From Ulva prolifera (Eukaryota > Chlorophyta > Ulvophyceae > Ulvales > Ulvaceae), in the NCBI GenBank assembly GCA_023078555.1, contig CM041199.1, positions 124,001 through 188,000 of the forward strand: a stretch of 64,000 nt of DNA, in the 5' to 3' direction. Shown piece after piece: positions 1 through 64,000 of this stretch. The number at the start of each line of letters is the position of its first letter. Position 1 is the stretch's first letter. Below the pieces are notes generated by a model, which was not told the origin of the DNA, did no database searches, and saw nothing but the letters and a program-made list of their open reading frames with translations. Position numbers and translations under genes: made by a program.

Positions 1-448
1 GAAGAGCGTGGCAATGCGGGGGTGTTACCGCTACGCCACTGGGCTACCACGATGTGTGCTGTGCCTGCGCCGCTGCGGTCTTCTGGGGCTGATATCCCAT
101 GTGGGGTGTGGGTCAGTGAGCTGTGCAAGCGGCCAGTGTGGCATGCGGAGAATATGTTCGATCTTTGACGAGCTGGGGGAGCTCCGAGCTCCACAACGAC
201 AACATTCGCCCGGAAGTGTATCCAATAGCTGTACGACCATAATAGTTCACGCACAAGTGAACTCGAAAACGGGTGCACCGGGCAGCCAGACTATCAACAA
301 ATCTGAGTGACAGCGCATCCTGGAAGCTAGATCAGGCCCACAGGCAATCATTCAGAGCCAGTCGAGGCAGTGCCTCCGAGACAGAGGCGGAGATGGCATC
401 CCCGGCGCACGGGAGGAGGGCACAACATGTAAAACAGGGGGAGCGCAC
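1..448. other. Left edge: no coding exon recognised
   Basis: On the minus strand this follows the donor site of the third SRCR domain's first exon, so it should be intron. The expected second half of that SRCR domain (pattern C-x-G-x-E-x-x-L-x-x-C) is not visible in any frame here and probably lies beyond the window. No other gene is supported. Confidence 0.5.
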
Positions 449-3400
449 GAGATTCGGGGGGACGAAAGTGCCAAACTCGTACGGCCGGGGGAACTGCAGC
501 GCGGCGCCGCCGTCGTAGCCGAGCTGGCGGCACGCGACGCCCGCCGAGTCCGGTGTGAACTTCTCGGTGCCGCACACGTCGCTCCACAGCCGCTGCCGGA
601 ACACCTCGAGGCGGCCGTACGCGTACTCGTCTGCCATCTCGCCACCCTCCAGCCTCAGCTCGCCGTCGCCTGTACACACCACCGCAGTTGTTGCCGGGGT
701 GTGTTACGTGTGTGACGACTGCATCGGAGCAGTGGACGCGCACGTCAGCAGCCTGACAGCCCCAAACATGGCTAGCAGAAGCCAGAAAGTAATTGCAAAC
801 GCGAGCTTGCACAGCGTGAGATTGATTTGAGTCATAAAAATGGCCGAGAAGGGCCGTGTAAATTTGCGTGTTTGGGCTGCATCGAGTGCTGTGTCGTGCT
901 GTGCTGTGCTGCGTGATCTGCCGCCGTGTGAGGGCTGGTATGAACCTCAAGTCCATGGGCCCGACTGCAGTAGCGTTGAGTACATCATGGCCCCGATACA
1001 CAGGTTCAGCATCGGAACACCGGGACTGATGCGTCCTTACAGCCACACCCCAGCAAGAAACGCATCGCAGGGACGCAGAAGCACAAAAACGCAACCGGGG
1101 CGAACAGCGGGGCAGCAGGACATGGCGCAGCACGTGCTCACACACAGCAGCACCACCGTGTACACCTCCGCGCGGAGCACATGCTTCCCCATACACTCGG
1201 GTGCAGAGTTCCCAGTGCACACTTTCTCATGCGCTCACCTGCAGAACCATTCATGATACCGTATACGTGCACGCTCAAATGACGTCCACGAATGCCCAAC
1301 CATGCACAGACTGCGTTGATCGCCGCAAGACATCTCCCAGCCTGCGTCCGATGCCGCTTGCTGGCCTGCCTCATGTTGGCCTACCACCTAGTGCTCCATT
1401 GGGCTTCACTGACAGATCTACAGCGAACCCGCGCAGGCACGGTTGAGGTGGGGCGCACGGCGGCTGGAGCCAGAGGAGCAGGCCAGGTAGACGTCGTCGT
1501 TGTGGTCACAGGGGCCCCGCGGCGCGCCCACCCGCCGCTCCGGCAGCCCCCGCGGGCACTCGAGTAGCGTCGCCTCGGTCCCAGCGCACTCCGCACCTGC
1601 GACGGCGATCGGGATGCGCAGGATGTTTTCCGGCTCGCCCACTCCAGCGTCTGCCTGCAGCAATAGCCATCGTTGGCAATCTGGTCACACCTCGTTGAAT
1701 CGGCCACCTGCCAGGTTTTGGATTTATCGCAGTAGAAATCGGCAGAGTCTGAACATATGATGAGTTTCGAGTGGTGACGACCGTTTCGTGCACTCCAACT
1801 GCGGCCGGGCTACGATGAGACCCTCTATCTCGAGCACTGTTCATTCGTGCTACGGCTGCGCGTCGCTGATTTGGGTGTCTGGGGCTGTGGTCTCATACGC
1901 GGAGCTTAGACCCCGGATCATTTTGCTGTGTGGTCAGGCGCATGGTGGGTGTGTTGTTGGGCGCAAACCTCACACCAATCAGCGGAGCACGCACACCCGC
2001 ACGTGCACCCGCAAAACCCCGTGTCAGAGCAGAGAGAATCCACCTCGGAATGAGGAGTGGCGGGGACCCGGAAGCATGTGCCTGGGACTGGATCCGCACC
2101 TGGGACTGAATCCGCGCTCCGCCGTCGTAGCCGAGCTGGCGGCACGCGACGGTGACCGACTCGGGCGTGAACGGCGCGGTGTCGTCGCTGCCGAACCTGT
2201 CGCGCAGGTTGCAGACGGTGCCCCAGCCGCCGTCGCGGAAGACCTCGAGGCGGCCCCACTCTGCCGCCCCGTCCTCTGCGGCACCGCCGTCCGACAGCCG
2301 CAGGTCGCCCTCCTCTGCGCCTGCACCCACGTGGGAGCCCTGCTGTCATGGCAGCGCCATGTGGCAGATGACGCAGTCCGCTCACTCACGTCCGGCGCGC
2401 AAGCAGCACATGCTCATGAAAGCAGGATCAATGATGGCGTAGCTGTATCCATTGGGAGGTTTCAGGGGCTGACAGCCAGGTCTTGGCGAGACAGTGCATG
2501 TGGAATGAACGAGGACGTGCTGCAGGGGCATGTGCATGGTTGCAGCTGATGGGGAACGCCCACGCCACGGCTCTTGTCGATATATGCAGCCATTGCTGCG
2601 GCACAGCAGGTTGGTGTAGGAGGTGTGCTGGATGGCAAGCAGCTCGCGTACACCAGGCAGGCAATCCGGGCGATTTCGGTCAGCAGCTTTTGCCGATTCT
2701 AGATGCGGCCTCGCAGGGCGTCCTGGCCGCAGAGCCACAATGGTCCACAGCACGACCGCGGCCGCGACACCTCCACAGATGCAATGCAGGAATACTCCAA
2801 GGAACAGACCGCGTGCCAATTCTGACTTGGCATCGGCAACAACTCGCAGGCGATCTGTTCCAGTCAGAAGCCCCGAGCGAGGGGAGCACACCGGCGGTGC
2901 CGAGGCTACAGGCGACAAAGGCGAAGGAGCCGGCGAGGCTGTCGGTGCGGCTCGCGCGGAACGGTGCGCAGCCGTCGGGGCCTTGGTCGTCGTACAGGTA
3001 GCGCTCCGCACCGCGCGCGCCGTCGGCGACGGCAGCCACGGGGCAGTCCAGCAGCGTCGCCTCGTCGCCAGCGCAGCCGAGGTTCTCGATCACAAACGGC
3101 GCCAGCACCTCCTGCACACCAGCGTTGGGTCGCCTTGCAGCATTCTTAGGGCCGCCGCCCAGAAGAACGTCCTAAATACTCGGACTTGTTCTATGTGATC
3201 GGGCGTGACCACCCAACACGGATGCACGCGCTCGAAGCCCCGGCCGATCGGCGCTGGTGGAACAAACACGCCGACTGAGAATTCACTGCTGCACTGTGTG
3301 GCAGATGTGTTATCGCCGGCCCGTTGACGTCTACGAGCCCATGCAGATAGCAATGGACATTTGAAAATGCATGCATGCAAATCCTGCTTTGCCACTGTCC

Positions 3401-4557
3401 TGCAGCGCACCCCGCCGTCTTTCTCTCTGGCACCAGAGAGCGCGTCGCAGTTCAATGTCCAAATGCACCGGTCGGTGCTTGCAAATGACCGGGCTGCCAC
3501 CCGGAGCAATTGTGACAGGGATCAGCGCAGCGCACCCGCTGCAGGTCGGAGATGTCGTCGGCAGAGAGGCCGAGCGGGAGGGGCCGGACGGGGATGCCGC
3601 CGGAGAAGCCGAGCTGGCGGCACGCGACGGCGGCGTCGGCGGCGTCAAACTCCTTCGCGCACACCGCGCCAAACGCGCCGTCGTGTGCGAGCTGGAGGGC
3701 GCCGGTCGCGAAGCCGTTGAGGTCGACGCGGCCCACCAGCCTCACCTCTCCGTCCTCTGCAAGAATGGAATGGGTACAATGTGATGACTCGTGTGTGTCG
3801 TCGTGCGTCACGCAAGACAGCATAAACCATGTCTACCAGAATCAGGTGCGTTTCTAGGGAACATCTCCGCCGGGAGGAGGTCGTTTGTTGGAGGCCACAG
3901 GTGCCTTTGGTCAACATCGCAGGGCGGAAAACTGGCTGAGCTTTGTGAGCGACAGAGTGGATGCGGAACTTGCATGCATACGAGAGCATCCTCAGGGGTC
4001 GCGCAGCGGCCGCTCGGCACGCCGCGACGTGCGCAGGGTGGAGGGTGACGGTGCAAGACGCATCGCACGTGGCTCACACAAAGCATTCATGGCGAAAAGT
4101 TGTGGAACAGTGGCGGGGCTGTGCAACTGTCCAGTACTCGCAAGTCCCCGGACACACCGGGCGCAGCACTCGAGGCGCATGGCGGCGCACCAGGCAGTGC
4201 ATCTGGCGGGGGTGGCGGGGGTCCCGGCGCCGGTGTGGGTGCTGGCACGGGGGGTGGCGCCGGTTCGACGGGCACCGGCGGCATGGCCGGAGGCTCCATG
4301 CCGCCGTATTCGTCGGGGGGTTCGTACGTGCCGTAGCCGCCGTCGGCTGCCGGGCCGTCGGCATCTGTGCGGTCGGGATGGTATGGGTAGTGTGGGTGGA
4401 ACAGGAGGACTCGGGAGAGTGTGGAGGAGGCGCGGGAGAGGAGGGACGCGGTGCCATGGGCCTGGGCTGCTGCTGATGCCGTGTGTGCGGAGAATGTGAT
4501 GGCTGACAGGAGAGCGAGTGCCGCTCTGCTGGGCCTGATGGGGCCGGAGCGGGCAAC
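449..4557 (-). CDS. Multi-SRCR-domain secreted or membrane protein (partial, 3' end off window)
   Basis: Scavenger-receptor cysteine-rich domains are extracellular ligand-binding modules. Minus-strand exons 4557-4191, 3756-3536, 3111-2892, 2314-2100, 1654-1459 and 669-449 all join in phase with GTGCG or GTGTG donors. The first exon encodes a hydrophobic stretch (AALALLSAITF) that could be a signal peptide or membrane anchor, then a Tyr/Pro/Gly-rich and poly-Pro stalk. Next come three SRCR domains. Each first half ends in VACRQLG[FY] plus a Gly-rich turn; the two second halves present carry CAG[DT]EATLL[DE]C and end near V/L-A-C. Each domain starts and ends in a phase 1 intron and is cut internally by a phase 0 intron at the same place. 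No start codon lies in frame in the first exon, so a further 5' exon is expected. Ligand unknown. The SRCR call is firm; the exact gene limits are not. Confidence 0.85.
3112..3222 (-). repeat. TIR-bearing introner-like element, copy B
   Basis: This is the 3' part of the 424-base intron between the two halves of SRCR domain 1. Read on the minus strand it is clearly homologous to 14844-14956 read on the plus strand. The shared core includes CCCGATCACATAGAACA and ATGCTGCAA-GCGACCCAAC. Its ends are imperfect inverted repeats around GTGTTGGGT / ACCCAACGC. The acceptor TGCAG follows the right end directly, as in copy A. Confidence 0.75.
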
Positions 4558-6517
4558 CTGTACACAGATGTTTGAGGTGTTCTGCTTTTACATGAAGCAT
4601 TTGGAGTATTGAAGTTTGGGGAGGATGTCAGTGGTTCTTCCTGCAGTGACTGGTGCTGGTTGCGAGCGTAGGTAGATTGAGTTGACCCGGGCCGCATGAA
4701 GATCGTCTTGACGCAGAGATTTGGTACTGTGGTGTATCTGATGTGTGTAGGTACCAGAATCTGCTGTTGCACAACGCTGGAGCGCCGTGGCTGCTGGGCG
4801 GTGACAGAGCAGCTGACAGAGCTCTGGCAGGCCAGCAGGGCTGCAGATATATCAAGCAGCACAACTGTTGACGCATGAACAGCAGAGACATTGCAACGGT
4901 TTGAGTCGAGATTTATTTTAGAGCTACTCTGTGATCCTCGCTCGATCCATGTATAAATAACGTGTTCAGTGGTCCAACTACCTCGTGAGACAGTGGACGA
5001 GAGGAGGACGGCTGGAACTTCAAGTGCGAGTTGAAAATCTCACGCAAGGAGTAGAGGAGCGCCAGCCCGCGGCGATGTCAACTCAGCGTCGAGAGTCTGG
5101 CTAATTGAGCTCCTGTTCAGATGGACTTTTTGTGCAGCTGACTGCACATAATCTCGTAGCAGTGGTAACCGAATCTTGTGAAATCGTAATTATTAATAAT
5201 CCGGGCCGACAGTATGGGCTTGCTTTGTTTGACCGCGTTCGACAACTGTACGGTGTTTCTGTTCCAGCATATCCAGTGAGCAGTGCCGTGCTGGAGCTGC
5301 ACGATGTGAACATGAGCATGCAAGCATGATCTGTGCCTTCAAAGGCTCACACCGATGCAGCTACGACGTTCCGAACAAGCACGTAGAACTTCAACGCTAT
5401 CTCTATGAACTGTCAATGCTTCTATCGGTTCATGCGTAAGAACGTGTCCTGCAACTGTGACTGTGCGGACCGGACAACGTCGCTTCGGAGGACATGCCTG
5501 GAGATCAACAGGACCTGAACCGCAAACCTCTCAACTGGTTGTGCATACACACCCGTGACATATGATCTGCACTTAGCCAGGCTTTGCATTCATTCGTGCT
5601 CTCGACTTCGTCACACGTCGACTGTGTAGCTGCCAACACCGCACTTATGCCGTGGTCAACTACCCAGAATTTAGCGTGACAATGGTCCGAGCATATACTG
5701 AGATATCACATTTCTTCTAGGCTATGCAGACAGCCATGTCCGTGCTGGTGCATGTGTTGCAAGGACGTGGGCGTGCCATGAACCCCGGTCGCGTCATGCG
5801 GTGTCAGCCTGCTGGGCCCTGTCTTGACCAGATCACGGCAGGCACAATTTGAACCATTTGACAAGCAGTATCGAATTTGATGCGCACCTCCATCCGCTAC
5901 TCCTAGGCAAAAATTCCGCTGCAGTTTATCGCAAAGTACCGGAGCTGGGCGTGGTAGTCCTTAACGGATCCGGAAGCCGGCCTGCTGACCGATGTGCAAG
6001 ATGATGTAGCCGCCCAGATGGGATATGTACTTCAATCGCGCATTCATGACCTTCCTGTGCTGCGTCTGATTCTTCAGGGCGGGGTAGCCTGATCAGACCG
6101 TGCACCCACCTAATCAGCCCGACATCACGCGCGGAGTTGATCACCAGCTTTGCTGACTCGACCACGACAAGCTTGTGCTGTCCAAATTACGCAACCGTGG
6201 CTATACAATCTTGTGGGTCTCATGGTTCGCTGCACCTGCTGAGCCTACCCAGCTGGGCCCAGGTGGGTATTGCACATGCGAGCCCTGAATCAGTGCCTCC
6301 TGCCACCTGTCCCTCATCACCATCCGCACAAGATGCGGGTTGGCACGCTGTGTATCCGGCCCTTGCCTGTGGCGCCTATTCTGGCTGTCTTGTGCACCAT
6401 GCTCTCAGCTGCAGCGCCTGTGGCAATCGATGAGTGGGTACTTCTAAGCGATGTCATCTACTATGTACAGGCCGTGCTTCCTGGGACATGTGCTTGGCAA
6501 GGTCATCGGGAGGATCC

Positions 6518-6672
6518 TCTCCTGGTGTGCCTGTGCTACGCGGATGAAGGTGGCGAGGCGGGCAGCACCGCAAAACCAGCAAGCATCGCAGGAACACAAC
6601 CGTGCTTGTGTTACAAGGACAAAGGCAGCAAGGCGGGCAGTACCGCGAAAGAAGCAAGCAGACGAAGCACAC
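6518..6672 (+). repeat. Dispersed repeat family D, two tandem units
   Basis: Two adjacent units of roughly 75-80 bases each contain the core GGCGGGCAG[CT]ACCGC followed by AAGCA[AG]GCA. They are separated by ACAACCGTGCTTGTGTTACA. Related copies appear at about 20971-21030, 38101-38160, 44071-44130 (reverse), 47179-47250 (reverse) and 51836-51900. No terminal inverted repeat was obvious, and the full unit limits need alignment. Confidence 0.7.
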
Positions 6673-6808
6673 ACCCAGACACCCACGCACGCAACACCCA
6701 CCACGCCCAGTAAACCCATCACCGGCGCAGCAAACGACACAGATCCGCAGACCGCCAAGCACACACCCACGCACCCACACAACCGTGCTTGTGTACACAT
6801 TTGGCATA

Positions 6809-6880
6809 TGTGGTCCCGTTAACTCGGAGTTGTCAATGTCCAATAGGATACGGCTCAGTAAATTCAGATTTACTTTACTG
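6809..6880 (+). repeat. Dispersed repeat family C, copy 1
   Basis: Very similar to 46507-46585: both share TGTGGTCCCGT, TCGGAGTTGTCAATGT, GGATACGGCTC and ATTCAGATTTACTTT in the same order and spacing. A third, more diverged copy lies at 20420-20475. It is followed by a CTGCACAG acceptor-like motif and lies directly after family-D material (ACCGTGCTTGTGT), so C and D may be parts of one longer element. Confidence 0.75.
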
Positions 6881-8210
6881 TGCACACCTGCACAGGTGTA
6901 CGCCTGCATCTGAGCTGATTCAGGCTGCCACCCCGAGGCTGCCAGGATGCACGCATCGCAGAACAGCTCGGCCTGCGCTCATCGACTGGAACAACAGCAG
7001 AAAGGCAGGTAGCATCGATCGCAGGATCCGCGGGCACAGCGCGACCGGCAAGCCACCGCCGTCACTCCAGACAGAAAACCACAGGGGCACCGCTTTCTCC
7101 GTGCAACACTGCCAGCACGGACTATGCATGTACGCATCCATGATTGCATAGCCATGTCCATCAGGATATTGATAGGCATGGATGTGGCCAGGGCAGCAGC
7201 AGCTGTGCATCGAAGCTTCGATGCAGCTGGCCTAGGCCCCCGCCTTTGCTGGTGCCTTCCTCGAGCGCCCTCGGCAACGATACCCCGGCGCTGCTGCCAC
7301 GCCTGCGTGCACGCACCCTGTTCCAGGCAGCACAGGTGTGACCACTGAGGCCAAGCCGTCATACCCGCCCCTCAAGGCCCCCTGTTGGAGTGTCCGAAAT
7401 TGCGCACCAACGCGGCAAGGGTGCTAGTTTTTGTTTGTTTTGTGCATGGGTTTGCCTCCTTACGTTAAGCGGACGTGTTGAGTGGAACTACGACCTAAGA
7501 CAATCTGGCTTTATTGCGATGTAGTGTACTTTATTGCTATGCCATGCCATGACCTGAGCTCATGTTGTTTCTGAATGGAGAATTGGTCAACAGCCGTCCC
7601 ACTACGCTGCATCCCACTGACTCTGACTTATCTGGGCACATGCACAAGGTTGTGATTGATCGTGAATCTCGTTGCACCAGTGCAGGTTGACATCCTGATA
7701 CACCCAGGAGCTGCTGCGGCATCCTGCTGGCATCATGCTGCTGTCCTCCCCATCAACCTGTTTTGGGTCTATCTGGATCGACCATGGCAGGCAATAGAAT
7801 CCTGCGAAGGGTGTTGTGTCATGCTTGCAACATCACAAACACGCACGATAGGCACGACGGTCCAATATCACAATGCAACAGGGATCGATCATCTGGCAGT
7901 GACACAAGCCTGGTCCGGCTCCACACTGCAAAGCCAAGTATGTCCATCACGTCGGGTGTTCGCTGTTACTCTGAAAATTTCCGTGATCGTCTGCCCTTAC
8001 ACTGACTCTTAAACCAAATAGGATCCACTTGGCCCTCAAAGCCTCCAGTATGCCAATGTCATCCCAGAGCAATTGCAATGCTCTGATTATTCGCTCTTGA
8101 GCGTTCTCCCATATTTTTGGCACTTGTAGCAGCACTCTTCTGCTTGTATCGCCCATTCGCTGTACCTTTTGTGGGGTTTCCATGGCCTTCGTGTTTCAGT
8201 TCATTGTAGC

Positions 8211-9162
8211 TTACATAGGAGGATACTGTGAATTCTGGGCTGGGCGTGCTGCTGGAGGGTACATCTCTGACTGTGCCATAGGAGGCTTCACGTATGGATT
8301 GGTCGTGTATGGCTGTGCTGGCGGCGCTGGTGGTGGGGGGGTGTAGCCGTAATTCATGGTGGGCTGTTGTGGCTGAGGAGGAGTGAATCCATACTGTGCC
8401 GGAGGCTGCGGTGGGGGCGAGAATCCATAGGTAGGTGGTGGTGCTCCAGATGCAGAATTGGTGTGTAGCGTCTGTTGGACTGGATGGATGATTCGCTCAT
8501 ACTCTTGGGGCTTGTTTGGGCTTGCAGGTGCAGAGTTGCCACCATAGTTGATAGGCGCGCTGTGCTCGGCTGACTGTGTTTTCGCTTGCAGAGGGACAGC
8601 TGCAGAGTTGGCATCACCACCTTTCAGGCCGCCTCGCCCCTTCAGCTCACGGATCTCCTGGCATGTAGCACACGCGTGGCAGAAGCAATGCACACAGCAG
8701 TCTGCAAGGCACCGAAGGCGTCAAACTGCTGTAGCTGTACTGTTAGCATGATTTTGGTTCTTGATGAGCGCATTCAGCAGGTTCTCACGTCCTTTTTCGG
8801 CGTAGCTAGTCAGTGGAGTATAGCCAAATATGATTTTCCCTACGAGAGTAGCAAATGGCTCCAGGCGGTGCTGCGATCAGTGTCCTACATGAAAAGCGCA
8901 GTGAGACCTCACCTCCACATGGAGCCTCCATCAGGCCGTACTTGGCGCGCAGATTTTCGCGGACCTGGGGCCCCGTGATACACCTTGGCACACAGCAAGG
9001 TAGAGTCACGTAATACAAACAGCATGGGGCACATTCTCCTCCACCGTTCACAGCATGCGCCAGCATGCCGTGCGCAATGCACGGACAGTAACATGTCAGG
9101 CAACAACTACTGCAGTCGTCGCAGAAATCAAACAGGCCGGTTGTCCACTTGTTTGTTGCCAT
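8211..9162 (-). CDS. PLAC8 (cysteine-rich) family protein with Pro/Tyr/Gln-rich tail
   Basis: PLAC8-family proteins are small Cys-rich proteins, often membrane-associated, with roles in cell-size control or metal transport in plants and fungi. Two minus-strand exons, 9162-8913 and 8701-8211, join in phase 1 across a GTGAGG...TTGCAG intron to give 246 residues. The PLAC8 domain occupies about residues 1-105. It has FDFCDDCSSCC, CYCPC, two further Cys pairs, the R-E-N-L-R-A-K-Y-G-L segment and, after the intron, CCVHCFCHACATCQE-x-REL. The rest is a low-complexity tail with repeated Y-G-[FY]-x-P-P motifs. ATG at 9162 is the only Met directly before the conserved TGLFDFC motif. Codon use is balanced, unlike the GC-saturated SRCR exons. 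Domain call firm; cellular role not predictable. Confidence 0.9.
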
Positions 9163-9965
9163 TCTGCAACCACATCGACGCTGAGAGCAGCACCGCCACC
9201 ATGAGACACATAGCTCTGCATACAATCAAATACACGATATATGGAAGTTGTGGTGGTACCTGAAAGACGACCGAAGACAGCGAAAGCTATCGAGCCGCTA
9301 CGCGCAATGTCTCGTACACTGAAGAAAGGTAAAGCAATGCCAAGATTGAGAATGAACGGCAATTTTTTTCCAAATATTTGCTCAGTTCGGCTATCCACCG
9401 TATGTCAAGGAGTATGCCTACGCAAAGTGTACACTAGCGCTCCGGCACTGCGTTCCAGTTCTAACACAAATTAACTGAGTAGCTGTGGAATGACAACAAT
9501 ATATTCGTTTTGAAAGCATTGAAATACATCGGAACTGACGGCAAAGCCATTGACTTTCTGTTCACGTTATAATGGGAGAGCGTGGAACTGACATGCATGT
9601 TCAGACTTGCGAAAATCCTGCATCCGGGCTTCAGCACTGATGCACTGCTGACAAAAGATACTTCCATGCCTACGATTATCAGACAGCGGGACCTTCGGTA
9701 AGAGCTCGATTGTCCAGCAGAGCAAGCTGTAGATCTGCACTCAACTCTGCTCGCTGTCAGCGAGCGTCGCGGCTACCTCACAGTCCGATACTTCAGCACC
9801 GGAGGCTGCACTTGCGATCATTCGGCGCTGAGGAAGACACAATCTACCGTTCATATCTGCCATAAGCCATGGGAGAGCTGGGGGTGCGTGCCGGTCGAGT
9901 TCCACGCATCATGGTGGTGTGACAGAAGTCTGCCTGCACAGGTTCCCAGGCGATCATCCTGTATC
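9163..9965. other. Divergent intergenic gap between PLAC8 and the GST-ProRS gene
   Basis: About 800 bases of lower GC between two divergently transcribed genes, so promoters of both probably lie here. No conserved promoter motif or RNA gene was recognised. An extra 5' exon of the ProRS gene is possible, because the first coding exon may start with a splice acceptor rather than at the ATG at 9966. Confidence 0.4.
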
Positions 9966-12900
9966 ATGCTGCAGGAGCTACACCTGGTCAGGGCGCAGTG
10001 CAGCAATAGCTCGCTGGTCACAATCGTGAAACTCGTTGAAAGGTGCTTCAGCGATGGATTCACTGTTCGTTTCGAGATGTACGACGCTGCCCCAGCCGGG
10101 CCTCCGGCACCTTTGCCATACTTCAAGAAGCCTGATGGAACAGTAGTCTCAGATGAGATTGAGTTGGGAAAATATCTAGCTAGCGAGGGTGCCCCATCCT
10201 TGCTGGAGGGCGATGCAGCAGTGATGGACTCTTTGCTGGCAGACTCCGGCGCCCTTGCCAAGCCGGTCAAGACAGCGACAAAGTCCAAGACAGCTGAGGT
10301 GTGAGCTCCCGGGGGGTCTGACTGTAGGTAGCTTCAAGCTGATCGCGTCCATACTGAAGCTCCAGCGTCAGGATTTTCAGCGATTGTCTACAGTTGGCAT
10401 GGCATGATCGCACCACAAAGCGAGGAAACGTTGTACATGCATTGAAGTGCCCTTGTCTCGCATGTGGAAGTGTGCACTGGTGTCCAGTGTCGCATGAGCG
10501 GGCCAGCAGGCTGCACTGAGGTGTGCCGCTGGCGCAGGTGTGCCGGAAGCATCAGTTCGCCTGTGTTGCTCCCCTCCGTCAGATTCGCATCTACCAGTGT
10601 CACCGTTGACGCATAGCTCCATATTCGGGCAAGGGTATAGGAACATGCCAAGTCCTGTTGCTCTGTATATCAGCAGGTGCTCCGCACATGCTCCACACGT
10701 GCACACCAGCGCCACAACGATTGCCCACCACTGGTACACATCCTCCATGCTGCCACACTCAGCTCTCCCTGACTGCCGCACTGCTGCGGGCTGACCAGAA
10801 GCAGGTCGTTGCCGCCGATTTTGCCATCGCCTGTACTTCTCCTTGCAACAGCACACCTGTTCTACACTCCACTTGTCTGCAGGCAATGGCAAAAAACCAG
10901 GGCGCTCTGACTGAAGCTGTCGCACCCCTCGAAGCAAAGCTGGCCGCCTCGCAGTTTCTGGCAGGTGCTGAGCTGTCTCTAGCGGACATCGTGTACATCG
11001 CCACACTCAAGCCTGCCTTTGACAAGGTGCGCCCAGTCCCACACCCCTTCTTCAGACACCTTCTTGTCACCCTCCACGCCCCAGCCTGGCCAGCATGAGT
11101 ACCGTAAGAAATTTTATGTGCGGTGCCCGAATTCAAGGACACCACACTGGAGCTTTGTACAGAGTCCAGTGGTTTCACCTTGAACCGCTGCACCTCCTGA
11201 CCATGCCGCACAGGTGCACAAGCCACATTTGCGCAACACATCATGTGGCAAGGCACCCAAGGGCAATCCAGAATCAATCGAAACCACAGCCCATGATAAA
11301 GCACATCGAGTCAGCAGTCTGTGCTCCTGTCGCACCGTCAGGGCCCTCCCGCTCGCCACGGCAAAGCACTGCGCCAGCTCCTGAGGGACCTCTTGAAGGG
11401 AATTGGTGCTGGCTGGGCCTAGACATAACCACGCCCGTGTAGGCCCACACCTGTGATGTAGCTGTAGTGCCTGCGCATATGGGCTTCAGGCCACCTGCGA
11501 GTGTCGTAATGTGGCTCACGCGGCCGACGCGGGCAGGTGGCCGTGGCCGTGCTGTCGTCGTGTGACGTGCCTGCGGCGCGGCCTGCCTGCTGACTTTGTC
11601 ATTGCACCACATGCATCCGCGACCTCAATGCATCACCCCACTCGGCGAAGGGTAGTCCACCCTCCCTCAGTGACGGGCCGTCATGCCCGACAGCACAGCG
11701 GCGTCAGCGGATCAGGTAGCACGGAATCCAGCAGCTCCGCCCCTGCGGCCCGACACCAGCGCCATGATGTAGTGCGTGCGTAGGTGCTCGACCCGGCCGC
11801 CCGCGAGAACATCCCGGCGGTCGCGGCGTGGTACCAGCGATGCTACGACACGAGCGCGGCGGTGCGGAAGGTACTCGGGGACACGCCGCTGTGCGACGCG
11901 GCGAAGCTCGAGGTGAAGGTGCAGGAGAGCAAGGAGGAGAAGAAGGCGCGCGAGAAGGAGAAGGCGAAGGCGAAGAAGGAGGCGGCGAAGCAGGAGGCTG
12001 GCGCCGGCAAGAAGAAGGGCGGTGCGCCGCGCCCTGTGCTGCTGCAGCTGTGCTTGACGGTGAGCGTGGGTGCACGAGGAGGAGAGCACACTGGTCACGC
12101 AAGAGCAGTGTGCAAGTAAAGCCACATTCACATAGCCATGGCCGTACCGGAGATTGACTGGGGAGTCTTTGATGATGGTGGTGGGTGTGAGTGGCTGTGG
12201 TGAGGTGTGAGCTGTGCTGGCCACGAGCGTCTGGCCGGTGCGCACGACTACACGCACAGCATTCGACATTGTTTGTTTGAATTGATGTTTGGAGGCACGT
12301 TTCGGCGGCGATCAGCATCAGCTAGCTGGGGAGTATCGCTTGATAGAGTCGATCGGTGCTGCAGCGCAGCAAGGTGAGCAGGTGCGGATCAGGCGCTGCG
12401 TGCGACGCAGGTGGTAGAGGAAGAGAGGAGATGCATGTGACTGCGTGGAGCCTGCTTGCGGCCTCAGCGCTGTGTGCTGAATGCGCAGAACAGGTTCCGG
12501 GCTGGGCTGCGTTGTCATGACAGACAAGTTCGATGCCAAATGGCGCTCCCAGAAGCCCCACTCCCCCCACTGGGGGGGCCTGGTGCTAGGAACACCGCTA
12601 TGCATACGTGGCTAGGTCTCGCAGCGCATCTACAGCAAGGCCCTGTGTCCGCGCGATCAGGCCCTGTCAGCGGCGCCTCTTTTTTTTTTTATGAGATGCA
12701 CACATGCACCTCGGGCCAGACCCGCGTCCATCTGAGGCCTCGGCGCGCATGCATGCAGGCGGCGGCGACGACAAGAAGCCGCACGAGCTCGCGGTCACGC
12801 CGCGCAGCACCGACTTCGCGCAGTGGTACTCCGACGTCATCATCAAGGGCGAGCTGCTGTCGCGGTACAACATCCCGGGCCTGTTCGTGCTGCGGCCGGC

Positions 12901-15900
12901 GGCGTTTGCGATGTGGGAGGCGATCCAGGCGTGGTTTGACGCGAAGATCAAGACCATCGGCGTTGAGAACTGCATGTTCCCGCTGTTCATCCGGGAGGAT
13001 GTGCTGAGCAAGGAGGAGGCGCACCTGGAGGTGCGGCCGCCTGTGCCGGCTGCCTGTGCCCTGCAGCCTGCACCCGCTGCGGTGTGACCGTTTACGTTTT
13101 GGGTTTTCTTCAAAATTATTTCCAAGTTCTGCGCCAGTATGAACAACGGCGTGAACACTATCCACGGAGAAATCATTCTGATTCAGGACCAACGCCTGCT
13201 CGCGCGCCTGTTCCCAGCTATGTCTGCTCGATGTTGCTTCTGCTGAGCAGTGTTTGTGTGGCAGCCAGTCTTCATCACAGTCACTAACCGTGCCCTCGAC
13301 CCTTCTAGCCACTACCCCTGCCCCCGCGGCAACACCGCTTCCCGCATGCCGCACCTGCTGACGCGGTCGCCCGGTGCCGCGCAGGGTTTCTCGGCGGAGG
13401 TGGCGTGGGTGACGGCGTCGGGCGACCGGCAGCTGGACGAGCGGCTCGCGATCCGCCCGACCTCGGAGACCGCGATGTACCCGTACTACGCGGAGTGGAT
13501 CCGCAGCCACCGCGACCTGCCGCTGCTGCTCAACCAGTGGACGAGCGTCGTGCGCATGGAGACGACGCAGACGACGCCGTTCGTGCGCACGAAGGAGTTC
13601 CTCTGGCAGGAGGTGCGCGCCACTCCCACCTCCTTCGGCGGTGTGTGTCATGGGGAACACAATAACAGGTACCAACAAAGTCTGTTCGGGATTGCCGGAG
13701 AATATGAAAACGGAGAGGCTGGTGGCTTCATCTTGGGCTCTGTGTGGGGAATGCTTGGGTGTGTACACGGCAGAGAGAGGGTTGAAAACCCGCAACCCGC
13801 TCGGACACACGTGACCTGATCGTACGCCAGCTGACGGGTGCGCCGAAGCCGTGTGGAGTGAGCAGGAGGCCGACACGGGTAGCGTGTGGATTGTGTACAG
13901 TGTACAGAGCCTCCACGAGCCGGCTGAGCTGCATGCATACAGCAACACCACACACCACCCAGCGCTCCCCCGGCTGGATCGCACGCTCACGCAGTGCGCC
14001 GTCCCAACTTATCCAGCCAGCCACATGAGGCGGGGTTGTGTTCGGACGACGTTCGCGGGTGGGTGTGCTTGAGCGGGGTGTGAGTGGCGCAGGGGCACAC
14101 GGCGCACGCAACGGAGCAGGAGGCGCGGGTGCTAGTGCTCAAGATCCTGGAGTGGTACCGCGCCATCTACGAGGAGCTCATGGCGGTGCCGGTCATCCCG
14201 GGCTGGAAGAGCGAAAAGGAGAAGTTTGACGGCGCCGACGCGACCTCGACCATCGAGGTGCGGCCGCTGGCAAAGTCTGTCTGCCGTCGACATGCTTCGT
14301 GAGATCATCTGCTATCACTGACGAGCTGTCAGTGATGACTTATCGGCTTGTGGCTGTGATTGTTTCTGTGGTGGTTGTGGTGATGCACTCCTTGTTTTCC
14401 GGAAACGGTTCCTGGTCTGATGGACATACCTGGTGAGCGATAGTCGTGCTACAGTTGGCTGTACACGTATCGCGTGCACTCTCTGGGCGAGGCGTGCCAG
14501 CAGCACACTCGATCCCATATCCCACCCGATACATGGCCACACTTGCACATGGGCATGTTGTAGGGGCCGTGCAGGTTGGGCCGATAGCAACAATGCATGG
14601 GCACCAGGCATGTGCTGCCATCCTCGATCAGTGTGAACAAATACCAGTGATCAGCGCTGCTGTCAATTATTTGGCCTTCACACAGGATATCCTGATCTTG
14701 TTGCTGGGCATAGCACACAGCCTTGTGGTGTCTCATCTCCGAGCAGAATCACCCAACACTTATCCCCGCTGTCCAACAGGGTCTGCAATGTAAGCACCAA
14801 CCCAACGCATCCACGCCAGCAGTGTCAGTAACGCAGCACTATGCAGCAGTGTTGGGCCATCGGGCCCGATCACATAGAACAGTTCCAAATATTCAGATCT
14901 AATTTCGGGGTGGCAGCCCTGGAAATGCTGCAAAGCGACCCAACACTGCTGTGCAGGCGTTCATCCCACAGGCCGGCAAGGGCATCCAGGGCGCCACCTC
15001 GCATTGCCTCGGCCAGAACTTCGCAAAGATGTTTGACGTGAAGTTCTCGGATGCCGACGGGCAGGAACGCTTTGTTTGGCAGACGTCCTGGGGCTGCACG
15101 ACGCGCACGCTGGGAGTCATGATCCTCACACATGGAGACGACAAGGGCCTCGTCATCCCGCCGCGCATCGCGCCGAAGCACGTTATCGTCGTGCCGATCA
15201 CGATGGCCAGCCACAGCGAGGAGGAGGTGGCTGTGGTGCACCGCAAGGCGGAGGAGCTCGCGGCCGCTGTCAAGGCTACCGGTACCCTCTCCACCCCCTC
15301 CCCCCCCCCCCTCCCGCCTGCCGGATGTACCCTGATGTGCACGTGTCCTGCGATGTGCGTTGTCTCCTCATCACCACACTTCATCACCGTGGGTGATCTC
15401 GACAGAGGAAAGGACCTGCTTTGCGTGTGGCAGGGGTATTCCGCGCCGACATGCATGGCCGCCATGCCGCCCAATACATAGCCAACAGGCTGTCAGTGTG
15501 ATCACAACAAACTATTTCAACCCTGCCTGGTTTATGACCCTGATCGAAATCCCCTTGCTTCGATTCAATCGCGTCGTTCGTCTCTGTCATCAATCCACAA
15601 TCGCACCCAGACACGCAGCAAGAGGTCAATCCCAGGGCGCACGCGCAGGCCTGAAGGCGTCGGCGGACCTGCGCGAGAACTACACCCCCGGCCACAAGTA
15701 TTCGCAGTGGGAGCTCAAGGGCGTGTGCCTGCGGCTGGAGCTCGGGCCGAAGGACATGGAGAAGGGGTCGGTGATGACGGTGCGGCGCGACACCGGCGCG
15801 AAGGAGGCCGTCGCGTGGGCGGAGCTCGCGGCGCGGGTGCCTGCGATCCTCGATGACATGCAGTCCTCCATGTTTGCCAAGGCGCAGGCCGCCGTGACCG

Positions 15901-16703
15901 CGGCGCAGACGACGGTGCGCCGGCCCCTGTCCACCACCCTGCGGGTCTCTCCCTCACTGTGCTGGTTTGCCCGTGCAGAGGCCTGTCGGGCGGTCGGTGC
16001 GTGTGCATCTGTGCTGAAACTGAGAAGAAGCAAAGGCTCGTCGGGAGGCGTCGGGCAACAGTATGCGTACAGCTTTACGTGTCAACGGACTGGAGTCGCA
16101 TGTGCCCACCGTGGCTGATGCGGCGTCCGTGGAGGAGCCGGTTGGGCATGATGCGCGGCAAAGCTGCGATCAGTGCGGGATGAGTGCGGGGTGCAGTGCC
16201 GTCTGGGCGGCTGCTCGGGCGCCAGGCGATGTCCCGACCTCGCCGGCGTCCGGCTGCAATTGCAATAGATCTGCCGTATGTAGCCCTGCAATCAGACACA
16301 GAGTCGATGCTGCGGATCGATGCGTCATGATCACTTCCGCCTCGACAGCAGGTCACCCACCTCCGCTAGAGAAAGTCTGCACCACTCAATGGCTGGTTGT
16401 ACACATTGCATCAGACCTGTGCAGGTGTTCAACATGGAGGACTTCAAGAAGGCACTCGCGGAGAAGAAGCGCATCCTGGCGCCGTGGGCCCCGGACAGCG
16501 ACATCGAGGACAGTGTGAAGAAGATGACGCGGGTCGACGGAGACCCGGAGACGGGCGAGGGCATGATGGCGGGCGCAAAGACGCTGTGCATTCCGTTTGA
16601 CCAGCCTGAGATGCCGGAGGGCCAGGTCTGCATCTTTGCTGATGCGCTCAACGGCGAGAAGCGGCCCGCCACCGAGTTCGTGCTATGGGGCCGGTCATAC
16701 TAG
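9966..16703 (+). CDS. Prolyl-tRNA synthetase, cytosolic (eukaryote/archaeal) type, with N-terminal GST-like domain
   Basis: Charges tRNA-Pro with proline using ATP in the cytosol. Nine exons join in phase: 9966-10298, 10883-11026, 11784-12021, 12759-13030, 13385-13612, 14093-14257, 14957-15281, 15649-15914, 16425-16703 (about 749 residues). Exons 1-3 encode a GST-like fold: a thioredoxin-like half with [21 protein letters not shown], then a GST-C half with [12 protein letters not shown], then a Lys/Glu/Ala linker. Exons 4-9 are a full class II core: motif 1 around [15 protein letters not shown], motif 2 region [12 protein letters not shown] and [13 protein letters not shown], motif 3 region [13 protein letters not shown], an anticodon-binding domain, and the C-terminal zinc-binding-like domain ending GRSY, as in eukaryotic ProRS. 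The fusion rests on phase 1 agreement across intron 12022-12758. Alternatively, the GST part ends at the stop at 12119 and ProRS starts near 12704. Confidence 0.9.
14844..14956 (+). repeat. TIR-bearing introner-like element, copy A
   Basis: It forms the 3' end of the 699-base ProRS intron 14258-14956. It has a perfect 13-base terminal inverted repeat, CAGCAGTGTTGGG at 14844-14856 and CCCAACACTGCTG at 14939-14951. The acceptor TGCAG (14952-14956) directly follows the right repeat. It is homologous to 3222-3112 on the other strand, in the SRCR gene. Confidence 0.8.
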
Positions 16704-18313
16704 GGCTGCAGAGGTGGCTGGAGAGGCACGGCGCGTGTGTGCCCGTCTCGTCATGGATGCCATTTAGATCTCCTTAGGATGATGTGGGCTCGAGCCGTGT
16801 GAGCAGCTTGGCGGGCCCATGGCGCCCGGCCGCTTGGGCGGAGGCGCAATAAGCATTACATTGTGTCTGACAACGTGTTTGTGACATGGTGGTGACATCG
16901 TTGATGGCATGGACGAGACATGTCTGATGTGGAGGTGGTTGTTACTGCTGACGATTGGCCACGGTGTGTCTCCGCGACGCACAGGTTTGGCTGTCTCTGT
17001 GCGATTCCTCTGGTGCTCCCAGCCTCCCCGACTTTGTGGTCGCAGCACAGACTCTACCTCACGAATGACTGCCGTATCACATGGATTGTGGTCCTCAGAT
17101 CTTGCTCCAGGAGGTCCCTGGGCGGCACAAGCGGTGCATGGGAGCAGACTTCTGCAGGGAGAAGATATCCCGTCGCTTGACTGCAACGGGGCAAAAAGCA
17201 TCGTGCATCGTAGCATAGACAGGAACAACATGCATACGTATACATAGGTATAGGATATGGATGACAAGCCTCAAGTGGATCTCCCGTGAATGCACAACTC
17301 TTCCACCGGCATCTAAGCCAGGTGTGCAAAAATCTCGCACGAATGGCAGCCGATGTGTGCGCACACACGATGACATTCCACTTCTGCACCATGCCCAAAA
17401 TTGATTTGTATGGATATGCACATGTCGAATCCGCCACCATTCTTGACAACGCAGCAACAGTTCTGCATTCCCATATGTATGCATTCCCGTTCATGTTTCC
17501 GCCCGAGCTTCTTGTATGACTCAGGACTCTAAACGGCTGGCACATTCTTATATTGCGGCCTTTTAGCAAAACCTTTGCCATTCACTCTGCTTCCTCGGAC
17601 TCAGCAGCCGTCGATATCAAGGCCACACCCCAACGCCCCCCCCCATGGGGATTGCCAGCAAGTCAGCCCTGCGCACCTCCTGCCAGGCCACCTGCCCAAC
17701 CCCCGCTGTTCTCCGTCACCGTCATGTGTCGATTCCCAATTGCGGGCATGCATCTACGCAGGAAGCATCCATGTGGCGCAGACATCTCATGCAGATTCTG
17801 GCGCACCTGCAAGATGTTGCTTGCAGCTCCTGGGATTGTCAGCACGCCTCGCAACGCGGTATATCAGCGTTGGAATGTCGTGGTCACACCGTACACTGGC
17901 CCCCACCACGCTATTAAGTTTACGCATGTAACGGTAGTCAACTTTGATGGCCTTGTGGCAGTAACAACGCACGTGGGCGCTCCTGTATCAACGCCGTATC
18001 ACAGGAGTGTGCCGTCTGTAGGTCTCTACCGGCATTGCGCGCTGACCCTTCGGCCATGCACCGGCGATGGCCAGCCTCGCTGTTGGCAGCAAAGGACAAT
18101 CGTTCAATGCGATGACGCTGGAAAGGTGCCGAGCCATTCTTAATTTGCCACAAATGCGAAGCAATTCCAGCTTTCGTTATCTGTTCCAACGCTGCCGGTC
18201 CAACCACCAAACACTTATCTTCGATCTGCAACCATGTAATGTGACCACTCAGAATCTATCACTTTTGCTCACGTTGTAAACTAGACTGGGGACAATGGAA
18301 TTTCTAACGGGGT
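16704..18313. other. Intergenic, no supported gene
   Basis: Lies between the ProRS stop codon and the first exon found for the methyltransferase gene. Open frames on both strands are short, overlap each other and match nothing known to me. The 3' UTR of ProRS and the 5' region of the downstream gene are expected here. No tRNA, terminal repeat or dispersed repeat copy was recognised. Confidence 0.5.
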
Positions 18314-19331
18314 ATGCTCACGTCCGATCTCCAGTGCAACAGACATGCCTCTGCAGGAAGCTCATGCGAACGGCTCCACTCATCAGAAAATAATTGCCGC
18401 AGGACCTCGGAAGATGCAAACTTTAATCAGTACTGGTATTCTGCTCACACTATTGGACAGCTGATTGCGGTGCGCACCATCGCATTTTGAATGCAGCACT
18501 GTCGCGGTGCACCACAAAATCACAATCTGCTCTTATTGCTGCGCTGCATCCCTGAAACGCATATGATCGGTGTGGATGTCTCAATGACGGCCTTTTCTCG
18601 AAATTCGGAGCATGGCCATCGGTAAATTATGCGGAATCCCTGCAGGAGCTCGAGAGCCAGTGCTCATCTGTTGCATTCCTGTCAACTCCATCTGTATACT
18701 TCTCTCTTTCAGAGGTGCGTGCCACGCTCAATGATTCTATAATTATTGGCCCCGCGAGCTGGATGGCAATCTGGCTCAGCCTTCTGGCTTGGCGTGCTAT
18801 GCTAGTGACGACTACATCTGTGTGCGTTCAACCTGCCCATCCGCTGTGCAAGTGGGCTTCAGCGCGAGAATTTGACAGCTCCGTTTGTCTGGCTGTTCAA
18901 ATGGCATAATCTCGTAAGCGACTGAGATGGACGCGTGTTTGTAGGAGAGCCCGCTCAAGACAAACAGCAAGGTCCTCGACTTTGATACGCAATGGAAGAA
19001 TGAGCCAGCATATGTATTCTACGACTACAAGCAACCAGAGGAACTGCCATCAGATCTTCTTCACAAATTTGATGGAATCCTCATTGACCCGCCATTCATC
19101 ACATCTGATGTGTGGCAAAAATATGCAACCACAGCAAAGCTTCTGCTGAAAGAAGGCGGCAAGGTCATCTGTACGACCATTGCCGAAAATGAACACATGA
19201 TGAAAGATCTTTTGAACTTGCAAACGGCCCCGTTCAAGCCGTTCATTCCCAATCTGGTTTATCAGTACAACCTGTACTTGAACTTTGAGCCTCGTTTCCT
19301 TCACCAAGCCAACCATGAGGTTATTGAATAA
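18314..19331 (+). CDS. EEF1AKMT1: EEF1A lysine N-methyltransferase, EEF1AKMT1 (N6AMT2) family
   Basis: Family members methylate a lysine of translation elongation factor eEF1A (Lys79 in human) using S-adenosylmethionine in the cytosol. Three exons, 18314-18469, 18646-18714 and 18945-19331, join in phase 0 with GTGCGC/GTGCGT donors and give 203 residues, close to the human 214. Exon 1 carries FNQYWYS, matching the family's Q-F-W-Y-S region. Exon 2 carries VAFLSTPSVYFSL. Exon 3 carries VLDFDTQW, FYDYKQP, the catalytic-type DPPF motif at residues 123-126, and a C-terminal Y-Q-Y-N-L-Y-L-N-F strand. The usual N-terminal leader before exon 1 (about 20 residues, L-S-x-x-T-L-A-A-L-Q) is not visible, so an earlier 5' exon spliced at 18357 is possible. 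Codon use is balanced rather than GC-saturated. Confidence 0.88.
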
Positions 19332-20419
19332 TCATGTGGGCCTTCGGGTTCTTTTTGGGCTCATTGGCAGCAGCTGTCAAGTGATACAACTCTGCTGCTG
19401 GGTTCAGACTTCTGCGCCTGACCAGCACTGTTCATGTTGTGATGAAACAACGATGTGATGATGAATTTCCAATGAGATTCCGAGTGTGCAAGCTGCCGCC
19501 TTTGACAGTGTAACACTGTGTCCTTTGTGCTGGCTGCTGCATCTCACATTATAACAATGTCTCTACAATGCATTGATCTTTGGCATCTACCAAGTCTTCC
19601 TGCGAATTGAACCAGCATGGTGTATGCAGTGCTATGCCCGACGGTAAACCAGCTGTGCAGACTGTCTCCATAATGAATGCACAGAAAAGAACAAATCAGA
19701 GCCGGCATCGCGTCCCACACTGTTGTGTGTCGGCCTCTTCACCCAGAGGGGCACATAGATCTGAAACCGGCGCACAAACAGCCGCTGCAGCAGCGTGAGA
19801 GGCAATGCGGTGGACGAAGGGCGCAGGAGTGACGCAACCGCCACAACGACACCAAGAGGGTGTCCCGTGTCAGTCGCCAGCCACGCCACAGCCACACCAC
19901 ACCCGCGCTAGTTGCCACGAAGCACGCATGTACACACGTCGTTCTCTTCTTGCGCTGCTCGTTGGGTCCGTGGACTACGACATGCCTGCCTCACCTAACA
20001 CCTCGTCAGTTCCCACATGCACGGAGGCCGCGGCCGGTCGGGCGGGAGCGCCCCGCACCAGCGCCGGAGCGGCGCCGGCGGGGGGGTCCGGCAGAGTCGG
20101 AGCGGTACACACGGCAGCGCAGGGCTCGGCAGTGACCGGCGACGGGAACGCACACCGGACCGCAGACACCGTGCGGGGGCCATCTCGCACAACACGCGGC
20201 AGGCCAGGCCAGCTCTGCACATGTGGGCGTTGCAGCGTGAGCACAGGAGGAGGCCCTGTGAGTTGCATATGTTTGTCTGAGGGGGCTTCCAGGTGTTTCA
20301 GCCCTTCGGCAAGTGATTAGTTCATTCCGAGTATGGCTCAGACGGAGGAATAAAAATAATGAAGCTAAGACTTTCAAAGCAAAATCAATATAAATATAAT
20401 ATATAAATATAATAATGTC

Positions 20420-20475
20420 AAATGTCAATGTCATCTAAAGGACACGGCTCAGTACATCCAGACTTACTTTACTTT
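20420..20475 (+). repeat. Dispersed repeat family C, copy 3 (diverged)
   Basis: Shares TGTCAATGTC, GGA[CT]ACGGCTCAGTA and the CAGA[CT]TTACTTTAC tail with the copies at 6809 and 46507. It ends in ACTTTTACAG, a good acceptor-like sequence, but no coding exon was recognised after it. Confidence 0.6.
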
Positions 20476-20970
20476 TACAGGAGCTCCTGCACCTAGGTGG
20501 CACCCAGCCACTGCTGGTGGGGTCGTGAGCGGCAGGCGCGGCAGCAGGTTCCTTCTGCACAGTCGCGGGTTCGCTGCGTACAGCGTTTGGCTGGGACCAT
20601 GGATGGCTGGGACAGTCATGTTGCTGGCAGCATATGCCTGCAGACTCTGCAGTGCAGAGCACACCGAGAGACGATCCTGCCACCTGCTGGATACCAGTGA
20701 TAATGGTCAGAACAGCCGAGCATGTGCCTAGTCACACAATCTGAAGAGAAATTTTGATCTGCACGGGCTGTCGCAAAGCTGCTGCAGGGATGTGGAAGTG
20801 GCTGTGCTGCTGCTTGAGCTGCATTTCATTGGTACAGGTGTCACACATGAAGGCCCAGCTGGGTCAATCACAATTGCAAGTGTTGACTTTGACAGCACGG
20901 CTGGTAGCGTCTATATGGGCTCTACAGCCAGAAGCCGGAACTCGCGACGTTGCCAAATGCGGATTGCAGC

Positions 20971-21030
20971 AAGTGTGTTAGTAGAACAAAGTCTGCGAGG
21001 CAGGTCGCTCCTGCGCTATTGGCGTGCTCG
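20971..21030 (+). repeat. Dispersed repeat family D, diverged copy
   Basis: The stretch GTGTTAGTAGAACAAAG followed by GCGAGGCAGGTCGC aligns with the family-D core (TGTTACAAGGACAAAG then GCAAGGCGGGCAG). Similarity is weaker than among the other copies. Confidence 0.45.
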
Positions 21031-22267
21031 GATCGATGCACGTGTCCGCCTGAGAGACCAGAAATGCTGCCTGGAATGCATTGCGATGATGACGGGACAG
21101 ACATCCACGTAATCCAGCGCTGTGCTGATGTATCTTTATGGGAACAAGCGTGAAAAGCGATCACGCATGCCAAGGACGTGTTACGTGTATATCTCGTATA
21201 CCGTAGATACGTATACGCTGGACGCAGCATTGAATATGCATCTGGAGGAGGCTCCACGCCACATCTGATGCATCTGATGTCGTCGTGCATCGGCAATGCC
21301 AGCAGTCGGTTGACTGCTGGCGACTGCGCAGGTCAACGTTGGGGATGCATCAGCTGAGGTCATTGTACAGTGCATCTGCATACTGCATGCAGGTGTTCTC
21401 GTGCACTGCAGGAAGCCATGATGACTGCAAGCTTATGCCTGGCACGGTGTGAGATCGCTAGCGCTGTACCCACATGTAGCCACACCGCGAACCGCGCGTG
21501 ACAAGCTGTACCGCCAGATCAACACACGGTTACTTCAGTCGTTCATGATGCGTCCTTGAGAGGTGCATGTTGTTGCAAGACCGTGCAAGAGCCATCTTAT
21601 CACGGGATGTCGATATATGTCGATGCGATCGTGTCTCGAGCATAGATCGCAAGATATGAAGGCGTGTACACGCACATGCCCCTTAATACTGTGAGCGTGC
21701 GAGCTTCGTCCGCAGCGAGCCCTGCAGGTCAGCTGTGCAGCAGTGGGCACGGCTGCAGCGCTGAGGCGGATGACTTCCACATGGATGCGTTGCCTTCGCG
21801 AATACAAACAAGCCTTGGACACGTGCAATGACTGTCTGCGGCTGCAGACAACGTGATACGGACCAGGCAGCACATTCTGACGTTGCGGCCGCTGGGTGAC
21901 TGCATCACTGCAGTAAATAGTTGTTATTTGGCTGTGGTGAGTGTAATTCTTTGGGAATGAATGCGACAAAATATGGCGGGTGTCCACGTCAGCAGTGTTG
22001 GCTTGCCGCCACCAAATCAAGTACGGTACCGCGAGAGCTCCGTCTTCGCAGTCACACGACAACACCTGACTTGAGGACGACGTCTTCTCTGTGCTATCAA
22101 TTGATTCACGTTGCGGACGAAATGGTTTGGACTCGTACCCCGAGCGACATGTTGTAACAACGGATCATATGCGTAGGCTTTAGAGCTATTTAAACTCCTG
22201 TTGTAGTCAATAACGCTTTATTGAAACATTGCTGTAAGCTGCGGCCATTGGGCCATCACTTGCGGAC

Positions 22268-25200
22268 ATGAACGATACCGTCAAAGCAGAGACGTCTTGT
22301 GGTCCAGTTCAAGACGCACTCGACAACACGTTGTTCAGCGGAAGTGACCATACTCGTAATGATGTTGAAGGGGGTCAAATGTTTCACTCTGAGCATAAGC
22401 CTGAGCTAGATTGGGATGAGGAGCAGGAACTCAACGCGGCTCGCAAACGGAGCTCAAGAATATGCAAAATGGAAGAGAAAAAGAAAGAAGATGAAGAAAA
22501 ACGTGCTGAGGAGGAGGCCGAAGCTGAGCGTAAAGCAGAAGAGAAGCGGGTAGCTCGTCAAAAACGCAAGCAGGAAAAGGAACTGCATCAAGGTACCGAC
22601 GACCAGCAGCGGTATGTTTCCTCAGAAATCTGCCGTTAATTAATGTATGAGTGGCATGTTTGCTGTTCTGGTGTCGCTCAATCCCTGTCCCCGAAGGCAG
22701 TGGTGTACATCATCGTATCTATGCGAGCGTCCTGCCCGATGTGCGCACACGGTGGACTCGAACCTTCACATACGTCCACTTCACCACACCAACACAATGC
22801 CTAGCCTAATTTCACGTGATCGTGTGATGTCAAGTCTCCTCCAGCAGCGCGTGGGATTGCTCCCCCAGCATGCCCATATTGGCCTTGCTGTTGTCCTGGT
22901 CATGACCTCCTTCGGCGCCTCCGTCAAGCTTTCAGTCTCTATCATAGGCCATCTTGATCCTTGCCGTCAAATTTAGATACCTCGGAGCGGCGCTGATCAG
23001 ATCCATGCTCTGACCTTGACAACGGTATCAGTCTCTCCTGCACAGGACATGCAAACGCCATCCACCCCGCAGCAATCTTTGGGCCTGCTGGTGGTTGAAA
23101 CTACATACACTAAGGTGACGAATGCAGGCGTATGCATGGAGTGTATCAAGCGGCTCATCGAGATGGAGTGCAGTACATGGTCCCAGCTGGTGCGCCCCCA
23201 TGCGCGGAACTCGAAAGCTCTTTGCTGGTTGCTGCTTTATCAGGTCAACATGTGCTACCGAATGAAGCTGTAGGGAGGTGGAAAGGCTGCAATCGACTCC
23301 CAGCACCTCCCTGTCACCCCATGCATTTTCGCACAGTTTCATGTTTTGGCGTCAGTGTCATCTACCGGCGTCGGTGTCAACTACCGGCTTTGTCAGAGAT
23401 TTCGACCGCATGTGCATCCTTGGGGCGTGACTTTGATTGTGCACCATGCCTCTGGTGGTGTTCAGGAGTGTTGCGGTCGGACCACTGTCAGCCGGTCCCC
23501 TGGTTGCAGCAGTCCTGAGTTCAGTAAATGTTCTCTCACGGGTGGTGTCACCTATTGCGCCTTTCCAGTGCGCTGAATGGAGGATCTTGATGGCGTAAGC
23601 TGTGTGCAGGCATGGTGTCAGGGCTCCCGCACGGCCACATGATTCCCATCGGGCCCCACGGCGCTGGCATGCCGCCGCAGATGATGCCGACAATAATGAT
23701 GCAGCCTCAGCCACTCCTGCCGCATGTCGCTGCGGCACCCCGTGGCGGCCGCGATCACCCGCACGCGGCCGCCGCGGGATGGCCGCCGCAGCCGGCGCCG
23801 GCCACTGCCGCTGCCCCGGTTCCAGCCCCACAGGCGGCTGCCCCCGCTCCCAAGCCCAGCGGTGCTCAGAAGCAAAAAGCGGACACAAACCGTGTGCACT
23901 CTGGCTGGACGCCAATCGGGACAAAGAAGCTGTCGGGGCGCTGCATGAAGCAACGAATACCACGAAAGTGCGCCAATACCTGCTGAATGGATCGCTCACT
24001 TGCTTTCACCAGAGTCACCTGATCTCTCTTGTATTTCCATTGCGTTTTTCATGACTCAGTCAGTGCAGCTTGCATACACTGGCTTTTGGCGACCCCTGTG
24101 TTCCTCTGTGAGCCGCGGATCTGTCGGGAATCTATGCATCGCAGATTCTGTGCTGCACCCTGCGAGATGTGTCGGTGTGGTGCAGAAAGGCCCAGAGGGC
24201 CCGCATACGAACGCTCGCAGAGATCGCGGCGACGTGGGGCGTACATGACCCCGCCCCCGCGGCGCCGGCCGCGCCGCCTGCCGCGGGAGCGAGCGCGTCG
24301 GTGCTGCCTAACAGTGACGCCGCAAAGACACGTGCGGCGGCGGTGCATGAGGACCTGATGCGGCGGCGCGCTGACACGCAGCAGCAGCTGCGAAAATATG
24401 TGCAGAGCGGGAAGATCTCGTCAGAGATGGCGCAGCAGCGCATGGCAGAGGTTGACCAGGTGTGCCCTCACCACCGCTGTGCACCTCTGTGTGTCCATAC
24501 GCACGATTACATGTTGCCGTTCCAGGGTGACCAGATCGTATGCCCATGTGCATGTGGCACGTCTGCATGACCACATGCACATCAGCATCAGCAGGCACGG
24601 CGGCGTGGACTCTCTTTGTCACCGAGGAACCCTCGTGGGTTCAGCGCCATGATCCCCCCCCCATACCACAGTGCATCATTCTCGTCTGCGAGCAGGGCGC
24701 CGGCTCGAGCGTGCATGCGTGTGCCGTGTGCTGGCGCTGCGGCCGGAGTCAGCCTGTGGGTGGGCGTGGGGCGCGTCAGTTGCGTGGTGATCAGTGTGCA
24801 TCGCATCGGCATGTGGCGGTGTCACCCCTTGCCAGCGGCCTGCTGTGCTGTGCAGCTGTCGTCGGTCGTCGTCCAGATCTGCCCGTCGCACCCGACGGCC
24901 ACGCTGCAGCAGCTGGTGGGCATCGCGCAGAGCATCATCAACGCGCGGCAGCGGCAGGCGTCGCTGCAGGGCCACCCGATGTTTGCGCGCCTCACGGGCG
25001 ACCAGCAGCGGCAGCTGCTGGAGCTGCCGCACCAGCAAGGCAGCCAGGTGCGGCCGCCGCACCTACCTGCTCTCTTGCCGGCTGTCTGTGCAGCTGGTGG
25101 GCACGGTGTTGTGTTTGGTGGGACCTGCTGCCGGCGTGTGTTCGTGCATGACAGAGGAGGGCGGAGTGGAGGGTTCGTCCGGAGCTGGGGGTCAGTCACA

Positions 25201-25912
25201 GCAGTTTGCTCTTCTGCAAATGCATGGACACACTCATGCATTTGGCGGCAGAATATGCCCGGCGGCTGGTGACTCTCTGATTGTGACATGCCTGTGGAGA
25301 CGCATCTGACATGGGTGTCGCTGGCAGCAATTCTTGACAGGCTTGCCAGGTGACTGGTGACCTATGCGACACGTGTGGCTTGGGGTGCAGGTGCTCGCGA
25401 ACTTGACGGTGCAGAACAGCAACAGCTACCAGGGCGGGCCGCAGTCGCACATGAGCCAGCAGACGCACATGACGCACTACCAGGCTCACCCCGGAGCGCC
25501 CCAGATGCAGGTGCGGCCGCAGTTCTCGCAGCCACAGATGGTCGCCCAGCCACAGATGATGTCGCAGCCACAGATGGTCGCCCAGCCGCAGATGATGTCG
25601 CAGCCGCAGATGGTCGCCGGCGCCCCCGCGCGGCCGATGCAAGTGCACAGCCCGCACCGCGTGATGCCGACGCAGCAGGCGCAGCCGATGCAGCCGGCGC
25701 AGCAGCAGATGGTGTCTCAGCAGATGGCGTCCCAGCAGATGCAGGCGCAGCAGCAGGCGCAGCAGATGCAGCTGCAGGCTCAGCAGATGCAGGCGCAGCA
25801 GCGGCAGGCGGCGATGCGGGGGGGGGCGCAGGCTGTGCAGGCGGCGGCCCGGCCGTACACCGTGCACAACGTCAGCCCCCTGGACGACCCGCTCATGACG
25901 ACCATGCATTAG
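22268..25912 (+). CDS. Q/M/P-rich low-complexity protein with N-terminal charged coiled coil
   Basis: Not recognised. Six exons join in phase: 22268-22592, 23046-23090, 23610-23891, 24221-24459, 24877-25047, 25391-25912 (about 527 residues). The N-terminus is acidic, then a Lys/Glu/Ala/Arg coiled coil (about residues 65-107). A Pro/Ala/Met/His-rich stretch follows. Then come two plausibly folded helical segments: one with LRKYVQSGKISSEMAQQRM, one with TLQQLVGIAQSIINARQRQ. The tail is Gln/Met-rich with five 18-base coding repeats (Q-P-Q-M-x-x). Such Q-rich proteins are often transcription or RNA-granule factors, but that is inference only. Exon 1 has balanced codons; exons 3-6 are almost entirely G/C at third positions. 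The exon 3 donor at 23892 was chosen by phase and is the least certain junction. Confidence 0.65.
25529..25618 (+). repeat. Five 18-base tandem repeats inside coding exon
   Basis: Units CAGCC[AG]CAGATG followed alternately by GTCGCC and ATGTCG encode Q-P-Q-M-V-A / Q-P-Q-M-M-S. The array is in frame with the last exon of the Q/M/P-rich gene, so copy number can change without a frameshift. Confidence 0.9.
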
Positions 25913-27803
25913 ATCACACCCGCCGCACAGGGTCGTCCGTGTCACTACAAACCGTGCTGGATGGACGGAGTACTGGGGTTGAATCGGGCCCGTTGCCTGA
26001 GAGCACGTCTGTCTGGCTGGGTCTAGATTTGATGCCACAGCGTCGATAACGGAACGAAGCGATCAGCATGCGCAGCTGGATCGCGTACAGCGCACCGCTG
26101 TCGATGTGAGCAGTCATGCGCAATGCGGCCCGAGTTGCTGTTGATGTGGGAAAGAGCTGGGGGTCTCTGCAATAAGGGTGCCGTCGCGCAAAACTAGCTA
26201 GGGCATAGGCTGGTCAGTGGTTGATCTGATGCCATGCTGGGAAGCGCGGCGGCGTGTGGAGTCGCAGAAATGTGATGCACCAGGAGGGAAAACAGACTAC
26301 GGTCGTGCAGCGTGCCGATACAGGTGTATCGCGCGCTGAGCCGTACGGTTTGGAGATGTTTTTTTGAGACATTCTGGGTGAGGGAGTTGACATTTGTCTC
26401 GTTTTCAGTCAGTCCGTCGGCAACAGCTGCCGCTGCGCAGTACTGCCCTTGGGCACTTTGAGTTCTGTGGGGTGCCGGGTCTCAGCAGGCGTGGCTGGAC
26501 CCGCTCGCCTGCGCCCTGTGGTATCCTCAGCATACCATCCTCAGGATACTATCCTGAAACAGTGAGGATCTGTCACATCCTGAGCTGCACCCTGCCATGC
26601 AAGCGGGTGCACCAACCGCGTGCGGTCAGAATAACGTGCCTTGAACGTACTCTTCATGCGCGAGGGACAGGCGGCGGCCTGGGAATGATGCGAGAATGAG
26701 CGCCGCGGTAGGAAGGTCGGGCGCAGGTTTGCAACTGTGACAGTCTGCTGAATCACCGTGATGGGGTGCTGCGCCGTGCTGGCGAGGCGTTGGGCGCAGC
26801 ACAGCACCGTTGCGGTCAGCAAGTCCATCGGGGAGCAGGTCACTGCCAGTTTCCTTGTCGCCGACAACTGATGGTTTTGCTGGGGTCTTTTGAGCGCACG
26901 TAGCGTCACATCAGTCTGCTTGTCAGCATAGATTGCACAGGCACACTCAGCAACCACCAAAGCCTGGCCGCCTGTTGGTCAGGTGAATGGCTACAGGCCG
27001 TGAAGAGACCACATGTGGCTGCGCGCTGTTGCATGGAGACGGCTTGATCATCTACAGTTTCGAGCAGCATTGATAGAAACAAGAAGCCGTGGCGTCTCAT
27101 GTCCTATACATGATTGAGGCTGCGGCCGGCCTCTAAATGACCGTCATGTCATTACCTTGTATCGACCCATGTATACCAAATGAATAAATCGCCGCACCGA
27201 AGACTCATCGGTAAACCTTCGCGTTTGGGGTGGGGCCGAGAACTCGCAGGGCAGATGTGGGTTGTAGCTTGCAGGTGTTGCCAGGCCCCCGTCACCATGC
27301 ATGACCACGCCCATGCACTCTTCCGTCGTGTATGCCACACTGTAGCTCGCTAGCAGTGCTAGACAATTGATGGTGGGTTCAGGATGCCTGATCCATATTG
27401 ACAATTGTGTTAACTATCACTTCTGGGTCCCTGTGATGGCCGCACCGTCTCACGGCGCCACCCAGCACTGCGTTGCTCACGGCAGTCGACCCACTCTTCA
27501 TCGATGCATCTCGAGAGCGTTGCTAGGCATTCATTTCTATCTGTATGTACGAGATCTGCTGATGGCGACAACGGCGGCCTGCAGATTGCTATATGTGTGT
27601 CTTGCGTGACTGCGCTATGCCTACAGTCCCCCAGAGCCTGTATCTGGCACGAAATCATATGCGCAGAAGATCAAGATTGTTATGATCGCCCTGGATGCGG
27701 AGAACGATATTGTTGTGTAGAGCTTTGTGAAGACGCGATGGTGGCGTCCAAACTGATTCAAACAAAGTTATATCCGACGTATGCGCAACGCGTGAAATGG
27801 AGC
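25913..27803. other. Intergenic, no firm gene
   Basis: Between the Q-rich gene and tRNA-Leu. A minus-strand frame at 27404-27144 (86 codons ending in a stop) looks somewhat protein-like and could be a last exon, with possible upstream frames at 27658-27410, but no splice phase or family supports it. A small inverted repeat GTATCCT...AGGATAC lies near 26520-26550. Nothing else was recognised. Confidence 0.4.
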
Positions 27804-27888
27804 GCATCAATGCCCGAGCTGGTCTAAGGGGTGTGACTTAAGATCATATGTGCGGACGCACGCGTGGGTTCGAATCCCACTTGATGCA
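27804..27888 (+). tRNA. tRNA-Leu (anticodon UAA)
   Basis: 85 bases, no intron. The acceptor stem GCATCAA (27804-27810) pairs perfectly with TTGATGC (27881-27887), with discriminator A at 27888. The anticodon stem TGTGA/TCATA encloses the loop CTTAAGA, giving anticodon TAA. A long variable arm (GTGCG...GCAC) is as expected for a class II leucine tRNA. The T arm is GTGGG-TTCGAAT-CCCAC, which includes the B box. CCA is not encoded, as usual in eukaryotes. Confidence 0.96.
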
Positions 27889-28784
27889 ACTTTTGGAAGT
27901 TTGTCCTAAACCTATAACATTTGCATCTGTGGCTACTGGAACGTGCAGGACCTCATCAATGCCTGTTTACATGACGAGCGGTCCTGTGTTGAACATGCCG
28001 TGGCCCTCACGCCACGGCCTGATATTCAGCAACATTAGACTTCTCAGCGGTGCACCAAGCTGCCAATGACAACTTGTTCGTTTTGTTTTGGCAGTGAATT
28101 TCAGGTATTCTATGGAAGCCAGTGACGGATCTCTTGTTTAAAGGCATCCGCCCTTATGAGGCGTGTCTCCATGTAGAACGTTCTGATCAAGTCTGCTGAC
28201 TAGAACTATCGCCATCTTATGCTGATGTCAAGTATCGTGTAGCCAAAAGAGATGGCTGTCATGTCTGTTGGGCTGGTCCTCGGCACATTCGCTGGAAGTA
28301 TTGCTGTTGATCAGCTGTCCCTACAAACCGCGCTGGACAACAGATCGTTTTGGCACCTGTAGCCTCTGACAGCGCAGGTCATGGAAATTGTAACACCGCA
28401 CAGGAGGCGCAAGGTCACCAAACACATGACACAACAGTAGACAAAAGCATAGAAGGTGATATGATGTTTTGATCGTGGCTCTCGTGTCGATTAAGTATCG
28501 CGTTTTTGTGCGCCCATCAGTGCGTAGTGCTAACATGCTCGCCTTGTTCCCGAGGCTAAGCTCGTCAAAGCCGAAATTCGTCCGTACCTGTTTTGTCTCT
28601 GATGTGCCTACTTGTCCCTTACTACCTGATCTGTATCGAGGCGTCCTCCCATGCAACTGAACACAATATTTCTGTCCGGGCATGGGGGCCAGGGCAAGGC
28701 GCATCAGGCATGTAGTCAGGCTGGCAGGCTCTGCAGCAACTGTCAACTCATAGAAGATTCCTTGACGCTTTGTCGATCATTGCA
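27889..28784. other. Intergenic, no firm gene
   Basis: About 900 bases between tRNA-Leu and the RRM-like gene. A minus-strand open frame at 28746-28321 has some protein-like stretches but no family match and no supporting exon. It should contain the pol III terminator of the tRNA and the promoter of the next gene, though no long T run directly follows the tRNA. Confidence 0.4.
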
Positions 28785-29964
28785 ATGGTAGATGCCCAGA
28801 CTACTCTGGACTGTCACCTCCGAGAGCCAGACCCACAGATCGTATCTTGCGCTCTGAGGGTCCGAAACGTTCCTCAAGCGATCAGTGAGGACGTCCTTCT
28901 GGAGCTCTTTAATCAGGTGTACTACCTGTCATCGCTGAATTGTTCATCTGCTTGGTGTGACTGTGCGACTGCTGCGCACAGGTCTAGGAAGGTATGGGCC
29001 CGCTGTCTGCAGGGAGGCCATGTCGAACAGCTGGAGACCTTCGAGGCACCTCCAGGCAGCCTGGGAGTCTCACAGGCGCGGCGTGTCACGTGCAAAGTGC
29101 GCTACTGCACTGTTGCAAGCAGCCTCAGTGCTTTCGTGATGTTCTATCACACTCTCGTCCTGCGAGGCCAGGCACTCATGGTGGACTTCTGGCAGCCAGA
29201 GACACCAACAGAGAAGGTCACCGTGCCGAAGATCTGCACCCAGGCCGTGCTGGTGCGGCCCACGTACGCAGCTGCTGCTGTCCTCTGCTGCTTCCAGCAC
29301 GTCACATCCTCGATGTGTGCTTGCCCGAGCAACAGCCTCACTGAACCACACAGCCATACTAGCCAGCAATCTCGTGCACTCGTGGATCGTCCAAGCTGCA
29401 AGAGAATCTGCTACATGAAGCTACTGCATAACGTAGCTCCATCATGGGTTCATCAAGGCGACTGGTCTCGGCAGCCACCCCGCCACCCCATCTGCACACG
29501 ATCGTTCAAGTATACCTCCCAGAAGCCAAATCAGTACACAGCGTTGCCGGCTGTCGACCAGATGCGCTGCTCAGCTCGCATTGGCTATCTGTCACGTCAC
29601 CCGCTGTTTCTCACTCCCCTGCAGATCTCGGTGTGCCGAACCGGTAGCACGCGTCCGCAGGTACACTGCCTTCATCTGCAGCCGCACAATGTACAATCAT
29701 GCATAAAGATGCGCTGCCTTCATCTCCTAGTTCCCCTCAAGCCACTCTCACGCCTGCGTGCAGGAGATGGTTCGGAAGTTCAACGGCCACTGCGACCTGC
29801 CAGCGCCGCGTGGCTTCAAGGGGTTTCGGCTGCGGCACCTCGTGCCGGTGGCGCCGCCACCGCAGGTCCCAGAGCTCGGCCTCAGCCTGCAGCTCACGAC
29901 AGATGCGGTGCTGCGGACGATGGCTGATGAAGCTTTAACATCAGGCATGCTGCCCCCCGGATGA
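28785..29964 (+). CDS. RRM-like putative RNA-binding protein
   Basis: Three exons, 28785-28916, 29013-29252 and 29764-29964, join in phase 0 (190 residues). Residues about 26-115 resemble an RNA recognition motif. An RNP2-like strand LRVRNVP is followed by helix ISEDVLLELFNQ, then GHVEQLETF as strand 2, a Cys-containing strand, S-A-F-V-M-F as an RNP1-like strand, and a final G-Q-A-L-M-V-D-F strand. A second intron at 29253 (donor GTGCGGCC) leads to a short conserved-looking C-terminal exon with FNGHCDLPAPRGFKGFRLRHLVP. Aromatic RNP1 residues are poorly conserved, so RNA binding is uncertain. Exon 1 codons are balanced; the last exon is GC-saturated. The exact RRM subfamily was not recognised. 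Confidence 0.6.
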
Positions 29965-31295
29965 TGTGCATGCATGCCGTCCTGGCCGCTCTGAGCCCTT
30001 GACTGCCTTGCACTGTCAGTTTTTATGTAGACCGTAGTGTGAATAGCTTGGGGCTCACGCGCTGGAAACATGATCAAGATGCTGTTAATTGGGGCTGCAG
30101 CAAGAGTATCGGGTCGTCTTCACATTGATTCAGGGTCAGATTTGGGTAAGCTCTTGACGCAGGGGGCTCGACAAACTAAGCTACTGGTCAAGTTGCGTTT
30201 GGTGATCAAACGATGCGGGACGCAGAGCGTGTGCGGGGCAGCGGAACGTGGGGCGCTCACGCCGCCGCGCCCCACGCCCCGCCGCCCCGCACATGCTCTG
30301 CACCCGGCCGCCGCCACTCCGCAGCGGACCCACTCCCAGGCACACATAGTGCCGGCACCATCCGCCGCAATGCGTATGCCACGAAAGTCTCCCTGTGTTT
30401 GTCTCCCGCCGTCGCGAGCGCGTCGGCGCTTACATCTGTACAAGCACAATGCTCGCATAAGTGCTGAGGCACTTCCATGATGCACCCATCATCCACCGTC
30501 CACAATCATAACGGTCACAATCAGAGTTGCATTCATACGCGTATCTTTCGATTTCGGTACGTTTAATACGCGTATTTTATGCTTACGTACTTTATCAGCG
30601 TACAGTACGCGCGTACGTTTCGGACTTGAGCGATTTCGGAGAGCCTGGAGCTCTGCACTGTGGGGCAGCTCTAGCTACAAGGCCAAAGAAGGTCTTGAAC
30701 ATCCCTTGCATTGCATGATGAACCTGAGTAACCTGATCATCTGATTGACTGCTAGTTCATTGTACTATTCTCTGCAATAGTGTGCCTAAGCACAGGTGAC
30801 AGTGACATTGGCACTTTCAAGTCTGGCCATCACGGGCTTGGCGCCTCTGGCCCCATGGCTTGCAAGCCAGCAATGTAGCCTATACAGCGTACTTTTCAAC
30901 CCCCCCTGATTAGAGCCAACATACCATACGCGTGTTTGTGCTTAACGTACTTTATCACGAAACGTACTAATGCAGCTCTGGTCAAAATCGCACTGCAGCG
31001 TCCGGTCATCAGGGCGAACGACACTGCAGCGCTTCCATTGCCCACCGCTGTCCGCACGAATGCCACTTCCCGTTGCACCCCCACAGCCATGCTGACAACC
31101 CCCTGCCTCACCCCAAGCCACCACAGAATGCCCGAACCGATGCGACATGTATCATCGCTCCTGTGGACCAGCGCGAGTGGCCGTGATTTGAGGCACGCGC
31201 CGCATGCAGGCCAGCTCGGCGTGGATCCGTTCCTGCCTTCCCTCGCAGTCCTCCCCTCCCTCTCCCTCGCCAACGTCATCCCCGCCCGCCCCCAG
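29965..31295. other. Gap with a duplicated motif; likely 5' region of the downstream gene
   Basis: Contains two similar A/T- and TACG-rich segments at 30567-30597 and 30927-30957. The stretch from 31220 to 31295 is a strong pyrimidine tract ending in CCCCCAG, which defines the first coding exon seen for the Pro-rich gene. That gene therefore needs at least one further exon here, not identified. Confidence 0.5.
30567..30957. repeat. Pair of direct repeats about 360 bases apart
   Basis: Both copies read TACGCGT[AG]TTT, then TGCTTA, ACGTACTTTATCA, in the same orientation (30567-30597 and 30927-30957). The surroundings are rich in CGTAC/GTACG palindromic words. They may mark the ends of a short insertion or a tandem duplication with diverged interior. 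Confidence 0.55.
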
Positions 31296-34259
31296 GCCGA
31301 GGCCGCATGGCACCAGGCCTGGCTCAGCAAGCACCCGCCGCGGCTACCCGCCCGCCGCGCCGGCGGCATGCCCCGCGCCGGGCTGTACGCGCCCGGCAAC
31401 CAAGAAGCCTCTGCCGTGCTCCACGGCGCGCTGGGCGGGACATTTGGGGGTGCCCCGCACGCGGCGAGGTGGCCGCCGCAGCCCCCGCCGCAGCATGCGC
31501 ACCATGCACAGCAGATAGTGCACGTTCTGCCGTCGGGAGCACCGCAGGTGCTGGTGCCGGGTGGGCAGCTGGTTTTCTCCCAGCCGCAGATGGTGTACCA
31601 GCCCGTGGCGATGTCGGCGCCGGGCGTGTGGGCCGCGCCACTGCCGCCGCATCACACAGGGGTCCCGCCCTACCCCCCACCTGCACAGGCGCTCTCCTTA
31701 CCGCCACCGGCATCAGGCCATGGTGCAGCGAGCTCGGCCTTCGAACAGCACCCTGTACCACCTGTGGACACCAGCGGCGGATCCGCCCCGGCGTGGAACT
31801 CTGGCCTCATGCATGGATCGGCGGCGCCCCCGGCGTGGCCCCGCACGAGTGGCCCGGCGCAGGCGCTGCCGGAAGGTGCTGGGGCGTCGGGCTCGCAGCA
31901 CGCGCAGCCGCCGGCGGGTGGGGGCATGCTGGCCGAGCGGATGCCTTCCGCGTTGGACGCTCTGGCTGCAGCACAGTCCCTCTGCAGTGAGCTCCAACTG
32001 GACACACCGGGAGCAGCGCAGGGTGGTGCGCGTGCGGAGCCGGAGGCCGCACAGCGGCCGGCAGGAGACGAGGCGTCTGCCGGGGCGGGCCGTGCTTCGC
32101 TGGGGGCCGCGGCGGGGGCGCCAAGCACCACCGGCGTGCCGGCGGCGGATTCTGACGAAATTCTCGGGTACATCACGCTGGAAAACGGCCAGGTCATGGC
32201 AGTGCGGCGGGGGGCCCTGCTGCCAGCCGCGCCGCCTGCGGCGCCCAGCGGCCCCGTAGTGCAGCCTGGAGGGGCTGCGGAAGGACAACCCGGCGCGAAA
32301 GCTGCAGCTTCGCAGGCAGCGCAACGAGCAGGTGATGGGGATAACACACAGATGGAGAATGGGCATCCCTCCGGAAACTGCGCGGAAGACGCCGCGGCGC
32401 AGCGGCAGGAAGGTGCGGCGGTGCGGCCAGCGTGCTGGCATACTTTATGAAGCGAATGTTTTTGAATTTCATGCTGAGGCTGATCTTGACGTCCATTTGC
32501 AGCCATCTGCAAGCGTGTCACACCATGCCATGTGCCGTTGATCGCTACACTACATCGCTCACACCTGCCGCGACAGTGTGCGACAGGATCTCCACGCCTC
32601 CATGCCGTGCTGCGCAAGTGCAGGCAAAGTCGCACAGCATGCACAGCACGCAGGGTCAGCCACGGAAGCTCCCAGCAGCACGGCCGCCGCGGAGGGCCAT
32701 GATGGAGCGGGGCCGGCTGCTGACGGGGCGGCCCGGCAGGTTGCGGTCCATGCGGCCGGGGCCGCTGGTGCGGCGGAGCCGCAGGGCTCGATGCTGGCTG
32801 GGAACGGTGATGCTCTGCTGCCTGCAGCGGGAGAGGGAGGCGCCATGTCCTCCATGGGGTTTTACAACACGCTAGCGAGGTGCGGACCCCTACGGCTGGC
32901 ACATGGCTGGCCGGCCATGTGCAATGACAGTGGTCATTGATCAGTGGAGGCGAGTGTCTGTAGTGTTTCGCAGAGTGGTGACCCTGCGTCTGCAGTCTCG
33001 CAGCTGCTGTGTGCTTTTGCTTTCGTGGAATGAAAGCTGTGTAGCGCTGTTTGGCTGCTTCCCTGCCGACGGCTGTTGCCGACACCCGCTGTGCTTTGTC
33101 AAAACGTCAGAGCGCTTCGATGTCCATGGGTCACGCCCCAAAGGAGACCTGTTTCGAACGGAGTGTTGGGCCTTGTTTCATTCAGAATGCATGCTTGCTC
33201 GTGCACGAGTGCACAATGCTATCAGCTCCTCGAATCTCGTGCCGCTGCAGGCTGGGGCTAAGGCTTCCCGGCATTACCAGAGATCGTTTAGGCCCTGCTA
33301 GCCACGGGGAAGCAAACGCCGAGGATGCGAGCCGGCAGCCCCCGGCGCATCATGCCGTGCAGCCAGTTCTGCCGGCAGAGCCCACAAACGCAACGCAAAG
33401 CGTAAATGCACATGTCCACGATCCCCCTGCAACATAACCTGCGGGGGACACGGTGCCACTGCAGCCGCAACCTGGCGGGTATGCCCCGGTAGCCGAGCGG
33501 CCGTGCGGCCCGCTGCAGGGGCAGCTCCCCATGCATGCGCCTGTTTCGTACCAGCAGCCATGGGAGGGGCAAGGGGTCGGGCAGCCGCCGTGGCCAGCGA
33601 ATGGCATGCATGCGTTCCCGACGCTACAGCAGCCACAGACGTCCGGGGGGCCGTTTCCTCCGGGTCCGCTGCAGCCCGTCCGCCGGATGGGCGAGGCGAA
33701 GCATATGGGCTCCGCGCCCTTGCATGACGGCAGCGCGATGCATAACTCGCCAGTAGCCACGGCAGCTGTGCCTCTGCATCAGGCTCCGCCCGGTTATGGG
33801 CACCCGGCGCCTGTGGCCACTCTTGGTGTCGGCGATGCTGCCGCAAGTTTTGGCTGCGCTCCAGCGATGCCAGACGCCAGTGGCGCGGGCCACCAGCACT
33901 CAGCCCCACTGCCAATGGATGGAGGTGGACTCGTATGTCAGCAGCCTGGACAGGTGGAGGAACACGGGGTGTGGGGGTCTGCGGGCGGTGGTGGCTGGGG
34001 TGCCCCAGCGGCTGACCACGCCCCCATGCATGCAGCGGTCGACTCCCGGACGCGAGCGGGCGGTGGCACTGACGCCACGGGCCATGCGCCCACGGAGTGT
34101 TCGGGAGTGGATGGTCGGCCAGCGTTCGTCGGAGCCGTGAATGGGCACCCGCGAGGGGTGGTGCACCCCCCGCTGCCGGTGGATGCGCCGCCACTGCCGC
34201 CGACTTCACAGCCGCTGCCGCCGGAGGCGCCGCCCGGGTATGGAGATGCGCCGCTTTGA
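31296..34259 (+). CDS. Pro/Ala/Gly/His-rich low-complexity protein (5' end not found)
   Basis: Not recognised. Four exons join in phase: 31296-32412, 32624-32879, 33302-33401, 33465-34259 (at least about 755 residues). Introns are short and start GTGCGG, GTGCGG and GTAAAT. The protein is almost wholly low-complexity: Pro/Gln/His/Met-rich stretches, several P-P-G-Y-G motifs, and an acidic patch D-S-D-E-I-L-G-Y-I followed by T-L-E-N-G-Q-V-M-A-V-R that looks like the only folded element. The C-terminus is P-P-E-A-P-P-G-Y-G-D-A-P-L. Such composition is common in RNA-granule or transcription scaffolds, but no role can be assigned. Third positions are nearly all G or C. The first exon begins at a splice acceptor, so a 5' exon with the start codon is missing. 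A merger with the RRM gene upstream is excluded only by that gene's stop codon at 29964. Confidence 0.65.
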
Positions 34260-36785
34260 GATGAGAATTATATGTGAGTCCTGATGTAGTTCAAGGCTAA
34301 GAATGATGGACCGGTTGTTTCCCTTGTTGCGGCCGTTTGAACATGTAAATGGCACGTATCGATCCCGGAGCACATGTTTTGAGTTTGCCGCGAGATTGGA
34401 GAGATTGTGCCGGTGCTGTGATGGTCGTGTTGTGTGATGAATTGAAAGTGACTGCCACATTTGCCATGCTACGTTGAGGCAGGGTGCTGCAATTATAGTA
34501 ATGTGACGCACGCAAGGCTTCCCTGCTTGATCTGCTGCGGCAATGTTTCTCAGCCAGTCGAGCTGTCCTGTGCTGCAGTGCGCCAGGCAGGCAGTGGTTT
34601 GTACCTTCTGGACACAATGGGTTTAAATGGGCACTGCCCAGGGGTGTGTCACTGGGATTGCCCCATGGCCTGCCAGCAGTCCACCGAGGCCATCCCAGTG
34701 ATCCGCGCAGCGGCTCACCGGGAGATCCCAATGAGGTACGGACAGCTGCGCAGCTATTGGTCAATGGACAACGAGGGTGAAGTCACTACGTGTTCATCGA
34801 AAAAAAGCGAAAGCGGCATGATGCAGTTGTCGTAATGCATGTGAGGAATGGCATGGGCACTGGCATGCATAAGTGTTAGCAGCTGCACTAGGTCCACTCC
34901 TCCTTGCAACCCAGACGCACCAGAGCCGGCTGTAGACACGGGCGATCAGTAACAGTGTTTTGTTCATCAGCAACTAACATTGCCATTTCTATTGACGAGC
35001 TTGACGGGCTGCTGCAGGAGTGTGTGTAGGAGCTGTATTGCTGCTGCGAAATTTAATGTTGAATGGTGTGGAAACATCGGACCGCAAATTGTTACCGCTG
35101 ACAGCGGCATGAGATCTTTTGACAACCCCCCTCCAACATTCGAAACACCACCGGGATTCCCCTTCGTTGAAAAAGAGACACCAGGCGCAGCCCGGTGGAA
35201 AATCCGGTTTTTCCATCGGGATTCCCCTTGGCCAAAAAGAGGGGTGCACAACCCGGGCACCACCACTGGGTAGCCACAAATCTCGACCCAGATCATTGCT
35301 CATTACTTTGTTTCAGCTCGAGCTACAGATTACTATCGCGTCACTGCTGCAGCTTATGCTTTTGTTGTTGGTTGCCTGTACCACGTGGAGGCGGTGTGAG
35401 TGTGGCTGTTTTGATGTATGGACATATCTTTGCTTGGTTTGGGGTCAGCAGGGTACACAATCTTTGTGTGGACTTGTGTTGTGCGCGTGGTTGTCCTGCG
35501 TGCCGTGTTGGCTGTGGCACGGGAGTGCTGTGTCCTTGTGATGCACCCGGTTCTTGCAGTACTACGTGCTGTAAGCGGTACCAATGTATGCCCCTTGTAG
35601 AACCGTGTAGATTGCGTACACCTGTATTCTTTACCATAATGACCTAGCCGCTGACTGTATTCACCTAGCCGTACTCTTCAGGGACAACACTGGATCACCT
35701 GGATCACATATGGTGAAGGGCAAACCACCTGGAATCCCCCTTGCCTCTGTCTGTGTGATGTATGCATCATGACCTGACTATATGTGCCACGGTCCGGTTC
35801 TTTACAACAAAGACACAACACAAAGAGAATGCTCACGTGGCTGGTAGCACCGCCGTAAACGCGTATATCTTGACAGAAGCAGAGGCTTGACCCGCCAGCG
35901 CACAGCCGATGGCAGCAGGAAAATCACTGCTTTCCTTGTACCACAGCTAGCCAGCTGGCACTCTTAGCCTTCCTTGCATAAATTGGCGGCAGAAGCAAGC
36001 TGTTGGTAAGCCAGATGGGAGCTTTGATGGCCAGTTCAGGTAGTCGGGTGTGCCATATGAGAGCGGGGAATGTAACAATGCTTGAATCGTTCTCTTTGGC
36101 TGCCAACGTTACTCGTCGTTGAGAGATACGCTGCAGGTGCACGTAAGATGCACAGTTCTGCATACTGCTCATGTATGATTCTGGAGTATGAGCTTCAGTT
36201 TCGGTTCGAGGGGGGTACACATTGATGCTGGTGGGTGGGACTGCGTATGGGACACCGGGTACCCAACGCGGTCACTTGTGCATAACGTCCTCAACGCCAC
36301 GCTGATCATGATGACAGGGCCTGCAGGTGTTGAGTCACGTCGAACGGTGGCAGATTGCATGCTGATGTATCTCGACATACACCCTTGGAAGGACCTGCTG
36401 CACAATGGCATTACAGTGCGCGGTGCTGTGAGTATAATGCTCCTGTGCTGGGATGCTGGTTAATTGCCTTGTTGCGCGTTTATTGTCGTGGGGAACGCGA
36501 CTACTCAGCTCAATGTAGTTTGTCAAATTTAACGTCGCTTATGGTAGAGCTGATGTAAGGATGCGTCTCTGAAGAGATCAACACATAGGATCGGCTGTGT
36601 CGGACTCTGCTCAGTCCTGCTCACCATGGCACATGTGTACGATCCCACCAGCAGCACGACCCGACATCCAGTCCTAAATTCAGCCACGTCTTAGCTCTGA
36701 CTTCATGCCCAGGATGTCAGGACAATGCTGTCGAGGCACACAGCGCGCTGTCTCATGCCGAGCGAGACAGTACTTGGACATGCAG
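34260..36785. other. 2.5 kb gap, no supported gene
   Basis: Holds the 3' flank of the Pro-rich gene and the 5' flank of DRC11. DRC11 needs a further 5' exon with the start codon, probably within the last kilobase. A near-duplicate segment lies at about 35150-35240. Other open frames, for example 36188-36463, look composition-driven. No RNA gene was seen. Confidence 0.45.
35150..35240. repeat. Short imperfect direct duplication
   Basis: CGGGATTCCCCTT followed by a short spacer and AAAAAGAG occurs at about 35151-35176 and again at about 35217-35240, each preceded by a CACC/CATC-type context. About 66 bases separate the copies. Confidence 0.7.
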
Positions 36786-39700
36786 GACGTACGACGTCAT
36801 GTGGCGCGAAGCCATCATGGACCTCCTCGATCAATTAGAAGCGGAAAATCCTGAGGATCCAGCGTTGGCTCCCAGGGAATTCTCTGAATGGGCTTGTATC
36901 TACATCAGGTACCTGCAAATATTCAGGAAGCTCGAGGCTGCATACGATCAGATGGTACATCCACAGAAATTAGTAGACATGAAGCGCGCATTGGAAGCGT
37001 GCATGGGCCGCATGCTAGAAGTCCGGCATTGGCTTGTCAAGCTTAAAAAAGGCGCTGACTTCCTCAACATTGATGACATTCTCGTCGATCTGAAATTGAC
37101 TCCTGAGGAACTGGAGATACCCGTTCCACGGTACTTTCGTCTAGACAATCAGAAGGTCTCTTCTCACGTTACCTGATAACCTCACGCTTCTTTTGTGGCT
37201 CCATCAGCGATTCAACGGCTGTCACGAACACCCACGAGTGTGGCACAGAACATACAAAGTTATTGTTTGATAAGTATAAACTCTGATCGACGTGATGAAG
37301 CACAGTGCTGCTACATGTTCTGCCTAGTCGTGTGTAGCCCGCACAGCTGTGCTCTGCCAGAAACCTGCACCCAGGCATACACAATCAATGCTGACCACCA
37401 CAATGCAGGCACTCGACACACGAGACATCTTTCTGGAGCAACTCATCAAGAACTTCAACCCGAAGCGAATAGAAAAGCCATCCAGCCTGGACTCTGGTTC
37501 AGCTCTGCCTCTAGATGAGGCGGTCGCCATCCTCCAGCGCAACGAGCGCGGCAGGCAGGCGCGGCAGGTCGCTCGCATCAAGCTCATCAACAAAAAGCAG
37601 AGGCAACTCGCTGACCGCCGCAATCGCACGGGTGTGGCGCTGACCCATGAGATGGCTGTCACCAAGATCCAGTCGGCGCTGCGGGGCATGCTCTGGAGGC
37701 GCCGCATCCGTGCACAGGCCGATGCGGTGCGCCCCCCTCCCTGCAGCCATGCAGCAATCGCCCTACTTCACATCAGCCACAGATGTCTCTGTAGCCGATG
37801 TGTGCCTGTAGTGTGTGCCGGCTGCGATGAATGAGGACAAAGTGGGGGGTTCAGACCAGAGCTGTGTCCTGGGAGGAGGTCCACTGGTATGTTGAGCACT
37901 GATCTAGCAGCCTCTCGCTCACACGCACCATACATTCTGCGCTAGCCACCAAATTCTCAGTGTTCCACCGGGCACAGGTGCCTTCTGACATCGTTCACTG
38001 GCAGGGGCCTCACACGTGTATGCATCAGTGGCTCACCACCAGCATCGGATCCGCCCGCGCTCTCAACCCGGCATGGGTGTCGCGCTCCTCAAGCCGCTGT
38101 CTTACGGAGACGAAGACAACGAGGCACATAGCACCGCGAGAACAGCGAGCATCTCAAGAACAGGTCCAGAAACCCAGCCCGATGCACCCAAGCCACAGCC
38201 AGCCGCCAGCACGGAATCAGCACCCGTCCAAACCCGGCACTGAGCACAGCACACCGCGCCCCGCACAAGCCGCTGTGTGTTGCACTCCTGAGCCGACTGT
38301 TTTACGCGCTCCCGGCCCGGCCGTGTGTTGGCTCCCGAGATATCTATGTCCTCGCTCCTGACCCAGCTTTTTGTTGCGCTCCCAAGGCAGCTCCGTGTTG
38401 CACTCCCGAGCCTGCTGTGTCCGCGCCCCCGAGCCAGCTATGTCCGCGCCCCCGACCTGGCTGTGTGCCGCGCTCAGGAGCTGGTGTTCATCGGCATGAA
38501 GCCGGCGGCGGCGGCGGAGGGGCGCGACCCGCAGGAGCTGGAGGCCCGCAACGCCGCGCGCCGCAAGCTGCTGCAGGCCGAGAATCGGCGCGAGCTCGAG
38601 CGCGACGTCGAGGCGATCAAGGCCAAGGTGCATGAGACGGAGGGCCTCGACATGCGCGAGACGGTCCAGGACAAGATCAACTCGTGGTTCGTGGAGAACC
38701 GGCACCCCGAGACCGGGGAGTACCCGGACTTCCCGGACCACGAAGACGGCGGGTACGGCGACAGCCCCGCCCTGCTTCCGTGTGCAGAGTACATTGAATT
38801 TGGATTTTGTTAGCAGTATCCTGGTGGGATGTTGACAACACCGGATGACCGAGACCACATTTGCTGTTTGGGTTTGCAAGTAGGCACAAGTGTGTTTGTG
38901 TACATATGTATGCATGGCATACAAGTGGTATGCACCTTCTGAGCTTGCACTGTGCTGGCCATGCGGCCGCATGGCTGTCTGCGGCGGCCCTGTGGCGGCC
39001 TGTCCGCAGCACTTCGGACTCAGTATGCTTTGCCGCTCCGTCTCCAGTGGTGAGAGAAAGTTGGTGTGACGTTGCGGGCGCCCAAGGTAGCGTGTCGATG
39101 GGCGAACCACAGCCACCGGGAATCTCCAAGCACGAGGTCGCCGGCACGTGCTTCTGTGCATGCGTGGCATGCCGCTTGAAGATGCGTGGGTAATGCACAC
39201 TGAACATGCCGGCCTCATGCATGTATGCTGCGCAGGTCAAAGATCATCCTCAACCCACCTCCGCCTCCACCAGAGCCTGACCCGGCTGCAGAGGCCGCCG
39301 CAGCGAAAGGGGGGAAGGCGCCGGCTGGAGACAAGGGCAAGGGGGCCAAGGGCAAGGGTGGCAAGGCAGACGCCCAGGAGGACGCAGAGACCCCGGAAGA
39401 GGTACGGTCGGACCCAGGACAAGGTGACACAGCTCTGGCCCCGCCTGTATGTGTGGTCGCTGCCCAGCCCGGTGTGGTGCCGGTCAGCTAGCCACAGCTA
39501 CTTTTTCTAAGTCTGCACGCCTGGGATTCTGAGCACACTCCTTTGTTTTGCGAGAATGCACAGCATGGCGAAGACCAGCTCCTCGCCCGCCTGGTAGCAT
39601 GGCGGGGGCCGGGGGGCAGTCGTTGGGCAGGCTTACACGTAGCTGCTGCGAGCGTCCACCTATGCTGCGTGCACCGTGCAAATGGCAGCGCATGTGCGCC

Positions 39701-42700
39701 GCATGCCAAGCCCCAGTGGCCAAGCCCCACGCGTTGCAACCGGCGCGGCCGGCCGGCCACACACATGCAGATGTGACCATGCCTCTACAGTTCGTCCTGG
39801 TAGCTCATGCACGATTACGTGTCTGCGGGGCGCGTGCAGGTCATCCCGAGCGTGTTTGTGCCGGCGATCGAGCGCGCTGTGCAAGAGTTTGTCGCGAAGT
39901 GGCAGGACCGCGACGAGAGCATGAACTTCGCGCAGCGGTACGACCCCGACCTCGTGAAGGACGAGCTGCGGCCGCTCGTCTTTGAGGAGCTGCGGCTGCA
40001 GGTCGACGAGGAGATGCGCATCCTCCTCGAGAACCTCAAGGTGCGCCTCCCTGGGCCTCACCATGGCTGGACGCAATGTGTTCACCGGTGCTCGATGCAC
40101 AGCCGTTCATCGTCCGTTTTCGTTCGGCCGACATTTACACAGTCACACGGGTGGGAGTGCGATGGTAGCTGCAGAGATGTGGGATGTCCTGCCGTACCGG
40201 CTGTGTCTTGAGCTGCATGTACACAACAACGTGCACGGGATGCGGCGTATGCTGATACCGTTGTGGAGTCCACGCACCACCACGCCTGGACCGACGCTGG
40301 GTGTGTGCATCGCCGCTGAGCCGCGGCACCGCTGGTAGGGGTGAGGGCTCCGCTGCCGGCCGGTGGAGCGATGCCGAGTCACTGGATTCACAAATCCATG
40401 AGCCGTGCCCGGTGCTGCATCGCCAGCCACGCCTGCAGCATGGCTCCACCGGCCACCTTCTGCCCTGGATGCCACAGGTGGCCACTACCGGTGTGTGTGC
40501 AGGATATGGTTGATGCCGAGAAGGCCGCCAAGTCCGGCAAGAAGGTCAAGAAGCGGAAGAAGAAGAAAAAGAAGAAGAAGAAGGGCGGGAAGAAGGGCAA
40601 GAAGAAGAAGGACCTCACGGCGGACCGCGCCCTCGAGCACCTCTACGTCGAGATGGTATCCAACGGCATCCTCCAGCAGCCCCTCAAGGTGCCCCCCCCC
40701 CCCCTTTCTGCCGCCTGGCCACCCTGCTGCAGCCCTGCTGCGGTCTGCATCGTCCATCTTCTTTTACCTCGTCGATTTGTAGGCTCGTGCTCGGGCCCCA
40801 TGCATGTCGGCGTCACGTCATGTCTGGTGCTTTGCCAAGGCGGTATAATGAGATTCAGACATTGTTGCGAGGTTAGAGTGTGATCAATTGGGCCGTGGTG
40901 GGATGTGCGGCTCGGTGTTGTGATGGGGCTTCGTTCCAACGCTTGAGGCGGCTGTGCCATGTGGGGGTGACATCGATGCTGCGGGTCCACCACTGCAGGC
41001 GACATTTACCGCCTCAGACCATTTCAATGTGGTGTGTGCGGGCACATGAGTGCGAAATCTTGGTATGGTAGAACAACACAGCTGCAATCTTTTTGCTGCG
41101 GCAGAGCTAGGCCACTTCCATTTTTTTGTTGGGGCCGCCAACCCGCGTAAAGAACCCGCGGCTATCACCTGCTCATTGTGGTCGGGCCTGCCCGACCACA
41201 CTATTGTGCTGGTCATCAGTCAGTAGACTCATCACTGGTGGCACCGGTGCAGGTGAAGATGTCGGACTACCTCGGGGCGCCGCACTTCAACGCCGCCGCG
41301 CTCGAGCGCTCCGGCGCGCTGCCGGACGCGAGCATGGCGCAGGTGCGGCAGGCGCTGACGGAGTTTGCGGTGCTGCCGCTGGGCAGCGCGCACGTGCACG
41401 AGCGCCTCGAGCCCCACCTCAAGGCCGTGCTGCTCTACGGCCAGCACAACACCGGCAAGAAGCTGCTCGCGCACGCCATCGCCAACTCCACCGGTGCGGC
41501 CGTCCCCCCTTCGCTGGCCCGACACCCATCATGAGGCGGACTCCTCGGACTGAGGGAATGTGGCGAGCGGATCCCACAGCTTTTACATGAGTACATGTTC
41601 GGAGCCATGCCTGCGGCCGCATGTCCCGCGAACTTTACCTCCTCTCACCGGCCAGGTCATCTCGGCTCCCTGCGGTGCACCTCAGTACACGGTCCTATCT
41701 TCCTACACCACGGGCGGAGCTGGCGGCAGATGTCTTGTGGATGCGTCTACTGCTTGCAGGTGTCAGGTTCTGTTGTGGGTTGTCGAAGTGTGTCGGAGGT
41801 GTGTAGGCGCACTCGTGGCCACTGTTCGTGAAATCGCCCGCAGCAGCCCAGTTGGGAGGTACTTGCACCACGCAGCGAGGCGCATGGCCTCTGACATCCG
41901 CGCTGTCAACAGGCGTTCGGTGTTTCACCGACAAAAGGCACAGATCTCGCCGCCGTGTGTGTCCTTGCACAATAGAGTTCGTGGTAGTGGCTCCATTGCA
42001 GGCCGTGCTCTGCAGTTCACAGCAGGGAGGTTGTGTGGCTGTAGGCGCCAACTTCTTCAACTTGAGTCCGCGCAACACGGACGGCAAGTACCAGAAGAAG
42101 GCGGTCGCGATGATGCTCCACATCGTCTTCAAGGTCGCAAAGACGATGGCTCCCAGCGTGATCTTCATTGACGAGGTTGAGAAGGTGTTCCTCTCGGACA
42201 AGAAGAAGCTCAAGGAGTTTGCATCTGTGGAGCCGTACAACCGCATCAAGAAGGAGCTTGCAAAGGTGAGGCGGCCGCCGTGCAGTTTCGCTGCTTGGGG
42301 GCTCTTCACTGTATGCATGCATGATTACATGTGATTACGCACCCATTACATATAATTAGATGCCCATGCAGTTTCGCTGTGCAGTTATGCAGTGCTCTTT
42401 GCTGTACACTTTTACCCTGCGGTGTATGCCATGCATTTTCGCTGTGAAGTGTTGCTGGGTGCATATGCTGTGCACTGAAACGTCTCAGGTTTTGCTGTCA
42501 AAACAAATTCTTGTGTTTCAGCCCAGTGTTCCAGATGCAACATTCATTCCACACCCTGATAGCCGGGATAGCTCAGTCGGTAGAGCGCAGGACTCTTAAC
42601 TCGAGTGCCATCCTGTGGTCGTGGGTTCAAGCCCCACTTTCGGTAATGAGGTCTGTGACCGGTTTTGCTTGTGCACATTCATCGCACGTGTTTTCCTAAT

Positions 42701-44402
42701 GATATACAAAAGCACACGATATCGATGAGCCGATTGACGAGTTGTCACTGCTCCGATGGAGGGGTGTTAGTAGCAGCTACATGTCGAGGGTGGTCGTACT
42801 GGAGCGGTGTGCTCAGAGATGGTATTTCTTTGAATTAGTTCAGTCTGTGTACGAACGCTGTGTCGATCCTGGGATCAATGGTGTTGGTTGCAATTCCTGG
42901 CAGCACGCTTTCTGGGGCTCTGCCTCACACAACGGCCCGAGCCCTTGGGCATCATTCCATCTTGCCTCCCCGGAATGTTGTGCCATGTCTTCATTGAGCC
43001 TACGTAGGCACACCATCGGGATTGAGGGTGCGGGTGTAGGAGATGAAGCAGCTCAAGCCCGGGGAGCGGGTGCTCGTCATCGGGGCGTCCTCGGAGCCGC
43101 AGCTGTGCGTCAAGAAGGACGAGAAGGCGCTGCTGGGGTTCTTCCAGAAGCACGTCTGCCTGCCGCCGCCGGACTACGCGTCGCGCAAGCTGCTGCTGCC
43201 CGGCCTCGTCGGCCGCCACGGCGGCGCCGTCGACGCTGACTTTGACTGGCCGACACTCGCGCAGATCACCGAGCGGTACACCTCCGGACAGCTCGACCAG
43301 GTGCGGCCCCAAAAACACATGATATTCTCAGGGTAAACCTGCAGGCAGCTCAGCCAGGCGCGGCCCTGAAATTCATAAAATTCTCAGTCTAAACCTGCGC
43401 ATGCTGGGGTTCTGGATTGCGAGGCATGTGCGCTGCCCGTCAGATGGGCGGCTGCTGGTGACTAGAGGCTTGTTCGGTGTGGAAGTATCGCAATCTGATG
43501 ATCTGGCTGCTAGACCACCGGATCCTTGCATGCTTTGACGAAGCAAGGGTTCCAGGGTTTAGCAGTCATATAACTGGAGTGCCTCGCAATGTGCCTGCTT
43601 AGGCGCGTGGGATGAGGATGTCCAGCCGCATGGGCGGCCGCGCACTGTGACGAGGCTGGTCGCATATGGTCCTGTGTGAATTGATCGCAGCACTGTGAAT
43701 TGTTGTGAAGTTCCTCAGGACAGCGCCCAGCTCGAACTGTTTTACATGGACGGAACTGAGGAACAGAGCCAAGGGCGCGCCACTCGCTGGCACATTCTGG
43801 AAGCATCTCGCACTTGTGCTGCTTGGATTCGGCCTCTCATACATTCGGATCAATCATTGATGCAGAGAACATGCGGTGGGGGCATGCTCACCGGCCCGGG
43901 CCGTGCCGTGCTGTGTTGACACCGTGTGACAGCGTCAGGCTGGCGTGCTGCTCTTGAATTTTCGCCATATTCATGAATTGTATATACAAGTACATGCGCA
44001 CTGTGTATGCGCAGGTACATGCAAAGGCTGTAGATCGGTGGTGGTGCTCCTGCGCTGGGTTGGTGATTGTGTTCTTGCGCTGCTTGCTGGTTTCGCGGTG
44101 CTGCCCGCCGGGTGTGTTCTCGTGACGTGCAGAGGCTGCAGGTGGTGGCGAGCATTCTGACGCCGCGCCGGCTCGCCCGCCTCGCGGTCCCCAGCTCCGC
44201 CAACAGGCTGCAGATGGAGGAGTTCATCAACTGGCTCGCGAAGGTGCAGCCGGTGTCACAGGACGCGGAGGACGCTCTGCGCAAAGTCACCGAGGCGACG
44301 CCGGCGCGCGTAGCGCGGCGTGCGGCTGCCGGGGACGGCGGCGGCGGTGGGGACAAGGGTGGGGGGAAGAAGGGCGGCGGGAAGAAGAAGAAGAAGAAGT
44401 GA
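36786..44402 (+). CDS. DRC11: Dynein regulatory complex subunit 11 (IQ and AAA domain protein, IQCA1/DRC11)
   Basis: A subunit of the axonemal nexin-dynein regulatory complex, which links doublet microtubules and controls ciliary beating. Ten exons join in phase: 36786-37155, 37409-37726, 38478-38752, 39236-39401, 39840-40040, 40503-40688, 41253-41493, 42045-42265, 43040-43300, 44142-44402 (at least 832 residues). In order: an N-terminal helical region with YIRYLQIFRKLE and YDQMVHPQK; IQ motifs near AVAILQRNERGRQAR and TKIQSALRGMLWRRR; the FIGM segment; PDFPDHEDGGSK; a helical QVDEEMR segment; a run of Lys; the AAA-like domain; and a Lys-rich tail. The P-loop reads GQHNTGKK, with Lys where ATPases have Ser/Thr. 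Walker B is IFIDEVEK. The first exon starts at an acceptor, so the start codon is upstream. It shows that the host builds motile cilia. Confidence 0.93.
38101..38160 (+). repeat. Dispersed repeat family D, copy in DRC11 intron 2
   Basis: GCACATAGCACCGCGA followed by AACAGCGAGCATC aligns with the family-D core at 6518-6672. It lies inside intron 37727-38477 in the same genomic orientation as the 6.5 kb copies. Confidence 0.6.
42562..42645 (+). tRNA. tRNA-Lys (anticodon CUU) with an 11-base intron
   Basis: The acceptor GCCGGGA pairs with TTTCGGT (three G-U pairs), discriminator A at 42645. The D arm GCTC-AGTCGGTA-GAGC holds the A box. The anticodon stem CAGGA (42588-42592) pairs with TCCTG (42611-42615) only if 11 bases, 42599-42609, are removed one base 3' of the CTT anticodon, the canonical tRNA intron position. 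The T arm is GTGGG-TTCAAGC-CCCAC. It lies inside DRC11 intron 42266-43039 on the same strand. Confidence 0.95.
44071..44130 (-). repeat. Dispersed repeat family D, reverse copy in last DRC11 intron
   Basis: GCTTGCTGGTTTCGCGGTGC followed by TGCCCGCC is the reverse complement of the family-D core. It ends about ten bases before the acceptor of the last DRC11 exon (44142), so it supplies much of that acceptor's upstream context. Confidence 0.7.
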
Positions 44403-44864
44403 GGACTGCGGCAGACTGGAACGCATGATCGAAGAAGTAGAGATGCGTGCCGTCCGGCCCCACGTGCAGAGCTCTCGCTCTCTTGCGACAAGCTGGTTTT
44501 GGAGGGTTGGGTTGTGCTGGAGGTTCCGAAGGGATTTCATTTGGTGGAAGCAATTCATTCCTTGGGCAGCGGGGCTCTGGGAGTTGGAGCAAAGGCATGG
44601 GCCACGGCTTGTACAGGCATCTTGCAGAGCTGTTGCTTGCAGTTTGAGTCTATCATGTTTGGATATGGCATGGGACGATGGACTGTGATGGCTTGTTTGG
44701 GAAATCTGGAAGCAGGGTACCACTTACATGAACCTTGCCTCGACCTTCCACGCCCAAATTGTTGGCACATATCCAGTCTGTGAGTCGGAGCCTCTCTCAA
44801 AATGCGGTTGGTCACAGCTGACGGTGTGACAAACAACAGGTCTAGCAAGAGCACCACATACGGG

Positions 44865-47800
44865 TCAACGAGTTGGAATATAAAAGGCTGAATCTTCTCT
44901 TCCTGCTTGGATTATGCATGTTTTTGGAACCGTAGCTGGCCGTCTCGAGCTGCTCTGCCTTGATCGATTGGCTGATGCTGGCACCAGTCCTGGACATGTT
45001 GCCCTGAGGAAGTCCACCTCCGCGGATCCAGCACTGCCCCTGCTTCCAGGCGTCCCGAGGCCATAGGCCTTCCGTGTGTCAGGCACTTGACCTGTTGCCT
45101 GGCCCTCCACCGATGTTGCCGATCGCACCGCCGCTTGCAGCTGATCATCCAAGTCTTTCGTCACTGCCTCGGTCAGCAGTGCCAGGTCTCCAGCTGGGAA
45201 GGTCGCAGCAATGGAGGCACGCTGTGTCTCTACTGCTGCCAGGTTGGCCACCGACATGCAGGTGCTTCCACGTGTGGCTGGTGGGGCGCTTCTGAGGGAG
45301 CATCTGCTGTAGAAGGACGTGCTCTTGGTCTGCTCATGCAGCTCCCGCAGACTGGCCCTGATGTGGCTGGCATGGTCTGGCCTGCACGTCTTCAGACTGC
45401 ACTGAGCAACACGTCCGATAAAATAGAGATCGCGTGTTGAAACCATAAGTGTACATGGCATCTGCTGCTGCTCCACAGGCAGAGTACCGCTTCGCTTCGA
45501 GACGTGTTCAGCCTAACTCTATTGGGCCCCGTGGACCTTCCCCGCAGTCCAACATAATTTGTGCTCAGAGACTGAACCAGTCACAGCCTCGCGCCATGAC
45601 ACGCTGACTGTGTGCTAAAAACCCAAATTCTTCGCTGAGGTATTCAGAAGACCAAGTCCCAGTTCAAGAGAAGAGTCCAGCAGCCCAGATGCAGTGTCGC
45701 ACTCACCTGTAGACCTCCAGGAGCGCACACAGCCGCTCGACCTGGTACGCCGTCGCCTGCAGGTGCACGCCGCCGCGGCGCTGCAGCTCGACGGCGGGCG
45801 AGTACGACTGCGCGAGGCGGCCGCCGCCGCCGCCTGCCGTGCGCGTCAGCGCCGGCGGCAGCTTTGCGTCGGAGTACTTGCGCAGCTCCCGCAGCGCCCG
45901 GGCGCGCAGCCGCAGCATGCGCGCCGCGACGCCGGACAGCCACCTCCCTGCACAGGGCAGCCCTGTGCGGCTTCTGCATGTCATGATAGACCGGCACGCA
46001 CAGAGCGCGGGGCTCGCCGGAGCAGTCAGTCCGTGCGGGCGATGTGCAATATTCTTGGTCAAGCGCAGCGGATCAGATACGACTCTGTATCTGATCCGCT
46101 GCGGATAAATTACAGATTTTCTCTCTCGATCTGATCTCTGATCTATCTGATCTACTCTCTCAATCTGACGAAAGTGCCACATATGCTGTGAATGCGCGGG
46201 CGCGGCCACACCGGTTGGAACGTCACAGGCGCGCAGCTCGACGCGGGTGCCGAGCACCAGCAGCGAGGCGCCGACGTGCATGTCCCAGGGGTGCACCGGC
46301 ATGCCGGCCGCCGTCGTGACCGCGTGGACGCCGCGCACGCAGCACTCCCCGCCGCCGCCGCGGCTGCCGCCGGCACGCACGGCGATGTCGAACGTCGCGG
46401 CCCGCATGTCGTACCGCAGCGCCATGTGGCGCGCCGCGATGCCGCCCCCGGCCGACTCCGCAGTGACCCTACATGCGGCTCAGCCGTGCGTGAGTTGTCC
46501 CGACACATGTGGTCCCGTGTATTCGGAGTTGTCAATGTGTCCTCTTCAGGATACGGCTCGGTATATTCAGATTTACTTTGCTTTACGCACGTACGTCACA
46601 ATAACACGAGCCCGGGCCAGTCCATTGCACGGAAGAGCACGCGTCATGGTACACCGGAACTTCTGCACCTGCTGGAAGCCTGCAAGGGCAGACCGCGCAA
46701 TCAGCACCGGGGCGGGTAGCGTGTAAGCTGTCTCTGACGGCATGGCACTGCTACGTACGGACGCAAGGGCCTGGGTGGACACTACGGCAGGTGAGCGCTG
46801 CGGAGCTCCCAGTGCATTGAAGCCAGCGCCACCCAGCTTGCAGGCAACGGCAGCAACATACAACATTCATTCAGGGATCAAAATGGATGTGCTGCGAGCG
46901 TGACCGGTGCAAGACGTTCAGGACTGCAACATGAGTTGCGCGATTCGGAGGTGGTTTGCATGTGTGGTGGTATGTAAATTACACATACCCGGCCATGTGT
47001 GGTGTGCGGTTCCCCACGCGTTGCTGACATGAGAACAAGGAGATAGACAGTTTGATGTTCCAGGCAAATACACCCGATCCGACAACCCACCTAGCATATG
47101 GACTGAAACAGAAACACCAGCTCTGGGTGACATGTAGATTTACGTGGTACCAGCGCCCGTATCCAGTACCAGGCAAGCCACGCGTTGCTCGCAGTGCTAC
47201 CTGCCTTGCATGCTTTGTCCTTGTAACACATGCCCGGCCATGTGTGGTGGTCACAGTGACTGCGTCGCACCTGAGGGTGAGGTCGTCCGACTCCCAGTCC
47301 TCTTGCCACCACGTGAAGAATGTCAGGGAAGTGATGCTGCTGCTGCAGGGACTCTGGCCTGCATGGCATGTACCTGGACTTACTACCTATACACTATACA
47401 AGTGCAGGACCTGAGCACCTCCGCAACAACAGGGTCACATGCCAAAGGGGCACACTGCCTGGCAACCTGCTCCAGGCAATGGTGGCACTATATTACATAA
47501 ATGTTCCCAGCAAGACAGAGCAGTGAGGCTCTATTTTTCCCTTGTTTGTTGTTTTTGGAGGCTACGTCAGTGCTGCTGGATCTGATACGCGGGGGTTGTG
47601 CGAGTGATCACTGCAGGGCACACAGTGATCAAGTGTGGTGATCAATGGATCACTGCAGGGCACACAGTGCCTCATGAAAGATCTCACATCGAAGCCTTGA
47701 CCAGAATGTAGCACTAAGGTAAAGGCAGTGCAGTGCAGTACCATGATTCATGGCTTGAGATCAGCCGGCGGCACCACTGCGTGCCCACCAAACTGAAACT

Positions 47801-49341
47801 GGGGTCAGCTCCAGGAGCAGCCCATGAAATCAATACCAGAGCAAACTGGGCAACCCACACCTGGTGGAGCTGCGCTTCGTGCTCCCCTGCAGCCCTTCTC
47901 CGCCTGCCTGGGCCTTGTCGATGTACGCGAGGCACTGGCGAGCGTATCGCCATGGCCGCCACCAGGGGCAGGGCCTGCGGGTGCCGTCACCGGCTTTGGC
48001 GGCAATGGTGGTCCTCTGCTGGGCTTTGGCGGTAGATTCATGGAGGCGTCCTGAGCGATGGGGAGGCTGTGTGGTTGTTCTTCTGGCGTGGGTATCGCTG
48101 GAGGTGTCATGCAGAGGGCAGGGGGCTGATCTTGTTCGCTTTGCCGGGGAGTCTCTGATGCAGCTGTAGCTATTGCCAGCCTGAGCCACGCTGCCTCAAC
48201 TTCTGGCCTGAGCATTGACGATGGCATGAGAGTGGTGAATCACACCCGAGCACGTACCGGTGACACCGGCGAAACTGGCAATATGATACGTCGGTGGGTG
48301 TGGTGGGGAACAAGCAACATGAGGAATCGGTGACATGAGCTGTCGCAAGCACAGGCACGGTACGGTTGCCTTGGGTCTGAGTGTGACATTAAAACCAGGA
48401 AAGGGGGGAAATTTTGTGGCGGGGTGGCATCACTGCTGACTGCACCGGTCCGATGGGCTGTAGACACAGCTGCCTCATGTACTACTTCGTGAGCTTGTGG
48501 GCAGGACATGAGGAGTAGATGTTGTGTAAAATACTGCGCAGATTCAGTGGTGGGTCGCTATGAATATCCATGGTGCAATGCAGCAGCCTAGGGATCGTGG
48601 CGGCAGGCGTACGTGTATCTGGGCAAGTCTTCAGGCGACACTTGGGCGATGAACGCCCCCTCAGGCTGATCTTCTGACACGATGGCAGAGCATGAAAAGT
48701 CGTACGCCATGTTCTGACCGTGCATATCGGTGACACGCATGATACATGCTGCTGTGTTGTTTGGAGGAGGACCGCGTGCCCTGGACTCTTGGATGCAGCG
48801 GAGGAACTGACGGTCGAGAGGATGCTGTGGGGAGGATTTTCCAGTCCTGAGCAGCAGATGTGTCGGTTAGTTATATTGTAACCGCCTGGACCTGTCAGCA
48901 CATCATCAGCCCTGCAGATTTTATGACTGGTCACAGTGTTCAGCACATCTGTTCAGTATGGCAGACACCATGAGCCTGCGTATGCGCAAGATGTACATAT
49001 GTATGTTCGATCGCATAATTGACATCTGTCAGCACGGAGAGCCCTGTGTGAACGCCCGCAGTGGCAGATGAATGCTTTCGGGAGCGCATGTGTGATCACA
49101 GTGCTGTGTCGTGCCAGTTGGCACACCCGGTGTGGAAGAATATGGGATGGCCTGCTTCATCTTCTGATTCTTGCCAAGGATGTGTTACCGGTGCAAGCAT
49201 CGCCTCTTTCACGATGGATAGCAGCCAGTACTCCCGCTCTTCCTGCCACTTGACAGCATAGTACTGGGCCATGGCCAGCAGCTCATCAATGACCACACGC
49301 ATGACGTCCACGCTTTCTAATGACACGATTCGATCACTCTA
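44865..49341 (-). CDS. WW-like-domain protein, otherwise unrecognised (structure partly resolved)
   Basis: Minus-strand exons: about 49341-49127, one starting 48207 with an unclear end near 47900, 46468-46212, 45947-45707, and 45306-44865 (stop). Junctions 49127/48207, 46212/45947 and 45707/45306 agree in phase; the link from the second to the third exon was not resolved and may hide an exon. The first exon is helical (V-I-D-E-L-L-A-M-A-Q-Y-Y) and then starts a WW-like domain, H-P-W-Q-E-S-E-D-E-A-G-H-P-I-F-F-H-T. Its second Trp, 23 residues on, comes from the next exon. Then follow a Pro-rich stretch with P-P-K-P motifs, a globular part with HVGASLLVLGTRVELRACD, a helical LRELRKYSD segment and a disordered tail. 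WW domains bind proline-rich peptides. It sits tail to tail with DRC11. I do not recognise the family. Confidence 0.55.
46064..46103. repeat. Perfect 17-base palindromic hairpin
   Basis: CGCAGCGGATCAGATAC (46064-46080) and its exact reverse complement (46087-46103) are separated by six bases, GACTCT. It lies in the intron between 46212 and 45947 of the minus-strand gene. A GATCTGAT-rich, CTCT-rich run follows up to about 46165. Confidence 0.9.
46507..46585 (+). repeat. Dispersed repeat family C, copy 2
   Basis: Near-identical word order to 6809-6880. It lies antisense in the intron just 5' of the 46468 acceptor of the minus-strand gene. Confidence 0.75.
46978..47250 (-). repeat. Dispersed repeat family D, partial plus full copy
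   Basis: The full reverse copy lies at 47179-47250: CACGCGTTGCTCGCAGTGCT, then ACCTGCC, TTGTCCTTGTAACACATG and CCCGGCCATGTGTGG. A partial one at 46978-47035 has CCCGGCCATGTGTGGT followed by CACGCGTTGCT. That order is the end of one unit joined to the start of the next, so it implies a former tandem arrangement. Confidence 0.65.
47606..47669. repeat. Exact 22-base direct repeat pair
   Basis: GATCACTGCAGGGCACACAG plus TG occurs at 47606-47627 and again at 47648-47669, with GATCA motifs between. Located in an intron of the minus-strand WW-like gene. Confidence 0.9.
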
Positions 49342-50961
49342 GCCCTCTAGCGTGTAGATACACAAGCCACTGGCGTGCAGACGCGCAAGTCACTCTCGTC
49401 TGCGCCTGCGCCTGCGCACCAGCGGAGGAGCGTTCCACATGCTGTCGACAATCGAGGGATTGACCACAGCCTCCAGTAGCATGTGTGATGGCCAGGGATT
49501 GTGTGAGTGACGTATTCAGAGCACCGCAGTGGAAACGACAACGCGCGCTTGTGTGCTGCATGCTGCAGTATTGATCGTCTCTGACTGTGCTCCGCTGGGC
49601 TGCATGCATAACGCCGCAGTATGTACTTGCAGAACAGCCTCGTCGACGTGCTTACGACAGCTCTTCATCCGATGTTGATGATCATAGAGAGGAGACACTG
49701 CTGGTCACCTGCCCAGTTGCTTGCAACACCTCGTGAGCTAGAGCTGGTGTTGCATCTGCCACTCACATGCTCTTGCTGTCAGGCTCGGTCAGACCACTGT
49801 GGCTTACTTCTGTCTGCATTCTCCGAACTGCAGCCTTCACCTTGTCTCGCTATTGCCTTAACTCGCTCAGGTGCGCAAGGGCATCATTTTGCCTTGCCTC
49901 TGAGTCACTGCACAGCCAACTTGGGGCACATTGCCTGGTAGGGCCTCTTGCCTGTAGGCACGTGTCGGGCATTGGCACCTTGCATGCCTCCCTTTCTGCA
50001 CACACACGCACACGTCAGTGAACAGGCATGTTGGTGAGTGTAGAGCACGTGTTACACTCACTTCTGCTGGCTACAGAGGCTGATGGCTGCAGTGGTTCGA
50101 CTGGCGTGGTTACACAAATCCTTACACATGCGTTGGGGCCAGGTGTGTGCATACAGCAGCAATCTGAACCCATGCTCGATCGTATATCACGCAGAAAGAC
50201 AGAAACTATTCGCTACTCCATCTGCAGACTGATGTTGACAACGGCCATCAAGTAAAACGGCCCCATTGGCCACATGTCCGTGGATGCATCCACAATGGCG
50301 CTGGGCCGCACTCTACCTAGAACAGGCACCCGCGACCAGCGACACCGGTCGTGGCTTGATTGCCGCTAGGCGTCTTCCCTCTAGAGTTTCGTAGGTTGTT
50401 CCTCTGGTCATATGGCCAGGCTTGCTTCCAATACATTCATGCAAACTGACTAGCTTCTTGATGATCCCACCCATAAGTGCCCGTACCCCACCCATTCATG
50501 GCTATGTGATCATGCACACACACGCATCCTCTCCCCATCCACACCCCCCCCCCCCCCCCCCCCCTCTGACATCTACCCCCTATCGCACGCGGACTCACAG
50601 CCCGCCCACATCCGATGTTGCACAACGTGTGCACAACCAGCTATTGGGAGCGGTCACACCCCCCTCATAATATGTGCACTGTTGGGTCACGGGTCAAGCA
50701 CGACCCCCGGGCTGCGCCGCCCTCTGATGCCGGCGCCGCTCCGACACTTCAAGCTGCAGCCAACGGCCTGTTGAACCACACCCTGCATTCATTCTAGGCC
50801 CTCAACTTTGTATTTTCGACGTCAGCGTTCACAGAAAAAGAAACGCGGTTTGTTATTGGCATGACTTGCATGTTCGTTTCAACTGCTGGCAACAGCGGCA
50901 TTGCGCTGTTTCCCCACCGTTCAGTCCTCCAGAGCGCTGCAGCAGGAGGGCGCGGCGGCAG
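49342..50961. other. 1.6 kb gap, no firm gene; contains a 21-base C run
   Basis: Frames around 49516-49700 on the minus strand and 49621-49941 on the plus strand are somewhat protein-like but lack support. A homopolymer of 21 C lies at 50544-50564 (the base just before it at 50543 is A), next to CAC-rich simple sequence. Such a run is prone to slippage and sequencing error. Confidence 0.5.
50544..50564. repeat. Poly-C run of 21
   Basis: Uninterrupted cytosines within a C/A-rich stretch. Length may vary between individuals or be affected by sequencing. Confidence 0.95.
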
Positions 50962-52449
50962 TCAGCAGCGCGGGGGGGCCTGCACGAGAGTCGCGCCGTT
51001 GTGTGCGAGCATGCTGCCCCGCCTCATGCCACTCGCACGGTACGCCTCCACATCCGCCCGCGTCGTCGGCCCATCAAGCCACAGCCCCCACGCCATCTTC
51101 CGCACCGTGCAGTGTGCCAGCTCCAGCCTCGCCCCCGAATGCCCCCAGATGCCGCACACCGCCCACTGCTTCCCGTCGGCCCGGTGGCCTCCATCCGCCC
51201 CCCCGGCCACACCACCCCCCTCCTCCGCGTCGCGCGTCGGTGTGCCGTCGGACGTCGGCGAGACGGGGTCCGCGCGTGCATGTGCCGCGGTGGCCGCGGC
51301 CTGGTGCATGCACCGCGGCACGTGCCGCGCGGACTTGATCGTGCAGCTGTGCATCACGAGGTACGTGTCCGGGCCGCGCGCCTCGAACGCCGTGATGCAT
51401 GGGCCGCTGCATGCCGCGTCGTGCAGCTCGAGCATCGCCCCGGCGGCGGCGCAAGCACACTGCTCGCAGCGGCGCATCGCGGCGCCGCGGGACACGACCT
51501 TCGTGCCGGCGCCGGCGGCGAAGAGGCCGACGCCGGCGGCCTCATGCGTGCATCTGGCGGTGGTGGCCTCGGCGCCGCCGGTGACGACGAGCGGGCAGCG
51601 GTCGAAGTGGCAGCGGTCAAACGTCACCGAGGTCTCCGCCGCAGTTACCACGACCGAGCCCCCTGTAATCGCACGTGGCTATGATCAAGTAGAGTGAATT
51701 GGAGGCAAGTTATGTTCAGTCTCGCACGGTTGTATCGGCCTCGATAACGGCTGGCTTGCAGAGAATCACTATCGCTGCCGCAGGTGTGGATGCTGTAGTT
51801 TTGCTTGAATTGGCAGAGCTGAACGCTCTGTTGATGTGTGACAAGAATACAGGCGGCGAGGCGGGCAGCACTGCAAATCAAGCAAGCAGAGGTCTGCGTG
51901 TGTGAGCACACAGCCATCTGTGGCTTTGATGCAAAGCGGTTAGTGCGGGGGCATGTGAGACTGGAGCGCACCGATGAAGCTCACATCCTGGAACGTGATG
52001 CCGTTGCACTCTGAGAGCAGCAGGATGGCATGCTCTGGTAAGCGGAAGGTGCCCCCAGAGATTGTCGTGCCCCTCAGGTCCCCCGTGACCTGCCACACCG
52101 GTGAGCCTTCAGGAGCTGGCACGAGGTTCCACACTGCGTGACTATTTGAAGACCCCGGTACTAGTTTCTCAGGGCGGACCGGGTGGATTGGAAGTTCCGG
52201 CAGAATGTCGCCAGCAGTGGCAAAGGGCCGGCCTGGGGCGATGTTGTGGCCTGAGGGCATGACGACCACGGCACCGAGCCATTTGTCATAGATGCCCTCA
52301 CAGATGGTCTGCAATGTGGTGGTCTTGGGCGCAACCTGCATGGGATCGCTGGATTGGGCAAGTTCTGGTGCGAGCGGGAAGCGATACGCTCTTGTCCAGG
52401 TGACCCTCATGAGAGACGAAGTGACAGTGGAAACCAAGTTTGAAGCGAG
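50962..52449 (-). CDS. Right-handed parallel beta-helix (pectin-lyase-like) repeat protein
   Basis: Two minus-strand exons, 52449 (or Met at 52437)-51972 and 51662-50962, join in phase 1 across a GTGCGC...TTACAG intron. They give about 388-392 residues up to the stop at 50962. The first exon has a lead-in segment and then rungs such as GTTISGGTFRL and NGITFQDVSFIG. The second continues with S-V-T-F-D-R-C-H-F-D, L-E-L-H-D-A-A-C, Y-L-V-M-H-S-C-T-I and L-E-L-A-H-C-T-V-R-K-M, the typical alternation of short strands ending in C/N-x-[FVI] turns. Proteins with this fold may bind or cut polysaccharide or act as adhesins. No catalytic Asp/Arg cluster is evident, so a structural role is as likely. The C-terminus might continue past a possible donor at G-A-T-L-V. 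A 5' exon is possible. Confidence 0.75.
51836..51900 (+). repeat. Dispersed repeat family D, copy in beta-helix intron
   Basis: GGCGGCGAGGCGGGCAGCAC followed by TGCAAATCAAGCAAGCAGA matches the 6.5 kb units closely. It lies within intron 51971-51663 of the minus-strand gene, antisense relative to the 44071-44130 copy. Confidence 0.75.
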
Positions 52450-53905
52450 CTACGCCGACAGACGACGCAGTGCTACCAGCACCATTCAATCATGAACGGG
52501 GAAGTGGTCCAACGTGATCGAGGCTGCAGATGCATCAAGCGCACGTTCCTAGTCAGTTCAAATCCAAACAACGTGCAGGCCAACACCGTGTGACATCATC
52601 GCCTGGCTGACACGTCTTTCAAGATACATCAATTTGGAATTAGATGCGTGACGGGCAGGAGAGGACACTGTCGCGCGGTACGGAACGACGGGCGCCGGCA
52701 GCCCTACATGCTGAGCACTGCAGCAAACGGGCGTGGAGATAACGGCCGGTGAGCCTGCATCATGTGGGACGGAACAACTTGCGGCAAGTTGCACAGATCG
52801 TGCTTTATGCGGGTGCAGAGGCTGTACGGTATCGATCACTTGTTGCGTAACGCACCAACATGTTTGCGAGGATTTGGACCGTTTGCGGAACGGCGCGCGC
52901 AGAATATTGACCAAGAAACTCAGACTGACTTGAGTAGAGTTTATGGTGCTTCAAGTACTTATGGCAGAGCAATCCAGCCGGGAAGTGGTGGTGGCAGTGC
53001 TGTGCTGGGACGTGACGAGGACAGCGGGACGGGCTAGCGAAAGCTTAGCCGTGAAGTGAGCAGCCATATATGAAGCTCACGAGCATGTCTGCACCAGAGG
53101 CGAGCGTCGACTGTTGCTGCGACGTCCTGAAGCAGCCGTGTGCGGCAGTACGTAAGTGCAGGACACCTGCAACGCCATTCCACGTCATTGCGCAGGTGCG
53201 CGGAACCCGGCCAGCTGACAGAGTATGCATGGTCAACAATGCCGCCGGTCCATTTTTGTAGACAGTGTTTTCACGTAATTAGACGCTCGATGCCCGACTT
53301 ATGCCTTCTTGAAGCAATACGAATCACGAATCTTAAATTGTAAAAATTGAAATTCCGGAGATTTCATGAACCAACATCAGATCACCATGTCTCGCGTATC
53401 CTGCACACCTGCCCATTACTGTAACAACAGATCAAACACTGTCGTCTCACCGCGCCACACTCTTACACGCACAAATCGAGATCACTGAAGCCATGTATTA
53501 GAGACTGCAAGCACGGGAGCGGCAACGAGTAGAACCGCCGGCAAGCGCGGGAGCGGCAGTTAGAACCACCGGCATGTGTAGTATGCTGGTTGGGCGGTGC
53601 TACCTGCCGGAAAGTATAAAGAAGACAATGGGGAGTCAACATCTACAAACGTGTGCCTATACGTGTCAACGGGGCCTCTACAGGTGTCTCCCGGGTGTGA
53701 AGACAGCACTGTCAAGCACTCCCCCGGAACTGCACAACTTGACTTATTCTGTACTTGTCCACTGCTCTGAGGCAGCAGCCATGGCATCGCTGCCCTACAA
53801 CCAAAGTGTACAGATCAGTCAGCCTAAGATGCCACAGCAGCATCACACTAAGGGCATGCTGCGTGCATGGACCGTCGCACGCCATGGTTGATTTCCTGCT
53901 GACAC
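52450..53905. other. 1.45 kb gap, no firm gene
   Basis: Plus-strand frame 52762-53037 reads like a Ser/Gly/Gln-ending C-terminus (E-T-Q-T-D-L-S-R) but no upstream exon or family supports it. The last exon(s) of the minus-strand gene to the right may lie between about 53500 and 53900. Confidence 0.4.
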
Positions 53906-55693
53906 CTGCAGATTTGTCCTGCTGCTTTGAGCGCCACTGATGTCCGGTACATGCCTGAAGCAGCACGATGTGCCAGTGTTCAGGCTCGAAATTCGCTTGG
54001 TGCCCCTCTATGAATCGTACTCTGTAGCGTGGGAACTGTGCGATGACTTTGCAGTTTGGTGTCTGGCGGACACCTTGGATTAAGATCTCAAGCCTCTGCC
54101 TTGGTTTCATTCTACACACAGGGAACCTCGTTAGGATTGGCTCTCGTACACTGTTCTGAAATCTGTCCGTCATTGTCACTATCCTCACTTGTCAAGTGGG
54201 GTGGGTAGAACGGAGTGATAGCTGTCAGGCCCGATGTGTGATTCAGTCGCTGACGTCCTAGTCAGCTCTGGGCAACGGACTATCCACCATATCAATGCCA
54301 TTACTCACATTTGCAGTTGATAGAACAATTGTGATTTTAAATGCAGATGTGTAGGTAATATGTTTATTAAAAAAATTAACTCATATGAGATTTCCAAATC
54401 CTGCATTCAATGATTGACCAGATTTTCACGCAGCATGCCATGGAGATCATTTCTGGGCCACATGTTTCTGGATGTTCTGTGATCCCAATGGAGGCCAACA
54501 TGCTTCATCTAAACTCGCTCGTAAGCATGTGTATGTGAAACGTACGCAAATCACCAGCCAGGCTGCTCTAGCCGGGAGCGACAACACTTTCGTGTACTGC
54601 AATGTGGATGGTCGCACCTCACTCAGAAGTGGACCTTGGGCTTTCCCATCGGCCTTGATGTACGTGCCCATGTCCTGCAAGTGTTCACCAGTCCCTGTGT
54701 CCAGGATCAGCCACTGTCCTTCATCATCCACATCCTTGTCCCGCTTCACTAGCTGCTCGGTGTAAAGAAGCCGCATGCAGTCCGTGCCGTCGTCAAATGA
54801 AGCCCAGATTACAAGACAGGGCTCCCCTGAACTCTCAATCCACACTCCCGCGCTTTCGTAGTTGCTCACCTCGTACAGCCGGACCACGTCGTCATCATCA
54901 CGCCACCTGAAGCAGCAGGAGTAGTGGTGTATCGAACATGGCACATGCTGCACAAGTGACGCAATGCCCACAGACAGATGGGCAAAAGGGGTTCTTGAGG
55001 CACCCAGAAGATGTACCATCTTGACCAAAAAGCTGGGGCACAAAAGCCAGGCTTTCGCAGGCTGTTACATGCAAGCACGCTGAATGACTTTCTACCTCCC
55101 TCGCTGCACCTTGCACGCTATTAGAGGGAGGCATGTGCTGGGGATGGCAGAGCACTTAATGTACCGCAGTAAGCATTGCTGGAAGCCGCACGAGGTGCTG
55201 ATGCGGGGATGCGCGCGGTGCACATTCGCAAGTACTGTAGAGAACCCATGGCTCTGATCTGGAAAATGGACATCTTGATTGTCTAGATCAGCCACTCCCT
55301 TCATGAACCACTTCATGGCCCTCTGCAATATGATTGCAGCATAGTCGACTTCGTAAGTCGTGTCGTGAATTGTGTGGCCGCCCTCACTTGCCGTCGACGT
55401 ATGCTGCAGACACATAATGCGGTTTAGGCCAGATGCAATTGAGAGAGTACGTGTTGCTAGGCCGCATCCCCAACATTCCTGGACAAAACTTTGTGAATCA
55501 TATTTCGCACCTCGACTGTTGCACGATACTTTTTCTTGCCCACTTTCACATCCTTGCTTTCCATGAGCTCCATACAAGCAGGTGTATCAGAGCTTATGCT
55601 TGTGATGACAGGCGTGTTCATGTTTGACGCTGGTGTCTCGCCTTGGTACGACTCTGTGGCATCGATGAAACCACAAGATCGCTTCTTAGCCAT
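53906..55693 (-). CDS. Unrecognised multi-exon protein (3' end not resolved)
   Basis: Minus-strand exons: about 55693-55480, 55403 to about 55247, 54906-54618 and 54155-53906; the last two agree in phase 0. The first segment has a Lys-rich patch KVGKKKYRATVEVRNMIHKV. The second has YEVDYAAIILQRAMKWFMKGV. The third is a compact acidic/aromatic segment, D-D-D-D-V-V-R-L-Y-E-V-S-N-Y then L-V-I-W-A-S-F-D-D-G-T-D-C-M-R-L-L-Y. The fourth has RLEILIQGVRQTPNCK and F-P-R-Y-R-V-R-F-I-E-G. The third exon, rich in short strands, could be a tudor- or BAH-like module, but this is a guess from composition only. The donor of the fourth exon (phase 1) leads to an unseen final exon. Codon use is balanced, like EEF1AKMT1 and PLAC8 and unlike DRC11. 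Confidence 0.55.
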
Positions 55694-56561
55694 TACTTCT
55701 TCGATATATGTGTTTGCTTCAGCTATGAACTGCCTGCGATGCTACTTGATCGACCTACCATCAGAACGCTCGACAGGTTCATCGATACGCGGAATGCATC
55801 TTCAAAATACACATGCCACGGACAACACTGCACTGGGGATGATCACACCTATATACAGGTGTCAAGGCACTAAATGGAGACTTCGAAATCGTACGTCTCA
55901 GATGAGACCAGCCAGCTGCACGACTCACGCAGTCAACCCACTCCAGATCAGCCAGACTTCACTTGCTCCAAGTAACATTCTCTACCTAGCCGTTATTTCA
56001 GGCGTCAGCGCACGGTCTATACGGGAGATACCCGGATACACCTGTCCGCAGCGTTAGTGCAGAACAAACACGAGATCACGACAGCAATCGTCGTGCAATC
56101 ACTGCTGCCCATTGCTTTCCCAACGCAGCACCTACCTTGAGACCAACGCACAACGTTCATCAGGACAGTCGTTCGTTGTGTACTTTCAGGGCTAGATCCA
56201 ATTTCAGACTGGCCCCCGCGCGCGTGCCCACCGCCACTATACGCCTTCGAGCCTTCGACTACAAGCCAAGACGAACGCATGACACCGAAGAAGGTGGATG
56301 AGCGATGGTGTTAAGTTCAATGTAGCAGCCGCAAGGGCACCATACCGAGTGGGCTCCTCTCTGAACATGATTGTACTCGGCCGAAGGTTCCCTGCTGGAT
56401 GTGACACAGAACAGATTAGCTGTGGCAAACAGTTCCTCCAATATGCAAATGTTATCAAGATCGTACCGCATGAGTACATGCTGGTGCTGCAGATCTGCTC
56501 TACCGTGTTTAGGCACTGCAATGTGAGCTGACATCTCGGACTCCCGTCCGCCTGTCACACC
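55694..56561. other. Divergent intergenic gap
   Basis: Lies between the start of the minus-strand gene at 55693 and the ING start codon at 56562, so it probably holds both promoters. No RNA gene or repeat family was recognised. Overlapping minus-strand frames at 56237-56816 run through the ING exons and are shadows. Confidence 0.5.
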
Positions 56562-59036
56562 ATGTCGAGCGCCCGTGGAGCGGGCGTGCATGCCACAGCC
56601 ATGGCCAAAGTGACAAAGAGCGTGAATAGCATTTTGAAGAACATTGAGAAGCTCGACAAACAGGCCAACGAAGCACAGGCCTATGTATGCTCCAGCTTGC
56701 CCTGACTGACCTTTGCTGACCCTTGCTTTCGCTCTCTGACTGCGATCCCATGCCTTCAAGGTTGATCGGCTCATTGGGCGAGTCCTGCAAGGGACGCCTG
56801 AAGCACGCGGTCCCATGACGGATCCACATGAGCTGGCACAAGTCAGGGAGCAAGTTGAAAGCTATATCGCTACGTATCAGAGGTTGCAGGACGAGAAAGT
56901 AACTCTCTCAAGAAATCTGTATGAAAGCATCTCAGCGCAGGTACGGCGACGCCTGCCACCATTGCTGTGACACGCCCACTGAATGAGCAAATTTCTCCAT
57001 ATCCATCCGTTCAGGCTGCGGAGTAGCGCTGAGCCAAGCGATACGCTGTAAAATAGTACTTCATCCACTGAAATTTCGGCCAATAGCATAGTGACGTGCA
57101 CTCGTTTTTGTTGGCGACAGGATCTTTGCTGTAGCGTTCCACCGACTAGACAAGCAGATGCAGCGCCACAAAACTTGCATGCGTATTCGTATTCGCGTGC
57201 AGGGTCACGTCTGCACCCGCTGCAGTGTGCCGAACGACCTGCTATTTGGTCACATCTGTCCTAACGACCGTGCTCTGCACATCTTGGTGTACCAATCCGA
57301 TATGAAAGGTCAAATTCTGGCTGGTTGCCATGACCCTTCGCAGACTCTGATTGCGAGCCACTGGTATGGCCGCCGGTGTCATTGCCCGGCAGCTGATCAA
57401 CATGTATCAAACTCATGCTTATGGATGTCCGCGCCTGGTCTTGCAAATCGTCGAGGCAGCAATGGAGCCTCCTCCTGGCTGAAGCCTCGTCTTCCCCCCT
57501 GGCCGTTCACAAATCTTGAGAAAATGCCATGGTCCTAATATGCCATGCCAGGTAGACGATCACACAGCTTCTGCTGCACACGTGAAGCACCTACATGGCG
57601 ATGTAAGCAAACTCAGCGAGATCTCAGCGCAGCCTCTCACTCCGGTCTTTCAAGCCGGAGCATGCCGCGGTCATTGCCAGCTCCAATGCAGCGTTCCCGC
57701 CAGACCTCTCCATTCAAACCACTTCTCAATGTTCTGTGGGAAAAGCTGCTATACCCACCTGGACATTTTGTCCTCTTCTACATCAAACACCGACACCATG
57801 TATCTTGGAACCACGCATGATGACACGCCTCGTCACCTGCTAGAGTGGCTTCAGGTTGCGGACCTGGAGCAGTCAAAGACCTCGCTCGAGCAGGACATGG
57901 CCTCTCTGACAGCCCGCATCGCAGCCGCATCGAGCGCCGGCCAGACTCGGATGTCCTCCAAGTCTGCTGGAACAGCTGGCGTCGGCGGTAGGCCGGGCCG
58001 AAAGAGCGGCCGTGCTGCGGCGGCGGCGGCTGCAGCGTCATTCCCCCCAGAGGTCGTACCGCTGCCGATTGCACCCCCGGTCATCCCCGCACACTTTGTC
58101 CCGTATACATTCAAGTATCCAGGGCGGGAGCCGTTCACGGTGCGCTTCCAACCTCTTGTCTGCGTTTTCTGACATTGCCATAACGCCCAGGGACAACAGA
58201 ACAGCCACCCTGATATGCCGCCACCTGCGCATCAAGGCGGATCAGGAGCCTTGGTCATGGCAGTGGACGCGTAGACTTGGCTTACCAGGCACTTCTGCTG
58301 CTGGCATATGGGTGTTGGTCTGTCGCTTTGCTGGCTGCCGGTGACTGCGTGCAAGCCTGAGGCTGCATGAACTGTGGCCAGCCGGGCATGGCATGCAAGC
58401 ATACTTCCTGGTAGGGGCTCGTCCAGCTGGCACACTGCATGTCCGTATGCCTTTCAGCTGACTCCCACACTCCTCCAGTGCCCCATGGCATGCGTGCTGC
58501 ATGCATGCCAAATTTGTGTACGTCCACACAGGCGCAGGCACCTCTGTATGGGGAATTACTTCTGCAGACTTTGTATTCAACAGTTCATTGTTCTGCGCCT
58601 GTGTGACATATGCAGCGCCGTCAGAGGAGTCTGCAATGACAAGACATGCTGCTGTTGCAGCGTGTGAACGCATGTCGTCCTTTTCAGAATTGCACATATG
58701 ACACGATGCACCTTGCAGTTCTCTAGCAGCCACATACTCTTTCATATTGGGGAAGAAATCGTTTTGGACCTCGTGTGGTCAAAACCGTGGCCTGCACATT
58801 TCCTGATGTGGGGTTGTGGAATGCAGGAATACGTCGACCCAAATGAGCCCAAGTACTGTATATGCAATCAGCCAAGCCAGGGAGACATGATCGGATGTGA
58901 CAACCCAGCATGCACGCGTGAGTGGTTTCACAACATATGTGTGGGGATTCAAACCCCGCCAGATAAGTGGTACTGCCCTGAATGCCGTGAAGCATGTGAA
59001 GGACTACCACCAAAGCGTTCGACGCGACGCAGTTGA
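56562..59036 (+). CDS. Inhibitor of growth (ING) family protein with PHD finger
   Basis: ING proteins guide histone acetyltransferase or deacetylase complexes to chromatin by reading histone H3 trimethylated on Lys4. Four exons, 56562-56684, 56761-56940, 57855-58139 and 58827-59036, join in phase 0 and give 265 residues, normal for the family. The N-terminal ING helical domain includes [16 protein letters not shown] and [21 protein letters not shown] linker with a Lys/Arg/Ala-rich nuclear-localisation-like patch (GRPGRKSGR) and a Pro-rich stretch follow. The C-terminal PHD finger spans about residues 205-255: C-I-C, GCDNPAC, WFHNIC, WYCPEC, giving the full C4HC3 zinc set. The Tyr before the first Cys, the Met of GDMIGCD and the Trp of EWFH are the usual methyl-lysine cage residues. 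The tail PPKRSTRRS is a polybasic end. Splice donors vary: GTATG, GTACGG, GTGCGC. Confidence 0.93.
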
Positions 59037-60052
59037 TTGTGCTCTTATGTCACCAGAAACGGCAGCCCGGAACGGGTGAAGTTTCGGCCTGTGTCAACTG
59101 TGCCTGCGCATAGAAGACATTCCTGTAGACGAGTGTATCTGCTCTGCTCATCACTGTGAAGAATGGCCATTGCAGTGCCGGTGAGTGGTTTGCATACAGT
59201 CTTCTTGGTCCTGATCAGGTGCCATGCCGGCTGGATCTGTTTCTTTGTGCTGAGCCTCTTCTGAAAAGGGGCTGTAAAGCAAGCCACAATTTGACCTCGT
59301 GCATTCTTGTCATGTCTGTGTCATGCATCAGATGGGGTGTTATGGACAACAGTATTCCTTTGATGGCAGGCGGCACTAGAACTCTGCCTGTGCCAATGCC
59401 CTCATTACTGCTTTGAAAAATAAATTTCCAAAGCACTCAGGTCAGGAATAGCATTGGTATTTGGCGGTGTTGAGCTACAATTACACGCCCACATGCAATG
59501 TAGAATGTTCTGTTTTATGCCGTACACATGCACTGTTCAAACGCCAATCACTGCATACATGTCAGCCGCTGCGCACATACAGAACTATCAACCCGCACAC
59601 TTTGCACACTCATACACGTCCAGCCCAAAGAGAACCGGGACTTTGACCCGCCAACTCTCATGCTTCCGTGCTTAGTGACTGGTGCATTCATGACTTGCCC
59701 AAAACGATGGTGCGCCTCCACGACCCTCTACATTGCATTCAGCAAGCCGATGCAAAGAGGACTGAAAGTCGATGCCGTCAACTACACTAAAGACACCTGT
59801 ACTGAAGCCAACAGTTGATGTGTGCTGTTTGTCTACCGTAAAACAATATACATCCTGAACACATGGACTTCTTCAAGTCTGCTGTGAAAGCACTGGAGCC
59901 ATATGTGGCTGTACAATCTCCAGAACTCCATCACACAGATGTGATGATGCTATATCCAACAATGATCGCATTTGTTCCTCAATGTGCCCAAATTGGTCAT
60001 GGTCTCCTTCGCTGCATGCAGTCTGAAATAGGTTTTTGTTGGGCAGTGCCTT
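59037..60052. other. Gap between convergent genes
   Basis: Contains the 3' flanks of ING (plus) and of the long minus-strand gene. A plus-strand frame at 59863-60066 opens with ATG and a helical-looking M-D-F-F-K-S-A-V-K-A-L-E-P-Y, but it runs into the antisense gene and has no partner exon. An AATAAA-like signal (AAAATAAATTT) lies at 59417-59427. Nothing else was recognised. Confidence 0.4.
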
Positions 60053-63000
60053 TCAGGCCCGCCTGATCTCAGAAGCAGCTTCCCCTGAGCCAAGGTCCCA
60101 AGCGTTCCGGGGGGACCATACCCCATTCATTGGTGGTCCCTGTGGACCCATCTTGCCACACACTGCGCCAACCAATGGAAAGGTTTGAGGCACACACGAC
60201 AGCCAACCCCCGCTTTCTGCACCAGGTGTTTTTGCGCCTGCAGCTGGCCATCCTTCCATCCAGGGATGCACTTGATGGAACGGTCCAGTCCTGCTCGCTG
60301 CATACATGTAAGGTGCCATGCGCGCCCGAGGTGGGCACCATCCCGATGTTCGTGGGGGAGGCGTAGATGGCTGGTGAGAGAACATTGCGAATGGATCAGG
60401 TCCAGGCGGAGGCATGTGTGACCAATGCCTGTCAGGTCGCTGACCAGAGATGTTGTGCATAGGACTGCAGCGGGTCGTGGAAAGTGACTGCTCTCGTGCA
60501 TTCGGCGGCGCGTGCCTGTGAGGCTGATGAAGTGATGTCATGGAGCATGCCAGTCCAGATAACGCACGGCCTCGACCATGGCATGGGGACAATGTTTCAT
60601 GCATCAGTGCACGTGTGCGGGGCGTTTGGTGCAGCCTTGAGGAACTCCTGGAGTTGCTGGCATGCGTTTGACCTGGTAGTTGGCTGATGGGGTCACGTTG
60701 CGAGGCACATTCAGCTAGTGCACTGGCTTGTGATAGCTGCAGCACATGGGGCAATGTGTCGTGACTCCCACCAGAAGTCATTCTCTCCTGCATCGCATTT
60801 CAGGTGCGTGAGTAGCCATGATTGTATGCATATGATAGATTCAGCTGTTTCAAATAACATGTTTGCCTCATCGGATAGAAGCTCCGGAAGGGAAGTGTAC
60901 CTTGTAAAGTGAGTCATCTTCTCCAGACATGCTGGTGAAACTCTCCCAGATGCCTGAACTGACGCTGTTTGCACGATCGATGCTTTCGGCATTGATAAGG
61001 CCTTGCAGGACACTTGTTTGCAGCTTACGATCGTTATTGTTGGCAGAAAAGTGCGCGGCTTCATTATCATCGAATGCAGAGGCAAGCATGGGCTCATGTT
61101 GAGGCTTGAAAGAGCTGCGTAGGCCTGATTGGACATGCCCAGATTCGCAGCCTTGCTGTGACCCAGAATGGAATTGTCGGGACACATATCCTAAGCCATT
61201 GTGTACTGTGCCAAGCTCAGATGTGAAACAATGCGCAAGTGGGCTGTTGCGCTGTGTTGAGTTGTTGGGCTGTGTTGAGTTGTTGGACCTGTTTCGATGG
61301 CCCAGTTGGCCAGACTGCGCTGTTCCTTCATTGGCCGCCTTCAGCTGCACACCCTACAGCAATACTACACCTGTTTACAATAAAAAAATGATAAATTGTG
61401 CCACCCGTTGATGCTGACTGCATGATACAGCCCATCACGTCAAACGAGGTTGCCTACAAGAAGCAATATGAGCTAAGAGTCATCCACTACATTAGGGCGC
61501 ACGTGCTGTACATTCTCCACATTCAAGGCATGCGGGCTGGCTTCTTGAAATTGTGGCGACTTGACACTGTTATGCTTTCCTCCTTGTCGCAAATCCTGGC
61601 TACCTGAACATACAGTCTCCAGAACTGTGTATACTGCTACATAGTACACATCATTGGTGGGTGTACGCGGTCAGTCCTTGTTTGCTGTGCACATGGAAAA
61701 TCTCTTCTTGCTGTGCACATTATGATCATATGATGTCTTTCGGTAGGCCTGAGCCCAGAGGATGCAACAACGTAATGCGGACCTACGATAGAGGAGATCA
61801 CACTTGTAGTGTGCTGCTCCCCGGTAACACATGCAGGTATGTAGCTGTTCTGTTCTTTGGCACTGGACTGCTTGGGCATGAACATGCGCGTATCGGGACT
61901 GAGCGCCTCCGATTGTGCCATCAGATAGCTCTCTGGAGCTTGCTTGGGACGAAAATGATGCGAGTTCTCCTGTTCGGTGATGCTGACCAGTGAATGGATT
62001 GCGGACAGGTTTGAGGCCCTTGGGCCACCAAAACTCGAGCTTTTCTGTGATAGGCTGTCCGGTAAAGCTTTACCAGATGACTCAGATGCATGTTGGCCTT
62101 GGCTTGTTCCCACAGGATCAGTGGCGACTGTGGGCGCTGCATTTGCCATTCCTGCAATGTGCATATTCGCTTGTATGTTGCGCACACGCTTCAAGCTAGG
62201 TGGGCCTGTGCGAACCTATGCATTATCAGTGATCAGTCTGAATTTGTACATGTTCCACCCTCTTACTGGGTATGAACATCTGCGACACATGTCAGAAGCG
62301 CATGCAGAAGAACACCTCCTTCCTCCATGCTGCAACGTGGGTCCATGGACTGGACGACATCTGTTCCACAGTCAAGCAGATCTTCGCTCTTTGTTTCTGC
62401 ATGACGTCGATCTGTCTAGTCTCTGACTGTGGGGCTCACGCCATACGTTACCTTGTAAATCACAACATCCACTTTGTGCTTAGTCCATATGTATATACCT
62501 TCAACTGCAAATGACGTTACGGACTGCCGTTCCCCCTTGTTCACCAACAAACCCTGATTAGAGTTGACTTGCATACAGTCAGTTCCAATTCCAGGAATCG
62601 ATTTGGAACTGTTTTCTGTCCGGGCTCTGTCCTTGCGTGACACAGCAACTGCGGCCCGACCTTTTTGGTATCTGTTTGGTGAGGTGTTGCTGATGCTGAC
62701 CAACGACTCTACGCCAAGGCCGCCACGGATTTGCCCTTTAGACTGTGCATACCACGATCCGCTAGTGACTGACTTATCAGTACTAGTTCTGGATGGTCTG
62801 GGTGGTACTTGCTTCTGATGGCGCGCGGGGTTGTTGTTTTTTTTCCTGGTATGTAATGGCGTCATTGATGATGTTCCTCGTTTAAGTACCACCTCACGGC
62901 ACAGGCTGTCTGTGCGCAAGTGACGTCCATCATGTTTGCGGGCTGCAGCAGTCATATGTCTGGAAGGTGCCTTGGCTGCAGTAGCAAAGTTGATGTCCCA

Positions 63001-63924
63001 GCCTGGCCGATGGCTGTCGGCAGTTGTGGCACTCCCCAGCTGCACCACTGACATAATGTGAGTGCCACACTTCGCTGACAGCTGGGGCCCCAAGGTGGGA
63101 AACTGTTTCTCCCACAGTGCCCTGGCACGAATGTCGTTCTCAGTGGCCATAGCCGTGCTTTTGTCCAGACGACCACTTGGCGAAGCCTTGGTTTGAAAGA
63201 ATTCACGGCCTGCACGCGCACGGCTCCTGCGGCTGTGTCTCCGTTCAGGTTTCTTGTGCTTCCTGGCTTTGCTCGTAGTCGGAGCTGCCAGTGTGCCCTC
63301 GCCAGGCCCATAGCTCGTCTTCTGTGGTATCTGTGCAGAGGATTTGTTTGGTCTCCGTTGCTTGAGTTGCGTCCGCTGATCAGAACAAATTGATTGTGCG
63401 ATCACACTCCTGTTTCGCTGTGGTTTGGATGATTTCTGATCAGGGTGTGCACCAGATTGTCCAGTTAAATCATGTCCCTGCAGCTCTGGATCACCAATAA
63501 AAGGACGGTCTCCAGGTGATCCAGCGGGGGAGAGATTGTGTTGTGTGTCCCAAGTTGCATTGTATTGTGGTGTCACGCTGTAGAGCTGCCGAGTCCTGAG
63601 GTGCATATCAAGGACAGAATCTGATGCTGGTGCGTCCCCATGCCTACTAGAGCGCAACCCTCCATGTTCTGCAACTTCTATGTCCTCTTGTGTGAACGAC
63701 AAATATTGAGTCGCCTGTGATGCACCGACTTGCATTCCACAAATGACATTGCCAGTGGTGTTGGAATCCTTTCCGAGTGTGGCAGAGGACTCAGTCACGG
63801 CCTGGAGTCCCCTTGGCTCATTCGAACTCTGTCCCCGTGCAATACAAAGTGTTTCCTGGGACTTACCTGCAACAATCATGCAAGTATAAACAACCTGCGA
63901 CACGATGGTGTAGCACTTGGGCAA
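60053..63924 (-). CDS. Long disordered Ser/Gln/Asn/Pro-rich protein, unrecognised
   Basis: Minus-strand exons: 63924 (first Met; may begin at a splice acceptor near 63870)-62452, 62188-61787, 61344-60901, 60787-60053 (stop). All join in phase 0, and two donors share the context TACAAG|GTA. The product is about 1017 residues. It is polar and low-complexity throughout: basic clusters such as S-K-A-R-K-H-K-K-P-E-R-R-H-S-R-R, an N-S-T-Q-P-N-N-S-T-Q patch, and a Pro/His/Met-rich C-terminal region with PPPGPDPFAMF and WSPRNAWDLGSGE. No catalytic or binding domain was seen. The nearest thing to a conserved motif is A-L-W-E-K-Q-F-P-T-L-G. Codon use is balanced. An upstream exon beyond the right edge is possible. 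Function unknown. Confidence 0.6.
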
Positions 63925-64000
63925 CTGGCTTTAGAGGCAGCGGTTTCACACGAATAGGAGGAGACTGTGCTATGAAAGTGAAACAGTAGCAGCGGTGGAT

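Follow-up and report, generated by a model that had tools for sequence, protein, structure and literature searches.

MITEs are non-autonomous TIR transposons that are short and non-coding and have inverted ends. Introners with terminal inverted repeats (TIRs) and 4-bp target-site duplications are reported for Symbiodinium microadriaticum (Gozashti et al., 2022, PMC9860276), and the introner elements of Amoebophrya are reported to have inverted repeats of 8–20 nt and direct repeats of 3–5 nt (Farhat et al., 2021, PMC7789003). A related arrangement is the stwintron, in which one intron-like unit lies within the splice element of another (PMC12403724, PMC8469720). The two element copies analyzed here, A and B, share features with all of these. 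Like MITEs, they are short and non-coding, have inverted ends, and probably carry a small target duplication, for which TG (or TGCA) on both sides is a candidate; unlike MITEs, they are placed flush with splice acceptors. The short length, inverted ends, putative small duplication, and a 3' splice site at the element end recall the S. microadriaticum introners, whereas there the element is the intron and the duplication supplies the 5' splice site, and here the donor lies ~580–590 (A) and ~310 (B) bases upstream across different sequence. Inverted repeats together with short direct repeats are also found in the Amoebophrya elements; however, the inverted repeats there are reported to join both intron ends and many splice sites to be non-canonical, while the present copies concern the 3' end only, in introns with GT-AG sites. 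The likeness to stwintrons lies in an intron-like unit within the splice element of another, but taking out the inner GT-AG unit here fails to restore an in-frame outer acceptor: A keeps CA before the exon, which adds two bases, and B yields no TGCAG acceptor. Among the literature matches listed, none pointed to a transposon superfamily that targets TG or TGCA. A search for literature on miniature inverted-repeat elements with duplications at splice acceptors found none, which does not imply absence from print. The observation itself is real; MITE-like copies inserted at existing splice acceptors are its best description, and the introner label is only partly supported.

The window, that is, the whole 64-kb stretch of DNA that was analyzed, has a G+C content of 57.3% and contains intron-bearing eukaryotic genes. 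The features of the two loci are as follows.

14093–14257, plus strand: ProRS exon upstream of intron A
14258–14956, plus strand: ProRS intron A, 699 nt, phase 0, donor GTGCGG
14842–14843, plus strand: left TG, start of TGCAG, presumed old acceptor of A (from the sequence)
14844–14951, plus strand: element copy A, 108 bases (self-comparison, profile search, and edge analysis)
14844–14856, plus strand: left inverted repeat of A, CAGCAGTGTTGGG
14939–14951, plus strand: right inverted repeat of A, CCCAACACTGCTG
14952–14956, plus strand: TGCAG, acceptor of ProRS intron A (ungapped protein junction)
14957–15281, plus strand: ProRS exon downstream of intron A
3536–3756, minus strand: SRCR exon upstream of intron B
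3112–3535, minus strand: SRCR intron B, 424 nt, phase 0, donor GTGCGC
3225–3226, minus strand: left TG, start of TGCAT, presumed old acceptor of B, AG lost (from the sequence)
3117–3224, minus strand: element copy B, 108 bases (self-comparison, profile search, and edge analysis)
3212–3224, minus strand: left inverted repeat of B, CATCCGTGTTGGG
3117–3129, minus strand: right inverted repeat of B, CCCAACGCTGGTG
3112–3116, minus strand: TGCAG, probable acceptor of SRCR intron B (exact base deduced)
2892–3111, minus strand: SRCR exon downstream of intron B (3' end from a rough gene model)

A self-comparison of the window, with the low-complexity filter on, was headed by a gap-free block of 116 bases common to 14842–14957 (plus strand) and 3226–3111 (minus strand), with 76.7% identity and an E value of 1.5e-17. 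The 27 mismatches comprise 16 transitions and 11 transversions. Outside the block, the two loci have 10 of 40 bases in common to its left and 17 of 40 to its right. The homology begins at TGCA and finishes at TGCAG plus one common exon base, G, and both copies have the layout TG[108]TG-CAG followed by the exon, with TG on either side (TGCA if counted further). The homology of about 110 bases claimed by the first-pass annotation is thus confirmed, as is its statement that both copies lie in sense with their host genes on opposite strands, A (plus) in ProRS and B (minus) in SRCR. Its element limits stand as to homology and are corrected at the left edge, which is flush at TGCA; the element is then best taken as 108 bases flanked by TG at either end. 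The claimed order of inverted repeat, TGCAG, and exon is established for acceptor A by protein homology, and for B it is well supported, not proven. A and B are both old and probably derive from a single short, non-autonomous DNA element of MITE type.

The inverted repeat of copy A matches at 13 of 13 positions; in that of copy B, 10 of the 13 positions match, two are G-T, and one is a mismatch. In the window, the spaced pair GTGTTGGG...CCCAACNCTG occurs in three rows (A once, B once, and A read backwards), and at least three such rows were found in 0 of 100 shuffles. When the best 14-base inverted repeat at most 7 bases from the acceptor was scored, A reached 13 matches and B 11; one of the other 30 listed acceptors reached 12 and three reached 11, and among 100 random plus-strand TGCAG sites, eight stood at 11 or 12 and none at 13. 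By this measure, copy A stands out and copy B does not. A coding exon was rejected as an explanation of the block: both copies can be read through in one forward frame, but the mismatches fall 10, 7, and 10 by codon position, so that this short element of 108 bases carries no codon-position bias in the shared open frame and no coding signal.

The acceptor of intron A is fixed by the protein. The ProRS query was a 240-residue stretch joined from three exons (13385–13612, 14093–14257, and 14957–15281) and therefore has two junctions; against solved ProRS, its best E value was 5.6e-100. The junction TIE/AFIP (slashes mark splice junctions) was crossed without a gap in all three ProRS alignments shown, which sets the intron at 14258–14956 and its acceptor at the TGCAG on the right edge of the element. 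Donors starting with GTGCG were seen in four of the six ProRS introns; a donor consensus of AG/GTGCGT is reported for the canonical introns of Micromonas (PMC3879977). The source may be a green alga. The five other ProRS introns measure 354–699 nt in a rough gene model. For SRCR, the domain joined across 3535–3112 scored 44.9 bits, and its two sides scanned as longer open frames scored 33.1 and 16.8 bits, the latter below the Pfam cut-off. Because the SRCR junction falls in a variable loop, the exact acceptor base is taken from TGCAG/G and from phase 0 on both sides. The acceptor of B at TGCAG is therefore probable and well supported, and its exact base is one that we infer.

The structure of the two sites suggests that the introns are older than the element copies within them. 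When the element and one TG are deleted, the empty sites read CACTATGCAG/GCG (A) and GAGCGCGTGCAG/GAG (B), which are ordinary acceptors here; TGCAG is the commonest acceptor, with 20 of 32 predicted acceptors (A and B included) in a set hand-picked from a rough gene model, from which other exons, mostly short or on the wrong strand, were dropped. Without the net insert of 110 bases, the introns would measure 589 nt (A) and 314 nt (B). A MITE-like element that inserted in sense between the TG and CAG of existing 3' splice sites, with TG (or TGCA) duplicated, is in our view the simplest account, and one slightly on the probable side. A transposase from elsewhere would have moved the non-autonomous 108-base element into TG^CAG, and the insertion would have duplicated two or four target bases, TG or TGCA. 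The left TGCA(G) would then be the old acceptor, and the right duplicate TGCAG at the exon edge would be the acceptor now used in RNA. The protein would be unchanged because all 110 added bases fall within the intron. The flanking letters are the same in A and B, and both a duplication and letters carried by the element fit this. The old TGCAG is kept on the left of copy A, 110 bases upstream of the right one, and since it would shift the frame if used, it must be avoided; the left flank of B is TGCAT, not TGCAG. Both copies have a stop codon in the frame of the downstream exon (forward frame 1), so in-frame retention of either copy is not plausible.

The search for further copies was made at several scales. 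A two-sequence profile run over the window gave two strong matches, 124.4 and 124.0 bits, which are A and B only; the maximum in 30 Markov sequences, a null lacking inverted repeats, was 8.4 bits. An antisense match of 13.7 bits at 41202–41103 was not accepted, copy A read backwards itself scoring 12.0 bits owing to its inverted ends. In viral contigs, exact patterns of 17 and 19 letters hit three loci and one locus, and a further 21 loci were hit in prokaryote genomes. The longest similarity to either copy in these 25 viral and prokaryote loci was 31 bases, and all were thus taken as chance. A 21-letter pattern had no match in viral contigs, and searching these contigs with ProRS exon sequence yielded no confirmed relative. 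No relatives of the element were found in the viral and prokaryote collections, an absence that says little since these hold few or no eukaryotes.

How the copies came to lie at acceptors can be read in more than one way. Counting both strands, the window contains 689 TGCA and 468 TGCAG words, and 654 of the 689 TGCA sites lie outside peptide-defined exons. A rough, post hoc estimate that takes TGCA as the target and covers two events puts the chance of an in-sense landing at one of the 20 listed TGCAG acceptors at 0.015 for a single insertion and 2.3e-4 for the pair; if there are 40 acceptors, the value for the pair is 9.4e-4. This placement is suggestive of targeting or of selective survival. 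A transposon family that homes in sense to the TG^CAG 3' splice sites of existing introns, moving the acceptor 110 bases downstream and leaving the protein unchanged, is possible, though on the unlikely side. If true, such homing would let the element land safely at splice sites and would lengthen introns rather than add new ones. An ordinary MITE that prefers TGCA and inserts anywhere would leave the two acceptor placements to coincidence, which could arise because TGCAG is both a common word and the usual acceptor here. The abundance of both words and the window census of only two strong copies agree with this, but the low chance that both copies fall at an acceptor in sense speaks against it, and we consider it rather unlikely. 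Should a genome census agree with the favored insertion between TG and CAG, the case would be one of a mobile element landing in working acceptors and surviving through the target duplication that rebuilds them.

The first-pass annotation had read the element as introner-like. That the element made the introns is not supported: the left edge is not a donor. What is supported of the introner-like reading is a homologous unit with inverted ends that lies in sense and directly against the acceptor in both of these unrelated genes. Both of the two strong copies are in sense and end at a splice site (B at its deduced acceptor), and inverted-end introners carrying a 3' splice site are reported for S. 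microadriaticum (PMC9860276). However, intron ends and element ends differ, with only the last 108 bases of the 699- and 424-nt introns held in common, and the self-comparison found no homology block between the 5' parts of introns A and B. If the element is treated as its own GT-AG intron within an exon, in a test confined to the two GTs of the left repeat, two or four extra bases would remain in the exon and cause a frameshift; moreover, a self-made intron has no need of the intact acceptor that deletion leaves behind. The lack of a left donor, the extra bases, and the unlike 5' parts indicate that the element behaves as an insertion extending an intron, and its having created the introns is improbable. 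A non-mobile origin, in which the block is the duplicate of an intron end or an RNA hairpin conserved for splicing, appears very improbable. It draws on the gap-free block, on the folding of the cut-out copies (z of -3.34 and -3.88 against shuffles), and on the closer likeness of the last 34 bases (3 of 34 mismatched against 24 of 82 in the rest of the block; p = 0.017, with limits chosen afterwards). This likeness fits a splicing constraint and shared transposon ends equally well. In sequence context, on the other hand, the folds weaken to z of -1.64 and -1.70, and the right repeat of A pairs upstream of the element instead; seven of the 31 other intron tails, B among them, have a lower fold energy than A, and a homology bounded by inverted ends and TGCA resembles an insertion. 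The case separates making an intron from extending one, two outcomes that are readily mistaken for each other where a repeat abuts a splice site, and it cautions that introner counts may come out too high in surveys of acceptor-associated repeats.

When copy A is folded alone, the predicted fold pairs the inverted ends, hides the left AG, and leaves the right GCAG free, and in the predicted fold of copy B alone the right TGCA is paired. Hairpin-assisted splicing, with a fold strong in isolation and weak in context, was not relied on. Near the ends of the 30 other listed introns, no 5-mer resembling a branch point was prominent; the top word there was GGTGT (uncorrected p = 0.0017).

Some further traces of the element may lie within the two introns. 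Intron A contains, upstream of copy A, four 8-mers from the inverted repeat; at least as many were seen in 4 of 500 shuffles, which is only suggestive of earlier insertions. Among six comparisons of the element with upstream intron sequence, five did not beat all 60 shuffles and one did: intron B repeats, in its 5' part, a 15-base word from element A, and none of the 60 shuffles attained its score of 25. This part of the intron is thus not wholly free of element-like words, although this too is suggestive only. As to the copies themselves, 108 bases without a gap at 23% divergence are a little surprising for dead insertions, an observation that counts against the insertion view.

Inverted-repeat 8-mers of the element, the 108-base MITE-like sequence with 13-base inverted ends, occur four times within the 584-base stretch that precedes copy A, the copy at the 3' end of the ProRS intron, and this count was matched in 4 of 500 shuffles. 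These inverted-repeat fragments, at 14751–14826 (+) and so close to the copy on its upstream side, are perhaps relics of an earlier insertion.

The SRCR gene at 449–3756 (-) encodes three SRCR domains in tandem. The middle domain is interrupted by a phase-0 intron (2099–1655, -) that is free of the element and, compared by eye with intron B, the SRCR intron that ends in copy B, falls in a similar region of the domain, with the two positions approximately 10 codons apart.

In the profile search of the window, a weak antisense match at 41103–41202 (-) scored 13.7 bits and was not accepted as a further copy. Relative to a probable acceptor at 41253, the match is situated approximately 50 bases upstream.

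Self-comparison of the window detected the following near-palindromes and short repeat families, which are listed together with the tRNA genes:

30222–30301, near-palindrome, 80 bases, 80% to its own reverse complement
46064–46103, near-palindrome, ~40 bases, 93% to its own reverse complement
6805–6887, 46504–46590, 20423–20473, second short repeat family, distinct from the element
6527–6704, 38130–38178, 44038–44109, 47189–47237, 51835–51890, both strands, third short repeat family
27804–27888 (+), tRNA-Leu (TAA) gene
42562–42645 (+), tRNA-Val (AAC) gene

Stretches of 87 and 51 bases within the second family are 81.6% and 84.3% identical, respectively. The third copy of this family (20423–20473) extends into TTTTACAG, which is read in the rough gene model as an acceptor of a doubtful 44-base exon. 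Members of the third family have GGCGGGCAG.ACCGC-like words in common, with identity of at most 93% over 43 bases.
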